Assembly: GCA_014238945.1 (NCBI GenBank) | Contig: JABAAB010000044.1 | Location: 1-61,936 of the forward strand | DNA: 61,936 nucleotides | Direction of reading: 5' to 3' | Source of the DNA: Lysobacterales bacterium | Lineage (GTDB): Bacteria > Pseudomonadota > Gammaproteobacteria > Xanthomonadales > SZUA-36 | Program-made: the position numbers and the translations under genes | Notes under the pieces: model-generated | Databases searched by the model: none | What the model saw: the letters and a program-made list of their open reading frames with translations, nothing else | Told to the model about the DNA's origin: nothing | Part shown: piece after piece, positions 1 to 61,936 of the stretch | Position numbering within the stretch: the stretch's first letter is position 1 | How the letters are laid out: every line of letters starts with the position of its first letter

Positions 1-230
1 CTTCACTGATATTGGGATAGCACCCAATAATTGACTTGGCATACCGTTTAATTAGACCCATAAACTCCACATACTTAGCCGATCATCCGTGGATCGGCGT
101 TGATTTCCCACTTTGGATTTTCGAGTTTGAGTTTTCACACACCCTCGGTCGGAAGCTGTCAATTAAAAACCATCATTTTAACGAATGTATACTTCCGCCC
201 CCGGCCATGAGCGCGCGTTGGTGACGAGAG
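1..230. other. Edge stretch without a convincing gene
   Basis: The first 230 bases hold short open frames but no domain, signal peptide or motif I recognise. One 62-codon frame on the plus strand (from TTG at 36) has an unremarkable composition and no ribosome binding site, so I do not call it. The stretch may be the 3' flank of a gene lying outside the window. Confidence 0.4.
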
Positions 231-437
231 TTATTCGGCATCTGCCACAAGAATCCTCGCCAACAAGTAGGCAGGAATGAAAATGCACCAAAGTAAACCC
301 AGCAGGAAGATGTCGTACGCGTAAGCCATCAAATAACCGAGGCCGACTGCAAGTTTAAGGCCTACAACCGGAAAAATGGATAGAACAACAATCAACAGTT
401 GAACGGGGGTATTAGCTTTGAACTGAAGCTGTCGCAC
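231..437 (-). CDS. Small two-helix membrane protein, possibly the 3' remnant of a longer gene
   Basis: The 68-residue product from a GTG start has two hydrophobic stretches (about residues 12-35 and 38-62) and would sit in the inner membrane. Family not recognised. The same frame stays open upstream to about position 578. It reads there like real coding sequence, with a WKVANRSFGIYHLF segment leading into another hydrophobic stretch, but has no ATG, GTG or TTG start before 437. The annotated GTG may therefore be an artefact and the gene may have lost its 5' end. The extended frame runs 13 bases into the 3' end of the decayed permease upstream, so this could be one eroded transcription unit. 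Confidence 0.4.
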   Translation of the reverse strand: MRQLQFKANTPVQLLIVVLSIFPVVGLKLAVGLGYLMAYAYDIFLLGLLWCIFIPAYLLARILVADAE

Positions 438-565
438 CCGATGATTGATGATCAGAAACAGGTGGTAAATCCCAAAGCTACGGTTTGCAACCTTCCAGCT
501 TAGATCAGGGCCGAAGTTGCCACAGGGTACTGCCCATTTTGTCCCTTCCCCGAGTTCGAGACAGA

Positions 566-1981
566 TTAATCCACGTATTCACCGAGTATCAGGTAGTCCC
601 TTTCCTGTTTTGGTATCGGATGTCGGAACTGGCGCCAGTAGAATGCGAGCCCGCCGAGTACGATCCACACCCCAGCGACCAGGAATTCGAGATTTCCAAG
701 CTGGCCCGGACTGCCGGGTAATATCATCAACAGAAGTAACAGGACAGAGACGACCAGGCCAACGTACAGCAGCGCCGTGGGTGCACAGAAAGGACGTTCA
801 AGCAGGGGCGCTGTGCGACGCAGGCGGATGGCTGCTGCAGAGGTGACCGTCAGCGCGATGGTGAATACGAAAGAACTGGTGTTGACGATTGGGCTCAAGG
901 CAAATTTGCCGATAAATGGCCCGAGCAAAGAAATCGTCCCGATAAAAAGCAGGGCGTTCCGGGGTGTATGATGTTGTTCATGAACAACGGCAAACCAATG
1001 CGGCAGCATGCCGCCCCGGCCCAATGAAAACAGCAACCGGGAAGACGCTACGTACATCCCATTCAGCGTGGTGACCAGCCCCAGCAAGGCGGTAAATATC
1101 ACCAGCTTGGCCGCCCAGGCATAGCCAAATGCTGCCTCGAAAACAGCCGAACTGGTCATTGGCAATTGTGACGATACCGTCCACGGCATGGAGATGGATA
1201 CAGCCAAAATGATGACCACGTAAAAAATTGAACCACAGGCAATGCTGATCAGAATTGCATAACCGAGTTTCTGTGGTGGCACTGACGCACCGGCTTCTTC
1301 GGCCGCTTGCGGGATCGCATCAAAACCCGCCATAAAGAATGGCACTACCACCAGCACCGATGCAATGGATGACACGATGACTGCCCAGGATGTGGGACCG
1401 GTGCCGGAACCTGCAAACAGGGGCATCATAATTGAGACCTCACCCTGAACCAACGCCACACGGGTGAATATCAGAGTGCAAATAATCAACGCAGCCACAA
1501 TGGCCGCCTAGATCCTTGCGGAACTCCCGGCACCCCGGTAATTGATGCGGATGAGCAACGCACCAACGATCAAACCGGGCAAGATTGTAGACAGGCTGAC
1601 CCGCTCCTGGTCTGAGCCCATACCCACAAAGTACAAGGGGTCGGTAGCAATTGCAGGAATCAGTGTTTCCAGCAAAGCCCCCAGCGAACCACCATCCTGC
1701 AGCCATTGCCCGGAATAGACTACCCAGCAAACACCGACAATGACGCCCAGACCCAGGGCAACATAGCTACGGAATGGAATACTGCGTTCCAGCGTCGACC
1801 TGACATCAACCAACCCCTCGACCCGGGCCAGCATTTCAGACTGGTTTACACCCATGTGTGCAAAAAAATGACTGTGTGAGTCATCAAATAAACCTGTGTA
1901 ATACCGACTACTCAGATGACCCATGACATTGCATTGCCAGGGGTGTACCACGCCATCATAAGTTCGAATCATCCTCTGCAA
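566..1981 (-). pseudogene. Decayed chimera: hotdog thioesterase N-terminus fused to an APC amino-acid permease
   Basis: The frame begins with about 64 residues of a hotdog acyl-CoA thioesterase (HPWxCxVxGHL, RYYTGLFDD). This part clearly resembles the intact thioesterase at 19657-20079. Near 1790 it passes in frame into the first helix of an APC-superfamily permease (RSIPFRSYVALGLGVIVG). A second jump near 1670 goes from the TM1 region (GGSLGALL) to what should be the TM4/5 region (LIPAIATDPLYF), so several helices are missing. At 1508-1510 an in-frame TAG follows GSSARI, where the family normally has glutamine; the same frame then continues to 566 through the rest of the permease. Two deletions plus a nonsense codon make function very unlikely. 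The arrangement suggests an ancestral thioesterase-permease operon for a CoA-linked or amine substrate. Confidence 0.85.
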
Positions 1982-2022
1982 ATTGTCTCTGTTCCCAGTT
2001 TATAACCAACCGTGACTGTAGC

Positions 2023-3438
2023 TCAGTATCCCTCAAACTCCTGGCCCGGAGCGATATTGGGATATTGTTTCATACTCACGGCGAGGCGAGCCAGAATATC
2101 CATCACGGGCTTGGTTACCCACAGATGGGAATATCCTTCTGCAGCAAAGAGTTCGCGCGTCTCACCAGGATCGTTCCTGATATCATAGACCTCCGGGAAA
2201 GTGGGTTGCACGATCGGTGAAAAGGTGCCCTCAGCTGTGAAGAAATGGACCTTGAGCGTGCGCCACTTGACAGAAAAAACATTGTTACCCACGTAGGTCA
2301 CAATATGTTCCCGGTTTGATTTTTCCTGCTCACCGAGAATGAAATCCGACTGATCTATTCCGTCAATAGGCCGATCATCGGGAATCCGTGCCCCTTCACC
2401 CACCAGATTTGCAATGGTCGGATACCAGTCCAGATCCGAAAGAATTTCATCGCTGACCCGTCCCGCCGGGATTCTGCCAGGCCACCGCATCATACCTGGT
2501 GTGCGGGTTCCGCCTTCATAGCCTGTGCTCAGACCACCGCGCCACGGACCATTGGAACCCCCTTCACCACCCCAACCGGTCGAGTGCTCCCCGGCAGCAT
2601 TGTCACCCGTCAGGATGATGATGGTGTTGTCCGCAATACCCGCCTGGTCCACGGCATCAACAATCCGCCCAACGTAGGCATCCACCTGCATCTGAATATC
2701 GGCATAGGCACCTGATTTCGAACTACCCTCAAAATCGGGGTGTGGAAGGAATGGCGGGTGAATCTGGGTAAGTGCTGCGTAGATGAAAAAAGGTTTGCCC
2801 GTCTTTACCTGTGCTGCTACAAAAGCAGATGTCATCTCCACTATTTCGCTATCGAGTAGTGCCCTGCTTTTGTGGTTGAACTCTTTTACCGGTTTGGACA
2901 TTTCCCCCTTCTTGCCCTGCCAGATATGTGGAACATCAAAAACTTCGGGATCAAACTGCGGAGTGCTGGTGTAACTGGCCTCCATCGCACTTTCCTTGGT
3001 GCCATACCATTCGTCATATCCCTGGTCATTCGGCAATCTTCCGTCCTTGTCGCCAATGTGCCACTTTCCAAACATGGCGGTTGCATAGCCTGCGTCAGAC
3101 AGCAACTCGGGCAAGGTATACTCCCATGGTGCCATTCCCTGTGGCTCGCCGGGTGCCGGTACTTTCTGGGTCCCGGACCGGATCGGGTAGCGGCCGGTAT
3201 GAATAGCCGAACGCGTAGGTGTGCACTGATTCTGCACATTGAAATTGGTAAATCGTGTGCCCTGTGAGGCGAGTTCTTCAATCTGTGGTGTGGGGGTTGT
3301 TCCACCCTGCAGGGATATGTCCCCCCAGCCCCAGTTGTCGACCAGGATGTAGATTATGTTGGGCTTGTCCACGGCCAGTGCGGGCATACCTGACATCAGC
3401 ACTAAAAAGAAAAACAACACCGTGGATGTATTTTTCAT
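2023..3438 (-). CDS. Secreted type I sulfatase (arylsulfatase family)
   Basis: The 471-residue protein starts with a Sec signal peptide (about residues 1-22, cleavage after AxA near ALA-VD), so it acts in the periplasm or outside the cell. The sulfatase signature CTPTR begins at Cys72, the residue expected to be oxidised to formylglycine. Other expected active-site positions are visible: K125 and H127 in GKWHIG, H227 in TQIHPPF, and D279-N280 in TGDN. The first metal-binding pair, usually Asp-Asp, is D34-N35 here. Length fits the family. Substrate not readable; marine bacteria use such enzymes on sulfated polysaccharides or small sulfate esters. No formylglycine-generating enzyme gene lies in the window. 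Single gene, transcribed away from the broken TPR gene. Confidence 0.9.
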   Translation of the reverse strand: MKNTSTVLFFFLVLMSGMPALAVDKPNIIYILVDNWGWGDISLQGGTTPTPQIEELASQGTRFTNFNVQNQCTPTRSAIHTGRYPIRSGTQKVPAPGEPQGMAPWEYTLPELLSDAGYATAMFGKWHIGDKDGRLPNDQGYDEWYGTKESAMEASYTSTPQFDPEVFDVPHIWQGKKGEMSKPVKEFNHKSRALLDSEIVEMTSAFVAAQVKTGKPFFIYAALTQIHPPFLPHPDFEGSSKSGAYADIQMQVDAYVGRIVDAVDQAGIADNTIIILTGDNAAGEHSTGWGGEGGSNGPWRGGLSTGYEGGTRTPGMMRWPGRIPAGRVSDEILSDLDWYPTIANLVGEGARIPDDRPIDGIDQSDFILGEQEKSNREHIVTYVGNNVFSVKWRTLKVHFFTAEGTFSPIVQPTFPEVYDIRNDPGETRELFAAEGYSHLWVTKPVMDILARLAVSMKQYPNIAPGQEFEGY

Positions 3439-3817
3439 ACACTAAACTCCTTACGATTTGCTTTAGTGTTCAGGGTCACATCCCCGGTCACTGTTCAAGT
3501 GGCATTGATAATAAAGTCATTTGACGACCAACGTGCGATACCCGGGTGACAATGCTGTGTATTCAGTTGTTATTGCACACTCGGCTAATTGCTCTACGCC
3601 GGATACCGGAGTTGATCCCGTTCTACTGGCGTTACCGGGTATTACCCCAATGGCCAAACCGATAGTACCACCAAAGCCAATGTCATTTGTTCAGGCTTTA
3701 TCCGTGATTACCCGGGTACTTTGAAGCCCCTTCATATCCGAACAGCAACTGGTTCATTGGCAATTGACGACCAAACGGGTACGCTTGAGTTATCAGAAGA
3801 AACCAAGTAACCAGTCC
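3439..3817. other. Intergenic region between the sulfatase and the broken TPR gene
   Basis: These 379 bases separate two divergent genes and should contain their promoters, but I cannot assign convincing -35/-10 pairs. An 11-base direct repeat TTGACGACCAA occurs at 3521-3531 and 3764-3774, and the palindrome ACCCGGGT occurs at 3540-3547 and 3710-3717. Short frames on both strands have no recognisable content. Confidence 0.4.
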
Positions 3818-5633
3818 TTGTCATTATTCAACGAATTAAAGCGCCGTAATGTAATTCGCATTGGAGCCGCCTACGTGGTATCTGCCTGGCTGGTTATCCA
3901 GGTGGTGGCGACCATATTCCCGGCTTTTGGATTTGGCGATGCTGCCATACGTATCGTCACAACACTGCTCGCCATCGGCCTCGTCCCCACGCTGGTATTC
4001 AGTTGGGTATTTGAATTCACGCCCGAGGGCCTTAAAAAGGAAAAGGATTTTGATGCAGAACAACTGCATACACCCGAATCAGGCAAGAAACCGGATTCGC
4101 ATCACTGCCCAGTTAATTGAGGCCAGGTCAGATTCCCACCTTTGGTCTGAAACCTATGATCGTGATCTGGAAGACATTTTCGATGTACAGGACGAGGTGG
4201 CCGGTGCCATTGCGACCGCTATGCTGGGCTCCATCGACGGCCTCGGTGTCAATCCGGTTTCCAGAACCGACAGCATCGCTGCATATGAAGCGTTTCGAAC
4301 CGGCCGTCTGCGATGGTGGCGCAGGTCAGCAGCAGAATTTCAAAAGGCATTGGAACTGTTCAACAAGGCAATGGAATACGACCCCGGCTTTGCCCCTGCC
4401 CACGCTGCTGCTGCAGATACCTGGCTGTTGATGATTCTTTACGGAAATGTCCAGATACTGGACGGTATTGAGCAAGCCAAGCCACTGATCGAGAAAGCTC
4501 TGGAAATTGATCCTGATTCGGCAGAAGCATATGCCGCACTCGGACTTTCCAGGTCGATCATCGGAGAGAAAGAGGAAGCAGAAGCCGGCTTGCGCCAGGC
4601 AATAAAACTGGACGCCGACTATATACCGGCTTCTATCTGGCTCAGCGTATTATTGGGCAACCAGGGGCGTCTCCCCGAACAGGGTGAAGTGTTGCAGGAG
4701 GCGATCGCAAAAGATCCCATGAATGAATTGCTGACCATCAATTATTCCGCGAATCTTCACGCCCGGGGGGATTTTGAGGGTGCCAGGAAAATGCTCGAAA
4801 GCCTGCTGCGGTACCAGGCTGATTCGCTCACATTGCTGGCCACGCTTTCTAACATTTCACGTGAAAGTGGTCACCTGATTGATGCCTGGAAATATGCAAA
4901 GCGTGCCTACGACCTGGAACCAGAGAATACGATGGTCATCCTTACCATGGCCAGGGCCTGGTGGGGTATTGGAGATGCCGGGGAAGGAGAAAAATTTCTG
5001 GTCACCGGAATTGAAAAATCACGGAGAAATGTAGATCTCAAAAGGACTTATCTGAACCTGTTGACGGTCCAGGGACGGGTCAGCGAGGCCGAGGACATGA
5101 TGCGCCGGTTGTTTGGAAGTGACCCCGGAAATCTACCGGAAGAAATCCAGAGGGTTTATCATTTCCAGACGGGTATCCTTGATGCGGTCAGGGGCAACAT
5201 GCCAGCAGCCAGGGACCATCTCCAAAAGTCCATCCATGCAGATGAAAGACAGTTATTTGACGAAAATCAGATTTTTGCACTAACGACCGCTTCCATGATA
5301 AACCAAGCAATGGGCGATACGGAGCTGGCAGAAAAGCAGTTGAGCAGGGCAGAACGTGTTGTCGGCCATGCCCGGCTAAATGGCTTTGATAATGGAGAGA
5401 TTTACTATTTCACTGCTTGTCTTCTTGCGCTCCGTGGTGAGAAAGAACGTGCGCTTCATTCATTGCAACAAGCCTACGAAAGAGGCTGGCGAGAAGACTG
5501 GCGATTGAAAACGGATGGGCGGATTAAAATACTGAACGACGCAGCAGCATTTTTGACGATTCAGCAGCAAGTAGCGGCTGATATTGACCTCGCGAGGAAT
5601 GAAATTCATTCCATACAATCATCAGATCACTGA
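3818..5633 (+). pseudogene. Broken membrane-anchored TPR protein (internal out-of-frame deletion)
   Basis: The 5' part, best started at TTG 3818 (SLFNELKRRNVIRIGAAYVV), matches the common N-terminus of gammaproteobacterial membrane-anchored TPR proteins: one transmembrane helix followed by FEFTPEGLKKEKD. After PESGKK (about 4087) this frame runs into a stop at 4120. From the same point another frame continues with RIRITAQLIEARSDSHLWSE, the segment that in intact relatives follows a second helix and a domain of about 130 residues. Both are therefore missing, and the deletion also shifts the frame. Downstream is about 480 residues of TPR repeats (to 5633) with a repeating AxxxxxAL pattern. A short product could in theory still start inside the second frame, but the anchored protein cannot be made. 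Confidence 0.85.
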
Positions 5634-5897
5634 AGGTCCCAGACGGTGAACAGTGCCGCATCGGCTATCGTGGTGGCAACCGAATCAGTGAAAGCGCATT
5701 GATTTAGGGACCTCATCCCCCGGGTGTTGAAGAAACAGACGTCCTGACCCGGGACTGGCCATCAACACCGGCGATCTCTTTGATCGCAATGCTTCAATTT
5801 CAAGCAACATCGAAAAATTATCAGTGCTGTCGAAATCCAGCAATAAACAACCGGTGCTATCCCTAATTATGAAGTTCCCTAATTATGGCAAAACAGC
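5634..5897. promoter_or_regulatory. Leader of the acs-Mo hydroxylase-demethylase operon with a possible regulator site
   Basis: This 264-base gap lies in front of the six-gene operon starting at 5898. It contains ACATCGAAAA at 5807-5816 and TGTCGAAA at 5828-5835, two similar TCGAA-centred elements 20 bases apart on the same face of the helix. The second copy matches the core of the repeated motif next to the AraC-type regulator (21196-21229). The match is shorter here, so the link is suggestive only. No clear -35/-10 pair could be assigned. Confidence 0.35.
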
Positions 5898-8024
5898 ATG
5901 GTGAATACCCATCAGCACAGACTGTCCCGGCTGTTTTGTCCTGGTAGTATCGCCTTCATCGGTGGCACCATCGCCGAGATGGCGATCCGGCGTTCCGTGG
6001 AAATTGGTTACCGCGGTGACATTTGGCCGGTCCATCCAACCCGCAAAACCATGGAAGGCTTCGACTGTTATCGCAGTATCGCCGAATTGCCTTCAGTTCC
6101 CGATGCCGCCCATATTGGGGTCAACCGTGAATTGACCATCGACATGGTCAGGACCCTGTCGGAAGCCGGATCGGGGGGATGTGTTTGCTACGCTGCAGGA
6201 TTTGGCGAAATGGGATCGCAGGGACAACAGCTGGAGCAACAACTGGTCGAGGCCGCAGGTGATATGCCCCTGATTGGCCCCAACACATTTGGCTACCTGA
6301 ATTTCCTGGATCGCTGTGCCCTGTGGCCGTATGTGTTTGGGTCTGAGCCGGTGGAAAAGGGGGTCGCGTTCATATCGCAAAGTGGCAACATTGCGATGAA
6401 CGTAACCATGAATTTACGTTCGGTGAATTTCACCCACGTGATTGGAACCGGTAACCAGACAGTGTTGGGACCAGGAGATTACCTGGATGCCCTGCTCGAA
6501 GACGAACGGATCAGTGCCATCGGTATGTACATTGAGGGTATAGACAATATCGATCATTTCTGCCAGGCCGCGGCACAGGCGATGCGCCAAGCCATTCCCA
6601 TCGTGGTGCTCAAGGTGGGCAAAACGGCTGCAAGTGCCCGCCAGTCGAGCACCCACACCAGTTCATTAACCGGTTCCGATGCACTGCACGATGCCCTGTT
6701 CCAACGCCTGGGCATCATCCGCGTGGATTCGCTCAACGGTATGCTGGAAACGCTCAAGATCCTTGACCAGGCAGACCGGTTGAAAGGGCACAACATTGTC
6801 AGTCTGTCCTGTTCCGGTGGTGAGGCGTCCATCATGGCGGATCTCGGTGATGCATACGGTCTCGATCTGCAGCCGTTCAGCGACGCCCAGACGGCGGACT
6901 TGAATGCCCAGTTCGAAAACTATGTCACCGTTTCCAATCCGTTTGATTACAACACCGAGATCTGGGGGGACGGAGCTGCCCAGGAACGCTGTTTCACATT
7001 GGCCATGTCGGGGCATCACGATGCCGCCTTGCTGGTATACGATCATCCCAGCGTCGAGGACGAAGCACTTGCCGTCGAGGTCGACGAATGGACGGTCACG
7101 TTACAGGCATTCGCGGCAGCACATAAAAACACAGGCATGCCGGCATTTGTCATCAGCACGATCAGCGAGTTGCTGCCGGAACAAGCACGTGAGTACGCAA
7201 TGGCAAATGGTGTGGTGCCGCTGCAGGGCTTTGAAGATGGCCTGCTCGCCTATTCCAGGGCGGCCGCCTATCATGTCTTTCGCAAATACTGCTCGGGATC
7301 TGTTGTTTTGCCTCGTTCCTTTTCCCAGCGCAAACAGGAACATTCCGGTGTCGAAAACCTGGATGAATGGGAAAGCAAGCAGCGCCTGGAAAGGTACGGG
7401 CTGACCGTCCCCGGAGGAAAACTGACCACGGCGGATGATGCCATCATTGCTGCAGACGACCTGGGTTATCCCGTTGTACTCAAAGCGGTCGGGACATCAT
7501 TTCTGCACAAGTCGGAACTTGGCGCCGTAAAAACAGGACTGACCTGCTCCGGGGAGGTCGGGCACGCCCTTGACGACATCATCAATTCCGTCACCCACCA
7601 GGCCGGCAATGAAAGAGCACTGCATGCGGACAACTTTCTCGTCGAGCGTATGATCACCGGAGCCGTTGCTGAATTGATCATCGGCATCAAGCGAGACCGG
7701 CAGTTTGGGCCGGCACTGGTAATTGGTGCGGGTGGAGTGCTAGTCGAAATAGTTAAAGACAGCATCAGCCTGCTGCTGCCGGCCACCCGGGAAGAAGTTG
7801 CGCGTGCACTTGATTCCCTGATGGTTTCCAGACTACTGAAGGGCTACCGGGGCAGACCGGCGGGGGATATTGAAGCCTGTGTTGATGCCATCCTCAACAT
7901 AGCCGCCTTCGCACAAGACCACTGGGATTCATTGCGTGAACTGGATGTCAATCCACTGATGGTGCTTCCCCGCGGCCAGGGTGTAGTGGCCGCAGATGCA
8001 CTGCTGGTTTTTGACCTACAATAA
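5898..8024 (+). CDS. Acyl-CoA synthetase, NDP-forming type (CoA-binding plus ATP-grasp)
   Basis: The 708-residue protein has the acetate-CoA ligase (ADP-forming) fused architecture: an N-terminal CoA-binding Rossmann domain (about 10-130), a succinyl-CoA-synthetase-like domain with GPNTFGYLNF, ISQSGNIA and HTSSLTGSDALHDALFQ (about 130-460), and a C-terminal ATP-grasp domain (about 480-708, GYPVVLKAVGTSFLHKSE and a GAGGVLVEI loop). It would activate a carboxylic acid to its CoA thioester in the cytoplasm, or run the reverse reaction to make ATP. It is the first gene of a tight operon, 5 bases before a molybdenum hydroxylase. This suggests it activates the acid produced by that enzyme, or that the two act on successive intermediates of one catabolic route. 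Acyl specificity is not readable. Confidence 0.88.
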   Translation: MVNTHQHRLSRLFCPGSIAFIGGTIAEMAIRRSVEIGYRGDIWPVHPTRKTMEGFDCYRSIAELPSVPDAAHIGVNRELTIDMVRTLSEAGSGGCVCYAAGFGEMGSQGQQLEQQLVEAAGDMPLIGPNTFGYLNFLDRCALWPYVFGSEPVEKGVAFISQSGNIAMNVTMNLRSVNFTHVIGTGNQTVLGPGDYLDALLEDERISAIGMYIEGIDNIDHFCQAAAQAMRQAIPIVVLKVGKTAASARQSSTHTSSLTGSDALHDALFQRLGIIRVDSLNGMLETLKILDQADRLKGHNIVSLSCSGGEASIMADLGDAYGLDLQPFSDAQTADLNAQFENYVTVSNPFDYNTEIWGDGAAQERCFTLAMSGHHDAALLVYDHPSVEDEALAVEVDEWTVTLQAFAAAHKNTGMPAFVISTISELLPEQAREYAMANGVVPLQGFEDGLLAYSRAAAYHVFRKYCSGSVVLPRSFSQRKQEHSGVENLDEWESKQRLERYGLTVPGGKLTTADDAIIAADDLGYPVVLKAVGTSFLHKSELGAVKTGLTCSGEVGHALDDIINSVTHQAGNERALHADNFLVERMITGAVAELIIGIKRDRQFGPALVIGAGGVLVEIVKDSISLLLPATREEVARALDSLMVSRLLKGYRGRPAGDIEACVDAILNIAAFAQDHWDSLRELDVNPLMVLPRGQGVVAADALLVFDLQ

Positions 8025-8029
8025 GTCCC

Positions 8030-8908
8030 ATGAATCACCCTGACTACATCGCTGCTGAATCGATCCAACAGGCGCTGCACCTGAAACAGGTCCACGGTGA
8101 AGATGCCCATGTGGTTGCCGGCGGTACGGATTTAATCCTGAGAATGCGCGATGAAATCCTGGCACCGGAACTGTTGATCGATTTGCGCAAAATTTCACTG
8201 GACCGTATTTCCAAGCACGAAGGTGGTATGCAATTGGGTGCCTATGTGCAGATTGCACAACTGCTTGCCCACCCCGTCATCAAAGAAACTTACCCGGCAC
8301 TGGCGGAGGCCTGCAGACAGTTCGCCGGTCCGCCGATCCGCAACCGTGGCACCCTCGGCGGCAACATTATCAACGCCTCACCGGCCGCTGACCTGCTGCC
8401 ACCGCTGATGGCCTACGATGCCAGCCTGGTACTGGAATCAATCAGCGGTCAGCGTGAAATGCCACTGGACCAGTTTCTGCAGGGCCCGGGTCAAACCAGA
8501 CTGGCGCCGAATGAGTTGCTGACACGGATCATGTTGCCGCAGATACTGGCAAACAGCGCAACATCATTCATCAAGCTCGGACACAGACGCTCCATGGCCA
8601 TCGCCATCGTCAACGTATGTACTCGCATCTCACTGGCGAAGGACGGCAGTGTCGAACAGGCTCGTGTCGTTCTGGGATCGGTCGCCCCCACAGTGATACG
8701 ATCACAAGAATCGGAAGCCCGGCTCAAGGGGCAATTACTCTCAGAGGATTTAATCGAAGATTGCGCCCGGCTGGCTGCTGATGACGCCACACCCATTTCC
8801 GATGTGCGTGCCAGCAGCGAATACCGCAAACGGATGGTGCGGGTGCTGGTACGGCGTGCTTTGACGGCCAACCAGAGCGAACTGTCGGGGGGAATTGCGG
8901 GTGCCTGA
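8030..8908 (+). CDS. Molybdenum hydroxylase FAD subunit (CoxM/XdhB-like)
   Basis: The 292-residue protein is the medium, FAD-binding subunit of a xanthine dehydrogenase-family enzyme. The two FAD loops are visible: VVAGGTDLILRMR near residue 30 and GTLGGNIINASPAADLLP near residue 110. The C-terminal CO-dehydrogenase flavoprotein domain follows. It passes electrons from the iron-sulfur subunit to an acceptor. It starts 5 bases after the acyl-CoA synthetase and its end overlaps the next gene, typical of translational coupling in a three-subunit complex (M-S-L order). Length is normal for the family. Confidence 0.92.
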   Translation: MNHPDYIAAESIQQALHLKQVHGEDAHVVAGGTDLILRMRDEILAPELLIDLRKISLDRISKHEGGMQLGAYVQIAQLLAHPVIKETYPALAEACRQFAGPPIRNRGTLGGNIINASPAADLLPPLMAYDASLVLESISGQREMPLDQFLQGPGQTRLAPNELLTRIMLPQILANSATSFIKLGHRRSMAIAIVNVCTRISLAKDGSVEQARVVLGSVAPTVIRSQESEARLKGQLLSEDLIEDCARLAADDATPISDVRASSEYRKRMVRVLVRRALTANQSELSGGIAGA

Positions 8909-9416
8909 AATCAACATGCGCATCACGGTCAACGGACGTCAACGCGATGTCAGTAGCGAACCCGTCAAAACCCTGCTTCATGTGCTGCGCGAGGACCTTG
9001 GCCTGACGGGAACCAAGGACGGCTGCAGCAGCGGAGATTGTGGTGCCTGTACTGTTATGCTGGATGGCCGGGTGGTCAACTCCTGCATGGTGATGGTTGC
9101 ACAGGCAGACGGCGCCTCGGTTGTAACCGTTGAAGGCATAGCCACCGGCGGTCAGCCAGCAGAGGTTTTGCATCCTTTGCAGAAAGCCTTCTCGCAATGC
9201 TGGTCTTTTCAATGTGGATTCTGCACACAGGGTATGCTGGTGTCATGTTATGACCTGCTGCAGACCAATGACAATCCATCCCGTGAGGATATTCTGACCG
9301 CAATCGCCGGTAATTTTTGCCGCTGTACCGGTTACCAGGCCGTGGTCACTGCCGTTCAACAGGCGGCCGCGGAAATCCGTACGTCAGACGCCGGGGCACA
9401 AAATGAGCGCGCCTGA
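8901..9416 (+). CDS. Molybdenum hydroxylase [2Fe-2S] subunit (CoxS/XdhC-like)
   Basis: This is the small subunit, with two [2Fe-2S] clusters. The plant-ferredoxin-type motif is C-S-S-G-D-C-G-A-C...C and the second motif is CGFCTQGM...CRCTGY, both complete. It relays electrons between the molybdenum and FAD subunits in the cytoplasm. Three starts are possible in frame: TTG 8895, GTG 8901 and ATG 8916. I prefer GTG 8901 because a GGGGGG-type ribosome binding site ends about 8 bases before it; this overlaps the FAD-subunit gene by 8 bases. The 3' end overlaps the large-subunit gene by 14 bases. Confidence 0.92.
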   Translation: MPEINMRITVNGRQRDVSSEPVKTLLHVLREDLGLTGTKDGCSSGDCGACTVMLDGRVVNSCMVMVAQADGASVVTVEGIATGGQPAEVLHPLQKAFSQCWSFQCGFCTQGMLVSCYDLLQTNDNPSREDILTAIAGNFCRCTGYQAVVTAVQQAAAEIRTSDAGAQNERA

Positions 9417-11676
9417 AACCGGCATCGTCGGACGGTGGACCAGTTCTCCGGGCGCAACCGATATCGTCACCGGCCGCGCACGCTATTGTCCTGATATCCA
9501 GTTGCCCGGGATGCTGACCGGAAAACTGTTGTACAGCCCCCATCCCCGTGCACGGATCAGGGACATAAATGTCAGCGAGGCACAGCAGATGCCGGGAGTT
9601 CACGCCGTGATTACCCACGCTGACATACCCGGTGAAAACAGCTACCTGTATGCATCACCAGACCAGCCGATACTGGCGATCGACGAAGTCCGGTTCCAGG
9701 GTGATGCCGTGGCCGCCGTTGCTGCCGTGGATGAAGATACCGCGCTGGCAGCACTGCGGGCGATCAAGGTCGACTATGAGGTTCTTGAAGGAATCTTTGA
9801 TCCACTGGAAGCCATGCAAGCGGATGCAGACCAGGTCGTTACCGGCGAGGAAAATGTAATGCTCGGCATGACCTTTCGCAGCGGTGATGTCGCATCTGCG
9901 ATGGCCTCGGCCGATGTCATCATAGAAAACACCTACCGCACCCAATGGGCCGAGCACGCTTTCCTGGAAACGGAAGGCAGTGTCGCAAGAATGGAAGAAG
10001 GGGGCGGTATCACCGTCTGGTCCTCGTGCCAGGCCCCGCACCGCGACCGGATGCAAGTGGCCAGGGCACTGGGTCTGCCAGAGAGCAGTGTCCGCGTGAT
10101 CACCCCGTATATCGGCGGAGCATTTGGCGGTAAGGACGAAGCTCATGTTCAGATGCACGCAGCCCTGCTGGCATTTACTGCGCAACGACCGGTCAAACTG
10201 ATCCGTGGCCGCAGGGAATCCATGCTGACGCATGTAAAACGTCATCCCATCATGGTTGAGTGCACCACGGCAGCTGACAGCAGTGGCCTCATCCTGGCGG
10301 TCAAGGCCCGCGCCATTGGAGACGCAGGACCCTATACCAACGCCTCACACGAGGTGATGAACAAGTTCGGTGAATTCATCGGTGGGCCTTACAAGGTCCA
10401 AAACCTGGAAGTGGAAAAAATCGCAGTTCGAACCAATAATCCGATATGCGGTGCCTTCCGCGGGTTTGGCGCACCGCAGGCTGCCTTTGTGTATGAATGC
10501 CAGATGGACGAAATCGCTCGCAAACTGGGTTTGGATCCATTGGAAATCCGTCTGCGCAACGGGGTAGATACGGGTACACAGTTGTGTACCGGTGTGGTGG
10601 TTCGTGACGGTGACGCCATGAAAGCATCACTGCGCAAGGCAGCTCAGGTCACCAATTGGAAAAACCGTGACCAGATGAACAAGCGACCCGCGCCACACCT
10701 CCGTCGTGGATGGGGAATGGCCACAATACTCAAAGGTGCCGGTATGGGACGCGGGTTGGCAGATCACGCTGGCGTGCTGCTGGAAATGCATCGTGATGGA
10801 TCGGTGCTGCTCAACAGTGCGGCCGCGGATATGGGTCAGGGTATCACCACGGTGCTGGTACAACTGGCAGCCGAAAGACTCGGTGTCAAAGTTTCCGATG
10901 TGCGAATCAACCGGGCCGATACCGACAGGGCGCCAGATGCCGGTGCTTCCTGTGCCAGTCGCCAGGCCATGGTATCCGGTAACGCCGTATTGCTGGCAGC
11001 AGACGACATTCGCAAAACTCTGTTGACCCTGGCGGCCATGAAAACAAAGGTGGAGAGCGACCGCCTCGGCCTGCGGGACGGCCGACTGCTAATCGATGGC
11101 GAGCCAACTGATCTGACGGTTCAATTGCTTGCGGAACGGGCCAGCAACTGGGGCTACCCATTACAGGCACAGGGCCGCGCCCACCTGGAATACCCATCCG
11201 ATGCTCCCCGTGTACCCTATCGTTACAGCAGCGAGATCTTCCAGTTCTGTACCCAGGTTGCACAGGTGCTGGTGGACATTGAGACCGGCCAGGTCAGCGT
11301 GGAAAGACTGGTGGCAGTTCACGATGCCGGCAAGATGATCAATCCGGGTGGTGTCTATGGGCAGATCGAGGGAGGTGTGGCACAGGGTATCGGTTATGCG
11401 CTCAGTGAGGAACTGGTGGTTGAGAAGGGCCACACAATGAACCCGTCACTGGAAAATTATGTTATACCGATGGCGCTGGATTTACCGGAAATTGAAATGC
11501 ACGTGTTGGAGTTCCCCCAGGATGGTGCCGGTCCGATGGGTGCCAAGGGTGTTGCCGAGGCACCGATTATTCCAACCGCACCGGCCATTCGAAACGCCAT
11601 ACTGGATGCCACGGGAAAAACACTTCACCAACTCCCAATGAACGCGGAGCGGGTGCTGAAAGCCCTCCAGGACTGA
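9403..11676 (+). CDS. Molybdenum hydroxylase large subunit, molybdopterin-binding (XdhA/CoxL-like)
   Basis: The 757-residue protein carries the catalytic Mo-pyranopterin site. Visible landmarks are GGAFGGKDEAHVQ (about residue 240), the substrate-side loop CGAFRGFGAPQAA, QGITTVLVQLAAE, and the catalytic glutamate E719 in GAKGVAEAPI. The AYRCSFR signature of true CO dehydrogenase is absent, so CO oxidation is not the role. Members of this branch hydroxylate N-heterocycles or oxidise aldehydes. It sits between a CoA ligase and two N-demethylases, so an N-methylated heterocycle or an amino-aldehyde is a reasonable guess, but this is inference. It overlaps the [2Fe-2S] gene by 14 bases. A MoCo chaperone (XdhC/CoxF type) is not in the operon and would have to be encoded elsewhere. 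Confidence 0.9.
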   Translation: MSAPETGIVGRWTSSPGATDIVTGRARYCPDIQLPGMLTGKLLYSPHPRARIRDINVSEAQQMPGVHAVITHADIPGENSYLYASPDQPILAIDEVRFQGDAVAAVAAVDEDTALAALRAIKVDYEVLEGIFDPLEAMQADADQVVTGEENVMLGMTFRSGDVASAMASADVIIENTYRTQWAEHAFLETEGSVARMEEGGGITVWSSCQAPHRDRMQVARALGLPESSVRVITPYIGGAFGGKDEAHVQMHAALLAFTAQRPVKLIRGRRESMLTHVKRHPIMVECTTAADSSGLILAVKARAIGDAGPYTNASHEVMNKFGEFIGGPYKVQNLEVEKIAVRTNNPICGAFRGFGAPQAAFVYECQMDEIARKLGLDPLEIRLRNGVDTGTQLCTGVVVRDGDAMKASLRKAAQVTNWKNRDQMNKRPAPHLRRGWGMATILKGAGMGRGLADHAGVLLEMHRDGSVLLNSAAADMGQGITTVLVQLAAERLGVKVSDVRINRADTDRAPDAGASCASRQAMVSGNAVLLAADDIRKTLLTLAAMKTKVESDRLGLRDGRLLIDGEPTDLTVQLLAERASNWGYPLQAQGRAHLEYPSDAPRVPYRYSSEIFQFCTQVAQVLVDIETGQVSVERLVAVHDAGKMINPGGVYGQIEGGVAQGIGYALSEELVVEKGHTMNPSLENYVIPMALDLPEIEMHVLEFPQDGAGPMGAKGVAEAPIIPTAPAIRNAILDATGKTLHQLPMNAERVLKALQD

Positions 11677-11703
11677 CCCCAGGAACTGAAAAAGGAATCA
11701 TTT

Positions 11704-14127
11704 ATGCAAAGCCATGCCCGTATTGTCATCGTAGGTGGGGGAATCATGGGTGCCGGTTTGTTGTACCACCTGGCAGAAGAAGGCTGTACAGACGTCATGC
11801 TGATCGAGAAAGGAGAGCTGACTTCCGGGTCAACCTGGCATGCCGCAGGTCAGTGCCCGAGCCTGGTGGGTAATTACAGCATGGCCCAGATTCATCATCA
11901 CAGCAATACACTTTACCCCCGACTGGAAGAACTCACCGGTCAGTACGTCAGCTGGCATGCCTCGGGTGGTATCCGGCTTGCCCGTACAAAAGAGGACATA
12001 GACTGGTTTAATTTTATGCGTGGCATCGCCAGGAATATCGGCTTCAGGATGGAAATTATCGGCCCCGATGAGATCCGCAGACTCAATCCTTTCATGAACA
12101 CCGATGGTGTGTTGGCCGGTGCCTGGACCCTGGATGACGGCCACGCCGATCCCTCAGGTCTGTGTCAGGCCATGGCACGGGGTGCCAAAAACATGGGCGC
12201 GACCATCATTCGGCACAACCGCGTTACCGACATAAGGACCCTGCCGTCGGGTGAATGGGAGGTGGTCACCGAAAAAGGCAATGTCATTGCAGAAACTGTG
12301 GTCAATGCCGCGGGTTGTTTCGCACGCCAGGTAGCGCAGATGGCCGGTGTCGATGTGCCGATATTCAACATGGAACACCAATACATCGTCACCGGACCGG
12401 TACCGGAATTCATGGATCGCGACGAAGAGTTCCCGGTAATCCGGGATCCACATGCATCGGCCTATATCCGCCAGGAGCAAAAATCCGGGTTGATCGGTAT
12501 CTATGAACAGACCGGTTTGACCCAGGCCTGGGCCCCCACGGGCTTTCCCGACTGGGATTCGGACAGCGAACTGTTTCCCGACGACCTGGAGCGTCTGATG
12601 CCCTGGCTGGGACATGCCATGGAACGTATGCCGGTACTGGAAACGGCGGGCATCAAGCGTATCGTCAATGGTGCCATTCCCCATTCCGCCGACGGTCCGC
12701 CCATGCTGGGACCGGTGGGGGGTGTGAAAAACTTCTGGATGTGCTGTGGCTCGTCATTCGGTATTGCCCAGGGCGCGGGTTGTGGAAAATACCTGGCACA
12801 GTGGATGCTGTATGGCGATTCTGAAATCAATATGACCGGTTTGGACCCCCGCCGAATCGGCACCTACGCTGACCACAAGTATATGAATGCCAAGGGTTTC
12901 CAGGATTATGGCATGACCTACTCCACGCCGTTGCCCGGAGAGGAACTGCCCGCGGGCCGGCCGTCGCGTACCAGCCCCCTGTACCACAGGCTGAAACAAC
13001 AGGGCGCTGTCCACACTGAGACCTTTGGCTGGGAGCGGCCCAAGTGGTTTTCCCTGGACGGCCGCGAAGAGCAATACAGTTTCCGGCGTAACAATGTTTT
13101 TGACGTGGTCGCTGAAGAATGCCGCTGTGTCAGGGAACAAGTTGGTCTGCTGGACCTGTCCGGCTTTGCCAAGTACGACATCAACGGAGCCGATGCCCGG
13201 ACATTTCTTGACCGGATATGCGCAAACCGCATGCCTGTCAAAGATGGTGGCGTCGTGCTGACCCACATCCTGTCTGAAAATGGCAGGATCCTGGCAGAAA
13301 TGACGATTACCCGCCTGGCGCACGATCGATATTACGCCCTCTCTGCAGCATCAGCAGAACAGCGGGACATGGATCACCTGCAGCGGGGAGCACTGGAACA
13401 CGAGGATCTGGACATCGTCAATATCAGTGACGACCTGGGCGTCCTGGTACTGGCCGGTCCTCATTCACGGGCAGTACTGGCAAAACTGACCGATGCCGAT
13501 CTGGGCAACACGGAATTTCCCTGGCTCAATGGCAGGGAAATCACAGTTGCCGGTATTCCACTGCGGGCCCTGCGGGTCAATTATGTCGGTGAGTTGGGCT
13601 GGGAACTCCACCCTGCAATGGAAAACATGGAGTTACTTTATGATGCCCTGTGGCAGGCAGGTGAGGAATTTGGTATCGCGAATTTTGGTCTGTACGCGGT
13701 CAACAGCCTGCGGATAGAAAAAGCCTACCGCGGCTGGGGTGCTGAATTGACCAACGAAGTGACCATGATTGAGGCCGATATGGGGCGCTTTATCAAATTT
13801 GACAAATCAGGTTTTGTAGGTCGTGAAGCGAGTCTCAAGAGTCAGTCTGACGGCCCCTCGATCAAGCTGGTTTACTTTGAGATCGATTCCGGTGATTCCG
13901 ATCTGCGTGGCAGTGAACCCATATTTGCAGGTAACGAAGCGATCGGTGTCACTACCTCCGGTGGTTATGGCCACCTGGTTCAAAAAAGCCTGGGTTTCGG
14001 CTATGTTGATCCACCCTGGTCAGACCCCGGTACAGAATTCGAAATTGAGTTGCTTGGAGAGCGCTTCACCGCTAAAGTACTGAACGCTCCGGTATATGAC
14101 CCGGCCAACCATCGTTTGAAGGCCTGA
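11704..14127 (+). CDS. FAD-dependent N-demethylase with GcvT domain (dimethylglycine/sarcosine dehydrogenase family), copy 1
   Basis: The 807-residue protein has an N-terminal DAO-type FAD domain (dinucleotide loop IVIVGGGIMGAG, residues 7-18; STWHAAG with H46, the histidine expected to hold FAD covalently in this family). A C-terminal folate-binding GcvT domain follows (from about 430; LRVNYVGELGWELHP and AVNSLRIEKAYRGWG). Such enzymes oxidise an N-methyl group and pass the formaldehyde-level C1 unit to tetrahydrofolate, giving 5,10-methylene-THF. It lies 27 bases after the Mo hydroxylase and 4 bases before a paralogue. Full length for the family. Dimethylglycine is the textbook substrate, but the operon context leaves other N-methyl amines open. 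Confidence 0.88.
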   Translation: MQSHARIVIVGGGIMGAGLLYHLAEEGCTDVMLIEKGELTSGSTWHAAGQCPSLVGNYSMAQIHHHSNTLYPRLEELTGQYVSWHASGGIRLARTKEDIDWFNFMRGIARNIGFRMEIIGPDEIRRLNPFMNTDGVLAGAWTLDDGHADPSGLCQAMARGAKNMGATIIRHNRVTDIRTLPSGEWEVVTEKGNVIAETVVNAAGCFARQVAQMAGVDVPIFNMEHQYIVTGPVPEFMDRDEEFPVIRDPHASAYIRQEQKSGLIGIYEQTGLTQAWAPTGFPDWDSDSELFPDDLERLMPWLGHAMERMPVLETAGIKRIVNGAIPHSADGPPMLGPVGGVKNFWMCCGSSFGIAQGAGCGKYLAQWMLYGDSEINMTGLDPRRIGTYADHKYMNAKGFQDYGMTYSTPLPGEELPAGRPSRTSPLYHRLKQQGAVHTETFGWERPKWFSLDGREEQYSFRRNNVFDVVAEECRCVREQVGLLDLSGFAKYDINGADARTFLDRICANRMPVKDGGVVLTHILSENGRILAEMTITRLAHDRYYALSAASAEQRDMDHLQRGALEHEDLDIVNISDDLGVLVLAGPHSRAVLAKLTDADLGNTEFPWLNGREITVAGIPLRALRVNYVGELGWELHPAMENMELLYDALWQAGEEFGIANFGLYAVNSLRIEKAYRGWGAELTNEVTMIEADMGRFIKFDKSGFVGREASLKSQSDGPSIKLVYFEIDSGDSDLRGSEPIFAGNEAIGVTTSGGYGHLVQKSLGFGYVDPPWSDPGTEFEIELLGERFTAKVLNAPVYDPANHRLKA

Positions 14128-14131
14128 ATCC

Positions 14132-16579
14132 ATGAACAAACCGCTCCCTGGCAACGCGAGTGTCATCATTATTGGTGGCGGTGTGGTCGGATGTTCCATC
14201 GCTTATCACCTGGCAAAACTGGGCTGGTCAGACGTGTTGTTACTGGAACGAAAACAGTTGACCAGTGGTACTACCTGGCACGCAGCCGGTCTGATCGGCC
14301 AACTGCGTGGGTCCATGAATATGACCCGCCTGGCACGTTACACACGGGAACTGTACCAGCAACTGGAATCGGAAACCGGACAGGCCACTGGCTACCGGCA
14401 GTGTGGCTCCCTGACCATTGCCACCAACATGGAGCGTTTCGAGGAACTCAAACGCAACGCCTCAATGGCGAAAGTATTTGGTCTGCAGGTTGATGAAATC
14501 AGCACGGCCGAGATCAAGGAGCGCTACCCGCTGATCGAGGACAGCGATGTTCTCGGTGGCATCCACATTCCCAGCGATGGTTATGGCAATGCCGTTGATA
14601 TTACCCAGGCGCTGGCAAAAAGCGCCCGCAGTGGCGGTGTGCGAATTGCCCAGGACACCCTGGTAACCGCCATCCGACATGATGGTAAAAAAGTAACCGG
14701 TGTCAGTACACACAGCGGAGACATCGATGCAGACCAGGTCGTCATTTGCGGGGGAATGTGGAGCAGGGACCTGGCGGCGACAGTAGGTGTCAACGTGCCA
14801 CTGCAAGCCTGCGAACATTACTACCTGTTGTTTGAGGGCATCGAGGGTCTCAACCCCGACCTTCCTGTACTCCGGGACTATGATGCCTGTACTTACTACA
14901 AGTACGACGCGGGTAAACTGATGGTGGGCGCGTTTGAACCCAAGTCAAAGCCATGGGGTATCGAAGGAATACCCGAGGACTTTTGTTTTGATGAAATCGC
15001 CGGTGATTTCGAACACATGGAACCGGTACTGCTGGGTGCCATGGATCGTATTCCGGCGCTCCAGGAAGCTGGCATACAGAAGTTCTTCTGCGGTCCTGAA
15101 AGCTTCACACCCGATGTACGTTACCACCTTGGCCGGGCACCTGAACTGCAGGGCTGTTTTGTTGCGGCGGGTATGAACTCCATTGGACTGCAATCGGCAG
15201 GCGGTATCGGCAAGGTGATGTCGGAATGGATCCGCGATGGCCATCCCCCTGCCGACCTGTGGGAGGTCGATGTACGTCGCAATATTCCCTTCCAGGGCAA
15301 CCGCAAATACCTGCGTGAACGGGTCACTGAAACACTGGGTCTTTTGTATGCCACACACTGGCCTTTTCGCCAGTACGAAACGGCCCGCGGTGTAAGGAAA
15401 TCACCGTTGTACGACCGCCTGGTAGCAAAAGGTGCGTGTCACGGCGAGGCCTTTGGCTGGGAACGACCCAACTGGTATGCACCGGATGGTGTGAAACCTG
15501 AATACCAATACAGTTACGGCCGCCAGAACTGGTTTGAGTATTCTGCCGTCGAACACCGGGCCGTACGCGAATCCGTGGGCTTGTTCGATCAGTCATCTTT
15601 TGCCAAGTTCCGTCTCGAAGGTGCTGATGCCATGAAGGTATTGAACCGTATCTGCGCCAACAATATCGACGTATCCCCGGGCAGGCTGGTTTATACGCAG
15701 TGGCTGAACGAGAAAGGCGGAATAGAGGCAGACCTGACGGTGACCCGACTGGCAGCAGACAGTTTCCTGGTTGTTACGGCGGCCGAGACCGAGGTGCGTG
15801 AATTCGACTGGCTCAAGACCCACATACCGGAAAACGCCCACTGCATATTGACCAACGTGACTTCGGGTATGGGGGTAATTTCCATCATGGGCCCACGTTC
15901 CAGGGACCTGCTGCAATCACTGACCCCGGCCGATATGTCCCACCAGGCATTTCCATTTGCCCACAGCCGGGAGATCGAACTGGGCTACGCGATGGTGCGT
16001 GCATCACGGATCACCTATGTAGGTGAACTGGGCTGGGAGTTGTACATTCCCACAGAGTTTACAACCGGTGTCTATGATGAAATCACCGCCGCGGGAGACC
16101 AATTCGGACTGGTCCATGCCGGCTACCATGCGCTCAATTCCCTGAGGATGGAGAAAGGCTACCGGCATTGGGGCCATGACATCACCGATGAAGACACGCC
16201 ACTGGAAGCCGGTCTTGGCTTTGCTGTAAAACTGGACAAACCGGGTGGATTTATCGGGCGCGACGCCCTGCTGGCACAAAAATCAACTGGACTGACAAGA
16301 CGGATGTTGCAATTCAGGTTGGCTGACCCGGAACCCCTGCTCTATCACAATGAACCGATCTGGCGCGAAGACCGGATCGTAGGGTACATCAGTTCGGGTG
16401 CATACGGCCATAGCCTGGGTGCCTGTATTGGACTCGGCTATGTAGAGTGTGCTGAAAACGAAGACATCGGCCAGCTTACCGGTGCCGAATACGAAATTGA
16501 GGTCGCAGGCATCCGCTATCCGGCCACAGTTTCACTCAAACCCATGTATGACGCGACCAGCAGCCGTATTCGCAGTTAG
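14132..16579 (+). CDS. FAD-dependent N-demethylase with GcvT domain, copy 2
   Basis: The 815-residue protein has the same build as the preceding gene: FAD loop VIIIGGGVVG (11-20), TTWHAAGL with H50, and a C-terminal GcvT domain with ITYVGELGWELYIP and ALNSLRMEKGYRHWG. The two are clearly paralogous but diverged; for example, copy 1 has WHAAGQCPSL where this one has WHAAGLIGQL. This fits specialisation for successive steps such as dimethylglycine to sarcosine and sarcosine to glycine. It starts 4 bases after copy 1 and is the last gene of the operon. The next gene is convergent after an 84-base gap in which I see no strong terminator hairpin. Confidence 0.88.
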   Translation: MNKPLPGNASVIIIGGGVVGCSIAYHLAKLGWSDVLLLERKQLTSGTTWHAAGLIGQLRGSMNMTRLARYTRELYQQLESETGQATGYRQCGSLTIATNMERFEELKRNASMAKVFGLQVDEISTAEIKERYPLIEDSDVLGGIHIPSDGYGNAVDITQALAKSARSGGVRIAQDTLVTAIRHDGKKVTGVSTHSGDIDADQVVICGGMWSRDLAATVGVNVPLQACEHYYLLFEGIEGLNPDLPVLRDYDACTYYKYDAGKLMVGAFEPKSKPWGIEGIPEDFCFDEIAGDFEHMEPVLLGAMDRIPALQEAGIQKFFCGPESFTPDVRYHLGRAPELQGCFVAAGMNSIGLQSAGGIGKVMSEWIRDGHPPADLWEVDVRRNIPFQGNRKYLRERVTETLGLLYATHWPFRQYETARGVRKSPLYDRLVAKGACHGEAFGWERPNWYAPDGVKPEYQYSYGRQNWFEYSAVEHRAVRESVGLFDQSSFAKFRLEGADAMKVLNRICANNIDVSPGRLVYTQWLNEKGGIEADLTVTRLAADSFLVVTAAETEVREFDWLKTHIPENAHCILTNVTSGMGVISIMGPRSRDLLQSLTPADMSHQAFPFAHSREIELGYAMVRASRITYVGELGWELYIPTEFTTGVYDEITAAGDQFGLVHAGYHALNSLRMEKGYRHWGHDITDEDTPLEAGLGFAVKLDKPGGFIGRDALLAQKSTGLTRRMLQFRLADPEPLLYHNEPIWREDRIVGYISSGAYGHSLGACIGLGYVECAENEDIGQLTGAEYEIEVAGIRYPATVSLKPMYDATSSRIRS

Positions 16580-16663
16580 CTGCATGTACTGGTTCAACAG
16601 AACAGCCTGAAAATGTCCGGCACGAACTTTGTGTTCAATCCATCCATCTGCATTTGAACAGGG

Positions 16664-17026
16664 TTATGCGTCCTGCAGTTGGCCGGTTTCCAATTCGACC
16701 ATGGGCAATAAACGTGAATCCTCCAGTGCAGCACTGCGATGACCCATGCCGGCCAGGTATCCCGGATTTGACGCAAATGCCAAAAAATCAGACAACGATC
16801 GCTGGCGTACCAACATGACCATATCCCAGTGTTCATCGGCAGGGCCGATCAGGTAATGGCCTGCCGTGCCGAGAAATATAACTTCACCGCCACTTTCCTG
16901 TAGAAATGGTGTGGTGTGCTCCATGTATATTTTGTAGGCTTCCCTCCCGGAAATCGGATCCAATGGTTTCAATTCCGGACTATCAGAATAATCAGCAATA
17001 TCCCGGAATAGCAATAAATTGAGCAT
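16664..17026 (-). CDS. DUF1330-like small protein
   Basis: The 120-residue cytoplasmic protein resembles the DUF1330/dimeric alpha-beta barrel group. The pattern YKIYMEHTTPFLQESGGEVIFLGTAGHYLIGP followed by WDMVMLVRQRSLSDFLAFASNP fits the usual 'value, then damage or bias of the estimate' core of these ferredoxin-fold proteins, here read only from overall similarity. Biochemical function is unknown for most of the family. It is on the same strand as, and 120 bases downstream of, the MttB-like gene, so it may be cotranscribed with it. Confidence 0.7.
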   Translation of the reverse strand: MLNLLLFRDIADYSDSPELKPLDPISGREAYKIYMEHTTPFLQESGGEVIFLGTAGHYLIGPADEHWDMVMLVRQRSLSDFLAFASNPGYLAGMGHRSAALEDSRLLPMVELETGQLQDA

Positions 17027-17133
17027 GACTACTTCCCCCTGGATATCTTGTGAGAATAATGCGGCTTCGGCTTCCCGGGTGGGTTGCAGATAATTCGTGG
17101 TCAGTTCACACGGACGCTCAGATTCGTTGCTTT

Positions 17134-17158
17134 GGCAAAGTGTGATTCACACTTTGCC
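17134..17158. repeat. Perfect 25-base palindrome over the mttB-like stop codon
   Basis: The arms GGCAAAGTGTGA (17134-17145) and TCACACTTTGCC (17147-17158) are exact reverse complements around a single central T. The right arm contains the stop codon of the MttB-family gene. No T-tract follows on either strand, so it is not a standard intrinsic terminator. It could be a 3'-end RNA hairpin for stability, or a binding site for a dimeric protein; the core TGTGA-TCACA recalls CRP half sites but lacks the six-base spacer. Confidence 0.75.
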
Positions 17159-18691
17159 CATGGCTTGAGGCGACAGAAAAATCGGGAATTCGGCACGAAC
17201 TTTCGCGTCCACTTCGTTACTGACATGTGTTGGGAAGTGATCGCTGAGTATTTCATCCCTGCGAATAACGGCTTTTTCCACCAATACCGGTCTCTCATTT
17301 TCCATCCACTCATTCGGACTGGAACGGTCACTGAATTCCGGATATATATATTCACTCTGCATGACCTTCAGTGTCTGCTCGGAACCCAGGTAGTGTCCCT
17401 CGGGACCCAGGCAAACGTCCCTGATGGTGTCAAAACTGAGGGTATCCTCATTCACCTCGATTCCACGGGTCATGCGCATGATTGCGCCCAGCACATCATT
17501 GTCCAGCAGCAGGCTCTCCGGACAGGCTCCCAGCAGGCTGGCGTACATTCCTGCTGACTCATAGACGATATTTGCTCCGGACAAAGCCGCAGCCAAAGCG
17601 GTTGACGCGCGTTCTGCCCCGGCCTGGAAATCCGGAGTCTTGGAATCCGACATACCGCAGGCTGTACCAAACGGTAATCCAAAGTGATTACCCATCTGGG
17701 CACAGGCCGCAGACAACAGGCCCTGCTCCGGGGACCCACCAGACATGGCCCCGGTCCGCAGATCAGATATGAATGGCCAGGCACCCAGTATCGCCGGCGC
17801 ACCCGGTTTGATCGCGTTCACATAGACCAGGCCACCGAGACATTCGGCCCAGGCCTGGGATGCAGCACCCGCCAGGCAAGCTGGCGTGGTGGCTCCCGCC
17901 TGCCCCGCAGACAGCAGCAACACCGGCATACCGCCCTCAACGGCGACCCTCAGGCACTCCAGTGCATCACCAGTAAATTTCATTGGCGGGACCACGAAAC
18001 AATTTGACTGGCTGACAAACGGCCGCGCGCGCCAGCGATCTTCCCCGCCCGCAATCAGATGCAGCATGCGCAAACTTTTCTCAAGGTGATCTGCATTGGT
18101 CCAGCTTGAGCCAATGTGTTTGGATGTACCCGTCACACAACAATACAAAGTATTTAAATCCATGGCATAGTTGTCTGCTATATCCCTGAGCACACACATA
18201 CGCTGGAACATGTGGATGTGTTCACAACAGTCTGCGATACGTGCCATGTTATACAGATCAGAGGCGGTAGAGTCCCGGTAACTGTTACTTTGGCTGTCAG
18301 CAATCATCACCGCCGCGCCAGCAGTTGCAAAATGTACTTTTTGTTCCTGAACCTGCAGATCCTGAGCCGGGTTCTGCGCATAAAGGACCAGTTTCTTCTG
18401 AGCCTGTTGCAGGGTGTTTTCCACTACCGGTTGCGGTATGCGTAATCGACCGTCATCGCCAAGTTCCGCGCCCACTGCTGTACAGGTCTCAATACAATGT
18501 GGTGTCGGGTCACCAAATCCGACTTCGGCCAGTATCCTGAATATATTTTTTTCAATGAGCCCTATAGCATCCGTATCCAGTGGTTTGAATTGCCCTCCGG
18601 TCTCACCCGGGTGGACCGGCTTGACATCTTCTGCCAACGGCGCGGCTCGCTGCGCCACTCTCGCCCGTCTTCCTCCAGATCTTCTTGCCAT
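17147..18691 (-). CDS. MttB-family (non-pyrrolysine) methyltransferase
   Basis: The 514-residue protein belongs to the trimethylamine methyltransferase superfamily: the basic N-terminus MARRSGGRRARV, a TIM-barrel with NYAMDLNTLYCCVTGTSKH, GGSPEQGLLSAACAQ and GMSDSKTPDFQAGAE, and the usual length. There is no internal amber codon, so it is the glycine betaine/carnitine-type branch rather than the pyrrolysine enzyme. Characterised relatives move a methyl group from a quaternary amine to a corrinoid protein. No corrinoid protein or activator gene is in the window. I chose ATG 18691, with an AGGTG ribosome site about 9 bases before it, over GTG 18703. It is divergent from the BKACE gene with only 47 bases between starts, so both are probably controlled together. 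Confidence 0.88.
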   Translation of the reverse strand: MARRSGGRRARVAQRAAPLAEDVKPVHPGETGGQFKPLDTDAIGLIEKNIFRILAEVGFGDPTPHCIETCTAVGAELGDDGRLRIPQPVVENTLQQAQKKLVLYAQNPAQDLQVQEQKVHFATAGAAVMIADSQSNSYRDSTASDLYNMARIADCCEHIHMFQRMCVLRDIADNYAMDLNTLYCCVTGTSKHIGSSWTNADHLEKSLRMLHLIAGGEDRWRARPFVSQSNCFVVPPMKFTGDALECLRVAVEGGMPVLLLSAGQAGATTPACLAGAASQAWAECLGGLVYVNAIKPGAPAILGAWPFISDLRTGAMSGGSPEQGLLSAACAQMGNHFGLPFGTACGMSDSKTPDFQAGAERASTALAAALSGANIVYESAGMYASLLGACPESLLLDNDVLGAIMRMTRGIEVNEDTLSFDTIRDVCLGPEGHYLGSEQTLKVMQSEYIYPEFSDRSSPNEWMENERPVLVEKAVIRRDEILSDHFPTHVSNEVDAKVRAEFPIFLSPQAMGKV

Positions 18692-18738
18692 GATAATTTT
18701 CACCTGCTCTGTGGTTCTCTCTGAGGCATAATAGGCAA

Positions 18739-19629
18739 ATGAACAGGAATATCATAGTCAGTTGTGCAGTAACAGGTGCCGGAGACAGTGTCGGGAAACA
18801 CCCGGCCATACCCGTCACACCCACAGAAATCGCCGAGGCAGCTATCGATGCGGCCAGAGCCGGTGCCGCCATTGTGCATATTCATGTGCGTGATCCGGAT
18901 ACCGGGAAGGGCTGCAGAAGACCTGATCTTTTCAGAGAGGTGGTCGATCGAATTCGTGACAATGAAACGGATGTCGTCCTTAATCTGACCACGGGTATGG
19001 GCGGAGATCTGTTTTTCGGTCCGGATGAAGACACCATGAATTTTACCGGGAACACGGACTGTGTCGGGCAGACGGAACGTATGATCCATGTTGAAGAACT
19101 GTTGCCCGAGATATGTTCGCTGGACTGTGGTTCATTCAATTATGCGGAAGGAAGTTATGTCTATGTCTCAACACCCGGAATGCTGCGTATCGGTGCAAAA
19201 CGATTGCAAGCCATCGGTGTAAAACCGGAACTGGAGGTGTTTGATCTCGGACATATTGCATTCGCAAAGCAATTGCTTGCGGAAGGATTGCTCGACGATC
19301 CGCCACTGTTCCAGGTTTGCCTTGGTATTCGCTGGGCGGCCGAGGCGGACACACGGAATTTTCTAACCATGGTGGACCAGTTGCCCGCCGGGAGTAACTG
19401 GGCAGGATTCGGTGTGGGTGCGATGGAGATGCCCATGGTGGCGCAGGCTGCGCTGTTGGGGGGTAATGTGCGGGTTGGACTGGAAGATAACCTGTATCTT
19501 GAAAGGGGTGTTTTCGCCTCCAATGCCCAATTGGTAGAGCGGGCCTGCAACATCCTGCAGCTAATGGGTTGTTCTATCCAGACACCGGCGCAGGCAAGAG
19601 AGACTCTTGGCCTGACCAAGCACTTTTGA
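18739..19629 (+). CDS. Beta-keto acid cleavage enzyme (BKACE/DUF849 family)
   Basis: The 296-residue TIM-barrel protein has the BKACE metal site [14 protein letters not shown] (H47 and H49) and the late [11 protein letters not shown] segment carrying the third ligand region. BKACEs condense a beta-keto acid with acetyl-CoA to give acetoacetate plus a new CoA thioester. The best fit to the context is the 3-dehydrocarnitine reaction, which yields betainyl-CoA: a thioesterase follows 27 bases later, a CdhR-like regulator lies beyond it, and an MttB-like methyltransferase is divergent. Pocket residues that set specificity cannot be judged by eye. No carnitine dehydrogenase is present in the window. 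Confidence 0.88.
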
Positions 19630-19656
19630 AATGAACTGCCGGCGCGGGAGACACCC

Positions 19657-20079
19657 ATGCTGATGGTAAGCAAAGCCGTGGCCCACCCGTGGATGTGTGA
19701 CGTACTTGGCCACCTGACCACCCGCTTCTATGTTGGCATGTTCGATGACGCCAGTTATCATTTTCTGTACACGGTCTTCAACTTCGTCGGTGCGAGTGAT
19801 GAGAAGGGCGAAAAGGCCATGGTCGATGTGCGCCACGTTATAGAGTATCTCGCCGAAGTTACCGCCGGAGACCTGCTGGAGATCAAGGCCTCATTGCTGA
19901 AAATTGGTTCCAAGTCCATCACGGTCCGCTACGAGATGAACAACCTGGGCAGAAACGAACTTGCCGCCACTTTTGAGTGTATTTATGTGCTCTTCGATAT
20001 GAAAGCACGCAAGGGACTTGTCCTCACGGATGATTTGAGGGCAATGGCCGTACAGCATCTGGACCCTTCCCCGCACTGA
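19657..20079 (+). CDS. Hotdog-fold acyl-CoA thioesterase (4HBT type)
   Basis: The 140-residue protein carries AHPWMCDVLGHLTTRFY followed by MFDDASYHF, a typical hotdog thioesterase start with the catalytic acidic residue in the helix region. It probably hydrolyses the CoA ester made by the adjacent BKACE, for example betainyl-CoA to glycine betaine. A GGGAG element sits about 8 bases before the ATG. The decayed N-terminus at 1785-1981 is a paralogue (HPWxCxVxGHL, FDD, VDVR all shared). It is convergent with the AraC-type regulator 14 bases downstream. Confidence 0.85.
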   Translation: MLMVSKAVAHPWMCDVLGHLTTRFYVGMFDDASYHFLYTVFNFVGASDEKGEKAMVDVRHVIEYLAEVTAGDLLEIKASLLKIGSKSITVRYEMNNLGRNELAATFECIYVLFDMKARKGLVLTDDLRAMAVQHLDPSPH

Positions 20080-20093
20080 GATGATACGCCCCG

Positions 20094-21149
20094 CTACTCC
20101 GGTTCTTCATTGCCGGATGTATTCCGGGCAGCCGCTGTAAACGTACTGATTCCCGGCCACATGGGCGTAGCCTCGGAATCCGGCCACGAGGTTCGATGAT
20201 CCCGTGGGTGCACACCAAACTGGCTGGTGTAAGACTTGGAAAAGTAGGAAGAACTGGCAAAACCACAGGCGATACATATGTCCAGTACCGACATATCCGT
20301 GTGGGTCAGCATGACACGGGCTTCCTGTAACCGCACGGTCCTGTAAAACGCCACCGCAGAGCAACCGAAATGTTTGTTGAACAGACGCTCCAACTTGCGT
20401 TGTGAAAACCCAAGCAAGCCGGCAATCTGCGGAATGGTCAGTGGCTTTTCGATGTTTTTCTGCATGATATCTATCCCCCGTTGCAGGGACGGGGGCGCAG
20501 AGGATTGTTGTCGGGACTGGACTTCTTTTTGCGGCATCTCTGCCTTACGAACCTTGGAGTAAAGTAACTGGTCTGCAACCTCGAGCGCAAGTTTCCTTCC
20601 ATTTCTGCGCTTGATTTCCTGCAACATCATATCCATGCCGGCGGTGCCACCGGCACAGGTCATACGTTTGCGGTCAAATACGTACAAAGCATCCTTGAGA
20701 TCTATACCCGGAAACCGCTCCTTGAACGCATTGTGACAATGCCAGTGTATGGTGGCCGAGTAGCCATTGAGCAGACCCTTGCTGGCCAGCACGTAGGTGC
20801 CTGTTTCGATTGCCCCCAGCATGATCCCCAGGCGACCCATGTGTTGCAACCAATCAAGCAATACCACGTTATCGTAACGCTCAGCATTCCAACCGCCGCA
20901 GACAATGATTGCATCCCATTCTGAGACGTTCATCGCAACCGCCCGGGTAGGCACCACCATACCGGTACTTGAGCTGACACCCTGCCCGTCGGCCGATAGA
21001 AATTGCCAGTCGTATAACGCCATTCCCTTACAGTAATTGGCTATCCGCAGGGGTTCGACCAGGGCCGAGACACTGAACATACTGAACTTGTCCAGTAATA
21101 CGAATGCGAAAGTGAAAGTCTTTGCCGGGGAACTGGTGTCCAAGACCAT
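20094..21149 (-). CDS. GlxA/CdhR-type AraC-family regulator with DJ-1/PfpI domain
   Basis: The protein has an N-terminal DJ-1/PfpI-like (glutamine amidotransferase-fold) ligand domain with SVSALVEPLRIAN and a DAIIVCGGWNAE segment. The C-terminal AraC DNA-binding domain has two helix-turn-helix units (IPQIAGLLGFSQRKLERLF and DICIACGFASSSYFSKSY). This is the architecture of CdhR and GbdR, regulators of carnitine and betaine catabolism, and the neighbours fit. The longest frame starts at 21239, but the domain begins near ATG 21149. A perfect AGGAGG abuts that ATG, leaving no spacer; TTG 21143, two codons later, has an ideal 6-base spacing and may be the true start. It is divergent from the acyl-CoA dehydrogenase gene across a region with repeated sites. 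Confidence 0.88.
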   Translation of the reverse strand: MVLDTSSPAKTFTFAFVLLDKFSMFSVSALVEPLRIANYCKGMALYDWQFLSADGQGVSSSTGMVVPTRAVAMNVSEWDAIIVCGGWNAERYDNVVLLDWLQHMGRLGIMLGAIETGTYVLASKGLLNGYSATIHWHCHNAFKERFPGIDLKDALYVFDRKRMTCAGGTAGMDMMLQEIKRRNGRKLALEVADQLLYSKVRKAEMPQKEVQSRQQSSAPPSLQRGIDIMQKNIEKPLTIPQIAGLLGFSQRKLERLFNKHFGCSAVAFYRTVRLQEARVMLTHTDMSVLDICIACGFASSSYFSKSYTSQFGVHPRDHRTSWPDSEATPMWPGISTFTAAARNTSGNEEPE

Positions 21150-21195
21150 CCTCCTGGTGAAAATTGATTCGAGTAATACAGCAGCAAGAGCGTAC

Positions 21196-21275
21196 CATCT
21201 TTTCGACAGTCCCAGACATATTTTCGACACAATCCGCACCCACAGGCATGGCGAAATCCTTGTGTTAGTGTCGAA
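21196..21275. promoter_or_regulatory. Candidate operator: direct repeat CAT[C/A]TTTTCGACA, 21-bp period
   Basis: CATCTTTTCGACA (21196-21208) and CATATTTTCGACA (21217-21229) match at 12 of 13 positions and are offset by 21 bp, two helical turns. AraC-family proteins typically bind two direct half sites with this geometry. A third, inverted and shorter copy, TGTCGAA, is at 21269-21275. The sites lie between the AraC-type regulator gene and the acyl-CoA dehydrogenase gene, so they could control either or both. Confidence 0.65.
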
Positions 21276-21346
21276 TATTCAAACCACCCTCACGGCTGAA
21301 TCTCTCATTATCTAAAATCACAGGCCAATACCAACCGGAGTACCTG

Positions 21347-22513
21347 ATGAACTACCAGATGACACATGAACAACGCATGATCCTGGACTCCCTGGCAGCG
21401 TTTGTAGAAAAGGAAATCCTTCCGCACGAGGCTGAAGCGGACCGTGCCGGCATGGTTTCTGATGAACTGGGCGAACACATCAAACAAAGGTCCATCGAGC
21501 TGGGTTTCTTTGCAATGAACCTGCCGGAATCCGTGGGCGGCGGCGGTCTGGATTACACCACTCTGGGTCTGGTTGAACGTGAATTGGGTAAAGCCAGTTA
21601 TGGCCTGGCTGGCCATATCGCACGACCCACAGAAATCCTGCTGGCCTGCAACAAGGAGCAGAGAGAACGCTATCTCTTGCCCTGCGTTAGTGGGGACAAG
21701 CACGAGGTGTTCGCACTGACCGAACCCGGCGCGGGTTCGGATATCATGGCGATGACCAGTCACGCGGTAGCTGATGGTGATGATTACATCATCAATGGCT
21801 CCAAGCATTTCATCAGCACACCGACCATGCCTGATTTTGCAATTGTATTTGTCGCCACCGGTCTGGATGAAACACCGAGGGGTCCGCGTAAGCGTGTCAC
21901 CGCATTTCTGGTCGATCGCGGGGAACCGGGTTTTGACATTCAGTTGGGGCCTCTGTGTACAGCCCAGCGCTGTTACAGGACCTATCAGCTCTCCTTTGAT
22001 GATGTGCGGGTGCCCAGGTCTCAAATCCTGGGCGAAGAGGGCAAGGGGCTGGAGCTTGCGGACCAATGGCTGGCTATGGGTCGTGTCTGGGTGGGGGCGC
22101 AATGCTGCGGCAAGATGGAGCGTTTGCTGGACCTGGCTGCCGAATGGGCCGCAACACGCAAACAATTCGGTAAAACCATCGGTCGTTTCCAGGGCACCTC
22201 GTTCAAGCTGGCGGACATGGCCACCGAATTGCAAGCCGCCGACCTGCTGGTCATGCACGCCTGTGCACTGGCGGATCAGGACAAAATGACCTCACAGGAT
22301 GCAGCCATGGCCAAACTGTTCGCCTCCGAGGCGCTGGGTCGAGCGGCCGATCACACGGTACAGATATATGGTGGCATGGGTCTGATGGAAGAACTGCCCA
22401 TTGAGCGTTTGTGGCGGGATGCCCGTCTCGAACGGATATGGGACGGGACTTCTGAAGTCCAGCGTCATATCATCAGCCGTACACTGTTGCGTCAATACGA
22501 GGATGCTGCGTGA
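21347..22513 (+). CDS. Acyl-CoA dehydrogenase
   Basis: The 388-residue flavoprotein has the standard ACAD layout: an N-terminal helical domain, a beta domain with FALTEPGAGSD, and a C-terminal helical domain with IYGGMGLMEELPIERLWRDAR. The usual catalytic glutamate in the xYEGTSEIQ motif is aspartate here (D366 in IWDGTSEVQ). This occurs in parts of the family and may alter or move the catalytic base. It is divergent from the AraC-type regulator and probably under its control, so its substrate may be a CoA thioester from the same onium catabolism. Crotonobetainyl-CoA reductase-type activity is a speculative alternative. The last bases overlap the next gene (GTGA). Confidence 0.88.
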   Translation: MNYQMTHEQRMILDSLAAFVEKEILPHEAEADRAGMVSDELGEHIKQRSIELGFFAMNLPESVGGGGLDYTTLGLVERELGKASYGLAGHIARPTEILLACNKEQRERYLLPCVSGDKHEVFALTEPGAGSDIMAMTSHAVADGDDYIINGSKHFISTPTMPDFAIVFVATGLDETPRGPRKRVTAFLVDRGEPGFDIQLGPLCTAQRCYRTYQLSFDDVRVPRSQILGEEGKGLELADQWLAMGRVWVGAQCCGKMERLLDLAAEWAATRKQFGKTIGRFQGTSFKLADMATELQAADLLVMHACALADQDKMTSQDAAMAKLFASEALGRAADHTVQIYGGMGLMEELPIERLWRDARLERIWDGTSEVQRHIISRTLLRQYEDAA

Positions 22514-24084
22514 GTGATTCGACAGATTTTCCCCAACAGCTGCAGCAGGCACTTAAACACAGCGACAATGGTGAACCGACCAAGGCTGCAGCCATTTACA
22601 GGGACATCCTGACCCGTCAACCGAACCACTACGAAGCAAATTATTCACTGGGCATGTTATGCCATCGGAGTGACAGGAATGACCTGGCGATACCATTGAT
22701 CAGGAAAAGTGTTGAACTGCGGCCTGAAATTTTTGCGGGTGTCATCAACCTGGGAATGATGCAACGTGATGAGGGCTTGTTGGCAGATTCCCGTGTCAAT
22801 CTCGAGCAGGCCACAACCATGCAACCAGATAGTGCCATTGCCCATGTCACGCTGGCATTGCTGTTGATGGACCTGGGCGAACTGGATGCTGCATTACAGG
22901 AAATGAAAGTCGGCCAGCGGCTGGACCCCGAGGATCCTGAAATTCATGCCCGTGTGGCTATGTTGCATCAGGTTCGGGGTGAGGATGAAGCAGCGGCCAA
23001 CCATTACAGAAAAGTAATTGACCGGTTGCCAAACAGTGGTACCGCCCATCGTAGCCTGGCTTTCCTGCAAAAACATACAAACTACAATGACGACATTTCC
23101 CGCGCGGAAAAGGCCTTCAATTCACCACAGATTCCAGCCAGGGACCGCATGCTGCTGGGTAACGCACTGGGAAAGGTGTTTGACGACCTGGGTCACTACG
23201 ATAAGGCCTTTGCTTATTTGCACACGGCCAACAAGCTGCAGCGACAGACCCACAATTACTCCATCGAACAACAAAAACCTTTTTTTGAACGACACAAAAA
23301 ATGGCTCAACAAGGAACTGCCGGTACACTGCAGGGATTATGCGATCAGCGATGACACGGCCATTTTTGTTGTCGGAATGCCCAGATCAGGCACCAGCCTG
23401 GTGGAACAGATTCTGGCCAGTCATCCGTTGGCCCATGGTGCGGGTGAGGTGGAGTATTCGCGCTTGATGGTGGATGCAGTACAGCAGGTAACGCGCAAGC
23501 CGTTTCCTGTTGATATCAACAGGGTTGCACCCGAAATCTTGCAGAATGCCGGTTTCGCATACATTAAAAAACTGAGGTCAAATGCAGGTAATGCAAAAAG
23601 GGTGATCGACAAACTGCCGCACAATTTCCTACGTGTGGGTTTGTATGCGGCTGTGCTGCCGGGTGCAAGAATCATCCATTGTGTAAGGCACCCGCTGGAT
23701 AATTGCATGTCCATCTACCAGCACCTGTTCGGGCCTGCGCATGCTTATGCCTCGGATCTGTCCGACCTGGGTCAATATTACCGGTTATACCGTGACCTGA
23801 TGGAATGGTGGGAGGAAATATTACCCGGTCATATACACAAGGTCCGCTACGAGGACCTGGTAATCGATACCGAAAAACAGGTCCGGCTGATGCTGGATTA
23901 TTGTGACCTGCCCTTTCATGAAGACTGCCTGGCCTTTCACAAGACACGCAGACAAGTGAAAACCCCCAGCGCATCACAGGTCAGGCAACCTGTGTACCAA
24001 AAATCAGTCAGTCGGTGGAAGAATTACCAGGAACACCTGGGTCCGTTATTTGCAGCACTCGATCTGTACCCTGATGTCACTTAG
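22510..24084 (+). CDS. TPR-sulfotransferase fusion protein, copy 1
   Basis: The 524-residue protein has TPR repeats over about residues 10-250 and a sulfotransferase domain after that. The 5'-phosphosulfate-binding loop is VVGMPRSGTSLVEQILASHP (from about residue 287) and the 3'-phosphate-binding region is RHPLDNCMSIYQHLF. It would transfer sulfate from PAPS to an unknown acceptor. It starts at GTG with the 4-base overlap GTGA with the dehydrogenase gene, so the two are translationally coupled. That is an unexpected partner for fatty or amine CoA metabolism. It meets copy 2 end-to-end, with 2 bases between the stops. Confidence 0.85.
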   Translation: MSDSTDFPQQLQQALKHSDNGEPTKAAAIYRDILTRQPNHYEANYSLGMLCHRSDRNDLAIPLIRKSVELRPEIFAGVINLGMMQRDEGLLADSRVNLEQATTMQPDSAIAHVTLALLLMDLGELDAALQEMKVGQRLDPEDPEIHARVAMLHQVRGEDEAAANHYRKVIDRLPNSGTAHRSLAFLQKHTNYNDDISRAEKAFNSPQIPARDRMLLGNALGKVFDDLGHYDKAFAYLHTANKLQRQTHNYSIEQQKPFFERHKKWLNKELPVHCRDYAISDDTAIFVVGMPRSGTSLVEQILASHPLAHGAGEVEYSRLMVDAVQQVTRKPFPVDINRVAPEILQNAGFAYIKKLRSNAGNAKRVIDKLPHNFLRVGLYAAVLPGARIIHCVRHPLDNCMSIYQHLFGPAHAYASDLSDLGQYYRLYRDLMEWWEEILPGHIHKVRYEDLVIDTEKQVRLMLDYCDLPFHEDCLAFHKTRRQVKTPSASQVRQPVYQKSVSRWKNYQEHLGPLFAALDLYPDVT

Positions 24085-24086
24085 CT

Positions 24087-26099
24087 TCAGCTTGTTGGGT
24101 AGCGCCCAAGAACGGGACCCAGAGCCGTCTTCAAATCATCCAGATGGGGTTCGTAATGACGCCAGTGCTGCAGTGCACCAGTGTAAATGGGTTGCCTGAC
24201 CTGTTCAGAACTGGCCGTTCGCACTGCACGCTCGGTGCGGTGAAATTGGAGACACTGTTCCTCGAATGACAACCCACAGTGCTCCAGAATACGTTCTACC
24301 TGCTGCCGCGTGTCGTTTACAACATCTTCATATAGCACCCGCAAAATTTTGCCGGGCAAAACCCGATCGTAGTGATCCATCAGTTCGACATAATCGCGGT
24401 AATAACGTCCGATATTTTTCAAACCGTATGTGAATGCCTGACCACGCGCGAACAACTGGGTAAAACCACTGAAGCAAGCCGCCATCGGGTGACGTCGGGC
24501 GTCGATGATGGTTGCCCCCGGCAGGATCAGGTGAATCAGACAAATATGCATGAAATTGTTGGGCATTTTGTCGATAAAAAACGGAGCATCGCCGCGCTGC
24601 TCGCGACTTCGTTCCAGGTATTCGTTCCCCAGGTCAAGGATTTCTTGCTGGTCAAGCTCCGCCAGGATTTCAGGATATTTTGAGCGCTCGCCGTGCTTGA
24701 TCTTGCCACCCAATCGCCGCACGATGGCCGGTATGTAAATCAACTCCTTGGTTCCTTCGACCTGGCTGTGACTGGCCAGAATCTGTTCCAGCAGGGTTGA
24801 CCCTGAACGTGGCAGACCAACGATAAAGATGGGATCCGGGACATCAACACCCTGGCCCGCATGTGAGGCGACAAAATCCTGGTCTAACAGGGATTTGATG
24901 TGCTCAACCGTATCGTGGGTCCTGTCAGGATTGTGTGCCTCGACACGGGCCTTGGCATCATTGCCCTTTTTATAGTACTTAAAAGATTCATCGTAGTGTT
25001 GACGACTTTCCAGCGCCTTTCCCAGGGCAAAACAGAGATGGAAATGGTCCTCAACTCCGCAATCCGGTTTTTCGATCTCGGTACGGATCGCGTCGATGTC
25101 CCCATCACTGAACCGGTATGTTTTAAGGTTGGCCAGGCTCCACCAGGCGTCTCCAAATCCCGGTCGCAGAGCAATGGTCTGACGATATGCCTCTATGGCC
25201 TTTTCCTGTGCACCCACTGTTTTGAGTGAATGACCATAAACCAGTGTCAACATGGGGCGTGCGGGAAACCGCTCCAGCATGTCCTCATACAATGGCAGTA
25301 CACGATCGAAATCGCCCATTTTTATCAATACCGACCCTTTCAGTACCAGCAACGAGAAGGTATCCGGTTCTTTCTTCAGCAGCAGATCAATCTGGACCAG
25401 TGCTTCCTCCAGTTTTTCCCGTTTTCCCAGTACCTGCGCATAATTCAAACGGGCCAGGCGAAATTCCGGAGCCAATTCCAGGCAGCGTTGCAGCAATTTC
25501 TCGGCATCATCAAACACCCCGATTTTCAGGCCGATTTCGGCCAGTAAACGGATGGCGGTAACATCGGTTGGGTTGTCCTGCAGGTAATTCCGGCACAATT
25601 GCTCAGCCTGGCCGATTCTGCCTTCACGAAAATGCCTGACTGCAGCTATGATCGGCGCTGCCACCGACGAGGCGAGCAATTGCTGGTTGGAGGCCTCTGT
25701 TGCTGAATCCTCATCCCCATCGACCAGGAACAACTCACTCATCAGGCGCCAGCTTGACGGTAGCTTTGGCTGGATCCTGACGGCCTTTTGCAGTGAAGCT
25801 ATGGCCGCGTGCAAATCCCCTGTTGCCGCCAGGCAAAACCCGAGTTCCTGCTGGGCCAGGGCATAATCAGGGACCCGTTGCACCAATCCCTGCAGGCAAG
25901 TCAGAGCCGCGTCCACATCTCCCTGGGCCCGCAAAGCCGCGGCGACCACGTACAAGCTGTTCACTTCATCCGGGTAATGACGCAGAATTTCCTGCGCCTG
26001 CTCACGGGCCAATTTGTGGTTGTCTTCGGCGAGTAACTTCAGTGCGTTTTTCACCGCTGATTTGAGGTCGCCGGTACCCGGCCCGGGATGGTCATTCAT
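24087..26099 (-). CDS. TPR-sulfotransferase fusion protein, copy 2
   Basis: The 670-residue protein is built like the facing gene but with a longer TPR array (about residues 10-380). Its sulfotransferase domain has FIVGLPRSGSTLLEQILASH from about residue 424 and RRHPMAACFSGFTQLFARGQ downstream. Both PAPS-binding regions are intact. The acceptor is unknown. It lies downstream of the TonB receptor but is separated from it by a strong terminator at 26149-26175, so it needs its own promoter, probably in the 100-base gap or by read-through. The two copies appear to be diverged paralogues inverted relative to each other. Confidence 0.85.
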   Translation of the reverse strand: MNDHPGPGTGDLKSAVKNALKLLAEDNHKLAREQAQEILRHYPDEVNSLYVVAAALRAQGDVDAALTCLQGLVQRVPDYALAQQELGFCLAATGDLHAAIASLQKAVRIQPKLPSSWRLMSELFLVDGDEDSATEASNQQLLASSVAAPIIAAVRHFREGRIGQAEQLCRNYLQDNPTDVTAIRLLAEIGLKIGVFDDAEKLLQRCLELAPEFRLARLNYAQVLGKREKLEEALVQIDLLLKKEPDTFSLLVLKGSVLIKMGDFDRVLPLYEDMLERFPARPMLTLVYGHSLKTVGAQEKAIEAYRQTIALRPGFGDAWWSLANLKTYRFSDGDIDAIRTEIEKPDCGVEDHFHLCFALGKALESRQHYDESFKYYKKGNDAKARVEAHNPDRTHDTVEHIKSLLDQDFVASHAGQGVDVPDPIFIVGLPRSGSTLLEQILASHSQVEGTKELIYIPAIVRRLGGKIKHGERSKYPEILAELDQQEILDLGNEYLERSREQRGDAPFFIDKMPNNFMHICLIHLILPGATIIDARRHPMAACFSGFTQLFARGQAFTYGLKNIGRYYRDYVELMDHYDRVLPGKILRVLYEDVVNDTRQQVERILEHCGLSFEEQCLQFHRTERAVRTASSEQVRQPIYTGALQHWRHYEPHLDDLKTALGPVLGRYPTS

Positions 26100-26148
26100 G
26101 GCTTCTTGATGGCTTCAGCAGGCTGTGGTGTGACCTTAATCTTCACAC

Positions 26149-26175
26149 AAAAAAAGGGGTGGCGAAAGCCACCCC
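26149..26175 (-). terminator. Intrinsic terminator of the TonB receptor gene
   Basis: On the minus strand GGGGTGGC, loop TTTC, GCCACCCC forms a perfect 8-bp G+C-rich stem (26156-26163 with 26168-26175), followed directly by seven T residues (A-tract 26149-26155 on the plus strand). It starts 27 bases after the receptor stop codon. The plus strand has no T-tract, so it acts in one direction. Confidence 0.92.
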
Positions 26176-26202
26176 ATAGTGAAAAAACGGAATATCGGTC
26201 TT

Positions 26203-28596
26203 TTAATAACGCTTCCAGACCTTCAAACCGTAATTGCGTGGCCGGTTAACCACGGTGGTGGGTTCATAGTTCCGCGGCTGGACGTACAGATCGGCCGTTT
26301 CATTGGTCAGGTTGTTGATATACAAATCGACACCCCAGTCGCCGTTGTTAACACCGGTTCTGAAATTGGCGATTGAATACGAATCCTGGTGGAACCGGCT
26401 GGAAGGCACAATTTCGCTATACGAACTCCCTGTATAACTCCATACCAACTGGGCGAAGGCGGGCATATCACCGACACTGAAACCATATCGAGCGAGAATG
26501 TTGCCTTTCCAGGTGGGTACGTTTGGAAGTTCTGTGCCTTCGGGTACCGATAACAGGCCATTGGGCAGGACAAAATCGTCGGTGGTCTCACCGGTGTTGT
26601 AAGCCACAGCGGCAGAGAGGGTAAAGTCTTCAGAAACTGCCAGGGAAACATCCGCCTCAATTCCATAAATTTCCGCAGTACTCAGGTTATACACGTTACC
26701 GCAACAGGCTGACAGGCTGAAGCTGTAGACAGTGTATTGAATGTCTGACCAGTCCATTTTGTACGCAGCGCCATTGAACCGGACACGCCCGTCCTCGGAG
26801 GTGATCTTCCAGCCAAATTCATAATTTTTAACCACATCGGGTATCCACGCCTGTGATGGCAGAGCGGGATCCCGATTCAACCCACCCGGACGGTAACCTT
26901 CAGAATAAGTGAAATAAATCATTCGGTTATCGGTGACATGCCAGGTCAGGTTGCCTTTAAATATGCTGTCACTGTTACTGGTCTCTGAGTCTGCGGGTGT
27001 GTCCCTGAGACCATAAATACCCTGGCCCCACCCCACAACTCCTGTGACTTTGTGATCTTCATCAAAGTACCGCATTCCGAAGGTGCCGGTCAGCGAGTCT
27101 GTAAAGTCGTAACTGACCTCCCCAAACAGGGCGGTCTGCTTGTCTGTTCTGACCTGATCTGTTCGGAAGTACAACCCGGGAACCCCGTCCACGTAAAGTG
27201 TAGAGGCCATTTCCGGCTGAATCCACTTTAGAAAATAATCATGCTCAGCCTTCTCGTAAAAGACCCCCACGGTATAGTTGAGTGGACCATCACCTGATGA
27301 AACAAGACGAATTTCGTGGCTGGTGCGGTCGAACTTGTTATCTTCAGTGTAAAATTCCTCCAGACTGGTGCAGTCCGTGTTGGATTGCGTTGCCAGGTCG
27401 ATACCGGTAGCACTGTAATCACAGGCATAATAGGGTACGAAATACGCATCCTCACCGTAAGCCGAGTAATCCGTCTGGTAATCCACTTCACGATCAAGCA
27501 ATGATCCCGCGTAAACCAGCTGGCTATTGCCGAGATCACCCTCGATGGTCAACCCAAACTGGGTAAATTGGTCTTCCTGAAAATCCCGGTTGAATCGCTG
27601 GATTTTGTGCTTGCCAACGTTGTCCGGGTCGTGTTCCCAGACGCCGTCTGAATCAATCGACTGGCCGATCACACTGACCGTACCCACCCAACTGTCACTG
27701 AGGTCTACACGCAGAGCTGCGCGTCCACCGGCCTTGGTCAACGAATTGAAATTGTTCTCAACCAGGTGGAGATTGTCTATGGTCCTGGTCCGCCCGTATG
27801 GCGCCGGAGGATAATAGGCTTCGTTATAACCATATCCACCTTCAAGAGTGTAGTTTCGGGCACCCGCCAGATTATCGATCCAGCCACCCTCATCTATGTA
27901 CCACGCCACCACGCGCAGGGCCATGGTTTCCCCTAACGGCTGGTTGACAAATCCTTCAACCGAATAGCTCGTGTCGCCACCATCGGTGCTGCCACCACTG
28001 GCATCAAAACCTGCAGCAAATTCGCTGGAGTCCGGTTTGTTGGAAATGATCCGTACCGTTCCCGATTGGGAGCTGGCACCAAACAGTGTGCCCTGTGGAC
28101 CACCAAGGGCTTCAATACGTTCAATATCATAGATATGTACATCAAGATTGGCACCAATCGCCGTGACCGGTTGCTCGTCAAGATACAGGCCTACACCGGG
28201 TGTCGACCCCGAAGGGTTTGCATCACCACCATCAGACGCACCGCGCATGTATATGGTGGCACCGCCCGGTGCGCCAAAACTCTTGAACGACACATTCGGC
28301 ATCAGCAGGGCATAATCCTGGAAACTCTCGATCCCCAGTTCCTCAATTTTCCGCGCATTGAAGGCAGTAACAGCAATGGGTACATCCTGCAGGCTCTGTT
28401 CGCGTTTTTGCGCAGTGACAATGATTTCTTCCAGCGTAAAATCCTCCGACCCGGACTGCGCCACGGCGGGTGTTGCCATCATCGTGGTAGAAACAGCGAC
28501 CAGCGAACCATAGGCGAGTCCACGTTTAACTGCTTTCGTTAGTGGAGAGAGTTCCAGTGTAGGAATTTCCTGGTGGTCAGAATGAATTCGTGTCAT
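26203..28596 (-). CDS. TonB-dependent outer-membrane receptor
   Basis: The 797-residue protein has a long N-terminal export region ending near AVAQSG (about residue 47), then LEEIIVTAQKREQSLQDVP, a TonB-box and plug start. The plug has YMRGASDGGD, DIERIEALGGPQGTLFGASS and GTVRIISNKP. A 22-strand-type barrel follows and ends in an aromatic residue (WKRY), as needed for outer-membrane insertion. Ligand not readable; relatives import siderophores, vitamin B12 or oligosaccharides. It stands alone, ends in its own terminator and is divergent from metA. B12 would suit the corrinoid-related genes nearby, but I see no B12 riboswitch upstream. Confidence 0.93.
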   Translation of the reverse strand: MTRIHSDHQEIPTLELSPLTKAVKRGLAYGSLVAVSTTMMATPAVAQSGSEDFTLEEIIVTAQKREQSLQDVPIAVTAFNARKIEELGIESFQDYALLMPNVSFKSFGAPGGATIYMRGASDGGDANPSGSTPGVGLYLDEQPVTAIGANLDVHIYDIERIEALGGPQGTLFGASSQSGTVRIISNKPDSSEFAAGFDASGGSTDGGDTSYSVEGFVNQPLGETMALRVVAWYIDEGGWIDNLAGARNYTLEGGYGYNEAYYPPAPYGRTRTIDNLHLVENNFNSLTKAGGRAALRVDLSDSWVGTVSVIGQSIDSDGVWEHDPDNVGKHKIQRFNRDFQEDQFTQFGLTIEGDLGNSQLVYAGSLLDREVDYQTDYSAYGEDAYFVPYYACDYSATGIDLATQSNTDCTSLEEFYTEDNKFDRTSHEIRLVSSGDGPLNYTVGVFYEKAEHDYFLKWIQPEMASTLYVDGVPGLYFRTDQVRTDKQTALFGEVSYDFTDSLTGTFGMRYFDEDHKVTGVVGWGQGIYGLRDTPADSETSNSDSIFKGNLTWHVTDNRMIYFTYSEGYRPGGLNRDPALPSQAWIPDVVKNYEFGWKITSEDGRVRFNGAAYKMDWSDIQYTVYSFSLSACCGNVYNLSTAEIYGIEADVSLAVSEDFTLSAAVAYNTGETTDDFVLPNGLLSVPEGTELPNVPTWKGNILARYGFSVGDMPAFAQLVWSYTGSSYSEIVPSSRFHQDSYSIANFRTGVNNGDWGVDLYINNLTNETADLYVQPRNYEPTTVVNRPRNYGLKVWKRY

Positions 28597-29012
28597 ATGC
28601 CTGTCCCCGTATGCTCTAAAGAAAAAGAACTCATTGCTTTCAAATACAAATAGTTCATCTTTTAAAAATATACATCAACGCATCATCAATCTTCCGTGTT
28701 GCGTTTACTAACTAATAATCGACAAAAATAGTAATTTCTCGTTTTCGTCGCGTTGACCATGATCTGTAATTTCGATTGTCCGTAATGAGCATTGGCCAGT
28801 GTCTGCATCAAGTTCCGTATGTGCCACGACTGTTGCCAACCGAATTGGTATCGCTACTACCACCAGATACTAAAAAGTTGATGTTGCTTTGACAAAGGAG
28901 TTTTTATCTCTCTCGCTTGAGTTATTCTCAACTCTGAAGGGTAACTAGTGCATTCGAGAATGAACTGGTGTTAAAGTCTGGCACTTCATGTTCTGAACTG
29001 GAGCCTGCACCC
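28597..29012. other. A+T-rich divergent promoter region between the TonB receptor and metA
   Basis: These 416 bases hold no gene. They are clearly richer in A+T than the flanks. A TTGACA hexamer is at 28889-28894, but no good -10 box follows at the right distance, so I do not call a promoter. I looked for a SAM riboswitch or MetJ-type boxes and found neither convincingly. Confidence 0.45.
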
Positions 29013-30107
29013 ATGCCCCTGGTTGCCCATTCCAAGTTGCCTACATTTACCCGTTTGCGACAGCAGGGTCAGCAAGTGCTGACCTTGAATCGTGCCTCGA
29101 TGCAGGACATTCGGGAGTTACACATCGGATTGCTGAACATGATGCCTGATGCGGCGTTGAGCGCGACGGAACAACAATTTATCCGCCTGGTGGGTAATTG
29201 TAACCAGATCGCACAGTTCTATGTTTACCCGTTCACATTGCCGGAATTGACACGAGGTGCCAAAGCAACAGAGCACATCAGCAAGTACTATTCCAGTTTT
29301 GAGGAACTGCAGGAACTGGGTCTGGATGCCCTGATGATCACCGGCGCCAATGTGGTAAAACCTTCGCTGGATGGGGAGCCATTCTGGGAACCACTGGTAA
29401 AAGTCATCAACTGGGCACATGAGAACGTGGCCTCCACCCTGTGTTCCTGCCTGGCAACACATGCGCTGGTAAAACATCTATACAAAATTGAGCGCCAACC
29501 CCTGCCTCACAAACGGTGGGGAGTCTACAATCATCGGATCACCCACCTGGACCATCCCTTGACGCGGGGGATCAACACCCGTTTCGATGCACCGCACTCA
29601 CGTTGGAATACGATTACACGTGAACAATGCGAACAGGCGGGATTGGGTGTGCTGGCCGGCAGTGCAGAAGCCGGTGTACACCTGACCGTGAGTCACGACC
29701 AATTCAGTACGGTCTTTTTCCAGGGGCATCCGGAATATGACTCGAATAGCCTGCTCAAGGAATACAAGCGTGAGGTCAATCGATTCCTCAATAACGAGAT
29801 GGACTCAAGACCACCCTACCCCCAAAACTATTTTTCTGAAGATGCAAAAAACATTGCCGTGCAGTTTTTGGATGCAGCGATTGAAGCACGCTCGGAAGAC
29901 CGGCCTTTGCCTCCGTTTCCCGAGGATGCATTGACCCGCCTGGTTGACAATACCTGGGGTGACACCGGTAAGGCGATCATCAATAACTGGCTCGGTCTGG
30001 TATACCAGGTAACCAACCTGGAACGTCACAAGCGCTTTATGGAGGATGTTGATCCACATGATCCGCTGGGTCTCAGGAAAAAATTTGAACCACAAAGACC
30101 GGGATGA
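29013..30107 (+). CDS. metA: Homoserine O-acyltransferase, MetA family
   Basis: The 364-residue protein activates homoserine (with succinyl- or acetyl-CoA) for methionine synthesis in the cytoplasm. The glutamine-amidotransferase-like fold is shown by HIGLLNMMPDAALSATE near the start and the nucleophile in STLCSCLATHAL; alignment to the MetA pattern picks the second cysteine, C146. The catalytic His/Glu pair is H239 and E241 in FFQGHPEYD. I chose ATG 29013, which has a GGAG site about 9 bases before it, over GTG 28968. The acyl donor (succinyl or acetyl) cannot be settled from the sequence by eye. It is convergent with the MetF-like gene, and PLP enzymes that could use its product are 4 kb away. 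Confidence 0.85.
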   Translation: MPLVAHSKLPTFTRLRQQGQQVLTLNRASMQDIRELHIGLLNMMPDAALSATEQQFIRLVGNCNQIAQFYVYPFTLPELTRGAKATEHISKYYSSFEELQELGLDALMITGANVVKPSLDGEPFWEPLVKVINWAHENVASTLCSCLATHALVKHLYKIERQPLPHKRWGVYNHRITHLDHPLTRGINTRFDAPHSRWNTITREQCEQAGLGVLAGSAEAGVHLTVSHDQFSTVFFQGHPEYDSNSLLKEYKREVNRFLNNEMDSRPPYPQNYFSEDAKNIAVQFLDAAIEARSEDRPLPPFPEDALTRLVDNTWGDTGKAIINNWLGLVYQVTNLERHKRFMEDVDPHDPLGLRKKFEPQRPG

Positions 30108-30140
30108 TTCTTGGCCGGGATCAAATCAGGTGGAGCTGGT

Positions 30141-31040
30141 TCATCCGGTAACCGGGCGGCGGCATTTTCTTCTCATCCATTCTGCGGATTCTTTGAAACC
30201 CCCAAAACTGAATGTATGAACGCCAATCACATTGCATGTTCTGCGCAGACCACAATGCCTGGCCAACGCTACGATTTGTTTGTCCGGATCGGTATGTGCC
30301 AGTCGCTTTGCGGCCTTTAAACCCATATCTGTCAAAGCCCGCAAGGAAGAACTGACACCGCAGTAACTGGCATACCGAACCAGGTTCGCGGTGCTTGTCG
30401 GCCCGGCGATGCCCACATAGACCGGAACATTGGGTGCCTCTCGTGAAAGCACCGCGCAGTACTCACTGATTCGAGTGGGCGCAAATGAAAACTGGGTGAC
30501 AACCTCGATGCCAAGATTCCTGTCCCTGGCCAGTCGCAACTTCGCCTTGAGATCCTGGTCGATCACGGCCGGTGGAATCCGCGGATGACCTTCCGGATAA
30601 CCGGCGATGCCGATTTCCTTTATACCCGCATCGACAAGAACATCATCTCGTAACAGTGACAAACCGTCCGCATACGGACCGGCAGCTTGTGCGACATCTC
30701 CGCCTATAACCAGCACGCGATGCACTCCAAACTCGTTCACAGCACGGTCCAGGTAGTCTTTTAATTCCAGCCGTGATTCCAGCTTGCGTGCCGCAACATG
30801 GGGTACCGCCTCCAGACCTGCTTCATGCAGAGATTTCAGTACCTCCAGCGTTGAAGCGAGTCTTTTCTTTGCAGGCGAAGGAACATATACACTGGTACCG
30901 TAAGGCAGCAGCCTGGCGCCGGCGGCAATCTGTGCGGGATCCGGGTTGCTCAGCTCAATTGACCCGTTGGTGACAAGTTCCGTTATGACATCCGAAGTCT
31001 TCCTGCCTTTTTCTACGCTTATTTCTGTTACGTGTGACAT
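30141..31040 (-). CDS. MetF-like methylenetetrahydrofolate reductase
   Basis: The protein of about 299 residues has the TIM-barrel pattern of the MTHFR family: VEKGRKTSDV near the start, VPHVAARKLESRLEL, VLVIGGDVAQAAGPYADGL, GIAGYPEGHPRIP and VTQFSFAPTRI. It would reduce 5,10-methylene-THF to 5-methyl-THF with FAD. It is a divergent, short form rather than the enterobacterial MetF; such forms often sit with C1-demethylation genes. This would connect the methylene-THF made by the FAD-GcvT enzymes to methionine synthesis. ATG 31040 has an AGGAAGAG site upstream and leaves 8 bases after the upstream methyltransferase stop, so the two form an operon. Confidence 0.85.
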   Translation of the reverse strand: MSHVTEISVEKGRKTSDVITELVTNGSIELSNPDPAQIAAGARLLPYGTSVYVPSPAKKRLASTLEVLKSLHEAGLEAVPHVAARKLESRLELKDYLDRAVNEFGVHRVLVIGGDVAQAAGPYADGLSLLRDDVLVDAGIKEIGIAGYPEGHPRIPPAVIDQDLKAKLRLARDRNLGIEVVTQFSFAPTRISEYCAVLSREAPNVPVYVGIAGPTSTANLVRYASYCGVSSSLRALTDMGLKAAKRLAHTDPDKQIVALARHCGLRRTCNVIGVHTFSFGGFKESAEWMRRKCRRPVTG

Positions 31041-31048
31041 GGACAGTA

Positions 31049-32476
31049 TTATCTCTTCCTGGGATATCTTCTGGAAATGATATAGGACTCGTCGTAAAAC
31101 CAAAGCCCGCCGTACTCATTCAACACCTCGTTGGTGGCTTCCAGGTATTTGTCACCGCTCATGGCGGCCGTCAGGCGCTCATCCTCAATTTGTGCCACGT
31201 ACACAGCGGCATTCCATGCTGCAAACAGGGTCGAAGTGCCAATACTGGCAGATATTTCGGTGGGCAGCGCATGCATTTCATAGCGAAATATTGAACGGGC
31301 ATCAGAATTTGCACTGAAATTGAATTGGCCCGCTTCTGCGCCCAGTTCGAGTTTCAGGGCGTGCAATATTTCATGTCTGCCTGAGCTGAATGGCATTTCA
31401 TCCGGCCATACCCTTTGTACGATTTCTAGCCCCGGATCATGACCGTAGGAGTGCACACCGATCATACGCCCCCCTTCTGCCAGCGCCCGTGTCAATGGTG
31501 CTACCACTTTTTCCACCTTAAACCGGGCAGGAACACGTGAGCGATAAGGTTGAGAGGCAATGACGAGGTCATAATCTGCCCGGGTATTGCCCTGCTTCGG
31601 AATGACATCATCCAGCAGGAACCGGTAGTCCTCGCGGTATAAAACCAGCACCGATGGTTTATCGTAGATCGGATTACCCGTTTTAGGACTATGCCGCGCC
31701 TGCCAGTTATCCACCAGGAACCCATCCAGATTTTTGATTTGCTCGTCAAACTCGTGTGCAGTGGCTCCACTCAACGGTACTTCCTGCCAGACGACGGAGG
31801 CAGCGGCCTCCTCATTATGGGGGGTCAGCCACGGCGCCTCCGAGTAATACATATTGGTGATGATCAATACCGTGGCGGGATGTTCAAACAGACGATCTGC
31901 CATCTTGGCCAGCGACAAACGCACATCTTCAAGACTGACTTCTTTACCCGAAATGTAAAATGGAAGTGTCGGAAAACGTCTATGCATTTCCCGCATGACA
32001 CGGGTCAACACCGATCCATCTCCCATACCGGCATCGAAAACCCGTAATGCAGGGGGTGTAGGCTCTATGTTGCCCAATTCCATTCCGACCCGTTGCGCGA
32101 CCATCTCTTTTTCACTACAGGTATTGACGAACAGCAGATATTTCTGACGATTATCAAAAAATCGAAAGTTCTTTTCTTCAGAGCCGTCCTGTGGTTCCGA
32201 ATTTTCACCACCATTGGGTTTGATCTTCAGCTTGCTGGTCGACATCAGGTGCATGGATTGGGGATCCGCCTGGCTGGGTTTGGCACCGCCATTTTTTGTA
32301 ATGAATTGACTGACCTTGTCCCAGGTTTCCGGGGTCACACGGGAACCGTTGCGCAATCGTGAAACAAACTTTCCGTCATTCACGGCCTGCCGGCCAAAGG
32401 TGGACTCGGCGATCTTCTGTTGCTTACAAAAGGCAGTGATGCTTTCGAGCAGATTATTTCCGCTACTGACTTGCAT
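31049..32476 (-). CDS. SAM-dependent methyltransferase with N-terminal HTH-like domain
   Basis: The 475-residue protein has two parts. Residues about 8-60 look like a Cro/C1-type helix-turn-helix (ESTFGRQAVNDGKFVSRLRNG). After a charged linker (about 62-105), a class I methyltransferase domain follows, with the SAM loop VFDAGMGDGS at about 146-155 and an acidic strand end further on. It ends in a basic tail, ISRRYPRKR. I do not recognise a characterised relative. It lies 8 bases upstream of the MetF-like gene in the same operon. A DNA-binding methyltransferase beside a 5-methyl-THF-producing enzyme could sense SAM or C1 status, but this is inference; an enzyme acting on a metabolite or protein remains possible. 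Confidence 0.7.
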   Translation of the reverse strand: MQVSSGNNLLESITAFCKQQKIAESTFGRQAVNDGKFVSRLRNGSRVTPETWDKVSQFITKNGGAKPSQADPQSMHLMSTSKLKIKPNGGENSEPQDGSEEKNFRFFDNRQKYLLFVNTCSEKEMVAQRVGMELGNIEPTPPALRVFDAGMGDGSVLTRVMREMHRRFPTLPFYISGKEVSLEDVRLSLAKMADRLFEHPATVLIITNMYYSEAPWLTPHNEEAAASVVWQEVPLSGATAHEFDEQIKNLDGFLVDNWQARHSPKTGNPIYDKPSVLVLYREDYRFLLDDVIPKQGNTRADYDLVIASQPYRSRVPARFKVEKVVAPLTRALAEGGRMIGVHSYGHDPGLEIVQRVWPDEMPFSSGRHEILHALKLELGAEAGQFNFSANSDARSIFRYEMHALPTEISASIGTSTLFAAWNAAVYVAQIEDERLTAAMSGDKYLEATNEVLNEYGGLWFYDESYIISRRYPRKR

Positions 32477-32597
32477 AATCCGGTAAATCCTCGGATTGTT
32501 TGAGGGGATATATTATCGCTTAAAAAGTGGGATATATACCATATGTATTTGAATTAAATTCAGTGGGATTGATCCCACAGCAGGTGGTGACCCTCTA

Positions 32598-33536
32598 TCA
32601 GTCCGGAATCTTTTCCTCCAACAGTCTGGATTGTGGCATGGTTTCGTCTTTGCGTATTTCTTCGAGTAGCCAGTTTCTGAACACACAGATTTCCTTGTTG
32701 TCTGCATTGTCACTGCGACAGGCGAGGTACCAGTCGCCATGGTTGAACACCCGTCGACCTGGAAATAACTCGACCAGCGACCGCGAAACAAGATCGCGGT
32801 TAACAAAGGGTTCCATGCCAAGAGCGATACCGAGACCCTGTGCAGCCGCATTCCAGCCCAGTTCGTAGCTATCGAATTCCAGACCCGAATTCGGGTTCAC
32901 ATCGTGGATATGGTTTTCTTCCAGCCAGACCCGCCAGTCCTGGTCTGAAGGATAGACCTGGATGATGTTGTGTCGGCACAAGTCATTCGGACTCTCTATG
33001 CTGTTGTCTCCATTGGCAAGCGCCGGACTGCAAATCGGAAATATCCTGCTGGAAAACAGGTAGTCATAATGTAAATCCGTATGTGTCGGTGTACCGATCA
33101 TGACACAAAGATCTACATCTTCATGTTCGAAATTAACGTCCGACTGGGATGTGTGCAAACGCAACATGACATCTGGAAACCTGTTCTGGAAATCGGACAT
33201 CCTGGGAATCAGCCAGCGGGTGGCAAAGGTAGAGTAAACCTGTACCGTGACGATTCCCGGTGCCTTCAGGGCCAGTATCAATTCTGTTCCGTCCGAGATG
33301 CGGTCAAAGGCCGCGCGAATGGTCGGATAGTAGTCCTGACCCGCCTTTGAAAGTACAACTCCCTTGGCTGCACGTACAAATAACTCAACCTCAAGATGCT
33401 GTTCCAGTTTCTTGATCTGGTGACTCACAGCGGAATGTGAAACACACAATTCATCACCGGCACGCTTGAAACTGCGGTGTCTGGCGGCCGCTTCAAACGT
33501 TCGGAGTGCATTCAGTGGTGGTAAGAATTTTCGCAT
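32598..33536 (-). CDS. LysR-family transcriptional regulator (GcvA-like)
   Basis: The protein of about 312 residues begins with a LysR winged HTH: LPPLNALRTFEAAARHRSFKRAGDELCVSHSAVSHQIKKLE matches the GcvA-type pattern (quoted here in part from residues 4-45). A periplasmic-binding-like effector domain follows. TTG 33560 opens the longest frame, but ATG 33536 fits the family start. It is divergent from the PLP/beta-oxidation operon at 33837, the usual arrangement for a LysR regulator and its target. A palindrome at 33566-33582 could be its binding site. Confidence 0.88.
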   Translation of the reverse strand: MRKFLPPLNALRTFEAAARHRSFKRAGDELCVSHSAVSHQIKKLEQHLEVELFVRAAKGVVLSKAGQDYYPTIRAAFDRISDGTELILALKAPGIVTVQVYSTFATRWLIPRMSDFQNRFPDVMLRLHTSQSDVNFEHEDVDLCVMIGTPTHTDLHYDYLFSSRIFPICSPALANGDNSIESPNDLCRHNIIQVYPSDQDWRVWLEENHIHDVNPNSGLEFDSYELGWNAAAQGLGIALGMEPFVNRDLVSRSLVELFPGRRVFNHGDWYLACRSDNADNKEICVFRNWLLEEIRKDETMPQSRLLEEKIPD

Positions 33537-33565
33537 TGGACTATTGTTAGGAAAATTCAAGCAAA

Positions 33566-33597
33566 TGCAAGTTCTGCTTGCAAGTGTCGAAAATATG
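33566..33597. promoter_or_regulatory. Candidate LysR palindrome overlapping a shared regulator motif
   Basis: TGCAAG-TTCTG-CTTGCA (33566-33582) is a perfect 6-bp inverted repeat just upstream of the LysR gene start; another CTTGCA half is at 33616-33621. Immediately next to it, TGTCGAAAATATG (33585-33597) is identical to one of the two copies beside the AraC-type regulator at 21217-21229 (opposite strand). The region lies between the LysR gene and the metB-like operon. Confidence 0.55.
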
Positions 33598-33836
33598 TTG
33601 CGGGGCGACTAAAAACTTGCAGCCGATGAATTGCGCTCCCTTAATAATAAAATCTTCGGTAATGTCTTAAAATAAACGCTACTGATCGTGTGCACAGCGA
33701 CTGCGGATCAAGGAAGAGTTTTTCACGGCTTTCCCCGGCGGCAAAAGACAACAGCGCGGCGGGTCAGTTTGCGTGTATCATTGGTTTCCCGAAATTCCCG
33801 AGCGCACGACCAACAGAATAAACCAAGGAAATAACT

Positions 33837-34988
33837 ATGGGTTTCAGTACCAGACAAATACACGCCGGGGTCACACCCGATCCAATGACAGGTGCCATCC
33901 TTACACCAATTTACCAAACCACGACCTATGTACAGCCCTCGGTCGATGAGTACCTTTCCAAGGGCTATTCCTATTCCCGCTCAGCCAATCCCACCGTGCG
34001 GGCGCTGGAGTTGAAATTGGCGGATCTCGAGGGTGGCATCGATTGTTCTTGCTTTGGGACCGGTATGGCAGCTATCCAGGGCGTCATGCTGGCATTCCTG
34101 AGTGCCGGTGACCACGCGGTCATTTCTGATGTTGCCTACGGTGGAACCTATAGACTGTGTACCAAGGTACTGAGTCGATTCGGTGTGGAGTTCACATTCG
34201 CCGATACCTCAAGACCGGATGAGGTGGCTGCAGCCGTGCGTGACAATACCCGCCTGATATTGACCGAAACACCGGCCAATCCGACCATGAAGAGCTCGGA
34301 TATTGCGGCGATTTCTGAAATCGCCAAAAGCGCGGGTGCCGTGCACGCGGTCGATAACACCTTCCTGACACCTTATTATCAGCGCCCGCTGGAACTCGGC
34401 GCAGATGTATCGATTCACAGTACCACCAAGTATATGGATGGCCACAATGCGACGGTCGGTGGTGCGGTCATTTGCAGGACCGCTGATCAGGACGAAGCCG
34501 TCCGGTTTATACAGAACAGCACCGGCAGCATCATGTCTCCCCAGGTTGCCTGGTTGACATTACAGGGTTGCAAAACCCTTTCCATCAGGATGGACCAGCA
34601 GTCAGCCAATGCAATGGCGATTGCGCGGTACCTGGAATCACACCCGAAAGTGGAGCAGGTCTGTTATCCCGGTCTCGAGTCTTTCTCTCAACATGCCCTG
34701 GCCTGTGGCCAGGCTACCGGTTTTGGCGCGATGTTGTGGTTCGAGGTCAAGGGCGGACTGGCTGCCGGCAAGACACTGATGGACAATGTCGAATTGTGGA
34801 GTCTGGCCGAAAACCTCGGCTCGGTCGAATCCCTGATTACCCACCCGGTCACCATGACGCACGCCGATGTCGAGGAAGCCGAACGTCAACGGGTCGGGAT
34901 CATTGACGGACTGGTGCGACTGTCCGTGGGTCTGGAAGATGCCCAGGATCTGATAGACGCGCTGGAACAGGCCCTCGACCGGGTTTGA
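33837..34988 (+). CDS. PLP-dependent Cys/Met metabolism enzyme (MetB/MetZ-like)
   Basis: The 383-residue protein is a member of the cystathionine gamma-synthase fold group. The PLP-binding lysine is K198 in IHSTTKYMDGHNA, and the YSRSANPTVRALE and GTGMAAIQ segments are typical. It could form cystathionine from O-acylhomoserine and cysteine, or act as an O-succinylhomoserine sulfhydrylase or a gamma-lyase; these cannot be separated by eye. It is the first gene of an apparent operon running to 41318 and is divergent from a LysR regulator. MetA upstream could supply its substrate. Confidence 0.85.
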   Translation: MGFSTRQIHAGVTPDPMTGAILTPIYQTTTYVQPSVDEYLSKGYSYSRSANPTVRALELKLADLEGGIDCSCFGTGMAAIQGVMLAFLSAGDHAVISDVAYGGTYRLCTKVLSRFGVEFTFADTSRPDEVAAAVRDNTRLILTETPANPTMKSSDIAAISEIAKSAGAVHAVDNTFLTPYYQRPLELGADVSIHSTTKYMDGHNATVGGAVICRTADQDEAVRFIQNSTGSIMSPQVAWLTLQGCKTLSIRMDQQSANAMAIARYLESHPKVEQVCYPGLESFSQHALACGQATGFGAMLWFEVKGGLAAGKTLMDNVELWSLAENLGSVESLITHPVTMTHADVEEAERQRVGIIDGLVRLSVGLEDAQDLIDALEQALDRV

Positions 34989-35032
34989 GCAAGTGTTTGA
35001 CTTTGATTCCAGAAAATCCATAATTCAGAATC

Positions 35033-36331
35033 ATGCCTGACTTTTTTGACTTCGATACCCTCAGCCTGCATGCGGGTCAAACCGTGGACGGTGAATTTGG
35101 CGCACGTGCCAGTCCGATTTACCAGACCACTTCCTATGTTTTCCCGGACACCGATACGGCTTCTTCGATTTTCAATCTTGAAAGGGGGGGGCACGCATAC
35201 AGCCGCATCACCAATCCCACCGTAGGGGTTCTGGAACAACGCATCGCAGCACTTGAAGGCGGGTCAGCTGCTGTGTGCACCGCTTCGGGGATGAGTGCCA
35301 CATTCTGTGCCATTACTGCCATCCTGGGCCAGGGTGACCACATCGTCGCATCAACCCAGATGTATGGCGGCAATATCAGCCTGATGAAAAACACCCTGCC
35401 CCGGTTCGGTATTACCGCCACCTTTGTTGACCCAACCGATTCGCAGGGCTTTGAAGATGCAATCCAGGAAAATACCCGGGTCATCTACGGCGAGCTCATT
35501 GGTAACCCGGGTCTGGATATCATGGACCTTGAAGCCATAGCAAAGATTGCCGATGCCCACCGGATTCCCCTGATGATTGATGCCACCTTCAACACACCCT
35601 ACCTGTGCCGGTGTTTCGATTATGGTGTCAATATCACCATTCATTCGGTCACCAAGTGGATGGGAGGTCACGGTCTCGCCATCGGTGGTGTGGTGGTTGA
35701 CGGTGGAAATTTTGACTGGGGTGCTGCGGGTAAATTCCCGACCATTACCGATCCCTATGCGCCGTTTTCCGGTATCAACCTGTGGGAAGAATTCGGACCC
35801 AGTGCCTTCGCCACACGCATACGTGCGGAGGCCATGCGTGATATCGGGCCATCAATGAGCCCGATGAACGCGTTCCTGTTGTTGCAGGGACTCGAAACCC
35901 TGTCACTGAGAATGGACAAGCATTTGTCAAATACACGCACCCTGCTTGAATTTTTGCAGTCACATGAACAGGTGGCATGGGTAAATCATCCCGACCTGCC
36001 CGCCCACAGCAGTCATGAACTGGCCAAAAAATACCTCCCCAAAGGTGCAGGTTCGATCGTCAGTTTCGGGGTCAAGGGCGGCAGGGACGCGGGCAAGGCA
36101 TTCATTGAAAACGTGCAACTGGCATCCCACCTGGCCAATGTTGGTGATGCCAAGACACTGATCATCCACCCGGCAACAACCACCCATTCACGTGTGGATG
36201 CAAAAGCACTGGTTGACGCAGGCATCACCGAGGACATGATCCGCTTATCGGTAGGCCTGGAAAGCCCCAATGACATCATGGCAGACTTTGAAAACGGCTT
36301 TCGTGCATCCAGGAAGATAGCTGGACGCTGA
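35033..36331 (+). CDS. metY: O-acylhomoserine sulfhydrylase (MetY family)
   Basis: The 432-residue length and motifs fit MetY: FDTLSLHAGQ at the start, ASPIYQTTSYVFPDTD, YSRITNPTVGVLEQRIAALEG, and PLP lysine K208 in IHSVTKWMGGHG. MetY adds sulfide, and in many bacteria methanethiol, to O-acetylhomoserine; the latter gives methionine directly. The start is 45 bases after the metB-like gene, and its stop overlaps the hydrolase start (TGATG). Its place next to beta-oxidation-type genes, including a DmdC-like dehydrogenase, makes capture of methanethiol an attractive but unproven role. Confidence 0.87.
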   Translation: MPDFFDFDTLSLHAGQTVDGEFGARASPIYQTTSYVFPDTDTASSIFNLERGGHAYSRITNPTVGVLEQRIAALEGGSAAVCTASGMSATFCAITAILGQGDHIVASTQMYGGNISLMKNTLPRFGITATFVDPTDSQGFEDAIQENTRVIYGELIGNPGLDIMDLEAIAKIADAHRIPLMIDATFNTPYLCRCFDYGVNITIHSVTKWMGGHGLAIGGVVVDGGNFDWGAAGKFPTITDPYAPFSGINLWEEFGPSAFATRIRAEAMRDIGPSMSPMNAFLLLQGLETLSLRMDKHLSNTRTLLEFLQSHEQVAWVNHPDLPAHSSHELAKKYLPKGAGSIVSFGVKGGRDAGKAFIENVQLASHLANVGDAKTLIIHPATTTHSRVDAKALVDAGITEDMIRLSVGLESPNDIMADFENGFRASRKIAGR

Positions 36332-37152
36332 TGTATTTCCAGGTAAACGGAAAACAGACTTTTGCAACCACCGGTGGCAAACCGTTTGACAATCAACAAC
36401 CGGTGGTGGTTTTCCTGCACGGTAGTGGTCTGGACCATACTTTCTGGGGCCTGCACGCGCGTTTTTTTGCGTTCCGAAATTACTCGGTTCTGGTTCCTGA
36501 CTTTCCGGGTCACACACATTCTGAAGGCCCGCATCTGACCAGCATTGAAGCCATGGCAGACTGGCTTAACGATGTGGTCATGGCACTGGAGGTGGACAAT
36601 GTTTCATTGGTCGCCCACTCGCAGGGTTGCCTGGTGGCATTGGAATACGCATCCCGTTATCCGGACAAATTGCGTGGTGTGTCGTTTATTGCCAGCGGCC
36701 TGGCGACCCCGGTTAATCCTGCATTGATCAGCAGTGCTGAAAAAAACCCGGAGGCTGCCATTACCATGATGCTTTCCTGGGGATTCGGTCATGCCGGCCA
36801 TTTTCACCAGGGACCCATCCCGGGTAATTCCATGATTGCCGGTGGCAAGAAAGTCATGCGGGGAAATGTTCCCAATGAACTGGCTGCGGATTTGAAGGCC
36901 TGCAATGCCTATGCAAACGGGGAAAATGCGGCGGCCGGCATAGTCGCTCCCAGGCAGGTCATTCTGGGTGGAAAGGATCGAATGGCTCCCCGCAAAGCCG
37001 GTATGGGTCTGGTACAGGGCTTGACCAACCCACATGGAACACCCCAACTGAACATCATCGAAAATAGCGGACACATGGTGCCCCAGGAAGCGCCCAACCA
37101 GTGCCGCCAGTTACTGAAAGAATTCATATTTTCGAATAACCCCTCGAACTGA
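36331..37152 (+). CDS. Alpha/beta hydrolase
   Basis: The 273-residue protein has the oxyanion region VVFLHGSGLDHTFW, nucleophile elbow AHSQG (S97), an acid in GGKDRMAP (D216) and histidine in NSGHMVPQE (H248): a complete triad. It would hydrolyse an ester, thioester or C-C bond in the cytoplasm; no signal peptide. The start overlaps the metY stop by one base, and the beta-oxidation fusion follows after 17 bases. Its substrate is therefore probably an intermediate of the same operon's pathway, such as a CoA ester or an acylated amino acid. Confidence 0.85.
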   Translation: MYFQVNGKQTFATTGGKPFDNQQPVVVFLHGSGLDHTFWGLHARFFAFRNYSVLVPDFPGHTHSEGPHLTSIEAMADWLNDVVMALEVDNVSLVAHSQGCLVALEYASRYPDKLRGVSFIASGLATPVNPALISSAEKNPEAAITMMLSWGFGHAGHFHQGPIPGNSMIAGGKKVMRGNVPNELAADLKACNAYANGENAAAGIVAPRQVILGGKDRMAPRKAGMGLVQGLTNPHGTPQLNIIENSGHMVPQEAPNQCRQLLKEFIFSNNPSN

Positions 37153-37169
37153 TCTGCCTGGAAATAAGA

Positions 37170-39509
37170 ATGTACAAAATTGAAAAGGCCGCCGTCATAG
37201 GCGCCGGAACCATGGGTCTGGGTATCGCTGGCCAGTTGGCCAACGCCGGGGTTGATGTGCTGTTGTTGGATCTGCCGAGTACTGGAGAAAACCGCAACGC
37301 GGTCTGTGAGCGCGCGTTGGAACGTCTGCTTGATGATCAACAACCCGGACTGCTTCACCGGGACAATCTTGAACGCATCAGCATCGGCAATATCGAAGAT
37401 GATTTGCACAGACTTGGAGACGCCGACTGGATCGCCGAGGCAGTGGTAGAGCGCTTGGACATCAAACGGGCGCTGTACCGCCGTATTGATGCAGTGCGCA
37501 AACCTGGATCCATCGTTTCATCCAATACCTCGACCATACCCATCTCGTTGCTGGTTGAGGGCATGCCCGAAATTTTTCGCTCTGAGTTTGCCATTACTCA
37601 CTTCTTCAATCCTGTGCGCTATATGCGTTTACTGGAGATTGTCCGTGGTCAGGACACTCGGCCAGAAGTGATTGATTGTCTGGAACAATTCAATGAATCA
37701 CGTATGGGAAAAGGAATCGTAGTTTGCAATGACACACCGGGTTTTCTTGGCAACCGTGTGGGAGTTTTCGCCATTCAGACAGCCCTGCATGCAGCATTCA
37801 GACTGGGACTCAGACCGGAGCAGGCCGATGCCCTTTTTGGCCGTCCGATGGGTATTCCAAAGACCGGGGTGTTCGGACTTTACGACCTCATTGGCATTGA
37901 CCTGATGAGTGATGTGGCCAAGAGCCTGGTATCCATCCTGCCACCTGAAGATCCCTTTCACCGGGTCTCGGGTGAAATTCCATTGATGAACCGAATGATC
38001 GCAGAGGGGTTTATCGGTAACAAGGGAGCCCGGGGTGGTTTTTACCACTTCAAAGACCCGGATGACAGCACCAGCAAACTGACGCTGGATCTTGACCGTT
38101 TTGAATACCGGGATTTTGACCGCTCTGTTCCGGAAATTGCCTTGCAGGCTGAACTGACGGGGGATCTTTCTCTGTTGCTTGGCGGTGATGATGCAGAGAC
38201 CAACGATGCTTATGCTGCCTATGCCTGGGAGATCCTCTCCAACACGCTGTGTTATGCGGCCATGCTGGTACCGGATGTCAATGAGTCACTGGTCTCCATC
38301 GATGATGCCATGAAACTCGGCTATAACTGGATCAGGGGTCCATTCGAAATGATGGACGCGATTGGAATCGACGAATTTGTCAGCCGTCTTAATAAAGAGA
38401 ACCGGGATATTCCTGACTTTTTGAAATCGGCTGTTGGCAATTCCTTTTACCGGGTATCTGACGGGGAATTACAGTACCTGATGGCAGATGGCAGTTACAC
38501 CAACTTGCAAAGGGACGCTGGTGTCATCCGCTTCAGCGAAGAACGACGCAAGCATACCCCGTTGATGCACAACCGGGCCGCCAGCTATTTTGCCCTGCCC
38601 CGGGATGTAGGGCTGGTGGAATTCCACAGCAAGGCCAATACGCTGGATTCGGATTCCATGCATTTGCTTGAAGATGCCGTTGCCCATGCCACTGAAAATT
38701 TCAGGGGCATCATCATTCACAACGATGCCGCGCACTTTTCCTGTGGAGTCAACCTGCACAGTATTCTGGAATTTATTGAGAACGATGATCTGCAGGGTCT
38801 TGACCGCTTCCTCGATCACTTCCAACAGACCGTAAAAGCAATGAACCTGGCCCCCATTCCCGCCGTTGCCGCAGCTTCCGGCTTGTCTCTGGGTGGTGGC
38901 TTTGAAGTGGTCTTGCACTCCGACAAGACGATCTTTCACGCCAATTCCGTCACCGGTCTGGTGGAAACCATGGTCGGTGTGGTCCCCGGTGGCGGGGGAG
39001 TCAAGGAAATGCTGTACCGCTGGAATGAACGCAAGGGCGAACCCGTAAAGGCAGCCTGGGAAACATTCATGAATATTGGTTACGGAAAAACCGCAGGCTC
39101 ACCGCTGGAAGCAGAACCCCTGGCCATGTATCGCAAAGGTGTCGATGACTACGTCATGAATCGGGACCGCCTGCTGCACACCGCGGTTGAAGCCGTTCTT
39201 GAACTCGCCCCGGATTACGCCCCGGATCAACACGGAACCCTGAGCATGCCGGGACGGGATGTCTGGCTGGAAATGCAGAACTGGTTGCAAAAGACCCATG
39301 AAAAAGGTTACCTGACCCCACACGATGTAACCACCGGCACCGGCATCGCCATGATCGTTACCGGTGGAGATGTTGATGCCGGTACACTGATGACGGATGA
39401 TGAAATCATGGCACTGGAACGAAAGGCATTCCTGCAACTGGCGGCGACTCCCCAAACGCGGGCACGATTGCGCCACATGCTGGATTATGGCGGCCCGTTA
39501 CGGAACTGA
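37170..39509 (+). CDS. 3-hydroxyacyl-CoA dehydrogenase / enoyl-CoA hydratase fusion
   Basis: The 779-residue bifunctional protein has the dehydrogenase first and the hydratase last, the reverse of FadB. The NAD loop is AAVIGAGTMGLGIAGQLANAG (residues 7-27, quoted in part) and the catalytic pair is H144 (HFFNP) and E156. The hydratase/isomerase domain spans about residues 510-720, with SGLSLGGGFEVV and one catalytic glutamate, E599, in GLVETMVGVVPGGG. It works on CoA esters in the cytoplasm. No thiolase is in the window, so either a thiolase elsewhere completes the cycle or the pathway ends differently. The acyl-CoA dehydrogenase follows after 30 bases. Confidence 0.88.
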   Translation: MYKIEKAAVIGAGTMGLGIAGQLANAGVDVLLLDLPSTGENRNAVCERALERLLDDQQPGLLHRDNLERISIGNIEDDLHRLGDADWIAEAVVERLDIKRALYRRIDAVRKPGSIVSSNTSTIPISLLVEGMPEIFRSEFAITHFFNPVRYMRLLEIVRGQDTRPEVIDCLEQFNESRMGKGIVVCNDTPGFLGNRVGVFAIQTALHAAFRLGLRPEQADALFGRPMGIPKTGVFGLYDLIGIDLMSDVAKSLVSILPPEDPFHRVSGEIPLMNRMIAEGFIGNKGARGGFYHFKDPDDSTSKLTLDLDRFEYRDFDRSVPEIALQAELTGDLSLLLGGDDAETNDAYAAYAWEILSNTLCYAAMLVPDVNESLVSIDDAMKLGYNWIRGPFEMMDAIGIDEFVSRLNKENRDIPDFLKSAVGNSFYRVSDGELQYLMADGSYTNLQRDAGVIRFSEERRKHTPLMHNRAASYFALPRDVGLVEFHSKANTLDSDSMHLLEDAVAHATENFRGIIIHNDAAHFSCGVNLHSILEFIENDDLQGLDRFLDHFQQTVKAMNLAPIPAVAAASGLSLGGGFEVVLHSDKTIFHANSVTGLVETMVGVVPGGGGVKEMLYRWNERKGEPVKAAWETFMNIGYGKTAGSPLEAEPLAMYRKGVDDYVMNRDRLLHTAVEAVLELAPDYAPDQHGTLSMPGRDVWLEMQNWLQKTHEKGYLTPHDVTTGTGIAMIVTGGDVDAGTLMTDDEIMALERKAFLQLAATPQTRARLRHMLDYGGPLRN

Positions 39510-39539
39510 AGTTTTGCTACAAACGAGCATGGAACAGCA

Positions 39540-41318
39540 ATGATCTACAACGCACCCGTAAAAGACATGGTATTTCTGATCGATGAATGGATTGGAATAG
39601 ACCGGGTCACATCTCTGCCGGGTTATGAAGATATGGATCGCGAAACCCTGGAGTTCATTCTTGAAGAGGCCGGTAAATTTTGCAGTTCTGAACTGCTACC
39701 GATCAATCGCCAGGGTGATGAACATGGCGCAACCCTGGTCGAAGGCGTGGTCAAGGCCCCACCCGGATTTAAACAGGCCTACCAGGCATACACAGAAGGT
39801 GGCTGGACCGGTATCGATGCCGATCCGCAGTATGGTGGACAGGGTCTGCCCAAACTGGTGCAATTCCAGGTGGACGAAATGCTGAGTTCCTGTAACCTGG
39901 CGTTCAAACTCTACTCCGAACTCAGCCACGGCGCATACCACGCCATACTGGCCAACGCCTCGAAAGAACTGTGCGACCGGTATGTTCCCAACATGGTCGC
40001 AGGTACCTGGTCAGGATCCATGTGTCTGACCGAACCCCATTGTGGTACGGACCTGGGCTTGCTCACGACTCGGGCCATCCCGGTTGGTGAAGGCAGTTAC
40101 AAGATTTCCGGTACCAAGATTTTCATCACCTCGGGTGACCATGACCTGGCAGAGAATATCATTCACCTGGTGCTGGCCAGGCTGGATGGTGCGCCATCGG
40201 GACCGCATGGAATCAGCCTGTTCCTGGTTCCCCGCTCCCTGGTGAATGAAGACGGCTCATTGGGTGAACGCAATGGGGTTTCGACCGGGTCCATAGAACA
40301 CAAAATGGGTATCCGGGGGTCAGCGACCTGTGTACTGAACTTTGATGACGCGATTGGTTACCTGGTAGGCGAAGAAAACCGCGGCCTGTCAGCCATGTTC
40401 ACGATGATGAATATAGAACGCATTACCGTGGGTGTTCAGGGTCTGGGGTTTGCGGAAATTGCCCATCAAAACGCACTCAATTACGCCAATGAGAGACTCC
40501 AGGGTAAGGCCCCCGGGGAGCGACCGGACCCTGGCAAGACCGCCGACCCGATCATATTTCATCCCGAAATCAGACGCCAGTTGATGAAAATCCGCTGCCA
40601 GGTCGAAGGTGCCCGTGCGCTGGCTGTTTTTGCCGGTTTCCACGCGGACGTGGCGGCCAGGGCGACTGACAGCGAACTGTCGGAGCGGGCCAACGACACG
40701 CTGGCGTTGCTCACACCGGTGATCAAATCTTACCTTTCCGACCTGGGTATGAGCAGTACGCTTTCCGCCCAGCAGGTGTTTGGCGGTCACGGCTACATTA
40801 GCGAACACGGAATGGAACAACTGGTCAGGGACTGCCGCATTACCCTGATATATGAAGGCACCAATGAGATCCAGGCAATAGACCTGGTGACCCGGAAACT
40901 GACCATGAAGGGCGGGGACCTGATCAAGGGATTTTTGAGCTACTGGGAGCGCTTCCTGGAGACAGAGGGCAAAACCGATTCTTTGGCAGCCTGTCTGGAT
41001 CCAACCCGGGCAGCGTTTCAAAGATTGAGCGAGGCCACTGGCTGGATCAGGAATGAGTTGCAAACCGATCAGGCAAGAGCCATGGGTGCCGCGACCGATT
41101 ATCAGCGTCTGTTTGCACTCACGACCGTGGCCTGTCTATGGACCCACATCATCCAGTCAATTGCTGACAAGCAGGGCGCGTTATACGACAGCAAACGAAA
41201 GACCGCTCGGTTTTTCATGGATCACGTCCTTCCGGAAACGGCAGCCCTGCATCGGGTCGTCACGCAGGGGGGTGCATCGCTGGCAGATTTTGACGATGAA
41301 GATTTTCATACCGGCTAA
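39540..41318 (+). CDS. Acyl-CoA dehydrogenase of the long DmdC-like type
   Basis: The 592-residue dehydrogenase has the N-terminal extension YNAPVKDMVFLI, core motifs (MCLTEPHCGTDLGLL, QVFGGHGYISEHGMEQLVRD), catalytic glutamate E439 in IYEGTNEIQ, and an extra C-terminal domain of about 120 residues. This layout is shared with DmdC, the 3-methylmercaptopropionyl-CoA dehydrogenase, and with general long ACADs, so substrate assignment is open. It is the last gene of the operon. A DmdA-like demethylase lies 8 kb away, which is why the methylmercaptopropionate route is worth considering. Confidence 0.87.
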   Translation: MIYNAPVKDMVFLIDEWIGIDRVTSLPGYEDMDRETLEFILEEAGKFCSSELLPINRQGDEHGATLVEGVVKAPPGFKQAYQAYTEGGWTGIDADPQYGGQGLPKLVQFQVDEMLSSCNLAFKLYSELSHGAYHAILANASKELCDRYVPNMVAGTWSGSMCLTEPHCGTDLGLLTTRAIPVGEGSYKISGTKIFITSGDHDLAENIIHLVLARLDGAPSGPHGISLFLVPRSLVNEDGSLGERNGVSTGSIEHKMGIRGSATCVLNFDDAIGYLVGEENRGLSAMFTMMNIERITVGVQGLGFAEIAHQNALNYANERLQGKAPGERPDPGKTADPIIFHPEIRRQLMKIRCQVEGARALAVFAGFHADVAARATDSELSERANDTLALLTPVIKSYLSDLGMSSTLSAQQVFGGHGYISEHGMEQLVRDCRITLIYEGTNEIQAIDLVTRKLTMKGGDLIKGFLSYWERFLETEGKTDSLAACLDPTRAAFQRLSEATGWIRNELQTDQARAMGAATDYQRLFALTTVACLWTHIIQSIADKQGALYDSKRKTARFFMDHVLPETAALHRVVTQGGASLADFDDEDFHTG

Positions 41319-41377
41319 TCCAGGCCAAGGCAGCAACCTATGGTTCCAGCCTCAAGATAGCCCTCCGCGCCGACCAC

Positions 41378-44065
41378 TCAACGCCGATAATTTGTCCTCA
41401 GGGCCACACACAATGAAATCTGTTCCCTGGTCTGGCTCAATGCCAGTTCGTAACCGGGCGCTGCATCGCCGTGGCGGGCAAAAAGGCCTTCCAACTCCGG
41501 CACTCTGGCCAGGTCACAAAACACACCGGCAAACCTGGGACTGTGTCTGCGCCACTGTGAAGGAATCTTCCCCAGTATTTCGGACAGGCTGGCCTTGTAC
41601 CATTGCCAGTGGATCTCCTGCAGACCTGGCTCACGCAGCATGCTACCGATCATGGCAAAGCTTTCCCGCGCACCGATATGCTCACTCATTGCATAATGAT
41701 GTGCCTGTTCAACAAGTGAAGCATCCCTGAAGGCGCCCATTGCCCCGGCACTGGCCTCGTCGAAAAGCGGGTCGTCAATTGTGTTCCGTGCCCCGATAAG
41801 CTGATCAAAAAAAGACTTACCCAGATCCTGTACACCAGAGGTAAACGCTGCCAGATAGAGGTCTGAGGAAAGTGCCTCAGCTTCGGGTTTTCCATCGGCA
41901 GCCATGAATTCCAGAGCCTGGTCTGCCAAACGGGTCCGGGTGGGCTGATGTTTCAGACTCAAGGCCATGAAATCAAGCAGCCGGTTCTTCAGCAGTGCTT
42001 CATTGTCATCGGCCGGTGTTTCCAGAGTGGCGAGTTTGTCCAGGTACCAGGATGTCAATTGGCTGCGGAGTGGTACCGCCTGTTCAGGATCAATTACCTT
42101 CTCAAGATAATGGTCGAGGGAATCCAGGGGAAATGTGACAATTTGCCGCAATGGTGACTGGCTTGAATATTCGACCGCCCTCAACATGGTTTGTAAATCG
42201 ATGGTTCCGGCTTCAAACCCCGCAATAGCACTATCAAGCAAAGCAATTTGTTCGCCATTTTGCAGTTCACTGAAAACGTCAAGCAATCCCTGCCACTGTT
42301 TTGCATCGGTGTTCCAGCGAAAATATCCGTTGCCCCCGGAATTGGGCATAAACCAGTCAGGGCACCGCCGTGTATTCAGGGTCAGGCTGTTTTTGTCGGG
42401 TCCGACGAGACCGCACATTTGATCTCTTTCCCCTTCCACTGCATAACTGACGCATACGGGGATCTGCCACCCGGTACCGTCTTCGATTATCGAACCCAGT
42501 GGGCGGTAACGGGATTGCCTGAGCGTAACGGTGGTCTCCTGTTCAGCATCGCATTGCAGGTCAACCTGCAACAGGGGAACACCCTTTTGCTCGACAAACT
42601 GCCTGAAGGTGTCGGTCAGTTCCGCCTCACCGGTCTGTTCGCCGATGCTCTGGTAAAACTGCTCAGATGCGGCGATACCGTCACTGAACTGCGCCACGTA
42701 TTGCCCCAGCGCCTTTCGAAATGACTCTGCTCCGAAATAACTGTCGACCATATGGATCACGGCCTGGCTCTTTGAATAGGTTATGGAGTCGTAGGCATTG
42801 CGGATATTTTCATTTTTTTTGATGGGCTCTCTTATGGCCCGGGTAGTTGCCAGCGAGTCCAGCGACATGGCACCGAAATTGCGTAACAACGCATCCAGGT
42901 CATGACCTGAGTCTGGTTCGAGTTGGGTAAGCGCCATGGGCGTTGACCAGGTGGCGAAGCCCTCTTTGAGCCACAGGTCGTCCCACCACGGCGGGGTAAC
43001 CAGGTTGCCAAACCACATATGTGCAATTTCATGTGCATGGGTTCTGAGCATCGCCAGCCTGGCACCGGGGGCTGGATTATCCCCGAGTAGAATTCGTTGT
43101 TCACGGTACGTGATCGCAGCAGAGAGCTCGGTGGCACCGCTGGGCCACTGAGGTGCCGCGACAATATCCAGCTTCCTGAATGGATAGGGCTGCTGCAGTG
43201 CCTGCTCAAAGATTTCAACCAACCTTGGTGTCACGCTCATCACATAACCCAGGTCACCGGCCTTGCCCCTGCGGGCGATACCCCTTAGCGGGACCTCGTA
43301 GGGTCGAAGGTCATTGGGCGGGATCGTACCGGCATCAAGAATATCGAAGGGCCCGACTGCGATGGACAGTAGATAAGTGGCCGTTGGTCGGCCTGGTGCG
43401 AAGATGATTTTCTGGAAACCATCGCCCGCTGCCTGCCGTGATAATTCGGGTGTATTGGAAATCGCTTCATAACCCTCCGGTACGGTCATCGAAATCCGGT
43501 AGGACGACTTGAACCGGGGCTGGTCAAATCCCGGCAGGAATTTTCTTGCCTGGATGGATTCGGACTTGGCCAATGCATAGAAATCGCCCTGTTCCCCGAT
43601 TTTAAACAGACCCGACAGATTGGTGTCGAAGTCCGCCTCGTAATCAAACTCGAGGACAATATCTCCAGCGTCCAGTACCCTGCCGAAGTCGACCCGTGAT
43701 ACACCGCTTGTCAGTATTTGTTCATATCCTGCAGCCCCTTTTTGACCCATATTATCGGTGACCGTGAGTGATTTCACACGCAAATCCTTACCGTGCAACC
43801 AAATCCCCTCTGCGGGTTCGTTGAGCAATATATTGATCGTAGCCCTGCCCCGGAAACTGTCCTCGCGGGGGTCGATATGCAACTCCAATTGATAGGCTCC
43901 TGGGCTGGCAGTCAGCGGAAGGACCCCGCCTGGCGCGTCGATGCCCTGGTCTTCCTGTTGTTGAGCCTGTGAATGTACGCTGTTGCTTTCCTGATCAGAT
44001 TGACCACAGGAAAGCATGATGAACAAGACCAGTAAAACGGGGATCCTGCTGAATTTTCGGCGCAT
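41378..44065 (-). CDS. M1-family metallopeptidase (aminopeptidase N-like lipoprotein)
   Basis: The 895-residue protein begins with a lipoprotein-like signal ending at Cys20 (FIMLSCGQ). The zinc site is complete: H345-E346-x-x-H349 (HEIAHMW) and E368, with 18 residues between, in LWLKEGFATW. The usual exopeptidase loop GAMEN is replaced by GATEL (residues 310-314). This may change recognition of the free amino terminus. The C-terminal part is a long helical domain typical of M1 enzymes. It probably trims peptides on the periplasmic side of the envelope. Monocistronic, convergent with the beta-oxidation operon. Confidence 0.88.
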   Translation of the reverse strand: MRRKFSRIPVLLVLFIMLSCGQSDQESNSVHSQAQQQEDQGIDAPGGVLPLTASPGAYQLELHIDPREDSFRGRATINILLNEPAEGIWLHGKDLRVKSLTVTDNMGQKGAAGYEQILTSGVSRVDFGRVLDAGDIVLEFDYEADFDTNLSGLFKIGEQGDFYALAKSESIQARKFLPGFDQPRFKSSYRISMTVPEGYEAISNTPELSRQAAGDGFQKIIFAPGRPTATYLLSIAVGPFDILDAGTIPPNDLRPYEVPLRGIARRGKAGDLGYVMSVTPRLVEIFEQALQQPYPFRKLDIVAAPQWPSGATELSAAITYREQRILLGDNPAPGARLAMLRTHAHEIAHMWFGNLVTPPWWDDLWLKEGFATWSTPMALTQLEPDSGHDLDALLRNFGAMSLDSLATTRAIREPIKKNENIRNAYDSITYSKSQAVIHMVDSYFGAESFRKALGQYVAQFSDGIAASEQFYQSIGEQTGEAELTDTFRQFVEQKGVPLLQVDLQCDAEQETTVTLRQSRYRPLGSIIEDGTGWQIPVCVSYAVEGERDQMCGLVGPDKNSLTLNTRRCPDWFMPNSGGNGYFRWNTDAKQWQGLLDVFSELQNGEQIALLDSAIAGFEAGTIDLQTMLRAVEYSSQSPLRQIVTFPLDSLDHYLEKVIDPEQAVPLRSQLTSWYLDKLATLETPADDNEALLKNRLLDFMALSLKHQPTRTRLADQALEFMAADGKPEAEALSSDLYLAAFTSGVQDLGKSFFDQLIGARNTIDDPLFDEASAGAMGAFRDASLVEQAHHYAMSEHIGARESFAMIGSMLREPGLQEIHWQWYKASLSEILGKIPSQWRRHSPRFAGVFCDLARVPELEGLFARHGDAAPGYELALSQTREQISLCVALRTNYRR

Positions 44066-44316
44066 TGTCAGATTCCTTGTAATGGTCCGCTACCAGGGTA
44101 AATGGCAGGCACTATTGCAAAGCCCGAAATGAAAGGCAGCCTGCTTGCTGCCATTATTACGATTCCGGTCGGATTGGCAACCCCGGAGTTGCCTTTGGCA
44201 GGTTCTAAAGGACTCCTCAATCCCTGTTCAGCTAATCACCGGGGGTGCGCTTGGTGTTCAAGCGGGAGGGTGTTGTCTGATGTTCGTTGTGGGTCCTCCA
44301 TTTTTTCAAAGACCGG

Positions 44317-45276
44317 CTAGGAATCCTGCTTCAATTCAAAGTACACCAAACCTTCGGGATAATCCATTATCAACCTGCCGGACAGCAACAGGTCGGAACC
44401 AATCAATACAGCCGGGGTATTGGCCAGTCTTAACTGGGTAAATACCGCCGAGACTACCGTCACCCTGGTGTCTGTCCAAAGTCTGGAATCGGCACTGATT
44501 TCATTGATCAGCACGTTGTAATTTTCCAGGGCAATACCTGCTGGTCCTTTTACTTCCGTCTTGACGGAATCCAGCCTAGAGTAGTTCTCGATACTCATGC
44601 GTTGCACTACCAGAGGATTGACCAATGTCCCGTTGGCACCCGTATCAAGAAAGGCCGTGGCCGTTACCGGACCAATCATGGTCTCGGTCATCCACAGATT
44701 TGCATAGGGAGATTGCATGGGGAGCGTGGCAAACTCGACATCCCCGAACATGTCTTCAACACCCGTATCGCTCAATATCATGATCCCGGCCTCCAGGTCG
44801 AAGCCAACGGTAAATTGCTGAAGAAACTCTGAACCCAGTACACCGTAAACGGTTTCCTCTGAAATTTTCAGGTTGGTGAGACTTTCGGGTGCATTGATCA
44901 GGTAATCGATCATGCCGCCAATCTTCACTGCCAGTGACGGATACGCAGACACCTTTACCTTATTGCCATGCGGGTTCACAACATCCTGCCCCGTTTCGGT
45001 CAATTTCAGCGCCTCTACCAATTCCGGCAAAATGATGGTCTTCATCATCCCTGTATCCACAATGAAATTGAAGGACTGGCCATTTTCGAAGTACACCTCC
45101 ACGCGTGGTCTGCCGTCATCGTCTTTCCAGGCCGGTACGGTCGTGCTCTTTGCAACGACGGGTTGAGCCATTGTCACCAGTGCAAATAACAACATCGCAA
45201 GAACAGCCATGTGTGAAGATTTTGATTGATCAAAAATGCGGGTAATAGCCGGGGTTTTCAGACATTTGATTTTCAT
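44317..45276 (-). CDS. Secreted double-domain retropepsin-like aspartic protease
   Basis: The protein of about 319 residues has a hydrophobic export segment (about residues 23-43, ending AQPVVAKS) and two pepsin-like catalytic motifs: DTG at 74-76 (FIVDTGMMKTII) and DTG at 211-213 (AFLDTGANGTLV). Each is followed by a matching hydrophobic strand and a VLGSEFL or VLIGSDLL segment. It therefore carries two retropepsin-like lobes in one chain. Bacterial single-lobe members work as dimers, so this could be an internal dimer like pepsin. The start is uncertain: ATG 45276 gives a long N-region and ATG 45210 a standard signal peptide; neither has a good ribosome site. Confidence 0.75.
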   Translation of the reverse strand: MKIKCLKTPAITRIFDQSKSSHMAVLAMLLFALVTMAQPVVAKSTTVPAWKDDDGRPRVEVYFENGQSFNFIVDTGMMKTIILPELVEALKLTETGQDVVNPHGNKVKVSAYPSLAVKIGGMIDYLINAPESLTNLKISEETVYGVLGSEFLQQFTVGFDLEAGIMILSDTGVEDMFGDVEFATLPMQSPYANLWMTETMIGPVTATAFLDTGANGTLVNPLVVQRMSIENYSRLDSVKTEVKGPAGIALENYNVLINEISADSRLWTDTRVTVVSAVFTQLRLANTPAVLIGSDLLLSGRLIMDYPEGLVYFELKQDS

Positions 45277-45366
45277 GAACCAAAGCGTGGCAGATACTTG
45301 TGCTTTAAAATTGTCTCTTCTGTCACGACTTGTAACAACGGGCCAAATGACAACGACTTGACGTGT

Positions 45367-45801
45367 ATGGAGCACTTGCACGGTCAGCAAAGTGGCAAAG
45401 CCAGTGGATTCTTTGCCTGGGAGGAGTCAGATGATCAGCTGATCTTTCAAATTGTGACCAGCCGTGGTGTGGTCATCAATCAGCGCCAGACCAACCACAG
45501 TGACCATCGATTTGAAATGGATGTACACACGAACAATGGGGAACGGGCCCGCTTTCCACCACATTTCAAGGTATTGATCCAATTTGACGATGAGACGCAC
45601 TACCACCCACAGGTGTTGCTGGAAGACGAAAATGGCAAATGGCAGCCAGCGATGGAAAACCGCTTTACACGCGTAGGTCAACCGTACCTGTTTACGATGC
45701 AGATGGGTACTGCGTCGATACGACCCCAATTTGTGACTAAAAACATTTATCTGCATCCCCCAGTTGTGATAATTTGCTTCTGCTTTTCGACCCTGAACTG
45801 A
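45367..45801 (+). CDS. Hypothetical protein of about 144 residues
   Basis: Not recognised. From ATG 45367 the product is mostly beta-rich and polar, with EESDDQLIFQIVTSRGVV, HRFEMDVHTNNGERARFPPH and DDETHYHPQVLLEDENGKW. It ends with a hydrophobic stretch (PVVIICFCFSTL). The composition looks like real coding sequence, and the frame overlaps the start region of the following hydrolase gene, which suggests coupling. The open frame extends further upstream to 45226 without a better start. A domain search would decide whether it is a real protein. Confidence 0.45.
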   Translation: MEHLHGQQSGKASGFFAWEESDDQLIFQIVTSRGVVINQRQTNHSDHRFEMDVHTNNGERARFPPHFKVLIQFDDETHYHPQVLLEDENGKWQPAMENRFTRVGQPYLFTMQMGTASIRPQFVTKNIYLHPPVVIICFCFSTLN

Positions 45802-48452
45802 GATCAAATTTGAATTACACAGCCAATCGCTCGTTCATTGCCCTGGTAATCATGCTGGGTACCTTCTGCTGGCAGGATTCCCGGGCTGCTTTTGACAGCT
45901 TGGTTTTACCTCAGGCCGCAGCTGCGATTGACGCTGCAAGCGTGCCGCAAGCCGCAGCCAACAGCAGCGGATTTTTCTATGACCCCTTGCATGATGGTGA
46001 GGGCTTCGTGATCGAAGTGATCGCAGATGACCGGGTGGCAATATACTGGTTTACCTATGACCAGCAGGGCAATCAGCGCTGGTTTATCGGTGTCGGAGAG
46101 ATCGACGCGACCGGTATTACTGTGGGTGAGTGGCACACCACCAAAGGCGCGCGCTTCGGTCAAGAGTTTGACCCGATGGATGTAGAGTACCGGGTAGCCG
46201 GCAATGCACGATTCAGCTTTAACAGTTGCAATGCAATGGATGTGGAATACACCATCGACGGTACCCTGGGGACCCAGAACCTGGTGCGACTGACCAGCGT
46301 GGCCGATATCAATTGTAATGGACTGATGTCATACCGTTCCGGTTTGACCGGCAGTTTCTACGATCCTGCAAGAGACGGGGAAGGTGTGGTTTTACACGTG
46401 TTCGATCACGACCGGGCAGCGGTCGTGTTCTTTACCTACAATGACAGTGGTGAACAGATGTGGGTACTGGGCACCGGTACAATTATTGGTGCCACGCTGC
46501 AACTCGATGCACCTTTTACCACCCGTGGAGGGCGTTTTGGATCTGACTTTGACCCGGCGGATGTTGTCCATGTTCCGTGGGGCGGTCTGTCTTTGCAACT
46601 GGGATGCGAAAACACCAGCATTGGCTATGAGCCACAGGACAGCGAGCTTGGCGATGGATCATCGTCGATGCAACGATTGACCTACCTGGCCGGTCTCAAC
46701 TGCGATGCCGGCGCAACTTTTATCCTGCCCGGTCTTGAATGCAACGATTTTCAAAGGACCTTGTTGACCGCGGCAAGGTTGGACGGCCCAACAGGTCTGG
46801 GTCCTGTTTCCAACGAGGAATTTACCCCTGACCAGGACTGTTTGCCACCTTCCCTGGCATTTAACGGCACCCTCAGGTTTACAGTTGAAGATATCAACGT
46901 GGATGGCTCCGTCGAGGCTGGTCAGCGTATATTCCCGGCAATCGATATCGACCTGGTGAGCGTCGATGACTACCTGGTGCCGGTACAGGCAGGCCTGTTG
47001 CGGGGCAGCAGCGGGTCCTACTGGGAGATCGTTTTTTCCACTGGCAGGATATGGTCAGAACCCGGAGACGGTGGCAGATCCCGGGCTGCGATACCTTTTA
47101 CCATGTCGGACCATCGATGGAACCAGGCGCATCATGGACTGATGACCTTTCTGTATGATGCCGGCACAATTTCCAATGTCCATTTCCAGGTGACCCAGGA
47201 AAACCTTCCGTGGAACACCAATGTGAATTTTCATGGCGTCCTGGATCCTGGCTATGTGCCGGCTGTTTCCATAGATCCATATACCACCGAACGTCCCTGG
47301 AGACGTGACATGGCAATGCGCTTGCCAACCCGTCCCTTGTCTGACCTTGGTGATCAGTTCGAGGATGCGGTACTGGCAGATTTTAACCGGGGTTTACCCC
47401 TAAACAAGATAAGCCAGGCCGGGATCGCGTATGGGGGCGTTTTGTATTTGCAGCCGGCCTTCACCCGAACCGGCGACCATCCCTATGAGCAGGAAATGCG
47501 TCACGGTGCATTCTCGGTCAGCAAGACAGCAGGTGCCGGGGTGGCCATGTTGCGACTGGCGCAAAAATACGGAGAATCTGTATTCGACGAGTTGATCCGT
47601 GACCACATTGATGTCACTGCCCCTCATGGGGGCTGGAATAACGTGACATTCGGGGACACACTGTCCATGGCAACCGGTATCGGTGATGCCTACCCCAACA
47701 GGATTATCCCGGTCACCTTCGCCGATGAGGGGGATGATTCCAATCCACACTGGTTTGACTTCAATTATTCCGATTTCATGGCCGACAGGCTGGCCGGGGC
47801 CTTTTCGTTTGGAAATTACCCCTGGGATCCGGGTGAAGTCATGCGATACAACTCTGCCCACACGATGATTCTGGCCATCGCGCTGGACAACTACCTGAAA
47901 TCAAAGGAGGGACCACAGGCCGATTTATGGCAGATGTTGAATGCGGAGGTTTACCAGCCCATCGGGATACGCTGGTTGCCATCGATGCGTCTGCGAATCG
48001 ACAATTCAACCCCGGGACCGGTGCCGATGGGCTGGGGCTTGTTGCCCAACCCACACGACATCGTGCGCATAGCGAGCCTGTTACACAATGGGGGTAGGTT
48101 CGAAGGCACACAGTTGTTACACCGCGGGCGTACAGCACAGATGATGCGTCACAACGAGGAACCGGCCCTTGATACCGCAGAACAAACCATGTTGTTGTCG
48201 GGTAGCTGGGTCAACACCTCATACCGGGACGCTACCTGGTCATCCGTGGTCCAGCCTTGGGGTACCTGCAACAGGATTGCATCCAGAATGGAAGGTCTCG
48301 GCGGCAATTTCATCGTTATGATGCCTGATGGCATGACCCTGTTCCGGTTCGCCGACGCAAATGTCTACGAAGTGGGAGCCATGGTGTTGACCGGTGAGCG
48401 CATTTCTCCCAGTTGCCCTGCACAGCCTACATCTCAATCCCGCCAGGAATAA
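45774..48452 (+). CDS. Secreted serine hydrolase (beta-lactamase fold) with two N-terminal repeat modules
   Basis: An export signal is followed by two copies of a module of about 120 residues. Copy 1 has SGFFYDPLHDGEGFVIEV and GARFGQEFDPMDV, copy 2 has TGSFYDPARDGEGVVLHV and GGRFGSDFDPADV; each ends in a Cys-containing stretch. The C-terminal half is a serine beta-lactamase/class C-like hydrolase with SVSK (S581, K584, counted from TTG 45774) and a RYNSAH segment that may hold the second motif. The modules may bind a surface or polymer. The start is uncertain: TTG 45774 is the longest, but TTG 45810 gives a cleaner signal peptide (SFIALVIMLGTFCW). Real substrate unknown; an esterase or D-peptidase is as likely as a beta-lactamase. 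Confidence 0.8.
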   Translation: MLLLFDPELRSNLNYTANRSFIALVIMLGTFCWQDSRAAFDSLVLPQAAAAIDAASVPQAAANSSGFFYDPLHDGEGFVIEVIADDRVAIYWFTYDQQGNQRWFIGVGEIDATGITVGEWHTTKGARFGQEFDPMDVEYRVAGNARFSFNSCNAMDVEYTIDGTLGTQNLVRLTSVADINCNGLMSYRSGLTGSFYDPARDGEGVVLHVFDHDRAAVVFFTYNDSGEQMWVLGTGTIIGATLQLDAPFTTRGGRFGSDFDPADVVHVPWGGLSLQLGCENTSIGYEPQDSELGDGSSSMQRLTYLAGLNCDAGATFILPGLECNDFQRTLLTAARLDGPTGLGPVSNEEFTPDQDCLPPSLAFNGTLRFTVEDINVDGSVEAGQRIFPAIDIDLVSVDDYLVPVQAGLLRGSSGSYWEIVFSTGRIWSEPGDGGRSRAAIPFTMSDHRWNQAHHGLMTFLYDAGTISNVHFQVTQENLPWNTNVNFHGVLDPGYVPAVSIDPYTTERPWRRDMAMRLPTRPLSDLGDQFEDAVLADFNRGLPLNKISQAGIAYGGVLYLQPAFTRTGDHPYEQEMRHGAFSVSKTAGAGVAMLRLAQKYGESVFDELIRDHIDVTAPHGGWNNVTFGDTLSMATGIGDAYPNRIIPVTFADEGDDSNPHWFDFNYSDFMADRLAGAFSFGNYPWDPGEVMRYNSAHTMILAIALDNYLKSKEGPQADLWQMLNAEVYQPIGIRWLPSMRLRIDNSTPGPVPMGWGLLPNPHDIVRIASLLHNGGRFEGTQLLHRGRTAQMMRHNEEPALDTAEQTMLLSGSWVNTSYRDATWSSVVQPWGTCNRIASRMEGLGGNFIVMMPDGMTLFRFADANVYEVGAMVLTGERISPSCPAQPTSQSRQE

Positions 48453-48477
48453 TGATACAGCGGATTCCGGGTTATCT

Positions 48478-49131
48478 TTATTGAGGTTCTCTGTTTCGAT
48501 CAACCCAAAACCCCCAAAACACCAATAACCACAGGGCCTGGGCAGACCAGGCCAAAGCGGTTGCAGAGGGAGGCGGCGGGACAAACTGGTTCACCGTGTA
48601 TATGGCAATCAGGAATATTATCAGCGCCCAAAATCCAAGACTTCCCCCGAGATTCAGGGGCTTGGTCTGATGTACATAAATCCAGATTCCCAGGGCAAGC
48701 AACAAGAATTCCGTCACCACAGCTGCAAGTGGAAAATTCCACAGACCGAGACCAAACAGTGTCTGGTTCGAAAATGTGAGTGGCATATCCGGTCTGTGGG
48801 TCACCACATCAAGTACCCAGTGGCTTAGAACCAACATCGCGATAATCACCGCTGTCTTTGTATCCACACGACGTAACATCGTATATGCCAGCGCGAATAT
48901 CACCGCCCAAAGCAGTAGGGCGACCAGGCTGTGAGACCAGGGGTAATATAGGAAATTCATTGGGTTCATGACCGTGATGCCCGGTTCGATCTCCACTTTC
49001 TCCAGCCCCAGAAGAACGAGATTTGGCCACAACAGGTCCGCCAACTGGCAGGCCAGGAACAAAACACCCAACGATACCGAAGGTGTATACTTCTTGGCCC
49101 CGAGGGCCAGGGCATAATGTCCCAGGAACAT
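48478..49131 (-). CDS. Polytopic membrane protein, membrane-bound metal-dependent hydrolase type
   Basis: The protein of about 217 residues has five or six hydrophobic segments. Spaced histidines recall the YdjM/DUF457-like membrane hydrolase group: FLGHYALALG at the start, YYPWSHSLVALL, and SHWVLDVVTHRPD. The family is inferred from these histidine motifs only. I chose ATG 49131 because FLGHYALA is the usual start of the group; the frame extends 21 bases further. It is convergent with the serine hydrolase gene, 25 bases apart. Confidence 0.65.
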   Translation of the reverse strand: MFLGHYALALGAKKYTPSVSLGVLFLACQLADLLWPNLVLLGLEKVEIEPGITVMNPMNFLYYPWSHSLVALLLWAVIFALAYTMLRRVDTKTAVIIAMLVLSHWVLDVVTHRPDMPLTFSNQTLFGLGLWNFPLAAVVTEFLLLALGIWIYVHQTKPLNLGGSLGFWALIIFLIAIYTVNQFVPPPPSATALAWSAQALWLLVFWGFWVDRNREPQ

Positions 49132-49211
49132 GGCATCCTCCAAGCAGAGCACATACCGGTTGTGGTGAAACAGAAATTACCTGGCATTATACAGAGCACC
49201 GGCAGTGCAAA

Positions 49212-49397
49212 ATGATCAACAAAAACCCGTCCATTGGAACGCCGGTTTACAGGGTCACACCCAATGGGGCCGTGACCACCTATGCCAATGCAGTAGATGG
49301 CATCAACAAACCGGTTAGTTTGATCTTTAATTCGACCGGCGACCTGTTTGTTATTGGTCGGCTGGCAGACCCAATAACCTGTCTGGGCAGGCTATAA
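49212..49397 (+). pseudogene. Fragment of an NHL/SMP-30-type beta-propeller gene
   Basis: Sixty-one codons read like one blade of a beta-propeller repeat (VYRVTPNGAVTTYANAV, then LIFNSTGDLFVIG), then stop. Propeller proteins are several times longer, and no continuation is visible in other frames before the next gene. This is a remnant. The last six bases overlap the 3' end of the DmdA-like gene on the other strand. Confidence 0.6.
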
Positions 49398-50543
49398 ATC
49401 TTTTGGAATTATTTTTTCCGCCTGTACCCAGGGGACGTTTACGACTGTGGCCCCGACATCGCCATTGGTGGTCGTCACGGTAAGCCGTGATCCGGGTCCG
49501 GAATGTGCAATGGGTACATTGGCAAAGCCAATATTTTTTTCCAGTCTCGGAGAGTAGACACAACGACTGATATGACCAACCGGATCGTCCTCAAAGGACA
49601 CAGGCCAGGGCTCGCCATTGGTACAATGCAACGGAGGACACTGTAGTTCAATTCCACAAAGCAGGCGTTTTGTACCCTCAGCCTGAATCCTGTGCAGTGC
49701 CTGCTGACCGATAAAGCCATCCGGCTTGTCGAAACTCACGAGCCTGCCGAGCCCGAGTGTATAGGGGTTGTCCTTGAGCGTGATGTCTGAACCATGCGAT
49801 AACAATGCCCCTTCCACGCTGCGGATCATGTTCGGGGCGATTGGTCTGATGTTGTATGGCTTTCCAGCCTGCATGACCTTTTCCCAAAGAACATCTCCGA
49901 ATCGACTGTCACGAAGATAAAGTTCATAACCCAGTTCTCCACTCCAGCCCGTACGTGAGACGACCAGAGGAATACCATCAAGTACAGTCTCTATTGCCCG
50001 GTAGTATTTCAGATCGAGAATTTCATCACCGAACAGTGCCTTTGCCACGTTTGGGGATTTGGGACCCTGCAGTTGTAAGGGGGAAACATCCGGTTCAAAT
50101 ACATTGACATCCAGACCACTGTTGACCGCCACACCCATGGCCCACAACAGGATGTCCCCGTCACCGGGTGACAGCCAGAACTGCTGCGGCCCCAGTACCA
50201 GCAAAACGGCGTCGTTGATGATACCGCCGTGTTCGTCGGTGATCAGTACGTAAAGACACTGTCCGGTTTTGCAGTTGGAGACATCCCGAGGTGTGAGTTG
50301 TTGGATCAGCTGCATGGCATCCGGGCCGACGACTTCAATCTGACGTTGGCAACTGACATCCCACAGGGTCACATCACGTACCAGGCTCCAGTATTCATCG
50401 ACCATACTGGTAAATGTTGTCGGCATATAGGTATGGTTATAAATTGTAAAGGCCCTGGCGCCATATCGAATGGTCGCATCAAAAAAAGGCGACTTGCGTA
50501 CACGCGGCCCGATCGCAATGGCCAATGCATCAGGTGTTTTCAT
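49392..50543 (-). CDS. GcvT-family THF-dependent demethylase, DmdA-like
   Basis: The 383-residue single-domain GcvT protein shows a start like RVRKSPFFDATIRYGARAF, then IYNHTYMPTTF, LWDVSCQRQIEVVGPDA and QGPKSPNVAKALFGDE. This matches the DMSP demethylase DmdA pattern better than T-protein or DMGDH. DmdA moves one S-methyl group of DMSP to THF, giving methylmercaptopropionate and 5-methyl-THF. The assignment is by overall pattern, and other GcvT demethylases are close in sequence. ATG 50543 has a GGAG site and gives normal length; the frame extends upstream without family content. It follows a PLP lyase gene on the same strand, 136 bases downstream. Confidence 0.75.
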   Translation of the reverse strand: MKTPDALAIAIGPRVRKSPFFDATIRYGARAFTIYNHTYMPTTFTSMVDEYWSLVRDVTLWDVSCQRQIEVVGPDAMQLIQQLTPRDVSNCKTGQCLYVLITDEHGGIINDAVLLVLGPQQFWLSPGDGDILLWAMGVAVNSGLDVNVFEPDVSPLQLQGPKSPNVAKALFGDEILDLKYYRAIETVLDGIPLVVSRTGWSGELGYELYLRDSRFGDVLWEKVMQAGKPYNIRPIAPNMIRSVEGALLSHGSDITLKDNPYTLGLGRLVSFDKPDGFIGQQALHRIQAEGTKRLLCGIELQCPPLHCTNGEPWPVSFEDDPVGHISRCVYSPRLEKNIGFANVPIAHSGPGSRLTVTTTNGDVGATVVNVPWVQAEKIIPKDL

Positions 50544-50679
50544 TCGACAGGACTCCGCACGGTCTGATCTCCGTTCGACAGGACTGTGGATGTTACGCGA
50601 TGGCGGGCTCAACGCAAAGTGAGATTTTGTAAACCCCGTGTGAATTCGAATAATGACCCGGATCTGACCGCAAGCCGGA

Positions 50680-51825
50680 CTAAGCCAAAGCCTGTTCCAA
50701 ATCCCCAATCAAATCATCAACGGACTCAATTCCTATCGACAAACGCAGCCAGTCCGCCGGTACGGGACTGTTTTCTCCCTCGATCGTATAGCGGTGTTCG
50801 ATCAGACTCTCCACACCACCCAAAGAGGTAGCGCGGATCAAGACTTTGCAACGTCTGACAACGTCTAACGCAGCCTTTGCACCACCTTTGACCTGAAGAC
50901 ACATCATGCCGCCGAAACCACCCTCCATTTGCCGGCTGGCAAGTTCGTGGCCCGGATGGCTCGACAGCCCCGGGTAAATAACCGCCTCGAGACCGGGGTG
51001 ACCCTCGAAATGTTCCGCAATGGTCTGTGCTGACTCACATGCCCTGCGCACCCGCAGGAACAGGGTGCGCATCCCCCGTTGCAGCAGCCAGGCCTCGAAA
51101 GAGCCCAGAATCGCGCCTGCATCAATACGGGCCTCGCGGACACGCTCCCAGCATTCGTCCTCTTTGGCCGTTACCAGTGCTCCGGCGACGATGTCGCAAT
51201 GACCATTCAGGTACTTGGTTGCCGAGTGCAGAACAATGTCCGCGCCAAATTTAATGGGCTGGGTAAGTACCGGCGTGGCAACTGTGGAATCCACGGCAAG
51301 CATTGCACCCACCCCATGCGCAATTTCTGAGGCGGCTGCGATATCAATAACATCCCAACTGGGATTGCATGGAGTTTCAATCCAGACCAGCCTGGTCCTG
51401 CCCGGTTTGACCGCGCTGATGAGCCCTTTGGGGTCAGAAGAATCGAACAGGTCAATGCTCATTCCCCAATGATCGCAGAACTTGACCAGCCAGTTACGCA
51501 GACCCCAGTACATCACCTTCGGAGCCACTATGTGGTCGCCGGGCCTCAGGGTATGCAATACAGCGGTCGCAGCAGACATACCTGAGCTGAACAACAATGC
51601 CGATGGCGCCCCTTCCAATTCAGCCAACACTCTTTCCGCAACATCGTAAACCGGGCTTTCGTCACGTCCATAGCTGTGCTGAGCATTGATCAGCTGATAA
51701 TTCTCATCCCGGACGAAGGTCGAGGACGGTTGAATTGCGGGCATTAACCCGCCCGTCAGCGTATCGATCTGATGCAGGGCATGGGCGTTGATGGTCTCCG
51801 GTGAAAGTTTCTTTTGTTTGTCCAT
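50680..51825 (-). CDS. PLP-dependent Cys/Met metabolism lyase (MetC/CGL-like)
   Basis: The 381-residue third member of the cystathionine synthase/lyase fold in the window has PLP lysine K204 in LHSATKYLNGHCD and the family start HALHQIDTLTGGLMPAIQPSSTF (quoted in part). The YGRDESPVYDV segment replaces the common YSRxxNPT pattern, so it is a distinct subgroup. Possible roles are cystathionine beta-lyase, methionine gamma-lyase or another S-substituted amino-acid lyase. It is probably cotranscribed with the DmdA-like gene, which suggests sulfur released or needed during methyl-sulfur catabolism. Confidence 0.83.
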   Translation of the reverse strand: MDKQKKLSPETINAHALHQIDTLTGGLMPAIQPSSTFVRDENYQLINAQHSYGRDESPVYDVAERVLAELEGAPSALLFSSGMSAATAVLHTLRPGDHIVAPKVMYWGLRNWLVKFCDHWGMSIDLFDSSDPKGLISAVKPGRTRLVWIETPCNPSWDVIDIAAASEIAHGVGAMLAVDSTVATPVLTQPIKFGADIVLHSATKYLNGHCDIVAGALVTAKEDECWERVREARIDAGAILGSFEAWLLQRGMRTLFLRVRRACESAQTIAEHFEGHPGLEAVIYPGLSSHPGHELASRQMEGGFGGMMCLQVKGGAKAALDVVRRCKVLIRATSLGGVESLIEHRYTIEGENSPVPADWLRLSIGIESVDDLIGDLEQALA

Positions 51826-52237
51826 CCGAATAAATTCCAGTGCAAATATGGGGTAACAACCATCAATTATAGGGTCTCAACACGATACCGGGGCAGATCG
51901 ATAATGGTGGCCTCGGATTTCCAGCGTTTATCTGACCGTTTAGGCGAACTCCGCACTTTATTGACCACTAATGCTATACAATATATAACGTTATTCCGGC
52001 AACAGGTGCAATAACAAAAACCATTTAAATGCTTGCATTTAGAGGGTCTGTAGCCTGCATTCTAATGGAATGCTCTGTCAACAACACTTATAATTCCGAT
52101 AGAAACATAAACAATTGTACAATATAGAAATTGTTTATTTCTGCGATTATTTGTGTACCTAACACCAGTGGAGTGGATAATGACAGCGTTATTATCTGAA
52201 CACCCAGGTAAAATACAACAACGGATCTGTTGCCCGA
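51826..52237. other. A+T-rich divergent intergenic region
   Basis: The 412 bases between the PLP lyase and the TMADH-like gene are much richer in A+T than the genes around them and probably contain both promoters. A clear inverted repeat is annotated at 52107-52138. A 36-codon frame from ATG 51904 has no recognisable content and I do not call it. Confidence 0.5.
52107..52138. repeat. Inverted repeat ATAAACAATT-N12-AATTGTTTAT
   Basis: Perfect 10-bp arms at 52107-52116 and 52129-52138 with a 12-base centre. The left arm overlaps the 8-bp palindrome ACAATTGT (52111-52118). It lies about 100 bases upstream of the TMADH-like start. Symmetric A+T-rich sites like this commonly bind dimeric regulators; as RNA it would be a weak hairpin without a T-tract. 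Confidence 0.6.
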
Positions 52238-54304
52238 ATGACTAGAAATCCACGCTATGATATTTTGTTCGAACCGGTCAGGATCGGGCCAGTGACCGCC
52301 AGGAATCGCTTTTACCAGGTACCACACGCGCTCGGCACCGGAAACCAGATGCCGCATACACGCGCAGCAATGCGTGAAGTCCGCGCCGAAGGCGGCTGGG
52401 GGGTCGTCAACACCGGTTATTGCTCAATACACCCGAGTTCCGACGACACACCGCTGCCGTACTGCCGCATGTGGGATGACGAGGACATCAAGGTCCATTC
52501 TTTGATGGTCGATGCCGTGCATCGGCACGGGGCGCTTGCAGGTGTTGAGTTATGGCATGGCAACAGCGGTGTTGGAAATCGTCTGACCCGGGTAACCCCC
52601 GTTTCCGTGTCCGGTATTTCATTCAGCGGATCGTATGCTGGCTGGATCAGTCTGACCAAGTCCCGGACCATGGACCGGCAGGACATCCGTGAGTTTCGCC
52701 GCTGGCACGTCGACGCGGCCAGGCGTGCCCGGTCGGCGGGTTTTGACATCATTTATATATACGCCGGTATGGGTTACGGGCCATACCAGTTCCTGTTGCC
52801 CTGGATGAATAAACGCACCGACGAATACGGTGGCAGCCTGCCAAATCGTGTCCGCCTGATGCGCGAGATCATTGAGGAGGTGAAGGAGGAAGTCGGTCAG
52901 ACCTGTGGAGTGGCCGTTCGATTCAGCCCCGACGAACTGCTCAAGGTACCCGGCGAGACCCTGCAGACCGAAGCCCACGAAATCATTTCCCTGCTCTCAG
53001 ATCTGCCAGACCTGTGGGATGTAAAGGCCTCGAGATGGACCGTGGAAACGGCCTCTGCCCGGTTCGCCGGACAGGGGGCACATGAACCCTGGAACAGTTT
53101 TGTAAAACCACTGACCTCCAAACCCGTTGTGGGGGTTGGTCGCTTCACCTCTCCGGACGAAATGGTCAGCCAGGTCAAGCGCGGCATACTCGATCTGATC
53201 GGAGCCGCCCGACCATCGATTGCAGATCCGTTTTTGCCGAACAAGATCAACCAGGGCCGCGAAGACGAGATTCGCGAATGCATTGGCTGCAATATCTGCG
53301 TGTCCTCATATCACGATGGTGTTCCGGTACGCTGCACCCAGAACCCCACCATGGGTGAAGAGTGGCGACGTGGCTGGCATCCGGAAGACATCCCGAACGG
53401 CGATCCAGAAAAGAGTGTTTTGATCGTGGGCGCGGGGCCATCAGGACTCGAATGCGCCCGGGCACTAGGCCAGCGGGGCTATGCTGTCACCGTGGCGGAG
53501 GCCAGGGATGAACTTGGTGGTCGAGTGACCATTGAGTCGAAATTACCCGGACTTGCTACCTGGGCGCGGGTGCGTGATTACCGGACCAATCTGATACAGG
53601 TGATGGGTAACGTTGACATCTATCGTGGCAGTCCGCTGTCGGCAGCCGACGTGATCGATTTCGCTTGTGATCATGCGATCATTGCAACGGGTGCACACTG
53701 GATACGCGAATTTCCGGATGTGGACGGTAATTCGGCAGGTGATATCACCGGCAAGACAGTTTACACACCGGACGACATCCTTTCTGGTGCCACACCGGAA
53801 GGACCCGTCATTATTTACGACTTCGACCACTATTACATGGGGAACTGCCTGGCAGAATTATTGCACCGACGAGGCATCGAAGTGACCCTCGTCACGCCGG
53901 CAAGCACGGTATCCGCCTGGACCTTCATGAACAATGAACTGGCCGACATCCGTGCGCGCATGATCGAACTGGGTATCGAACTCTTGCTGGAGCACCGGTT
54001 GACTGGATTCGACAAGCAAATGGTACGACTGGCCAATGTCCATGACATCGACGCTGTGCGTTCCATCGAGTGCGGATCGCTGGTCATGGTCGGTGTCAGA
54101 AGCGCAAACGATGGTCTGTACCGGGAACTGAAATCAATGCCCGGAGAGATGGCAGATGCCGGTATACAGGCATTGCACCACATCGGCGACTGCCGGGCAC
54201 CCGGTGCCATTGCCCATGCCGTATATTCCGGTCACGAGTGTGCAAGGGGCATTGATGCAGATGGTTCTGTTGATACCTTCAGGTGGGAACGGCCGGTCCT
54301 GTAA
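52238..54304 (+). CDS. Trimethylamine dehydrogenase-like iron-sulfur flavoprotein
   Basis: The 688-residue protein has an N-terminal FMN TIM barrel (YDILFEPVRIGPVTARNRFYQVPH), a [4Fe-4S] site at C348, C351, C354 and C366, and C-terminal FAD/ADP-binding domains (VLIVGAGPSGLECARALG). The sequence follows trimethylamine dehydrogenase closely, but the cysteine that covalently binds FMN there (C30) is Ala31 here, and the active-site histidine (H172) corresponds to Met. FMN is therefore probably not covalently held and the substrate differs. Likely reaction: oxidative N-demethylation or deamination of a small amine. It faces the methyltransferase gene end-to-end with 6 bases between. Confidence 0.87.
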   Translation: MTRNPRYDILFEPVRIGPVTARNRFYQVPHALGTGNQMPHTRAAMREVRAEGGWGVVNTGYCSIHPSSDDTPLPYCRMWDDEDIKVHSLMVDAVHRHGALAGVELWHGNSGVGNRLTRVTPVSVSGISFSGSYAGWISLTKSRTMDRQDIREFRRWHVDAARRARSAGFDIIYIYAGMGYGPYQFLLPWMNKRTDEYGGSLPNRVRLMREIIEEVKEEVGQTCGVAVRFSPDELLKVPGETLQTEAHEIISLLSDLPDLWDVKASRWTVETASARFAGQGAHEPWNSFVKPLTSKPVVGVGRFTSPDEMVSQVKRGILDLIGAARPSIADPFLPNKINQGREDEIRECIGCNICVSSYHDGVPVRCTQNPTMGEEWRRGWHPEDIPNGDPEKSVLIVGAGPSGLECARALGQRGYAVTVAEARDELGGRVTIESKLPGLATWARVRDYRTNLIQVMGNVDIYRGSPLSAADVIDFACDHAIIATGAHWIREFPDVDGNSAGDITGKTVYTPDDILSGATPEGPVIIYDFDHYYMGNCLAELLHRRGIEVTLVTPASTVSAWTFMNNELADIRARMIELGIELLLEHRLTGFDKQMVRLANVHDIDAVRSIECGSLVMVGVRSANDGLYRELKSMPGEMADAGIQALHHIGDCRAPGAIAHAVYSGHECARGIDADGSVDTFRWERPVL

Positions 54305-54310
54305 CAGGCT

Positions 54311-55132
54311 TCAGGACCTGGCAGCAACAGAAACGTCAGCCTGCTGCTGTTTGCGTACAAACCAGACTTCCTCACAGGGCCAGCTTGCTCCCCAATCCTC
54401 ACGTGAGCGGGCATCGCCGGTCACTGCCTCATCGGGCGAACGCAATTCCAATAAACGCTCAATGACAAAACCGTTGACGCGCAGCAGTGAAATCCAGTCT
54501 CCATGGGTGAGGTGAAACTCCGTTTCGCCCGGACAATCCGGCCAGTTCATCTTGTGCATACCAAAATACGGACGCAGAAGTTCCGGCCCCATTGGCCCCT
54601 CGGCTTCGATCTCCGTCTCACAGATCACCGCCAGCGGTGTATTGGTCAGAAAAACCAGTTCGCCTCCCGTCTTCAAAAGTCGTGCCGCTTCCGGAATCCA
54701 GTGGTAGGGGTCTGCCCACAGGGCCGCACCATATTCCGATATGGCAAAATCGAAGCTCCCGTCCGCATAGGGCACCGACTCGGCGTAGCCCTCTTCAAGC
54801 ACAAATTCAATTCCGTATTCTTGCTGCAAACGTCTCGCGGTAGCCAGCTGATTGGGTGTCGGGTCAATCGCCACGACCTTCGCCCCGCGGCGACACATCC
54901 ACGCCGAAACATAGGCGGTTCCACAGCCAAGCTCAATACACGACAGACCGGTCATGTCTTCGGGCAGCAGACCGGCCTCATTCTCCGGTATTTCCAGGGT
55001 TCCCCAATAAGGCTGATCACTCGCCCAGGCTTCCTCCGCATAAACGGCGTATTCATTGGCTCGCTTGTTCCAGGCCTTGACGTTACCGGGCAGGTAATCT
55101 GGTGATTGGTCATTCATGACTGCAGAGTTCAT
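54311..55132 (-). CDS. Class I SAM-dependent methyltransferase
   Basis: The protein of about 273 residues has SAM motif I in CIELGCGTAYVSAWM, an acidic motif II (VVAIDPTPNQLATARRL) and DFAISEYGAALW as motif post-II: the Methyltransf_11 pattern. ATG 55132 and ATG 55117 are both possible starts. Substrate unknown. It is convergent with the TMADH-like gene and divergent from the phosphotransferase; small-molecule methylation is likely but not shown. Confidence 0.8.
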   Translation of the reverse strand: MNSAVMNDQSPDYLPGNVKAWNKRANEYAVYAEEAWASDQPYWGTLEIPENEAGLLPEDMTGLSCIELGCGTAYVSAWMCRRGAKVVAIDPTPNQLATARRLQQEYGIEFVLEEGYAESVPYADGSFDFAISEYGAALWADPYHWIPEAARLLKTGGELVFLTNTPLAVICETEIEAEGPMGPELLRPYFGMHKMNWPDCPGETEFHLTHGDWISLLRVNGFVIERLLELRSPDEAVTGDARSREDWGASWPCEEVWFVRKQQQADVSVAARS

Positions 55133-55221
55133 TGCTTCAATTCCGATGAGTCTATACCCTACCGGCCATACAGCCAATCACAACTCCCGGTGGTGCCTGA
55201 ATAGAGCAGATTGTCCGTGAG

Positions 55222-56226
55222 ATGAGAAACATGGACACCATTGATCAACTGACACGAACTCAGAAGAGAACCCGCTTACGAAAATTGGCCCGGGCGGCAC
55301 TTTCCCGTTTCGGCATCGGTCGTGCTGATGTCAAGTTGGTTTCGGACACGACGAATTTTGTCTTTCGCGTAGACACGGAAGAACGCAGCTACGCGCTTCG
55401 GGTTGATCCTTTCCAACCCGAAGGTGACAGTGCATCGTTTCATACAGAGGAACTACTGTGGCTGTCCAGCATACGAAATGATACGAATTTGCAGGTGCCA
55501 ACACCTGTTGCGGCAAAGGATGGCAGTATGGTTCAGCTGGTCTCCACAGCTGAAATTCCAGCCGGCAGACTGGTCACCCTGCTGCATTGGATGCCGGGAA
55601 TACTGGTCGGCAACCAGCCTACCAGGAAAATGATGCAGCAGTTGGGATCCTTCATGTCCACCCTGCATCGTCAAGGGGAAGGTTTCTCTCTTCCCAAAGA
55701 CAGTGTGCGAACTCACATCGATTGGCCAGATAAACTCAAATTCTGGCAGAATCCTGCCAATGACGCCTCGGGAATACTGACCAGCAGTCAGCTGGAATTA
55801 TGTGCGCTTTGCTCGGAATCCATACTCAGTGACATCCTGCGGGTCGATTGCGTGGGTCACTATGGCCTGATCCACGCCGATATGCATATTTACAATTGTT
55901 TGCGTGATGACGGCCAACTCAAGGTGATAGATTTTGATGATTGCTGTGTCGGGTCGCATTTTTACGATATGGCCGTACCCCTGACCTATCTCGATGAGCG
56001 CGATGACTATCTGAGCCTCAAAGAATCTTTTTTTGATGGCTATCTGGAGCATCGGTCGCTGCCGGAAACCACCCAGGGCCATGTTGAGACCTTCATGGTG
56101 GCCAGGGCATTTGACATGATTGAGTGGATTTACTATTGCTGGCCGGATGTGCATGCATTCCCTGAAGGGCAGATGTTGCTGAATGCGGCCTTTAGAAGAA
56201 TTGAGAAATACAGAGTCAACTGCTGA
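55222..56226 (+). CDS. Aminoglycoside phosphotransferase-like kinase (APH/ChoK fold)
   Basis: The 334-residue protein has the kinase catalytic loop HADMHIYNC (H218, D220, N225) and the metal-binding DFDDC that follows. Sequence around RVDPFQPEGDS and FHTEELLWL fits the APH superfamily. Members phosphorylate small hydroxylated substrates such as choline, homoserine, methylthioribose or hydroxylysine. Given the neighbourhood of quaternary amine enzymes, a choline-like or amino-alcohol substrate is plausible but unproven. A start at the second ATG (55231) is also possible. Confidence 0.8.
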   Translation: MRNMDTIDQLTRTQKRTRLRKLARAALSRFGIGRADVKLVSDTTNFVFRVDTEERSYALRVDPFQPEGDSASFHTEELLWLSSIRNDTNLQVPTPVAAKDGSMVQLVSTAEIPAGRLVTLLHWMPGILVGNQPTRKMMQQLGSFMSTLHRQGEGFSLPKDSVRTHIDWPDKLKFWQNPANDASGILTSSQLELCALCSESILSDILRVDCVGHYGLIHADMHIYNCLRDDGQLKVIDFDDCCVGSHFYDMAVPLTYLDERDDYLSLKESFFDGYLEHRSLPETTQGHVETFMVARAFDMIEWIYYCWPDVHAFPEGQMLLNAAFRRIEKYRVNC

Positions 56227-56357
56227 TCACCGCCTTCCAGGTCAACCGGATGGTTGCTGCCCGGTGTACCAATCGTTGAGTATTCTAACGACCAAATTAA
56301 TCCGGCTGGAAAACGTTGGGAGTTTCGGTCGACTCAGGCAACAGACAATGACCAAAA

Positions 56358-56708
56358 ATGGACATCGAATCATTCTATAAACAGGGCTGGTGCCGATTCA
56401 AACACGATCCGACACTGGAAAAGTGGGTCAGCCATGCCTTGCCGGCAGCACGTGAGTCAGTACTTGCAGACGAATTTTCAAAATGCATGCGCTGTGCCGG
56501 TACCTGGTTCGTCGGTGTCAACGCCCTGCCAAACGATTCAACGGGTGCGGTGGCAGGGGGCCGGTCGCTGGGTGGAGTAGCAACCGAGTTTACTTATCCA
56601 CCGGAATCCAGCAGACGAGGGACCTGTCATCAAATATGGTGGTCGGCTTTTGGCTGTCCTCTGAGACCTCTTGAGATTGTACCTAAAGATCCGTTGCCGG
56701 CATGGTGA
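56358..56708 (+). pseudogene. 5' fragment resembling a PhyH-like dioxygenase gene
   Basis: The first about 75 codons (DIESFYKQGWCRFKHDPTL, ...CAGTWFVGVNALPND) resemble the start of phytanoyl-CoA dioxygenase-like proteins. After GGVATEF the sequence loses family character (YPPESSRRGTCHQIWW) and stops at 56708. The iron-binding HxD...H region is missing, so it cannot be active. It is a remnant, with moderate confidence in the family. Confidence 0.5.
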
Positions 56709-56721
56709 ATAGCTGTTGGTT

Positions 56722-57048
56722 CTAGCTGGAAGCTGATTTAACCGGCATTTTTTTTGCGACCGAATAAGCCCACAAACCAATAACAGTACCCGTAATGAAT
56801 TTGAACGGGGCAATGACGAGAATGGGTATTTCTATCAGCCACTGACCGAACTCACCCAGCAGTGAAACAATGAGGGTCTTCAGCCACAGGATCCAGGGAA
56901 CGTACTGTGTGATGAAGACATTGACACTGAGGTCGGAAAATGAGTATGCGCCTGAGTAAACTATCCAACCCGCCGATCCCATGATCAGTAGCTGGATCAC
57001 GTTGCCAACGTTGGTTAACCAGAAGATTGACAGAAGAAATGTACGCAT
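56722..57048 (-). CDS. Small membrane protein, function unknown
   Basis: The 108-residue product has about three hydrophobic segments (FLLSIFWLTNVGNVIQLLIM, VPWILWLKTLIVSLL, IPILVIAPFKFITGTVIGLW) and a basic C-terminus (KKMPVKSASS). Not recognised. ATG 57048 is the first sensible start; the frame extends further upstream. It stands alone between gene remnants, so it could be a real short gene or another leftover. Confidence 0.5.
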   Translation of the reverse strand: MRTFLLSIFWLTNVGNVIQLLIMGSAGWIVYSGAYSFSDLSVNVFITQYVPWILWLKTLIVSLLGEFGQWLIEIPILVIAPFKFITGTVIGLWAYSVAKKMPVKSASS

Positions 57049-57339
57049 TGACTTTACTCTGTATGTTGCCTGTTGATTATACCGCTTTATGTGCTCAGAA
57101 AACGAGGCTGGACACACCAATCACTCTTGGCAACTAAAGTTACTGGTTTCACTGATATTGAAAACTGCTTTGTGTTGATTAACGGAACACCAGTCCGTAA
57201 TTGTGCGTATTGCTGGAAACGGCCAGCTTTCTGAGGGTGATCCGGGACAGGTTATGGCAGACAATCCACCCGCCAGTAATTATGGTACGGTTCTGCAGGA
57301 AATTGAATTTGGATAATATGTGCGGAAGGAGGTTTGGCT
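57049..57339. other. Intergenic stretch with a possible short 3' gene remnant
   Basis: The 291 bases hold no complete gene. From GTG 57203 a 37-codon frame (VRIAGNGQLSEGDPGQV, ending EIEFG before TAA at 57314-57316) looks like the tail of a secreted protein and may be a remnant, at low confidence. The strong AGGAGG of the next gene is at 57327-57332. Confidence 0.35.
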
Positions 57340-58023
57340 ATGTCAGGATTTGCACCCGTTGAATATCAACGTGATTATTTTGAGGGCACGCTCAGCAAAG
57401 CCCAGTTGTTTCCCAGGGAATATGAGTTTTACCGGTCTTTTTTAGGCCAATACATTAATGGGGAATCGGTTCTGAACGTTGGGTGTGGACCACTCTTTTA
57501 CGAAGATCTGATGCACTTTAACCGGGTACCCCAGCACTATGTTGGCGTGGACGTTAACAGTAGTGCATTTGAATATATGGAAGAGACCAAACAACCTCGA
57601 TTGGAAGAGTGCAAGCGTTTCATCAAAACCAACAATATCAGCACCAAATTAGTCTGCGAAAGCATATTTGATTGGGCGGCGGGTACCAATGAGCGATTTG
57701 ATTCTATTTTTGGTGTAGGTGTTTTTGCTACTTTCTATGGAGAAAAATTTGATCAGCTTATGAAAGTGCTTTGGCGTGTTTTGAAGGAAGGTGGGCACTT
57801 GGTCAATGTAAGTTGGGATGGCGACTACTACACTGAAAAGATAGCGAAGGAGAAAGTTGAATACCAATTTGGCCAACCCGGGAAAGGTTTTACGCCGGAT
57901 GAAGTGGTTCAGCAAATTGTAAAAGGGGGCTTCCGGCTCAGGGAGAGACGAATTCTGATGACAGACGATCCCGCGGGCTATGAATGGGACTCGATACACG
58001 TTTCCGCGTATAGAAAAGAATAG
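57340..58023 (+). CDS. Class I SAM-dependent methyltransferase, A+T-richer than its neighbours
   Basis: The protein of about 227 residues has SAM motif I VLNVGCGPLFYEDL, a VGVDVNSSAFEYM acidic strand end and FDSIFGVGVF, then a WRVLKEGGHLVNVSW strand typical of Methyltransf_11/25. ATG 57340 has an ideal ribosome site (AGGAGG, 7-base spacing). Base composition here is more A+T-rich than most of the window, as is the acyltransferase remnant beyond it. Both may belong to a transferred surface-polysaccharide-type segment. Substrate unknown. Confidence 0.75.
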   Translation: MSGFAPVEYQRDYFEGTLSKAQLFPREYEFYRSFLGQYINGESVLNVGCGPLFYEDLMHFNRVPQHYVGVDVNSSAFEYMEETKQPRLEECKRFIKTNNISTKLVCESIFDWAAGTNERFDSIFGVGVFATFYGEKFDQLMKVLWRVLKEGGHLVNVSWDGDYYTEKIAKEKVEYQFGQPGKGFTPDEVVQQIVKGGFRLRERRILMTDDPAGYEWDSIHVSAYRKE

Positions 58024-58701
58024 GAAGGCATTGCCATAGGTGAGCGGGCCAAGTAGTAAATAGAAGCTGTGATTAACTTTGGAGTTATTTTTTGGGAAAA
58101 CGCCTATGGCGAGGAGTGAGCCCATTCCCAGCTCCCACCCTCTGGTTGGTAAGTAATAAAAAGTTTCTGCCTGCCAATCATTTATTGCCCATAGATTTAA
58201 TCCGAAGGAGATGGTGACGATAATAATAAGTGTTAAGCGGAGATTAAATTTATATTTGTAAGCCAGTACTAGAAAAAGAGGAAGCAACAAATAAAACTGC
58301 TCTTCGACGGAAAGTGACCAAGTATGTAATAGCGGTTTTGTATGAGCTGCCGCGTCGAAGTAGCCAGCCTCTGATGCAAACTGAATGTTTGAAAAATAAA
58401 ACAGTGATGCTTTCAATGAGTCTGCAAAATTATCAGTTTCAACCGGTAAAAACTTTAGATAAACCACCGCTGAGCAAAATAGAATGACTGTGATATAGGT
58501 TGGGTATAACCTTTTGATTCGGCGCGAATAAAAATCTGTTATTGTAAATTTGTTAGAATGTTGCAGCTTAATGATATTTTGTGTGATCAGATAACCTGAA
58601 ATAACAAAGAAGATATCTACACCAATAAAGCCCGTAGGGAACAGTGCAGGATATAAGTGAAAGATGATAACGCTGAGCACAGCAATAGCGCGATAATTCA
58701 C
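58024..58701 (-). pseudogene. Truncated acyltransferase-3 (OafA-like) gene
   Basis: About 200 residues match the acyltransferase-3 membrane family: RAIAVLSVIIFHLYPALFP, GFIGVDIFFVISGYLIT, YSRRIKRLYPTYI, HTWSLSVEEQFYLLLP and TRGWELGMGSLLAI. The usual start (a short sequence ending GLR before AIAVL) is missing. The family pattern ends near residue 200, after which the frame runs antisense through the facing methyltransferase. Complete proteins are longer and have about ten helices. This is a fragment cut at both ends. Confidence 0.75.
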
Positions 58702-58883
58702 TGAAACCTTGGCAATTTATTATCGTAAAGCGAGGATCAATACATTCGGGTTTCTGGCAATATAGCTTTAATGCTACCTATACTCCTATAAAATCTTGAA
58801 TTAAAGTGATAACGATCAATAGGTCGTCCGCCTTGATGAAATATGCAGGCTAAGGCAGCGCTGGACCACGGCATTCGTTCAGG

Positions 58884-60668
58884 CTATGGAGCTTCCTGCG
58901 AAAGGCGTATGAAAAAATCTTTTGCTGTCTGAATTTCCTTGAGCAAGGCTTGTCGATTATTGAGTAAAGTCTGCCTGGGTACTGCGTCGTAATTCGGCAA
59001 TTCCAGTTTTTTGGCCAAGTGCTCGATATTATCCATGACGAGCATGGATTCCATATCCTCCAATCGGGCCAGCCAGCTTGTTGCAATTGTCCTGGAGCGG
59101 TCGCTTTGCTCAATGCCTGGTCGGTCCTTGAGAGTAACGTATATCGGAGCGGAATGTACGTTGCTCTGTGCTTTGAAGGAGCTCAAATGAAAGGGAGTCG
59201 CCAACCAATTTTCTCTGGATTTTGAGCCATAAGCACGCATCGCGAACCAGGACGAATCGTTCACGGTATGACTCAGGGCGAATTCGATTTTATCGCTGGC
59301 CTGGACCCTGGAAAAGCGCTTGATCACATTGCCGTTTTGAATGATTTCAACAAAGGCCAGATCGTCCCGCTCCGGATCAAACACAGCATTACCGGTCAAC
59401 TGCACAGGCATTTCCTCTTCAAGTATGATGGTACTGCCAATGTCCTGGCCGTTAACCCGAAATTCGATGAGCGGGCCCGTAGTCACGAAAGTACGGCCCT
59501 GTCGAACCCCCTCCAGCCAATTTGCGTAGGTCAGAGGACCTTCGACCTTGGTATAAAAGCGCTCGTGGCCAGGAATGGTTTGTCCGCCACAAGGGTAATC
59601 CGTGCCCGCGGTAGGAGTCACTCGGAAGCCTAGTGCGAGAATGTCATACCAGGTCTCATAATCACTTCGATTAAATTGCAGCACTTCGACAAAATGCAGC
59701 AGATTATGGGGCAGAATCACAGCCATGCCATCGTGTGGTGGAAGTATTGAACCGTTCGGTAAATAGGCATGAGCAAATCCGTTCAATGCCCCCTGTTTCT
59801 GCGTCTCCTGCCACAGCAAGCGATAAATCAGATACTTCTCTGGCTGATGGTGAGCAGTGTCTGCGCCCAGAGTGATCGTATGACCCAGGAAGTGAGTGCG
59901 GGGGTTTTCTTGCCCAGCTGCCAGGATGTAATTACCTTCCTGATAATGACTTTCCGGGCCGAAGGCGTGCTGCTGAGCAATGGTGAAATTCCTGACTTTG
60001 CCCATTTGCAGCAGGTTCGCCACATGAATGTCTTCGGCCTGCATCATTTTTGATATGTACGGATTCAGCTCTGTCACGGGCCTTGGGATATGCAGATGGT
60101 CGTCAGAACTGTACCAACCTCTTAGAGGCATGTTGATCCAGCGACCGAGAGCTACAGTGTGCTGGACTAATTCGCCGTCTCCAATCTCTACCTTGTCGAT
60201 AGGCACTTTGTATTCTAAGCCTTTGAAAACCGATATGGTCGCAGTACCAGACGGCAATTCGAGCGAAGACTTTCCATTGCTATAGAACTGTGTTGATTGG
60301 GTATAGGGATTGTCGATCTGATGGGTAAAATCGGCCAGAGTAGAGGCAAGGTCAAAATACCCCGCCCCCTGATCACTCATATCACAATCACCGCCAAAGC
60401 GCAGGGCGTCCTCGGCTACATAATAGGCCCCATCTGCACCTTGAATCTCCACCCGTGCAGGGACGGTCTCACCCGTTGTATTGTCAATAATCGTTAGTTG
60501 CAGCTTCCCCATCGGTGTATTGGCTGTGAGAACAGGTGAGAAGGTAGACAGAGCAAACGTCACCAACGCAATGGCAAAGACGCGCTTCGTCGGCAATGAA
60601 ACTGCAAGACCAAAGCCCTTGCCGCCACTCTCGGGCAGGCTTTTCTGATTATCAGCACGCAGAGTCAT
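58884..60668 (-). CDS. Exported CehA/McbA-like (PHP-type) metallohydrolase
   Basis: The 594-residue protein has a signal peptide (hydrophobic stretch about residues 30-48, FAIALVTFALSTFSP), a beta-rich N-terminal region, and the PHP-like metal site YSSDDHLHIPR with H191 and H193. Further conserved histidines and acids follow (GHTITLGADTAHH, TAGTDYPCGG). Relatives include the carbaryl hydrolase CehA, but natural roles are varied and mostly unknown. The family call rests on the HxH motif and overall order. Monocistronic; downstream is the acyltransferase remnant. Confidence 0.65.
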   Translation of the reverse strand: MTLRADNQKSLPESGGKGFGLAVSLPTKRVFAIALVTFALSTFSPVLTANTPMGKLQLTIIDNTTGETVPARVEIQGADGAYYVAEDALRFGGDCDMSDQGAGYFDLASTLADFTHQIDNPYTQSTQFYSNGKSSLELPSGTATISVFKGLEYKVPIDKVEIGDGELVQHTVALGRWINMPLRGWYSSDDHLHIPRPVTELNPYISKMMQAEDIHVANLLQMGKVRNFTIAQQHAFGPESHYQEGNYILAAGQENPRTHFLGHTITLGADTAHHQPEKYLIYRLLWQETQKQGALNGFAHAYLPNGSILPPHDGMAVILPHNLLHFVEVLQFNRSDYETWYDILALGFRVTPTAGTDYPCGGQTIPGHERFYTKVEGPLTYANWLEGVRQGRTFVTTGPLIEFRVNGQDIGSTIILEEEMPVQLTGNAVFDPERDDLAFVEIIQNGNVIKRFSRVQASDKIEFALSHTVNDSSWFAMRAYGSKSRENWLATPFHLSSFKAQSNVHSAPIYVTLKDRPGIEQSDRSRTIATSWLARLEDMESMLVMDNIEHLAKKLELPNYDAVPRQTLLNNRQALLKEIQTAKDFFIRLSQEAP

Positions 60669-60785
60669 GTGCCTGGATTCTCTTGTAGGATAAAATGTAA
60701 CAATACACTCTAATCATAAGCCGAAGTCCCGATTTCTTCTGGAGACACACAGGTAAAAAATCACGTGAGGAAAAAATCGTTCCGA

Positions 60786-60998
60786 ATGGATCAAGACTGG
60801 CTGGTTTTTCATCCGAATCCGTCGCGTCCTCAATTCGTGCCACCTCCAGGCGCCGTCGATGCACATTGCCATGTCTTCGGCCCGGGTGATGGGTTTCCTT
60901 TTGCAGCAGAACGCAAGTACACACCCTGCGATGCACCGAAAGAAAAGCTCTGGGCTCTTCGCGAGAGCTGTACACCAAATTTAGGACAGGTTACTTAG
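60786..60998 (+). pseudogene. 5' fragment of an amidohydrolase gene (2-pyrone-4,6-dicarboxylate hydrolase-like)
   Basis: The first about 60 codons (VFHPNPSRPQFVPPPGAVDAHCHVFGP, quoted in part) carry the amidohydrolase HxH metal motif AHCHVFGP and resemble LigI-type proteins. At about 60968 the sequence passes into an insertion-sequence end (TGTACACC...), and the frame closes at 60998. The rest of the gene is gone from the window, so the insertion either truncated it or separated it from its 3' part. Confidence 0.75.
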
Positions 60999-61172
60999 GA
61001 GTTATTTCCTGTCAATTACGCTGCCTTTCTCAGGCTGGTCGAGCCAGCATACATCAATTCCGGGGTCGTCCCCAATGTTTGGTGTTTACGGGCATGGTTA
61101 TAGTATTCAATCCAGTTGCCGATGCCACTTTTTACCTCGGCCATGGATTCATAGGCATTAAGATTGTAGGAA
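60969..61172 (-). mobile_element. IS3-family remnant (end of the OrfB transposase)
   Basis: On the minus strand, codons from about 61172 to the TAA at 61016-61018 give NAYESMAEVKSGIGNW, IEYYNHARKHQTLGTTPELMY and a short tail: the C-terminal end of an IS3 OrfB integrase. The outer end, TGTACACCAAATTTAGGACAGG from 60969 (22 bases, quoted in part), begins with TG as IS3 inverted repeats do. The rest of the element is missing. It separates the amidohydrolase fragment from the next element. Confidence 0.8.
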
Positions 61173-61762
61173 TGTAGGACCCTTTTGGACACTTCATGTA
61201 TTTTGAATCACATGGAAGGTTCAGTAATGAAAGCAGAAGAGAGAGAAATAAGGCGTAAGCGACGAATCTTAGATCACGCAGTTAAATCAGGTAATATCGC
61301 CAAGACCTGCCGTTACTTCGGTGTGCCAAGGTCGTTGTTTTATGTTTGGCGTAACGCTTACCAGAAAAACGGTGAGGAAGGACTTCGACGCAAGAAACCA
61401 ATTGCCAGGTCACATCCGAATCAAACACCCGATGAAATTGTCGAGAAGATCCAGCATTTAAGGCGTAAATACCATCTTGGGCCGATCAGGATCATGTGGT
61501 ACATGGCTCGCTACCATCACATGCGGGTTTCAGATGCCACCATCTACAGAGTCCTCAAGCGGCACGGTGTGAACCGATTGCCTGGCAAGGTTGGGCGCAG
61601 AAAGGTCCACACTAAGCGGTACAACAAGCGGGTCCCGGGCCATCACATTCAGATGGACGTTAAGTTCCTGATATTCAAAGACAAGGCCGGCAAGAACATC
61701 AAACGGTACCAATATACTGCTATTGATGATGCGACGCGCATACGGGCGTTAAAGATCTGTGG
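61173..61762 (+). mobile_element. Truncated IS481-family element
   Basis: The probable left end is TGTAGGACCCTTTTGGACAC, from 61173. The transposase reading frame is described in the next entry. The right end is missing: at about 61762 the sequence changes to an IS91-type transposase reading frame, so this element was interrupted or deleted there. Confidence 0.7.
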
Positions 61763-61766
61763 ATAG
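61227..61766 (+). pseudogene. IS481-type transposase, 3'-truncated
   Basis: From ATG 61227 (GGAAGG site 7 bases before it) the protein has an HTH region (AVKSGNIAKTCRYFGVPRSL) and the start of the DDE integrase core, with HIQMDVKFLIF and YTAIDDATRIRALKI giving the two catalytic aspartates. The C-terminal part with the catalytic glutamate is lost: the frame ends in CG and TAG just past the junction. It cannot be active. Confidence 0.8.
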
Positions 61767-61936
61767 GAAGTATAAACCACCTTATTTGCAATTCAGCCAG
61801 CGCTGAACTTACCCAGCTAACGCACACCATCGCACATCGTGTTGGCCGCTACCTGGAGCGTCAAAATTTGTTGGTACGCGTTGATGAGAACAGTTATCTC
61901 ACCGCAGAGGGGGTAGATACTGATAATGAATCACCA
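61763..61936 (+). mobile_element. IS91-family transposase fragment, continues past the window end
   Basis: The frame from 61763 stays open to the last base. It reads NHLICNSASAELTQL, HTIAHRVGRYLERQ and VDENSYLTAEGV, which resembles the C-terminal region of IS91-type transposases. The N-terminal part is missing, because the frame starts directly after the IS481 remnant. It may continue to a normal end outside the window. Confidence 0.65.

Follow-up and report, generated by a model that had tools for sequence, protein, structure and literature searches.

Two adjoining gene modules proposed for trimethylammonium acid catabolism in a Lysobacterales genome

Analysis of a 61,936-nucleotide stretch of DNA from the metagenome-derived genome of a Lysobacterales bacterium (hereafter, the window) points to two catabolic modules for trimethylammonium acids lying end to end, which together would convert gamma-butyrobetaine or a close analogue to carnitine, glycine betaine and, finally, glycine. 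We give this reading a probability of roughly two in three, and we infer every reaction and substrate in it from sequence. Among the genomes compared, the two modules are joined only in the genome that contains the window, and the run of six genes that spans their junction, taken for one functional unit in an earlier note on this DNA, is not a conserved unit.

All six open reading frames were found on the + strand, as that note had described. They encode an NDP-forming acyl-CoA synthetase (ACS, 5898..8024; Pfam CoA_binding_2, Succ_CoA_lig and ATP-grasp_5), the FAD subunit (MoM, 8030..8908; FAD_binding_5 and CO_deh_flav_C), [2Fe-2S] subunit (MoS, 8895..9416; Fer2 and Fer2_2) and Moco subunit (MoL, 9403..11676; Ald_Xan_dh_C, MoCoBD_1 and MoCoBD_2) of a Mo hydroxylase, and two proteins resembling folate-linked dimethylglycine dehydrogenase (DGD1, 11704..14127) and dimethylglycine/sarcosine dehydrogenase (DGD2, 14132..16579), each with DAO, FAO_M, GCV_T and GCV_T_C domains. 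In gene order, the proteins in the open reading frame list are 708, 292, 173 (counted from TTG), 757, 807 and 815 aa long. The five junctions comprise a gap of 5 bases, an overlap of 14 (or 8), an overlap of 14, and gaps of 27 and 4 bases; the MoM/MoS overlap is 14 bases with the TTG start at 8895 and 8 bases with GTG at 8901, both codons being present. Thus, the open reading frames and start codons bear out the positions and spacing reported previously, and the domains bear out the enzyme classes, namely, an NDP-forming ligase, a three-subunit Mo enzyme and two FAD-GcvT proteins. None of the six proteins reaches a curated NCBIfam cut-off among the best 25 matches listed. The key motifs are intact, including GAFGGK and the GVAE glutamate (residue 719) in MoL, both [2Fe-2S] sets among the ten cysteines of MoS, and an FAD motif, WHAAG and GELGWEL in each of DGD1 and DGD2.

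The gene set extends beyond these six genes to position 22513. It continues with a small DUF1330-like protein (16664..17026, - strand; 22.1 bits, just under the Pfam cut-off of 23), an MTTB-superfamily methyltransferase (17147..18703, - strand; MTTB domain), a beta-keto acid cleavage enzyme (BKACE1, 18739..19629, + strand; BKACE domain), a 4HBT thioesterase (19657..20079, + strand; 4HBT_2), an AraC-family regulator with a DJ-1/PfpI domain (20094..21239, - strand; HTH_18 and DJ-1_PfpI) and an acyl-CoA dehydrogenase (ACAD, 21347..22513, + strand; acyl-CoA dehydrogenase domains). Scans of 5600-22600 yielded 13 promoter sites against 10.9 expected from shuffles and 11 terminator sites against 14.9 expected.

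Comparison of neighbourhoods separates the modules. Four relatives share the order ACS, three-subunit Mo enzyme, AraC regulator and ACAD, with 7-19 bases between MoL and the AraC gene, where the window carries an 8.4 kb segment (11677..20093; strand not applicable) that is missing there in all four. In two of the four (G024 and G406), most genes of this segment lie together on a different contig, in the order DGD1-DGD2-Rieske-BKACE-thioesterase on G024:C13 and DGD1-MTTB-BKACE-thioesterase on G406:C80 (gene calls in relatives were made with a custom ORF script, not a gene finder). The Rieske oxygenase in G024:C13 occupies the place of the window's MTTB gene; both families include betaine demethylases. 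Of the ten Mo loci whose contigs continue downstream, only the window shows the six-gene order, and in none of the other nine do the demethylases stand beside the ligase or Mo genes (locus L061, where the contig stops after the Mo gene, is outside the nine). The earlier note had held that habitual separation of the Mo hydroxylase or ligase from the demethylases would count against a single unit, and such separation is what the relatives display.

Module 2, encoded in the segment, appears to be a glycine betaine route in its own right. DGD1 matches rat dimethylglycine dehydrogenase with 651.6 bits over residues 4-804, and DGD2 matches dimethylglycine dehydrogenase along its full length with 508.1 bits. 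Given full-length FAD-DAO and GcvT domains and both FAD and folate motifs, the two can be classified by sequence as folate-linked dimethylglycine/sarcosine dehydrogenase-like proteins, and the same full-length matches sustain the prior prediction that the pair passes N-methyl groups to tetrahydrofolate. An orthologue of DGD2 (78%) is located directly 3' of DGD1 in G024:C13. The methyltransferase matches the MTTB family with 359 bits in an open frame of 518 codons with no in-frame amber codon, among solved structures it scores highest with a glycine betaine methyltransferase (219.1 bits), practically level with an unnamed putative methyltransferase (219.0 bits), and its orthologue (76%) lies beside DGD1 and BKACE in G406:C80; we propose that it is a glycine betaine methyltransferase of the MTTB superfamily without pyrrolysine, nearest to betaine enzymes. 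Characterised MTTB proteins require a partner corrinoid protein. No such partner was found within the window; B12-binding_2 frames of 239 aa (on contig C53, a candidate) and 320 aa are present elsewhere in the genome, as judged with a profile, PF02607, that is unspecific and matches 9 of 14 control genomes.

BKACE1 is 53-56% identical to the BKACE of three plasmid carnitine operons, and its orthologues (80-82%) are next to the DGD genes in G024 and G406. BKACE1 and the thioesterase are adjacent (18739-20079), and the thioesterase gene directly follows BKACE in G024, G406, G039 and G416. From this position, and from a weak match to the Rhizobium carnitine 3-dehydrogenase protein (25.5% over 141 aa), the thioesterase is proposed to be a betainyl-CoA hydrolase. 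For the DUF1330-like protein, a search of the two separate modules (L100 and L101) gave nothing at E <= 1e-3.

Module 1 resembles operons for the upstream half of such a route. ACS is 42-43% identical to the ligase encoded in plasmid operons of Thioclava, Palleronia and Rhizobium, alongside genes for acyl-CoA dehydrogenase, carnitinyl-CoA dehydratase, BKACE and carnitine 3-dehydrogenase, and ACAD is 52-55% identical to the dehydrogenase of the same three operons; no other candidate in the window or on C111, another contig of this genome, comes near these two in matching the plasmid-operon ligase and dehydrogenase. Orthologues of ACS in relatives are 60-69% identical and those of ACAD, in five relatives, 76-87%. 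By these comparisons, the CoA ligase and ACAD qualify as predicted orthologues of those in known gamma-butyrobetaine/carnitine operons, and we propose ACS as a CoA ligase for gamma-butyrobetaine or a similar acid and ACAD as a gamma-butyrobetainyl-CoA dehydrogenase. The regulator has the GATase-1-like AraC architecture shared by CdhR and GbdR, regulators of carnitine/betaine catabolism, as described in the accessible part of the source (PMC5806209).

Homologues of crotonobetainyl-CoA hydratase and carnitine dehydrogenase are encoded outside the window on C111, where a cluster comprises a CaiD-like hydratase (49-52% identical to its counterpart in the three plasmid operons), a carnitine dehydrogenase-like (CarDH) protein (39-40%), a BCCT transporter, an amidase, a CoA-transferase and a second BKACE, BKACE2, 58% alike to BKACE1. 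In G017, BKACE2, BCCT, amidase, CoA-transferase, CarDH, CaiD, ACS, the Mo genes, AraC and ACAD are all on one contig. For the homologues at locus L059, the top NCBIfam matches are crotonobetainyl-CoA hydratase, L-carnitine dehydrogenase and L-carnitine/gamma-butyrobetaine antiporter, all below cut-off; among the ten proteins of that search, only the general BCCT family model reached a cut-off and no equivalog model did. The C111 cluster also contains a second acyl-CoA dehydrogenase, an SDR protein, two further crotonases, an LLM oxidoreductase and an alpha/beta hydrolase. Plasmid homologues of C111 acyl-CoA dehydrogenase b, the amidase, the CoA-transferase and the LLM oxidoreductase occur in mixed contexts that indicate no substrate.

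In the proposed scheme, module 1 comprises ACS, the Mo enzyme, AraC and ACAD together with the hydratase, CarDH, transporter, amidase, CoA-transferase and BKACE2 encoded on C111. It would form the CoA ester of gamma-butyrobetaine or a close analogue, which would be desaturated and hydrated to give carnitine and then 3-dehydrocarnitine. BKACE1 would convert 3-dehydrocarnitine and acetyl-CoA to betainyl-CoA and acetoacetate, and the thioesterase would release glycine betaine. The MTTB enzyme would take off the first methyl group, and DGD1 and DGD2 would remove the next two, transferring the carbon to tetrahydrofolate. In the available portion of PMC12482172, P. aeruginosa and S. meliloti are described as converting carnitine to betaine by way of 3-dehydrocarnitine and betainyl-CoA. 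Several points argue against the scheme: ACS is only 42-43% identical to the plasmid ligases, none of the six genes reaches an NCBIfam equivalog cut-off, there are two BKACEs, several C111 enzymes are left unused, no corrinoid partner for the MTTB enzyme lies in the window, and neither the Mo enzyme nor the amidase has a counterpart in the three plasmid operons.

MoM, MoS and MoL have the hallmarks of, and are predicted to form, a xanthine-oxidase-family Mo hydroxylase with an FAD subunit, two [2Fe-2S] clusters and a Moco subunit with the catalytic Glu; E719 is conserved in all ten aligned MoL orthologues (L064 was left out of this alignment). Among solved structures, the nearest to MoL are 4-hydroxybenzoyl-CoA reductase alpha (346 bits, the best full-length match) and nicotinate dehydrogenase (296 + 193 bits across its two chains), both ahead of aldehyde oxidoreductases (266 bits or less, both stretches counted). 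The only cysteines of MoM are Cys 95, 197 and 245, and with just these three there is no room for an extra [4Fe-4S] cluster, which we take to be the mark of the FAD subunit of 4-hydroxybenzoyl-CoA reductase; that identity was rejected on this ground and on scores below the TIGR03194/03195 cut-offs. Aerobic CO dehydrogenase was likewise rejected, as the VAYRCSFR motif, presumably its active-site signature, is absent.

The MoL orthologues form a narrow group, with 11 loci and 68-79% identity to MoL of the window. Five of the 61 nearest genomes carry the Mo gene, and the same five carry BKACE2 beside the BCCT transporter and amidase (of the 11 contigs with a BKACE2 cluster, three are short), with the CoA-transferase present in four and not seen in G024; within these 61 genomes, Mo orthologues occur only together with the BCCT/amidase/BKACE2/carnitine cluster. 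At E <= 1e-160, orthologues were found in 2 of 369 genomes of the class (the window's own and G303) and in 1 of 398 genomes of the phylum (the window's own). In 8 of the 11 loci, the gene immediately 5' of the Mo genes, on their strand, is a CoA-activating one: ACS in six (window included) and a CoA-transferase in two. Most of these neighbours overlap or are separated by fewer than 10 bases (L049: 48 bases). The nearest plasmid homologues of the Mo enzyme are 35-38% identical, and the stretches displayed for the two inspected contain neither a ligase nor a BKACE nor a demethylase. Among the papers listed in a literature search for a Mo enzyme acting with butyrobetaine, which covered few subscription journals, none mentioned butyrobetaine. 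In L061 and L063, on contigs that look sponge- or host-derived, genes for FrhB-like, 2-oxoacid oxidoreductase and CofD proteins are found beside the Mo genes, hinting at an F420-linked branch; CofD (PF01933) is unspecific as a marker of F420 synthesis, also matching E. coli and 9 others of 14 control genomes.

On the best reading, the Mo enzyme is part of module 1, where we would favor, in this order, oxidation of a precursor, a trimethylammonium aldehyde, to the acid for activation, ring hydroxylation that would let the amidase open the lactam, and action on a CoA thioester. That it represents a new dedicated step of trimethylammonium-acid (betaine) catabolism, supplying gamma-butyrobetaine by conversion of an aldehyde or a ring compound or acting on a CoA thioester, is a tentative suggestion.

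Could all these enzymes instead serve one pathway for an N-methylated heterocycle, such as a pyridinium betaine, with Mo-dependent ring hydroxylation next to the nitrogen, lactam opening by the amidase, degradation of the chain by CoA-transferase or ligase and the acyl-CoA dehydrogenases, and N-demethylation by the FAD-GcvT proteins? The rank of nicotinate dehydrogenase and 4-hydroxybenzoyl-CoA reductase among the solved relatives of MoL is compatible with this, BCCT transport suits a betaine, and the amidase and CoA-transferase adjoin the Mo genes in L059, L060, L061 and L063 and share their contig in G017. The earlier note knew of no standard pathway combining such enzymes, a statement that needs a caveat: pAO1 nicotine catabolism already couples Mo hydroxylases with a demethylating oxidase, the FAD enzyme Mabo, according to the part of PMC6122326 available. 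We nevertheless consider a heterocycle pathway unlikely, given that the demethylases are apart from the Mo genes in every other locus seen, travel with BKACE and thioesterase and match dimethylglycine dehydrogenase, and that ACS, ACAD, CaiD and CarDH match carnitine/gamma-butyrobetaine operons devoid of a Mo enzyme. Hydroxylation, activation and demethylation of one compound, as previously envisaged, is a poor fit to the 11677-20093 segment, which resembles a self-contained glycine betaine route, and no gene was found that points to homarine or trigonelline, the substrates suggested, nor any such cluster among the papers listed in literature searches covering few subscription journals; these substrates are set aside for lack of support and are not disproved.

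Returning to the two-module scheme, its modules might be neighbours by chance, through a rearrangement that placed module 2 beside module 1 with no metabolic link. As this would predict, module 2 lies on contigs apart from module 1 in G024 and G406, and just one of the ten loci with downstream sequence has the modules joined. The junction carries no compositional scar (GC of 0.545 in 11677-20093 against 0.57 and 0.543 in the flanks) and no apparent mobile gene. However, across the 61 genomes, the Mo gene is present in 5, DGD1 in 6 and both in 4 (Fisher p = 1.4e-4, a value that ignores kinship and was computed after the data were seen), and the carnitine route is expected to end in betaine. DGD1 was counted at >=73% identity, leaving out G017, which carries the Mo gene, and G022 (E <= 1e-170 but 42%). 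Against the two-module scheme, co-occurrence of DGD1 with BKACE1 falls short of what it would suggest (3 shared of 6 and 6), with BKACE1 taken at >=64% (6 genomes), BKACE2 at 58-60% (5 genomes) and G418 (53%) left out, and in G003 DGD1 has no BKACE or thioesterase in the 19 kb covered. Because the modules co-occur across genomes, a metabolic link between them is likely and chance adjacency improbable. Overall, the interpretation in the earlier note is partly supported.

Least probable of all is a Mo enzyme that hydroxylates or reduces a CoA thioester, for example taking enoyl-CoA directly to 3-oxoacyl-CoA, a type of reaction that we know solely from 4-hydroxybenzoyl-CoA reductase: the upstream CoA-activating genes and the best full-length solved match favor it, but MoM lacks that reductase's extra cluster, an aldehyde-to-acid step ahead of activation predicts the same gene order, and the step would be redundant because the genomes also carry the CaiD-like hydratase and carnitine dehydrogenase-like protein.

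Gamma-butyrobetaine, carnitine and glycine betaine commonly serve as sources of nitrogen and one-carbon units. If the two-module scheme is correct, a gamma-butyrobetaine-to-glycine gene set that places the methyl groups on folate would allow such organisms to be spotted in metagenomes. The comparison also sets right a grouping that was plausible but mistaken, as adjacency in a single genome suggested a six-enzyme pathway where comparison across genomes gives two modules.

Among known systems, the aerobic gamma-butyrobetaine/carnitine operons of Rhodobacterales and rhizobia, on plasmids of Thioclava, Palleronia and Rhizobium laguerreae, share homologues of ACS, acyl-CoA dehydrogenase, carnitinyl-CoA dehydratase, BKACE and carnitine 3-dehydrogenase and, in Rhizobium, an AraC/GlxA regulator. 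Unlike these operons, the window's genome encodes its CaiD and CarDH homologues on a separate contig, has the thioesterase as a separate gene and a BCCT rather than an ABC transporter, and places a three-subunit Mo enzyme behind the ligase. In P. aeruginosa, betaine demethylation uses GbcAB, whereas the window has MTTB together with dimethylglycine dehydrogenase bearing a folate domain, and it has, in addition, a CoA ligase and an acyl-CoA dehydrogenase that would handle the deoxy acid. The P. aeruginosa carnitine-to-betaine route is otherwise similar, with carnitine dehydrogenase, BKACE, GATase-type AraC control and glycine betaine as the product, in the parts of PMC5806209 and PMC12482172 at hand. 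DGD1 and DGD2 share full-length domain order and motifs with dimethylglycine dehydrogenase and N,N-dimethylglycine oxidase (4PAB, 1PJ5), but are ~40% or less identical to them, judged by eye from alignments. The pAO1 pathway likewise contains both Mo hydroxylases and an FAD demethylase, but acts on nicotine, and the available part of its description mentions neither an NDP-forming ligase nor BKACE (PMC6122326). Nicotinate dehydrogenase and 4-hydroxybenzoyl-CoA reductase are the nearest solved relatives of MoL, which falls below every NCBIfam cut-off and is a single chain where nicotinate dehydrogenase has two.

The earlier note's description of the six open reading frames at 5898-16579, their families and their spacing was borne out by open reading frame listing and by domain and family profile searches; the window spans the entire contig C26, one of 126 in a 4.85-Mb assembly that is 98% complete. 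On their 3' side follow, in order, a DUF1330-like gene (-), an MTTB-family methyltransferase (-), a beta-keto acid cleavage enzyme (BKACE1, +), a 4HBT thioesterase (+), an AraC regulator with a DJ-1/PfpI domain (-) and an acyl-CoA dehydrogenase (ACAD, +), which is a quaternary-amine gene set and alters the reading of the six genes. Beyond this cluster lie two TPR-sulfotransferase fusion proteins and a TonB receptor (22510-24084, +; 24087-26099, -; 26203-28596, -), and homologues of both kinds likewise stand 3' of the cluster in genomes G017 and G406. At 28968-32476, a homoserine O-succinyltransferase adjoins an MTHFR-domain protein and a 475-aa frame without Pfam match, with a possible methionine or C1 function.

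Orthologues of the Moco subunit (MoL) were sought in one scan of genome contigs (nine loci from 16 stretches) and in whole genomes, yielding, once duplicates were removed, the window and ten others (11 distinct loci in all), with 68-79% identity to the window protein. The order acyl-CoA synthetase (ACS)-MoM-MoS-MoL-AraC(-)-ACAD(+) recurs in four, with MoL-to-AraC gaps of 19 (G024), 17 (G017), 10 (G410) and 7 bases (G406) versus 8.4 kb in the window; contigs of G017, G410 and G406 are identical to public contigs WVWV01000109.1, DAOWGA010000007.1 and CALDVW010000048.1, from the same family as the window genome. A CoA-activating gene immediately precedes MoM in 8/11 loci, namely ACS in the window, these four and L064, and a CoA-transferase in L061 and L063. 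Elsewhere, L059 carries ACS and ACAD at least 5 kb from the Mo genes, with genes for crotonobetainyl-CoA hydratase (CaiD-like) and carnitine dehydrogenase (CarDH-like) homologues, BCCT and BKACE in between; in L060, amidase and CoA-transferase genes follow the Mo genes; and the 22 kb of L058 covered contain none of these. Gene calling found demethylase genes at 0/10 other Mo loci, the L061 contig stopping after MoL. Two MAG contigs of gammaproteobacterial origin carry FrhB/FdhB-like, 2-oxoacid:ferredoxin oxidoreductase and CofD genes (L061 1-5707, L063 403-5222), joined in L061 by a CofE-like ligase, directly 5' of their amidase-CoA-transferase-Mo genes, a possible F420 link.

The first demethylase, DGD1, has relatives at 73-79% identity in G003, G024, G406, G410 and G417. 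Contig C13 of G024 carries DGD1 (75%), DGD2 (78%), a Rieske oxygenase, BKACE (80%) and thioesterase (70%), and C80 of G406 carries DGD1 (73%), MTTB(-) (76%), BKACE (81%) and thioesterase (53%); such a swap of Rieske and MTTB at one position is expected if this step takes the first methyl off glycine betaine. Among solved structures the Rieske protein scores highest against an unnamed ring-hydroxylating protein (231.6 bits), then against an enzyme deposited as 'Monoxygenase; demethylase' (204.6), with carnitine monooxygenase lower (125.3). G003 has no BKACE or thioesterase near DGD1 within the 19 kb covered, and the G410 and G417 contigs are short. BKACE-thioesterase pairs also lie beside a GcvT-domain protein (G416) and a TauD-family dioxygenase (G039 C5; L104 8240-10683), which could be a butyrobetaine hydroxylase route reaching the same point. 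Several more full-length FAD-GcvT paralogues, 36-48% identical to DGD1 or DGD2, occur on C126, C88, C64 and C30 of the window's genome, the one on C126 adjoining another MTTB gene.

On Thioclava, Palleronia and Rhizobium plasmids (3 of 474 matching records examined), ACS homologues lie among annotated acyl-CoA dehydrogenase, carnitinyl-CoA dehydratase, BKACE and carnitine 3-dehydrogenase genes, and pairwise matches to these operons are specific (420-430 bits for the window ACAD versus 109-129 for the other acyl-CoA dehydrogenase, on C111). That contig of the window's genome carries CaiD-like, CarDH-like, BCCT, amidase, CoA-transferase and second BKACE (BKACE2) genes; in G017, C111-type genes and the ACS-Mo-AraC-ACAD set share a single contig. 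C111 (L076) also holds, at 3428-9124, the second acyl-CoA dehydrogenase, an SDR, a crotonase, an alpha/beta hydrolase, an LLM oxidoreductase nearest to Mer/F420 models and another crotonase, an order kept in L060 and partly in G017. BCCT and amidase genes adjoin BKACE2 in 5/5 carriers, and CoA-transferase in 4/5. Among 61 relatives, the Mo enzyme (5) co-occurs with BKACE2 (5) in 5 (p = 1.7e-7), with DGD1 (6) in 4 (p = 1.4e-4) and with BKACE1 (6) in 3 (p = 0.005), and DGD1 with BKACE1 in 3 (p = 0.01), these p values being descriptive, as they ignore kinship and genome incompleteness (G410 77%, G024 83% complete).

From gene anatomy, neighbourhoods and intact motifs, we infer every step of the following pathway. 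ACS would form gamma-butyrobetainyl-CoA, to be desaturated by ACAD and hydrated by the CaiD-like protein; the CarDH-like protein would oxidize carnitine, BKACE would cleave 3-dehydrocarnitine with acetyl-CoA, and the thioesterase would release free betaine. MTTB would then remove the first methyl, and DGD1 and DGD2 would pass the second and third to folate. A homologue such as delta-valerobetaine may be the substrate instead.

The Mo enzyme is a complete xanthine-oxidase-family enzyme that falls under all NCBIfam cut-offs; its nearest solved structures are nicotinate dehydrogenase and 4-hydroxybenzoyl-CoA reductase, and motif checks found neither the CO dehydrogenase motif nor, in the FAD subunit, cysteines for an extra cluster. 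Its position behind a CoA-activating gene is compatible with acid formation or CoA-ester use, and its amidase and CoA-transferase neighbours with a lactam route; all three fit, with no firm choice among them. We found no literature connecting the catabolism of butyrobetaine or carnitine with a Mo hydroxylase, which is weak evidence given limited literature coverage. The route from carnitine through 3-dehydrocarnitine and betainyl-CoA to betaine is known in other bacteria, according to passages of PMC12482172, and passages of PMC5806209 tie carnitine and betaine control together through CdhR/GbdR. The component parts are of known kinds, and what varies is their pairing with a Mo enzyme.
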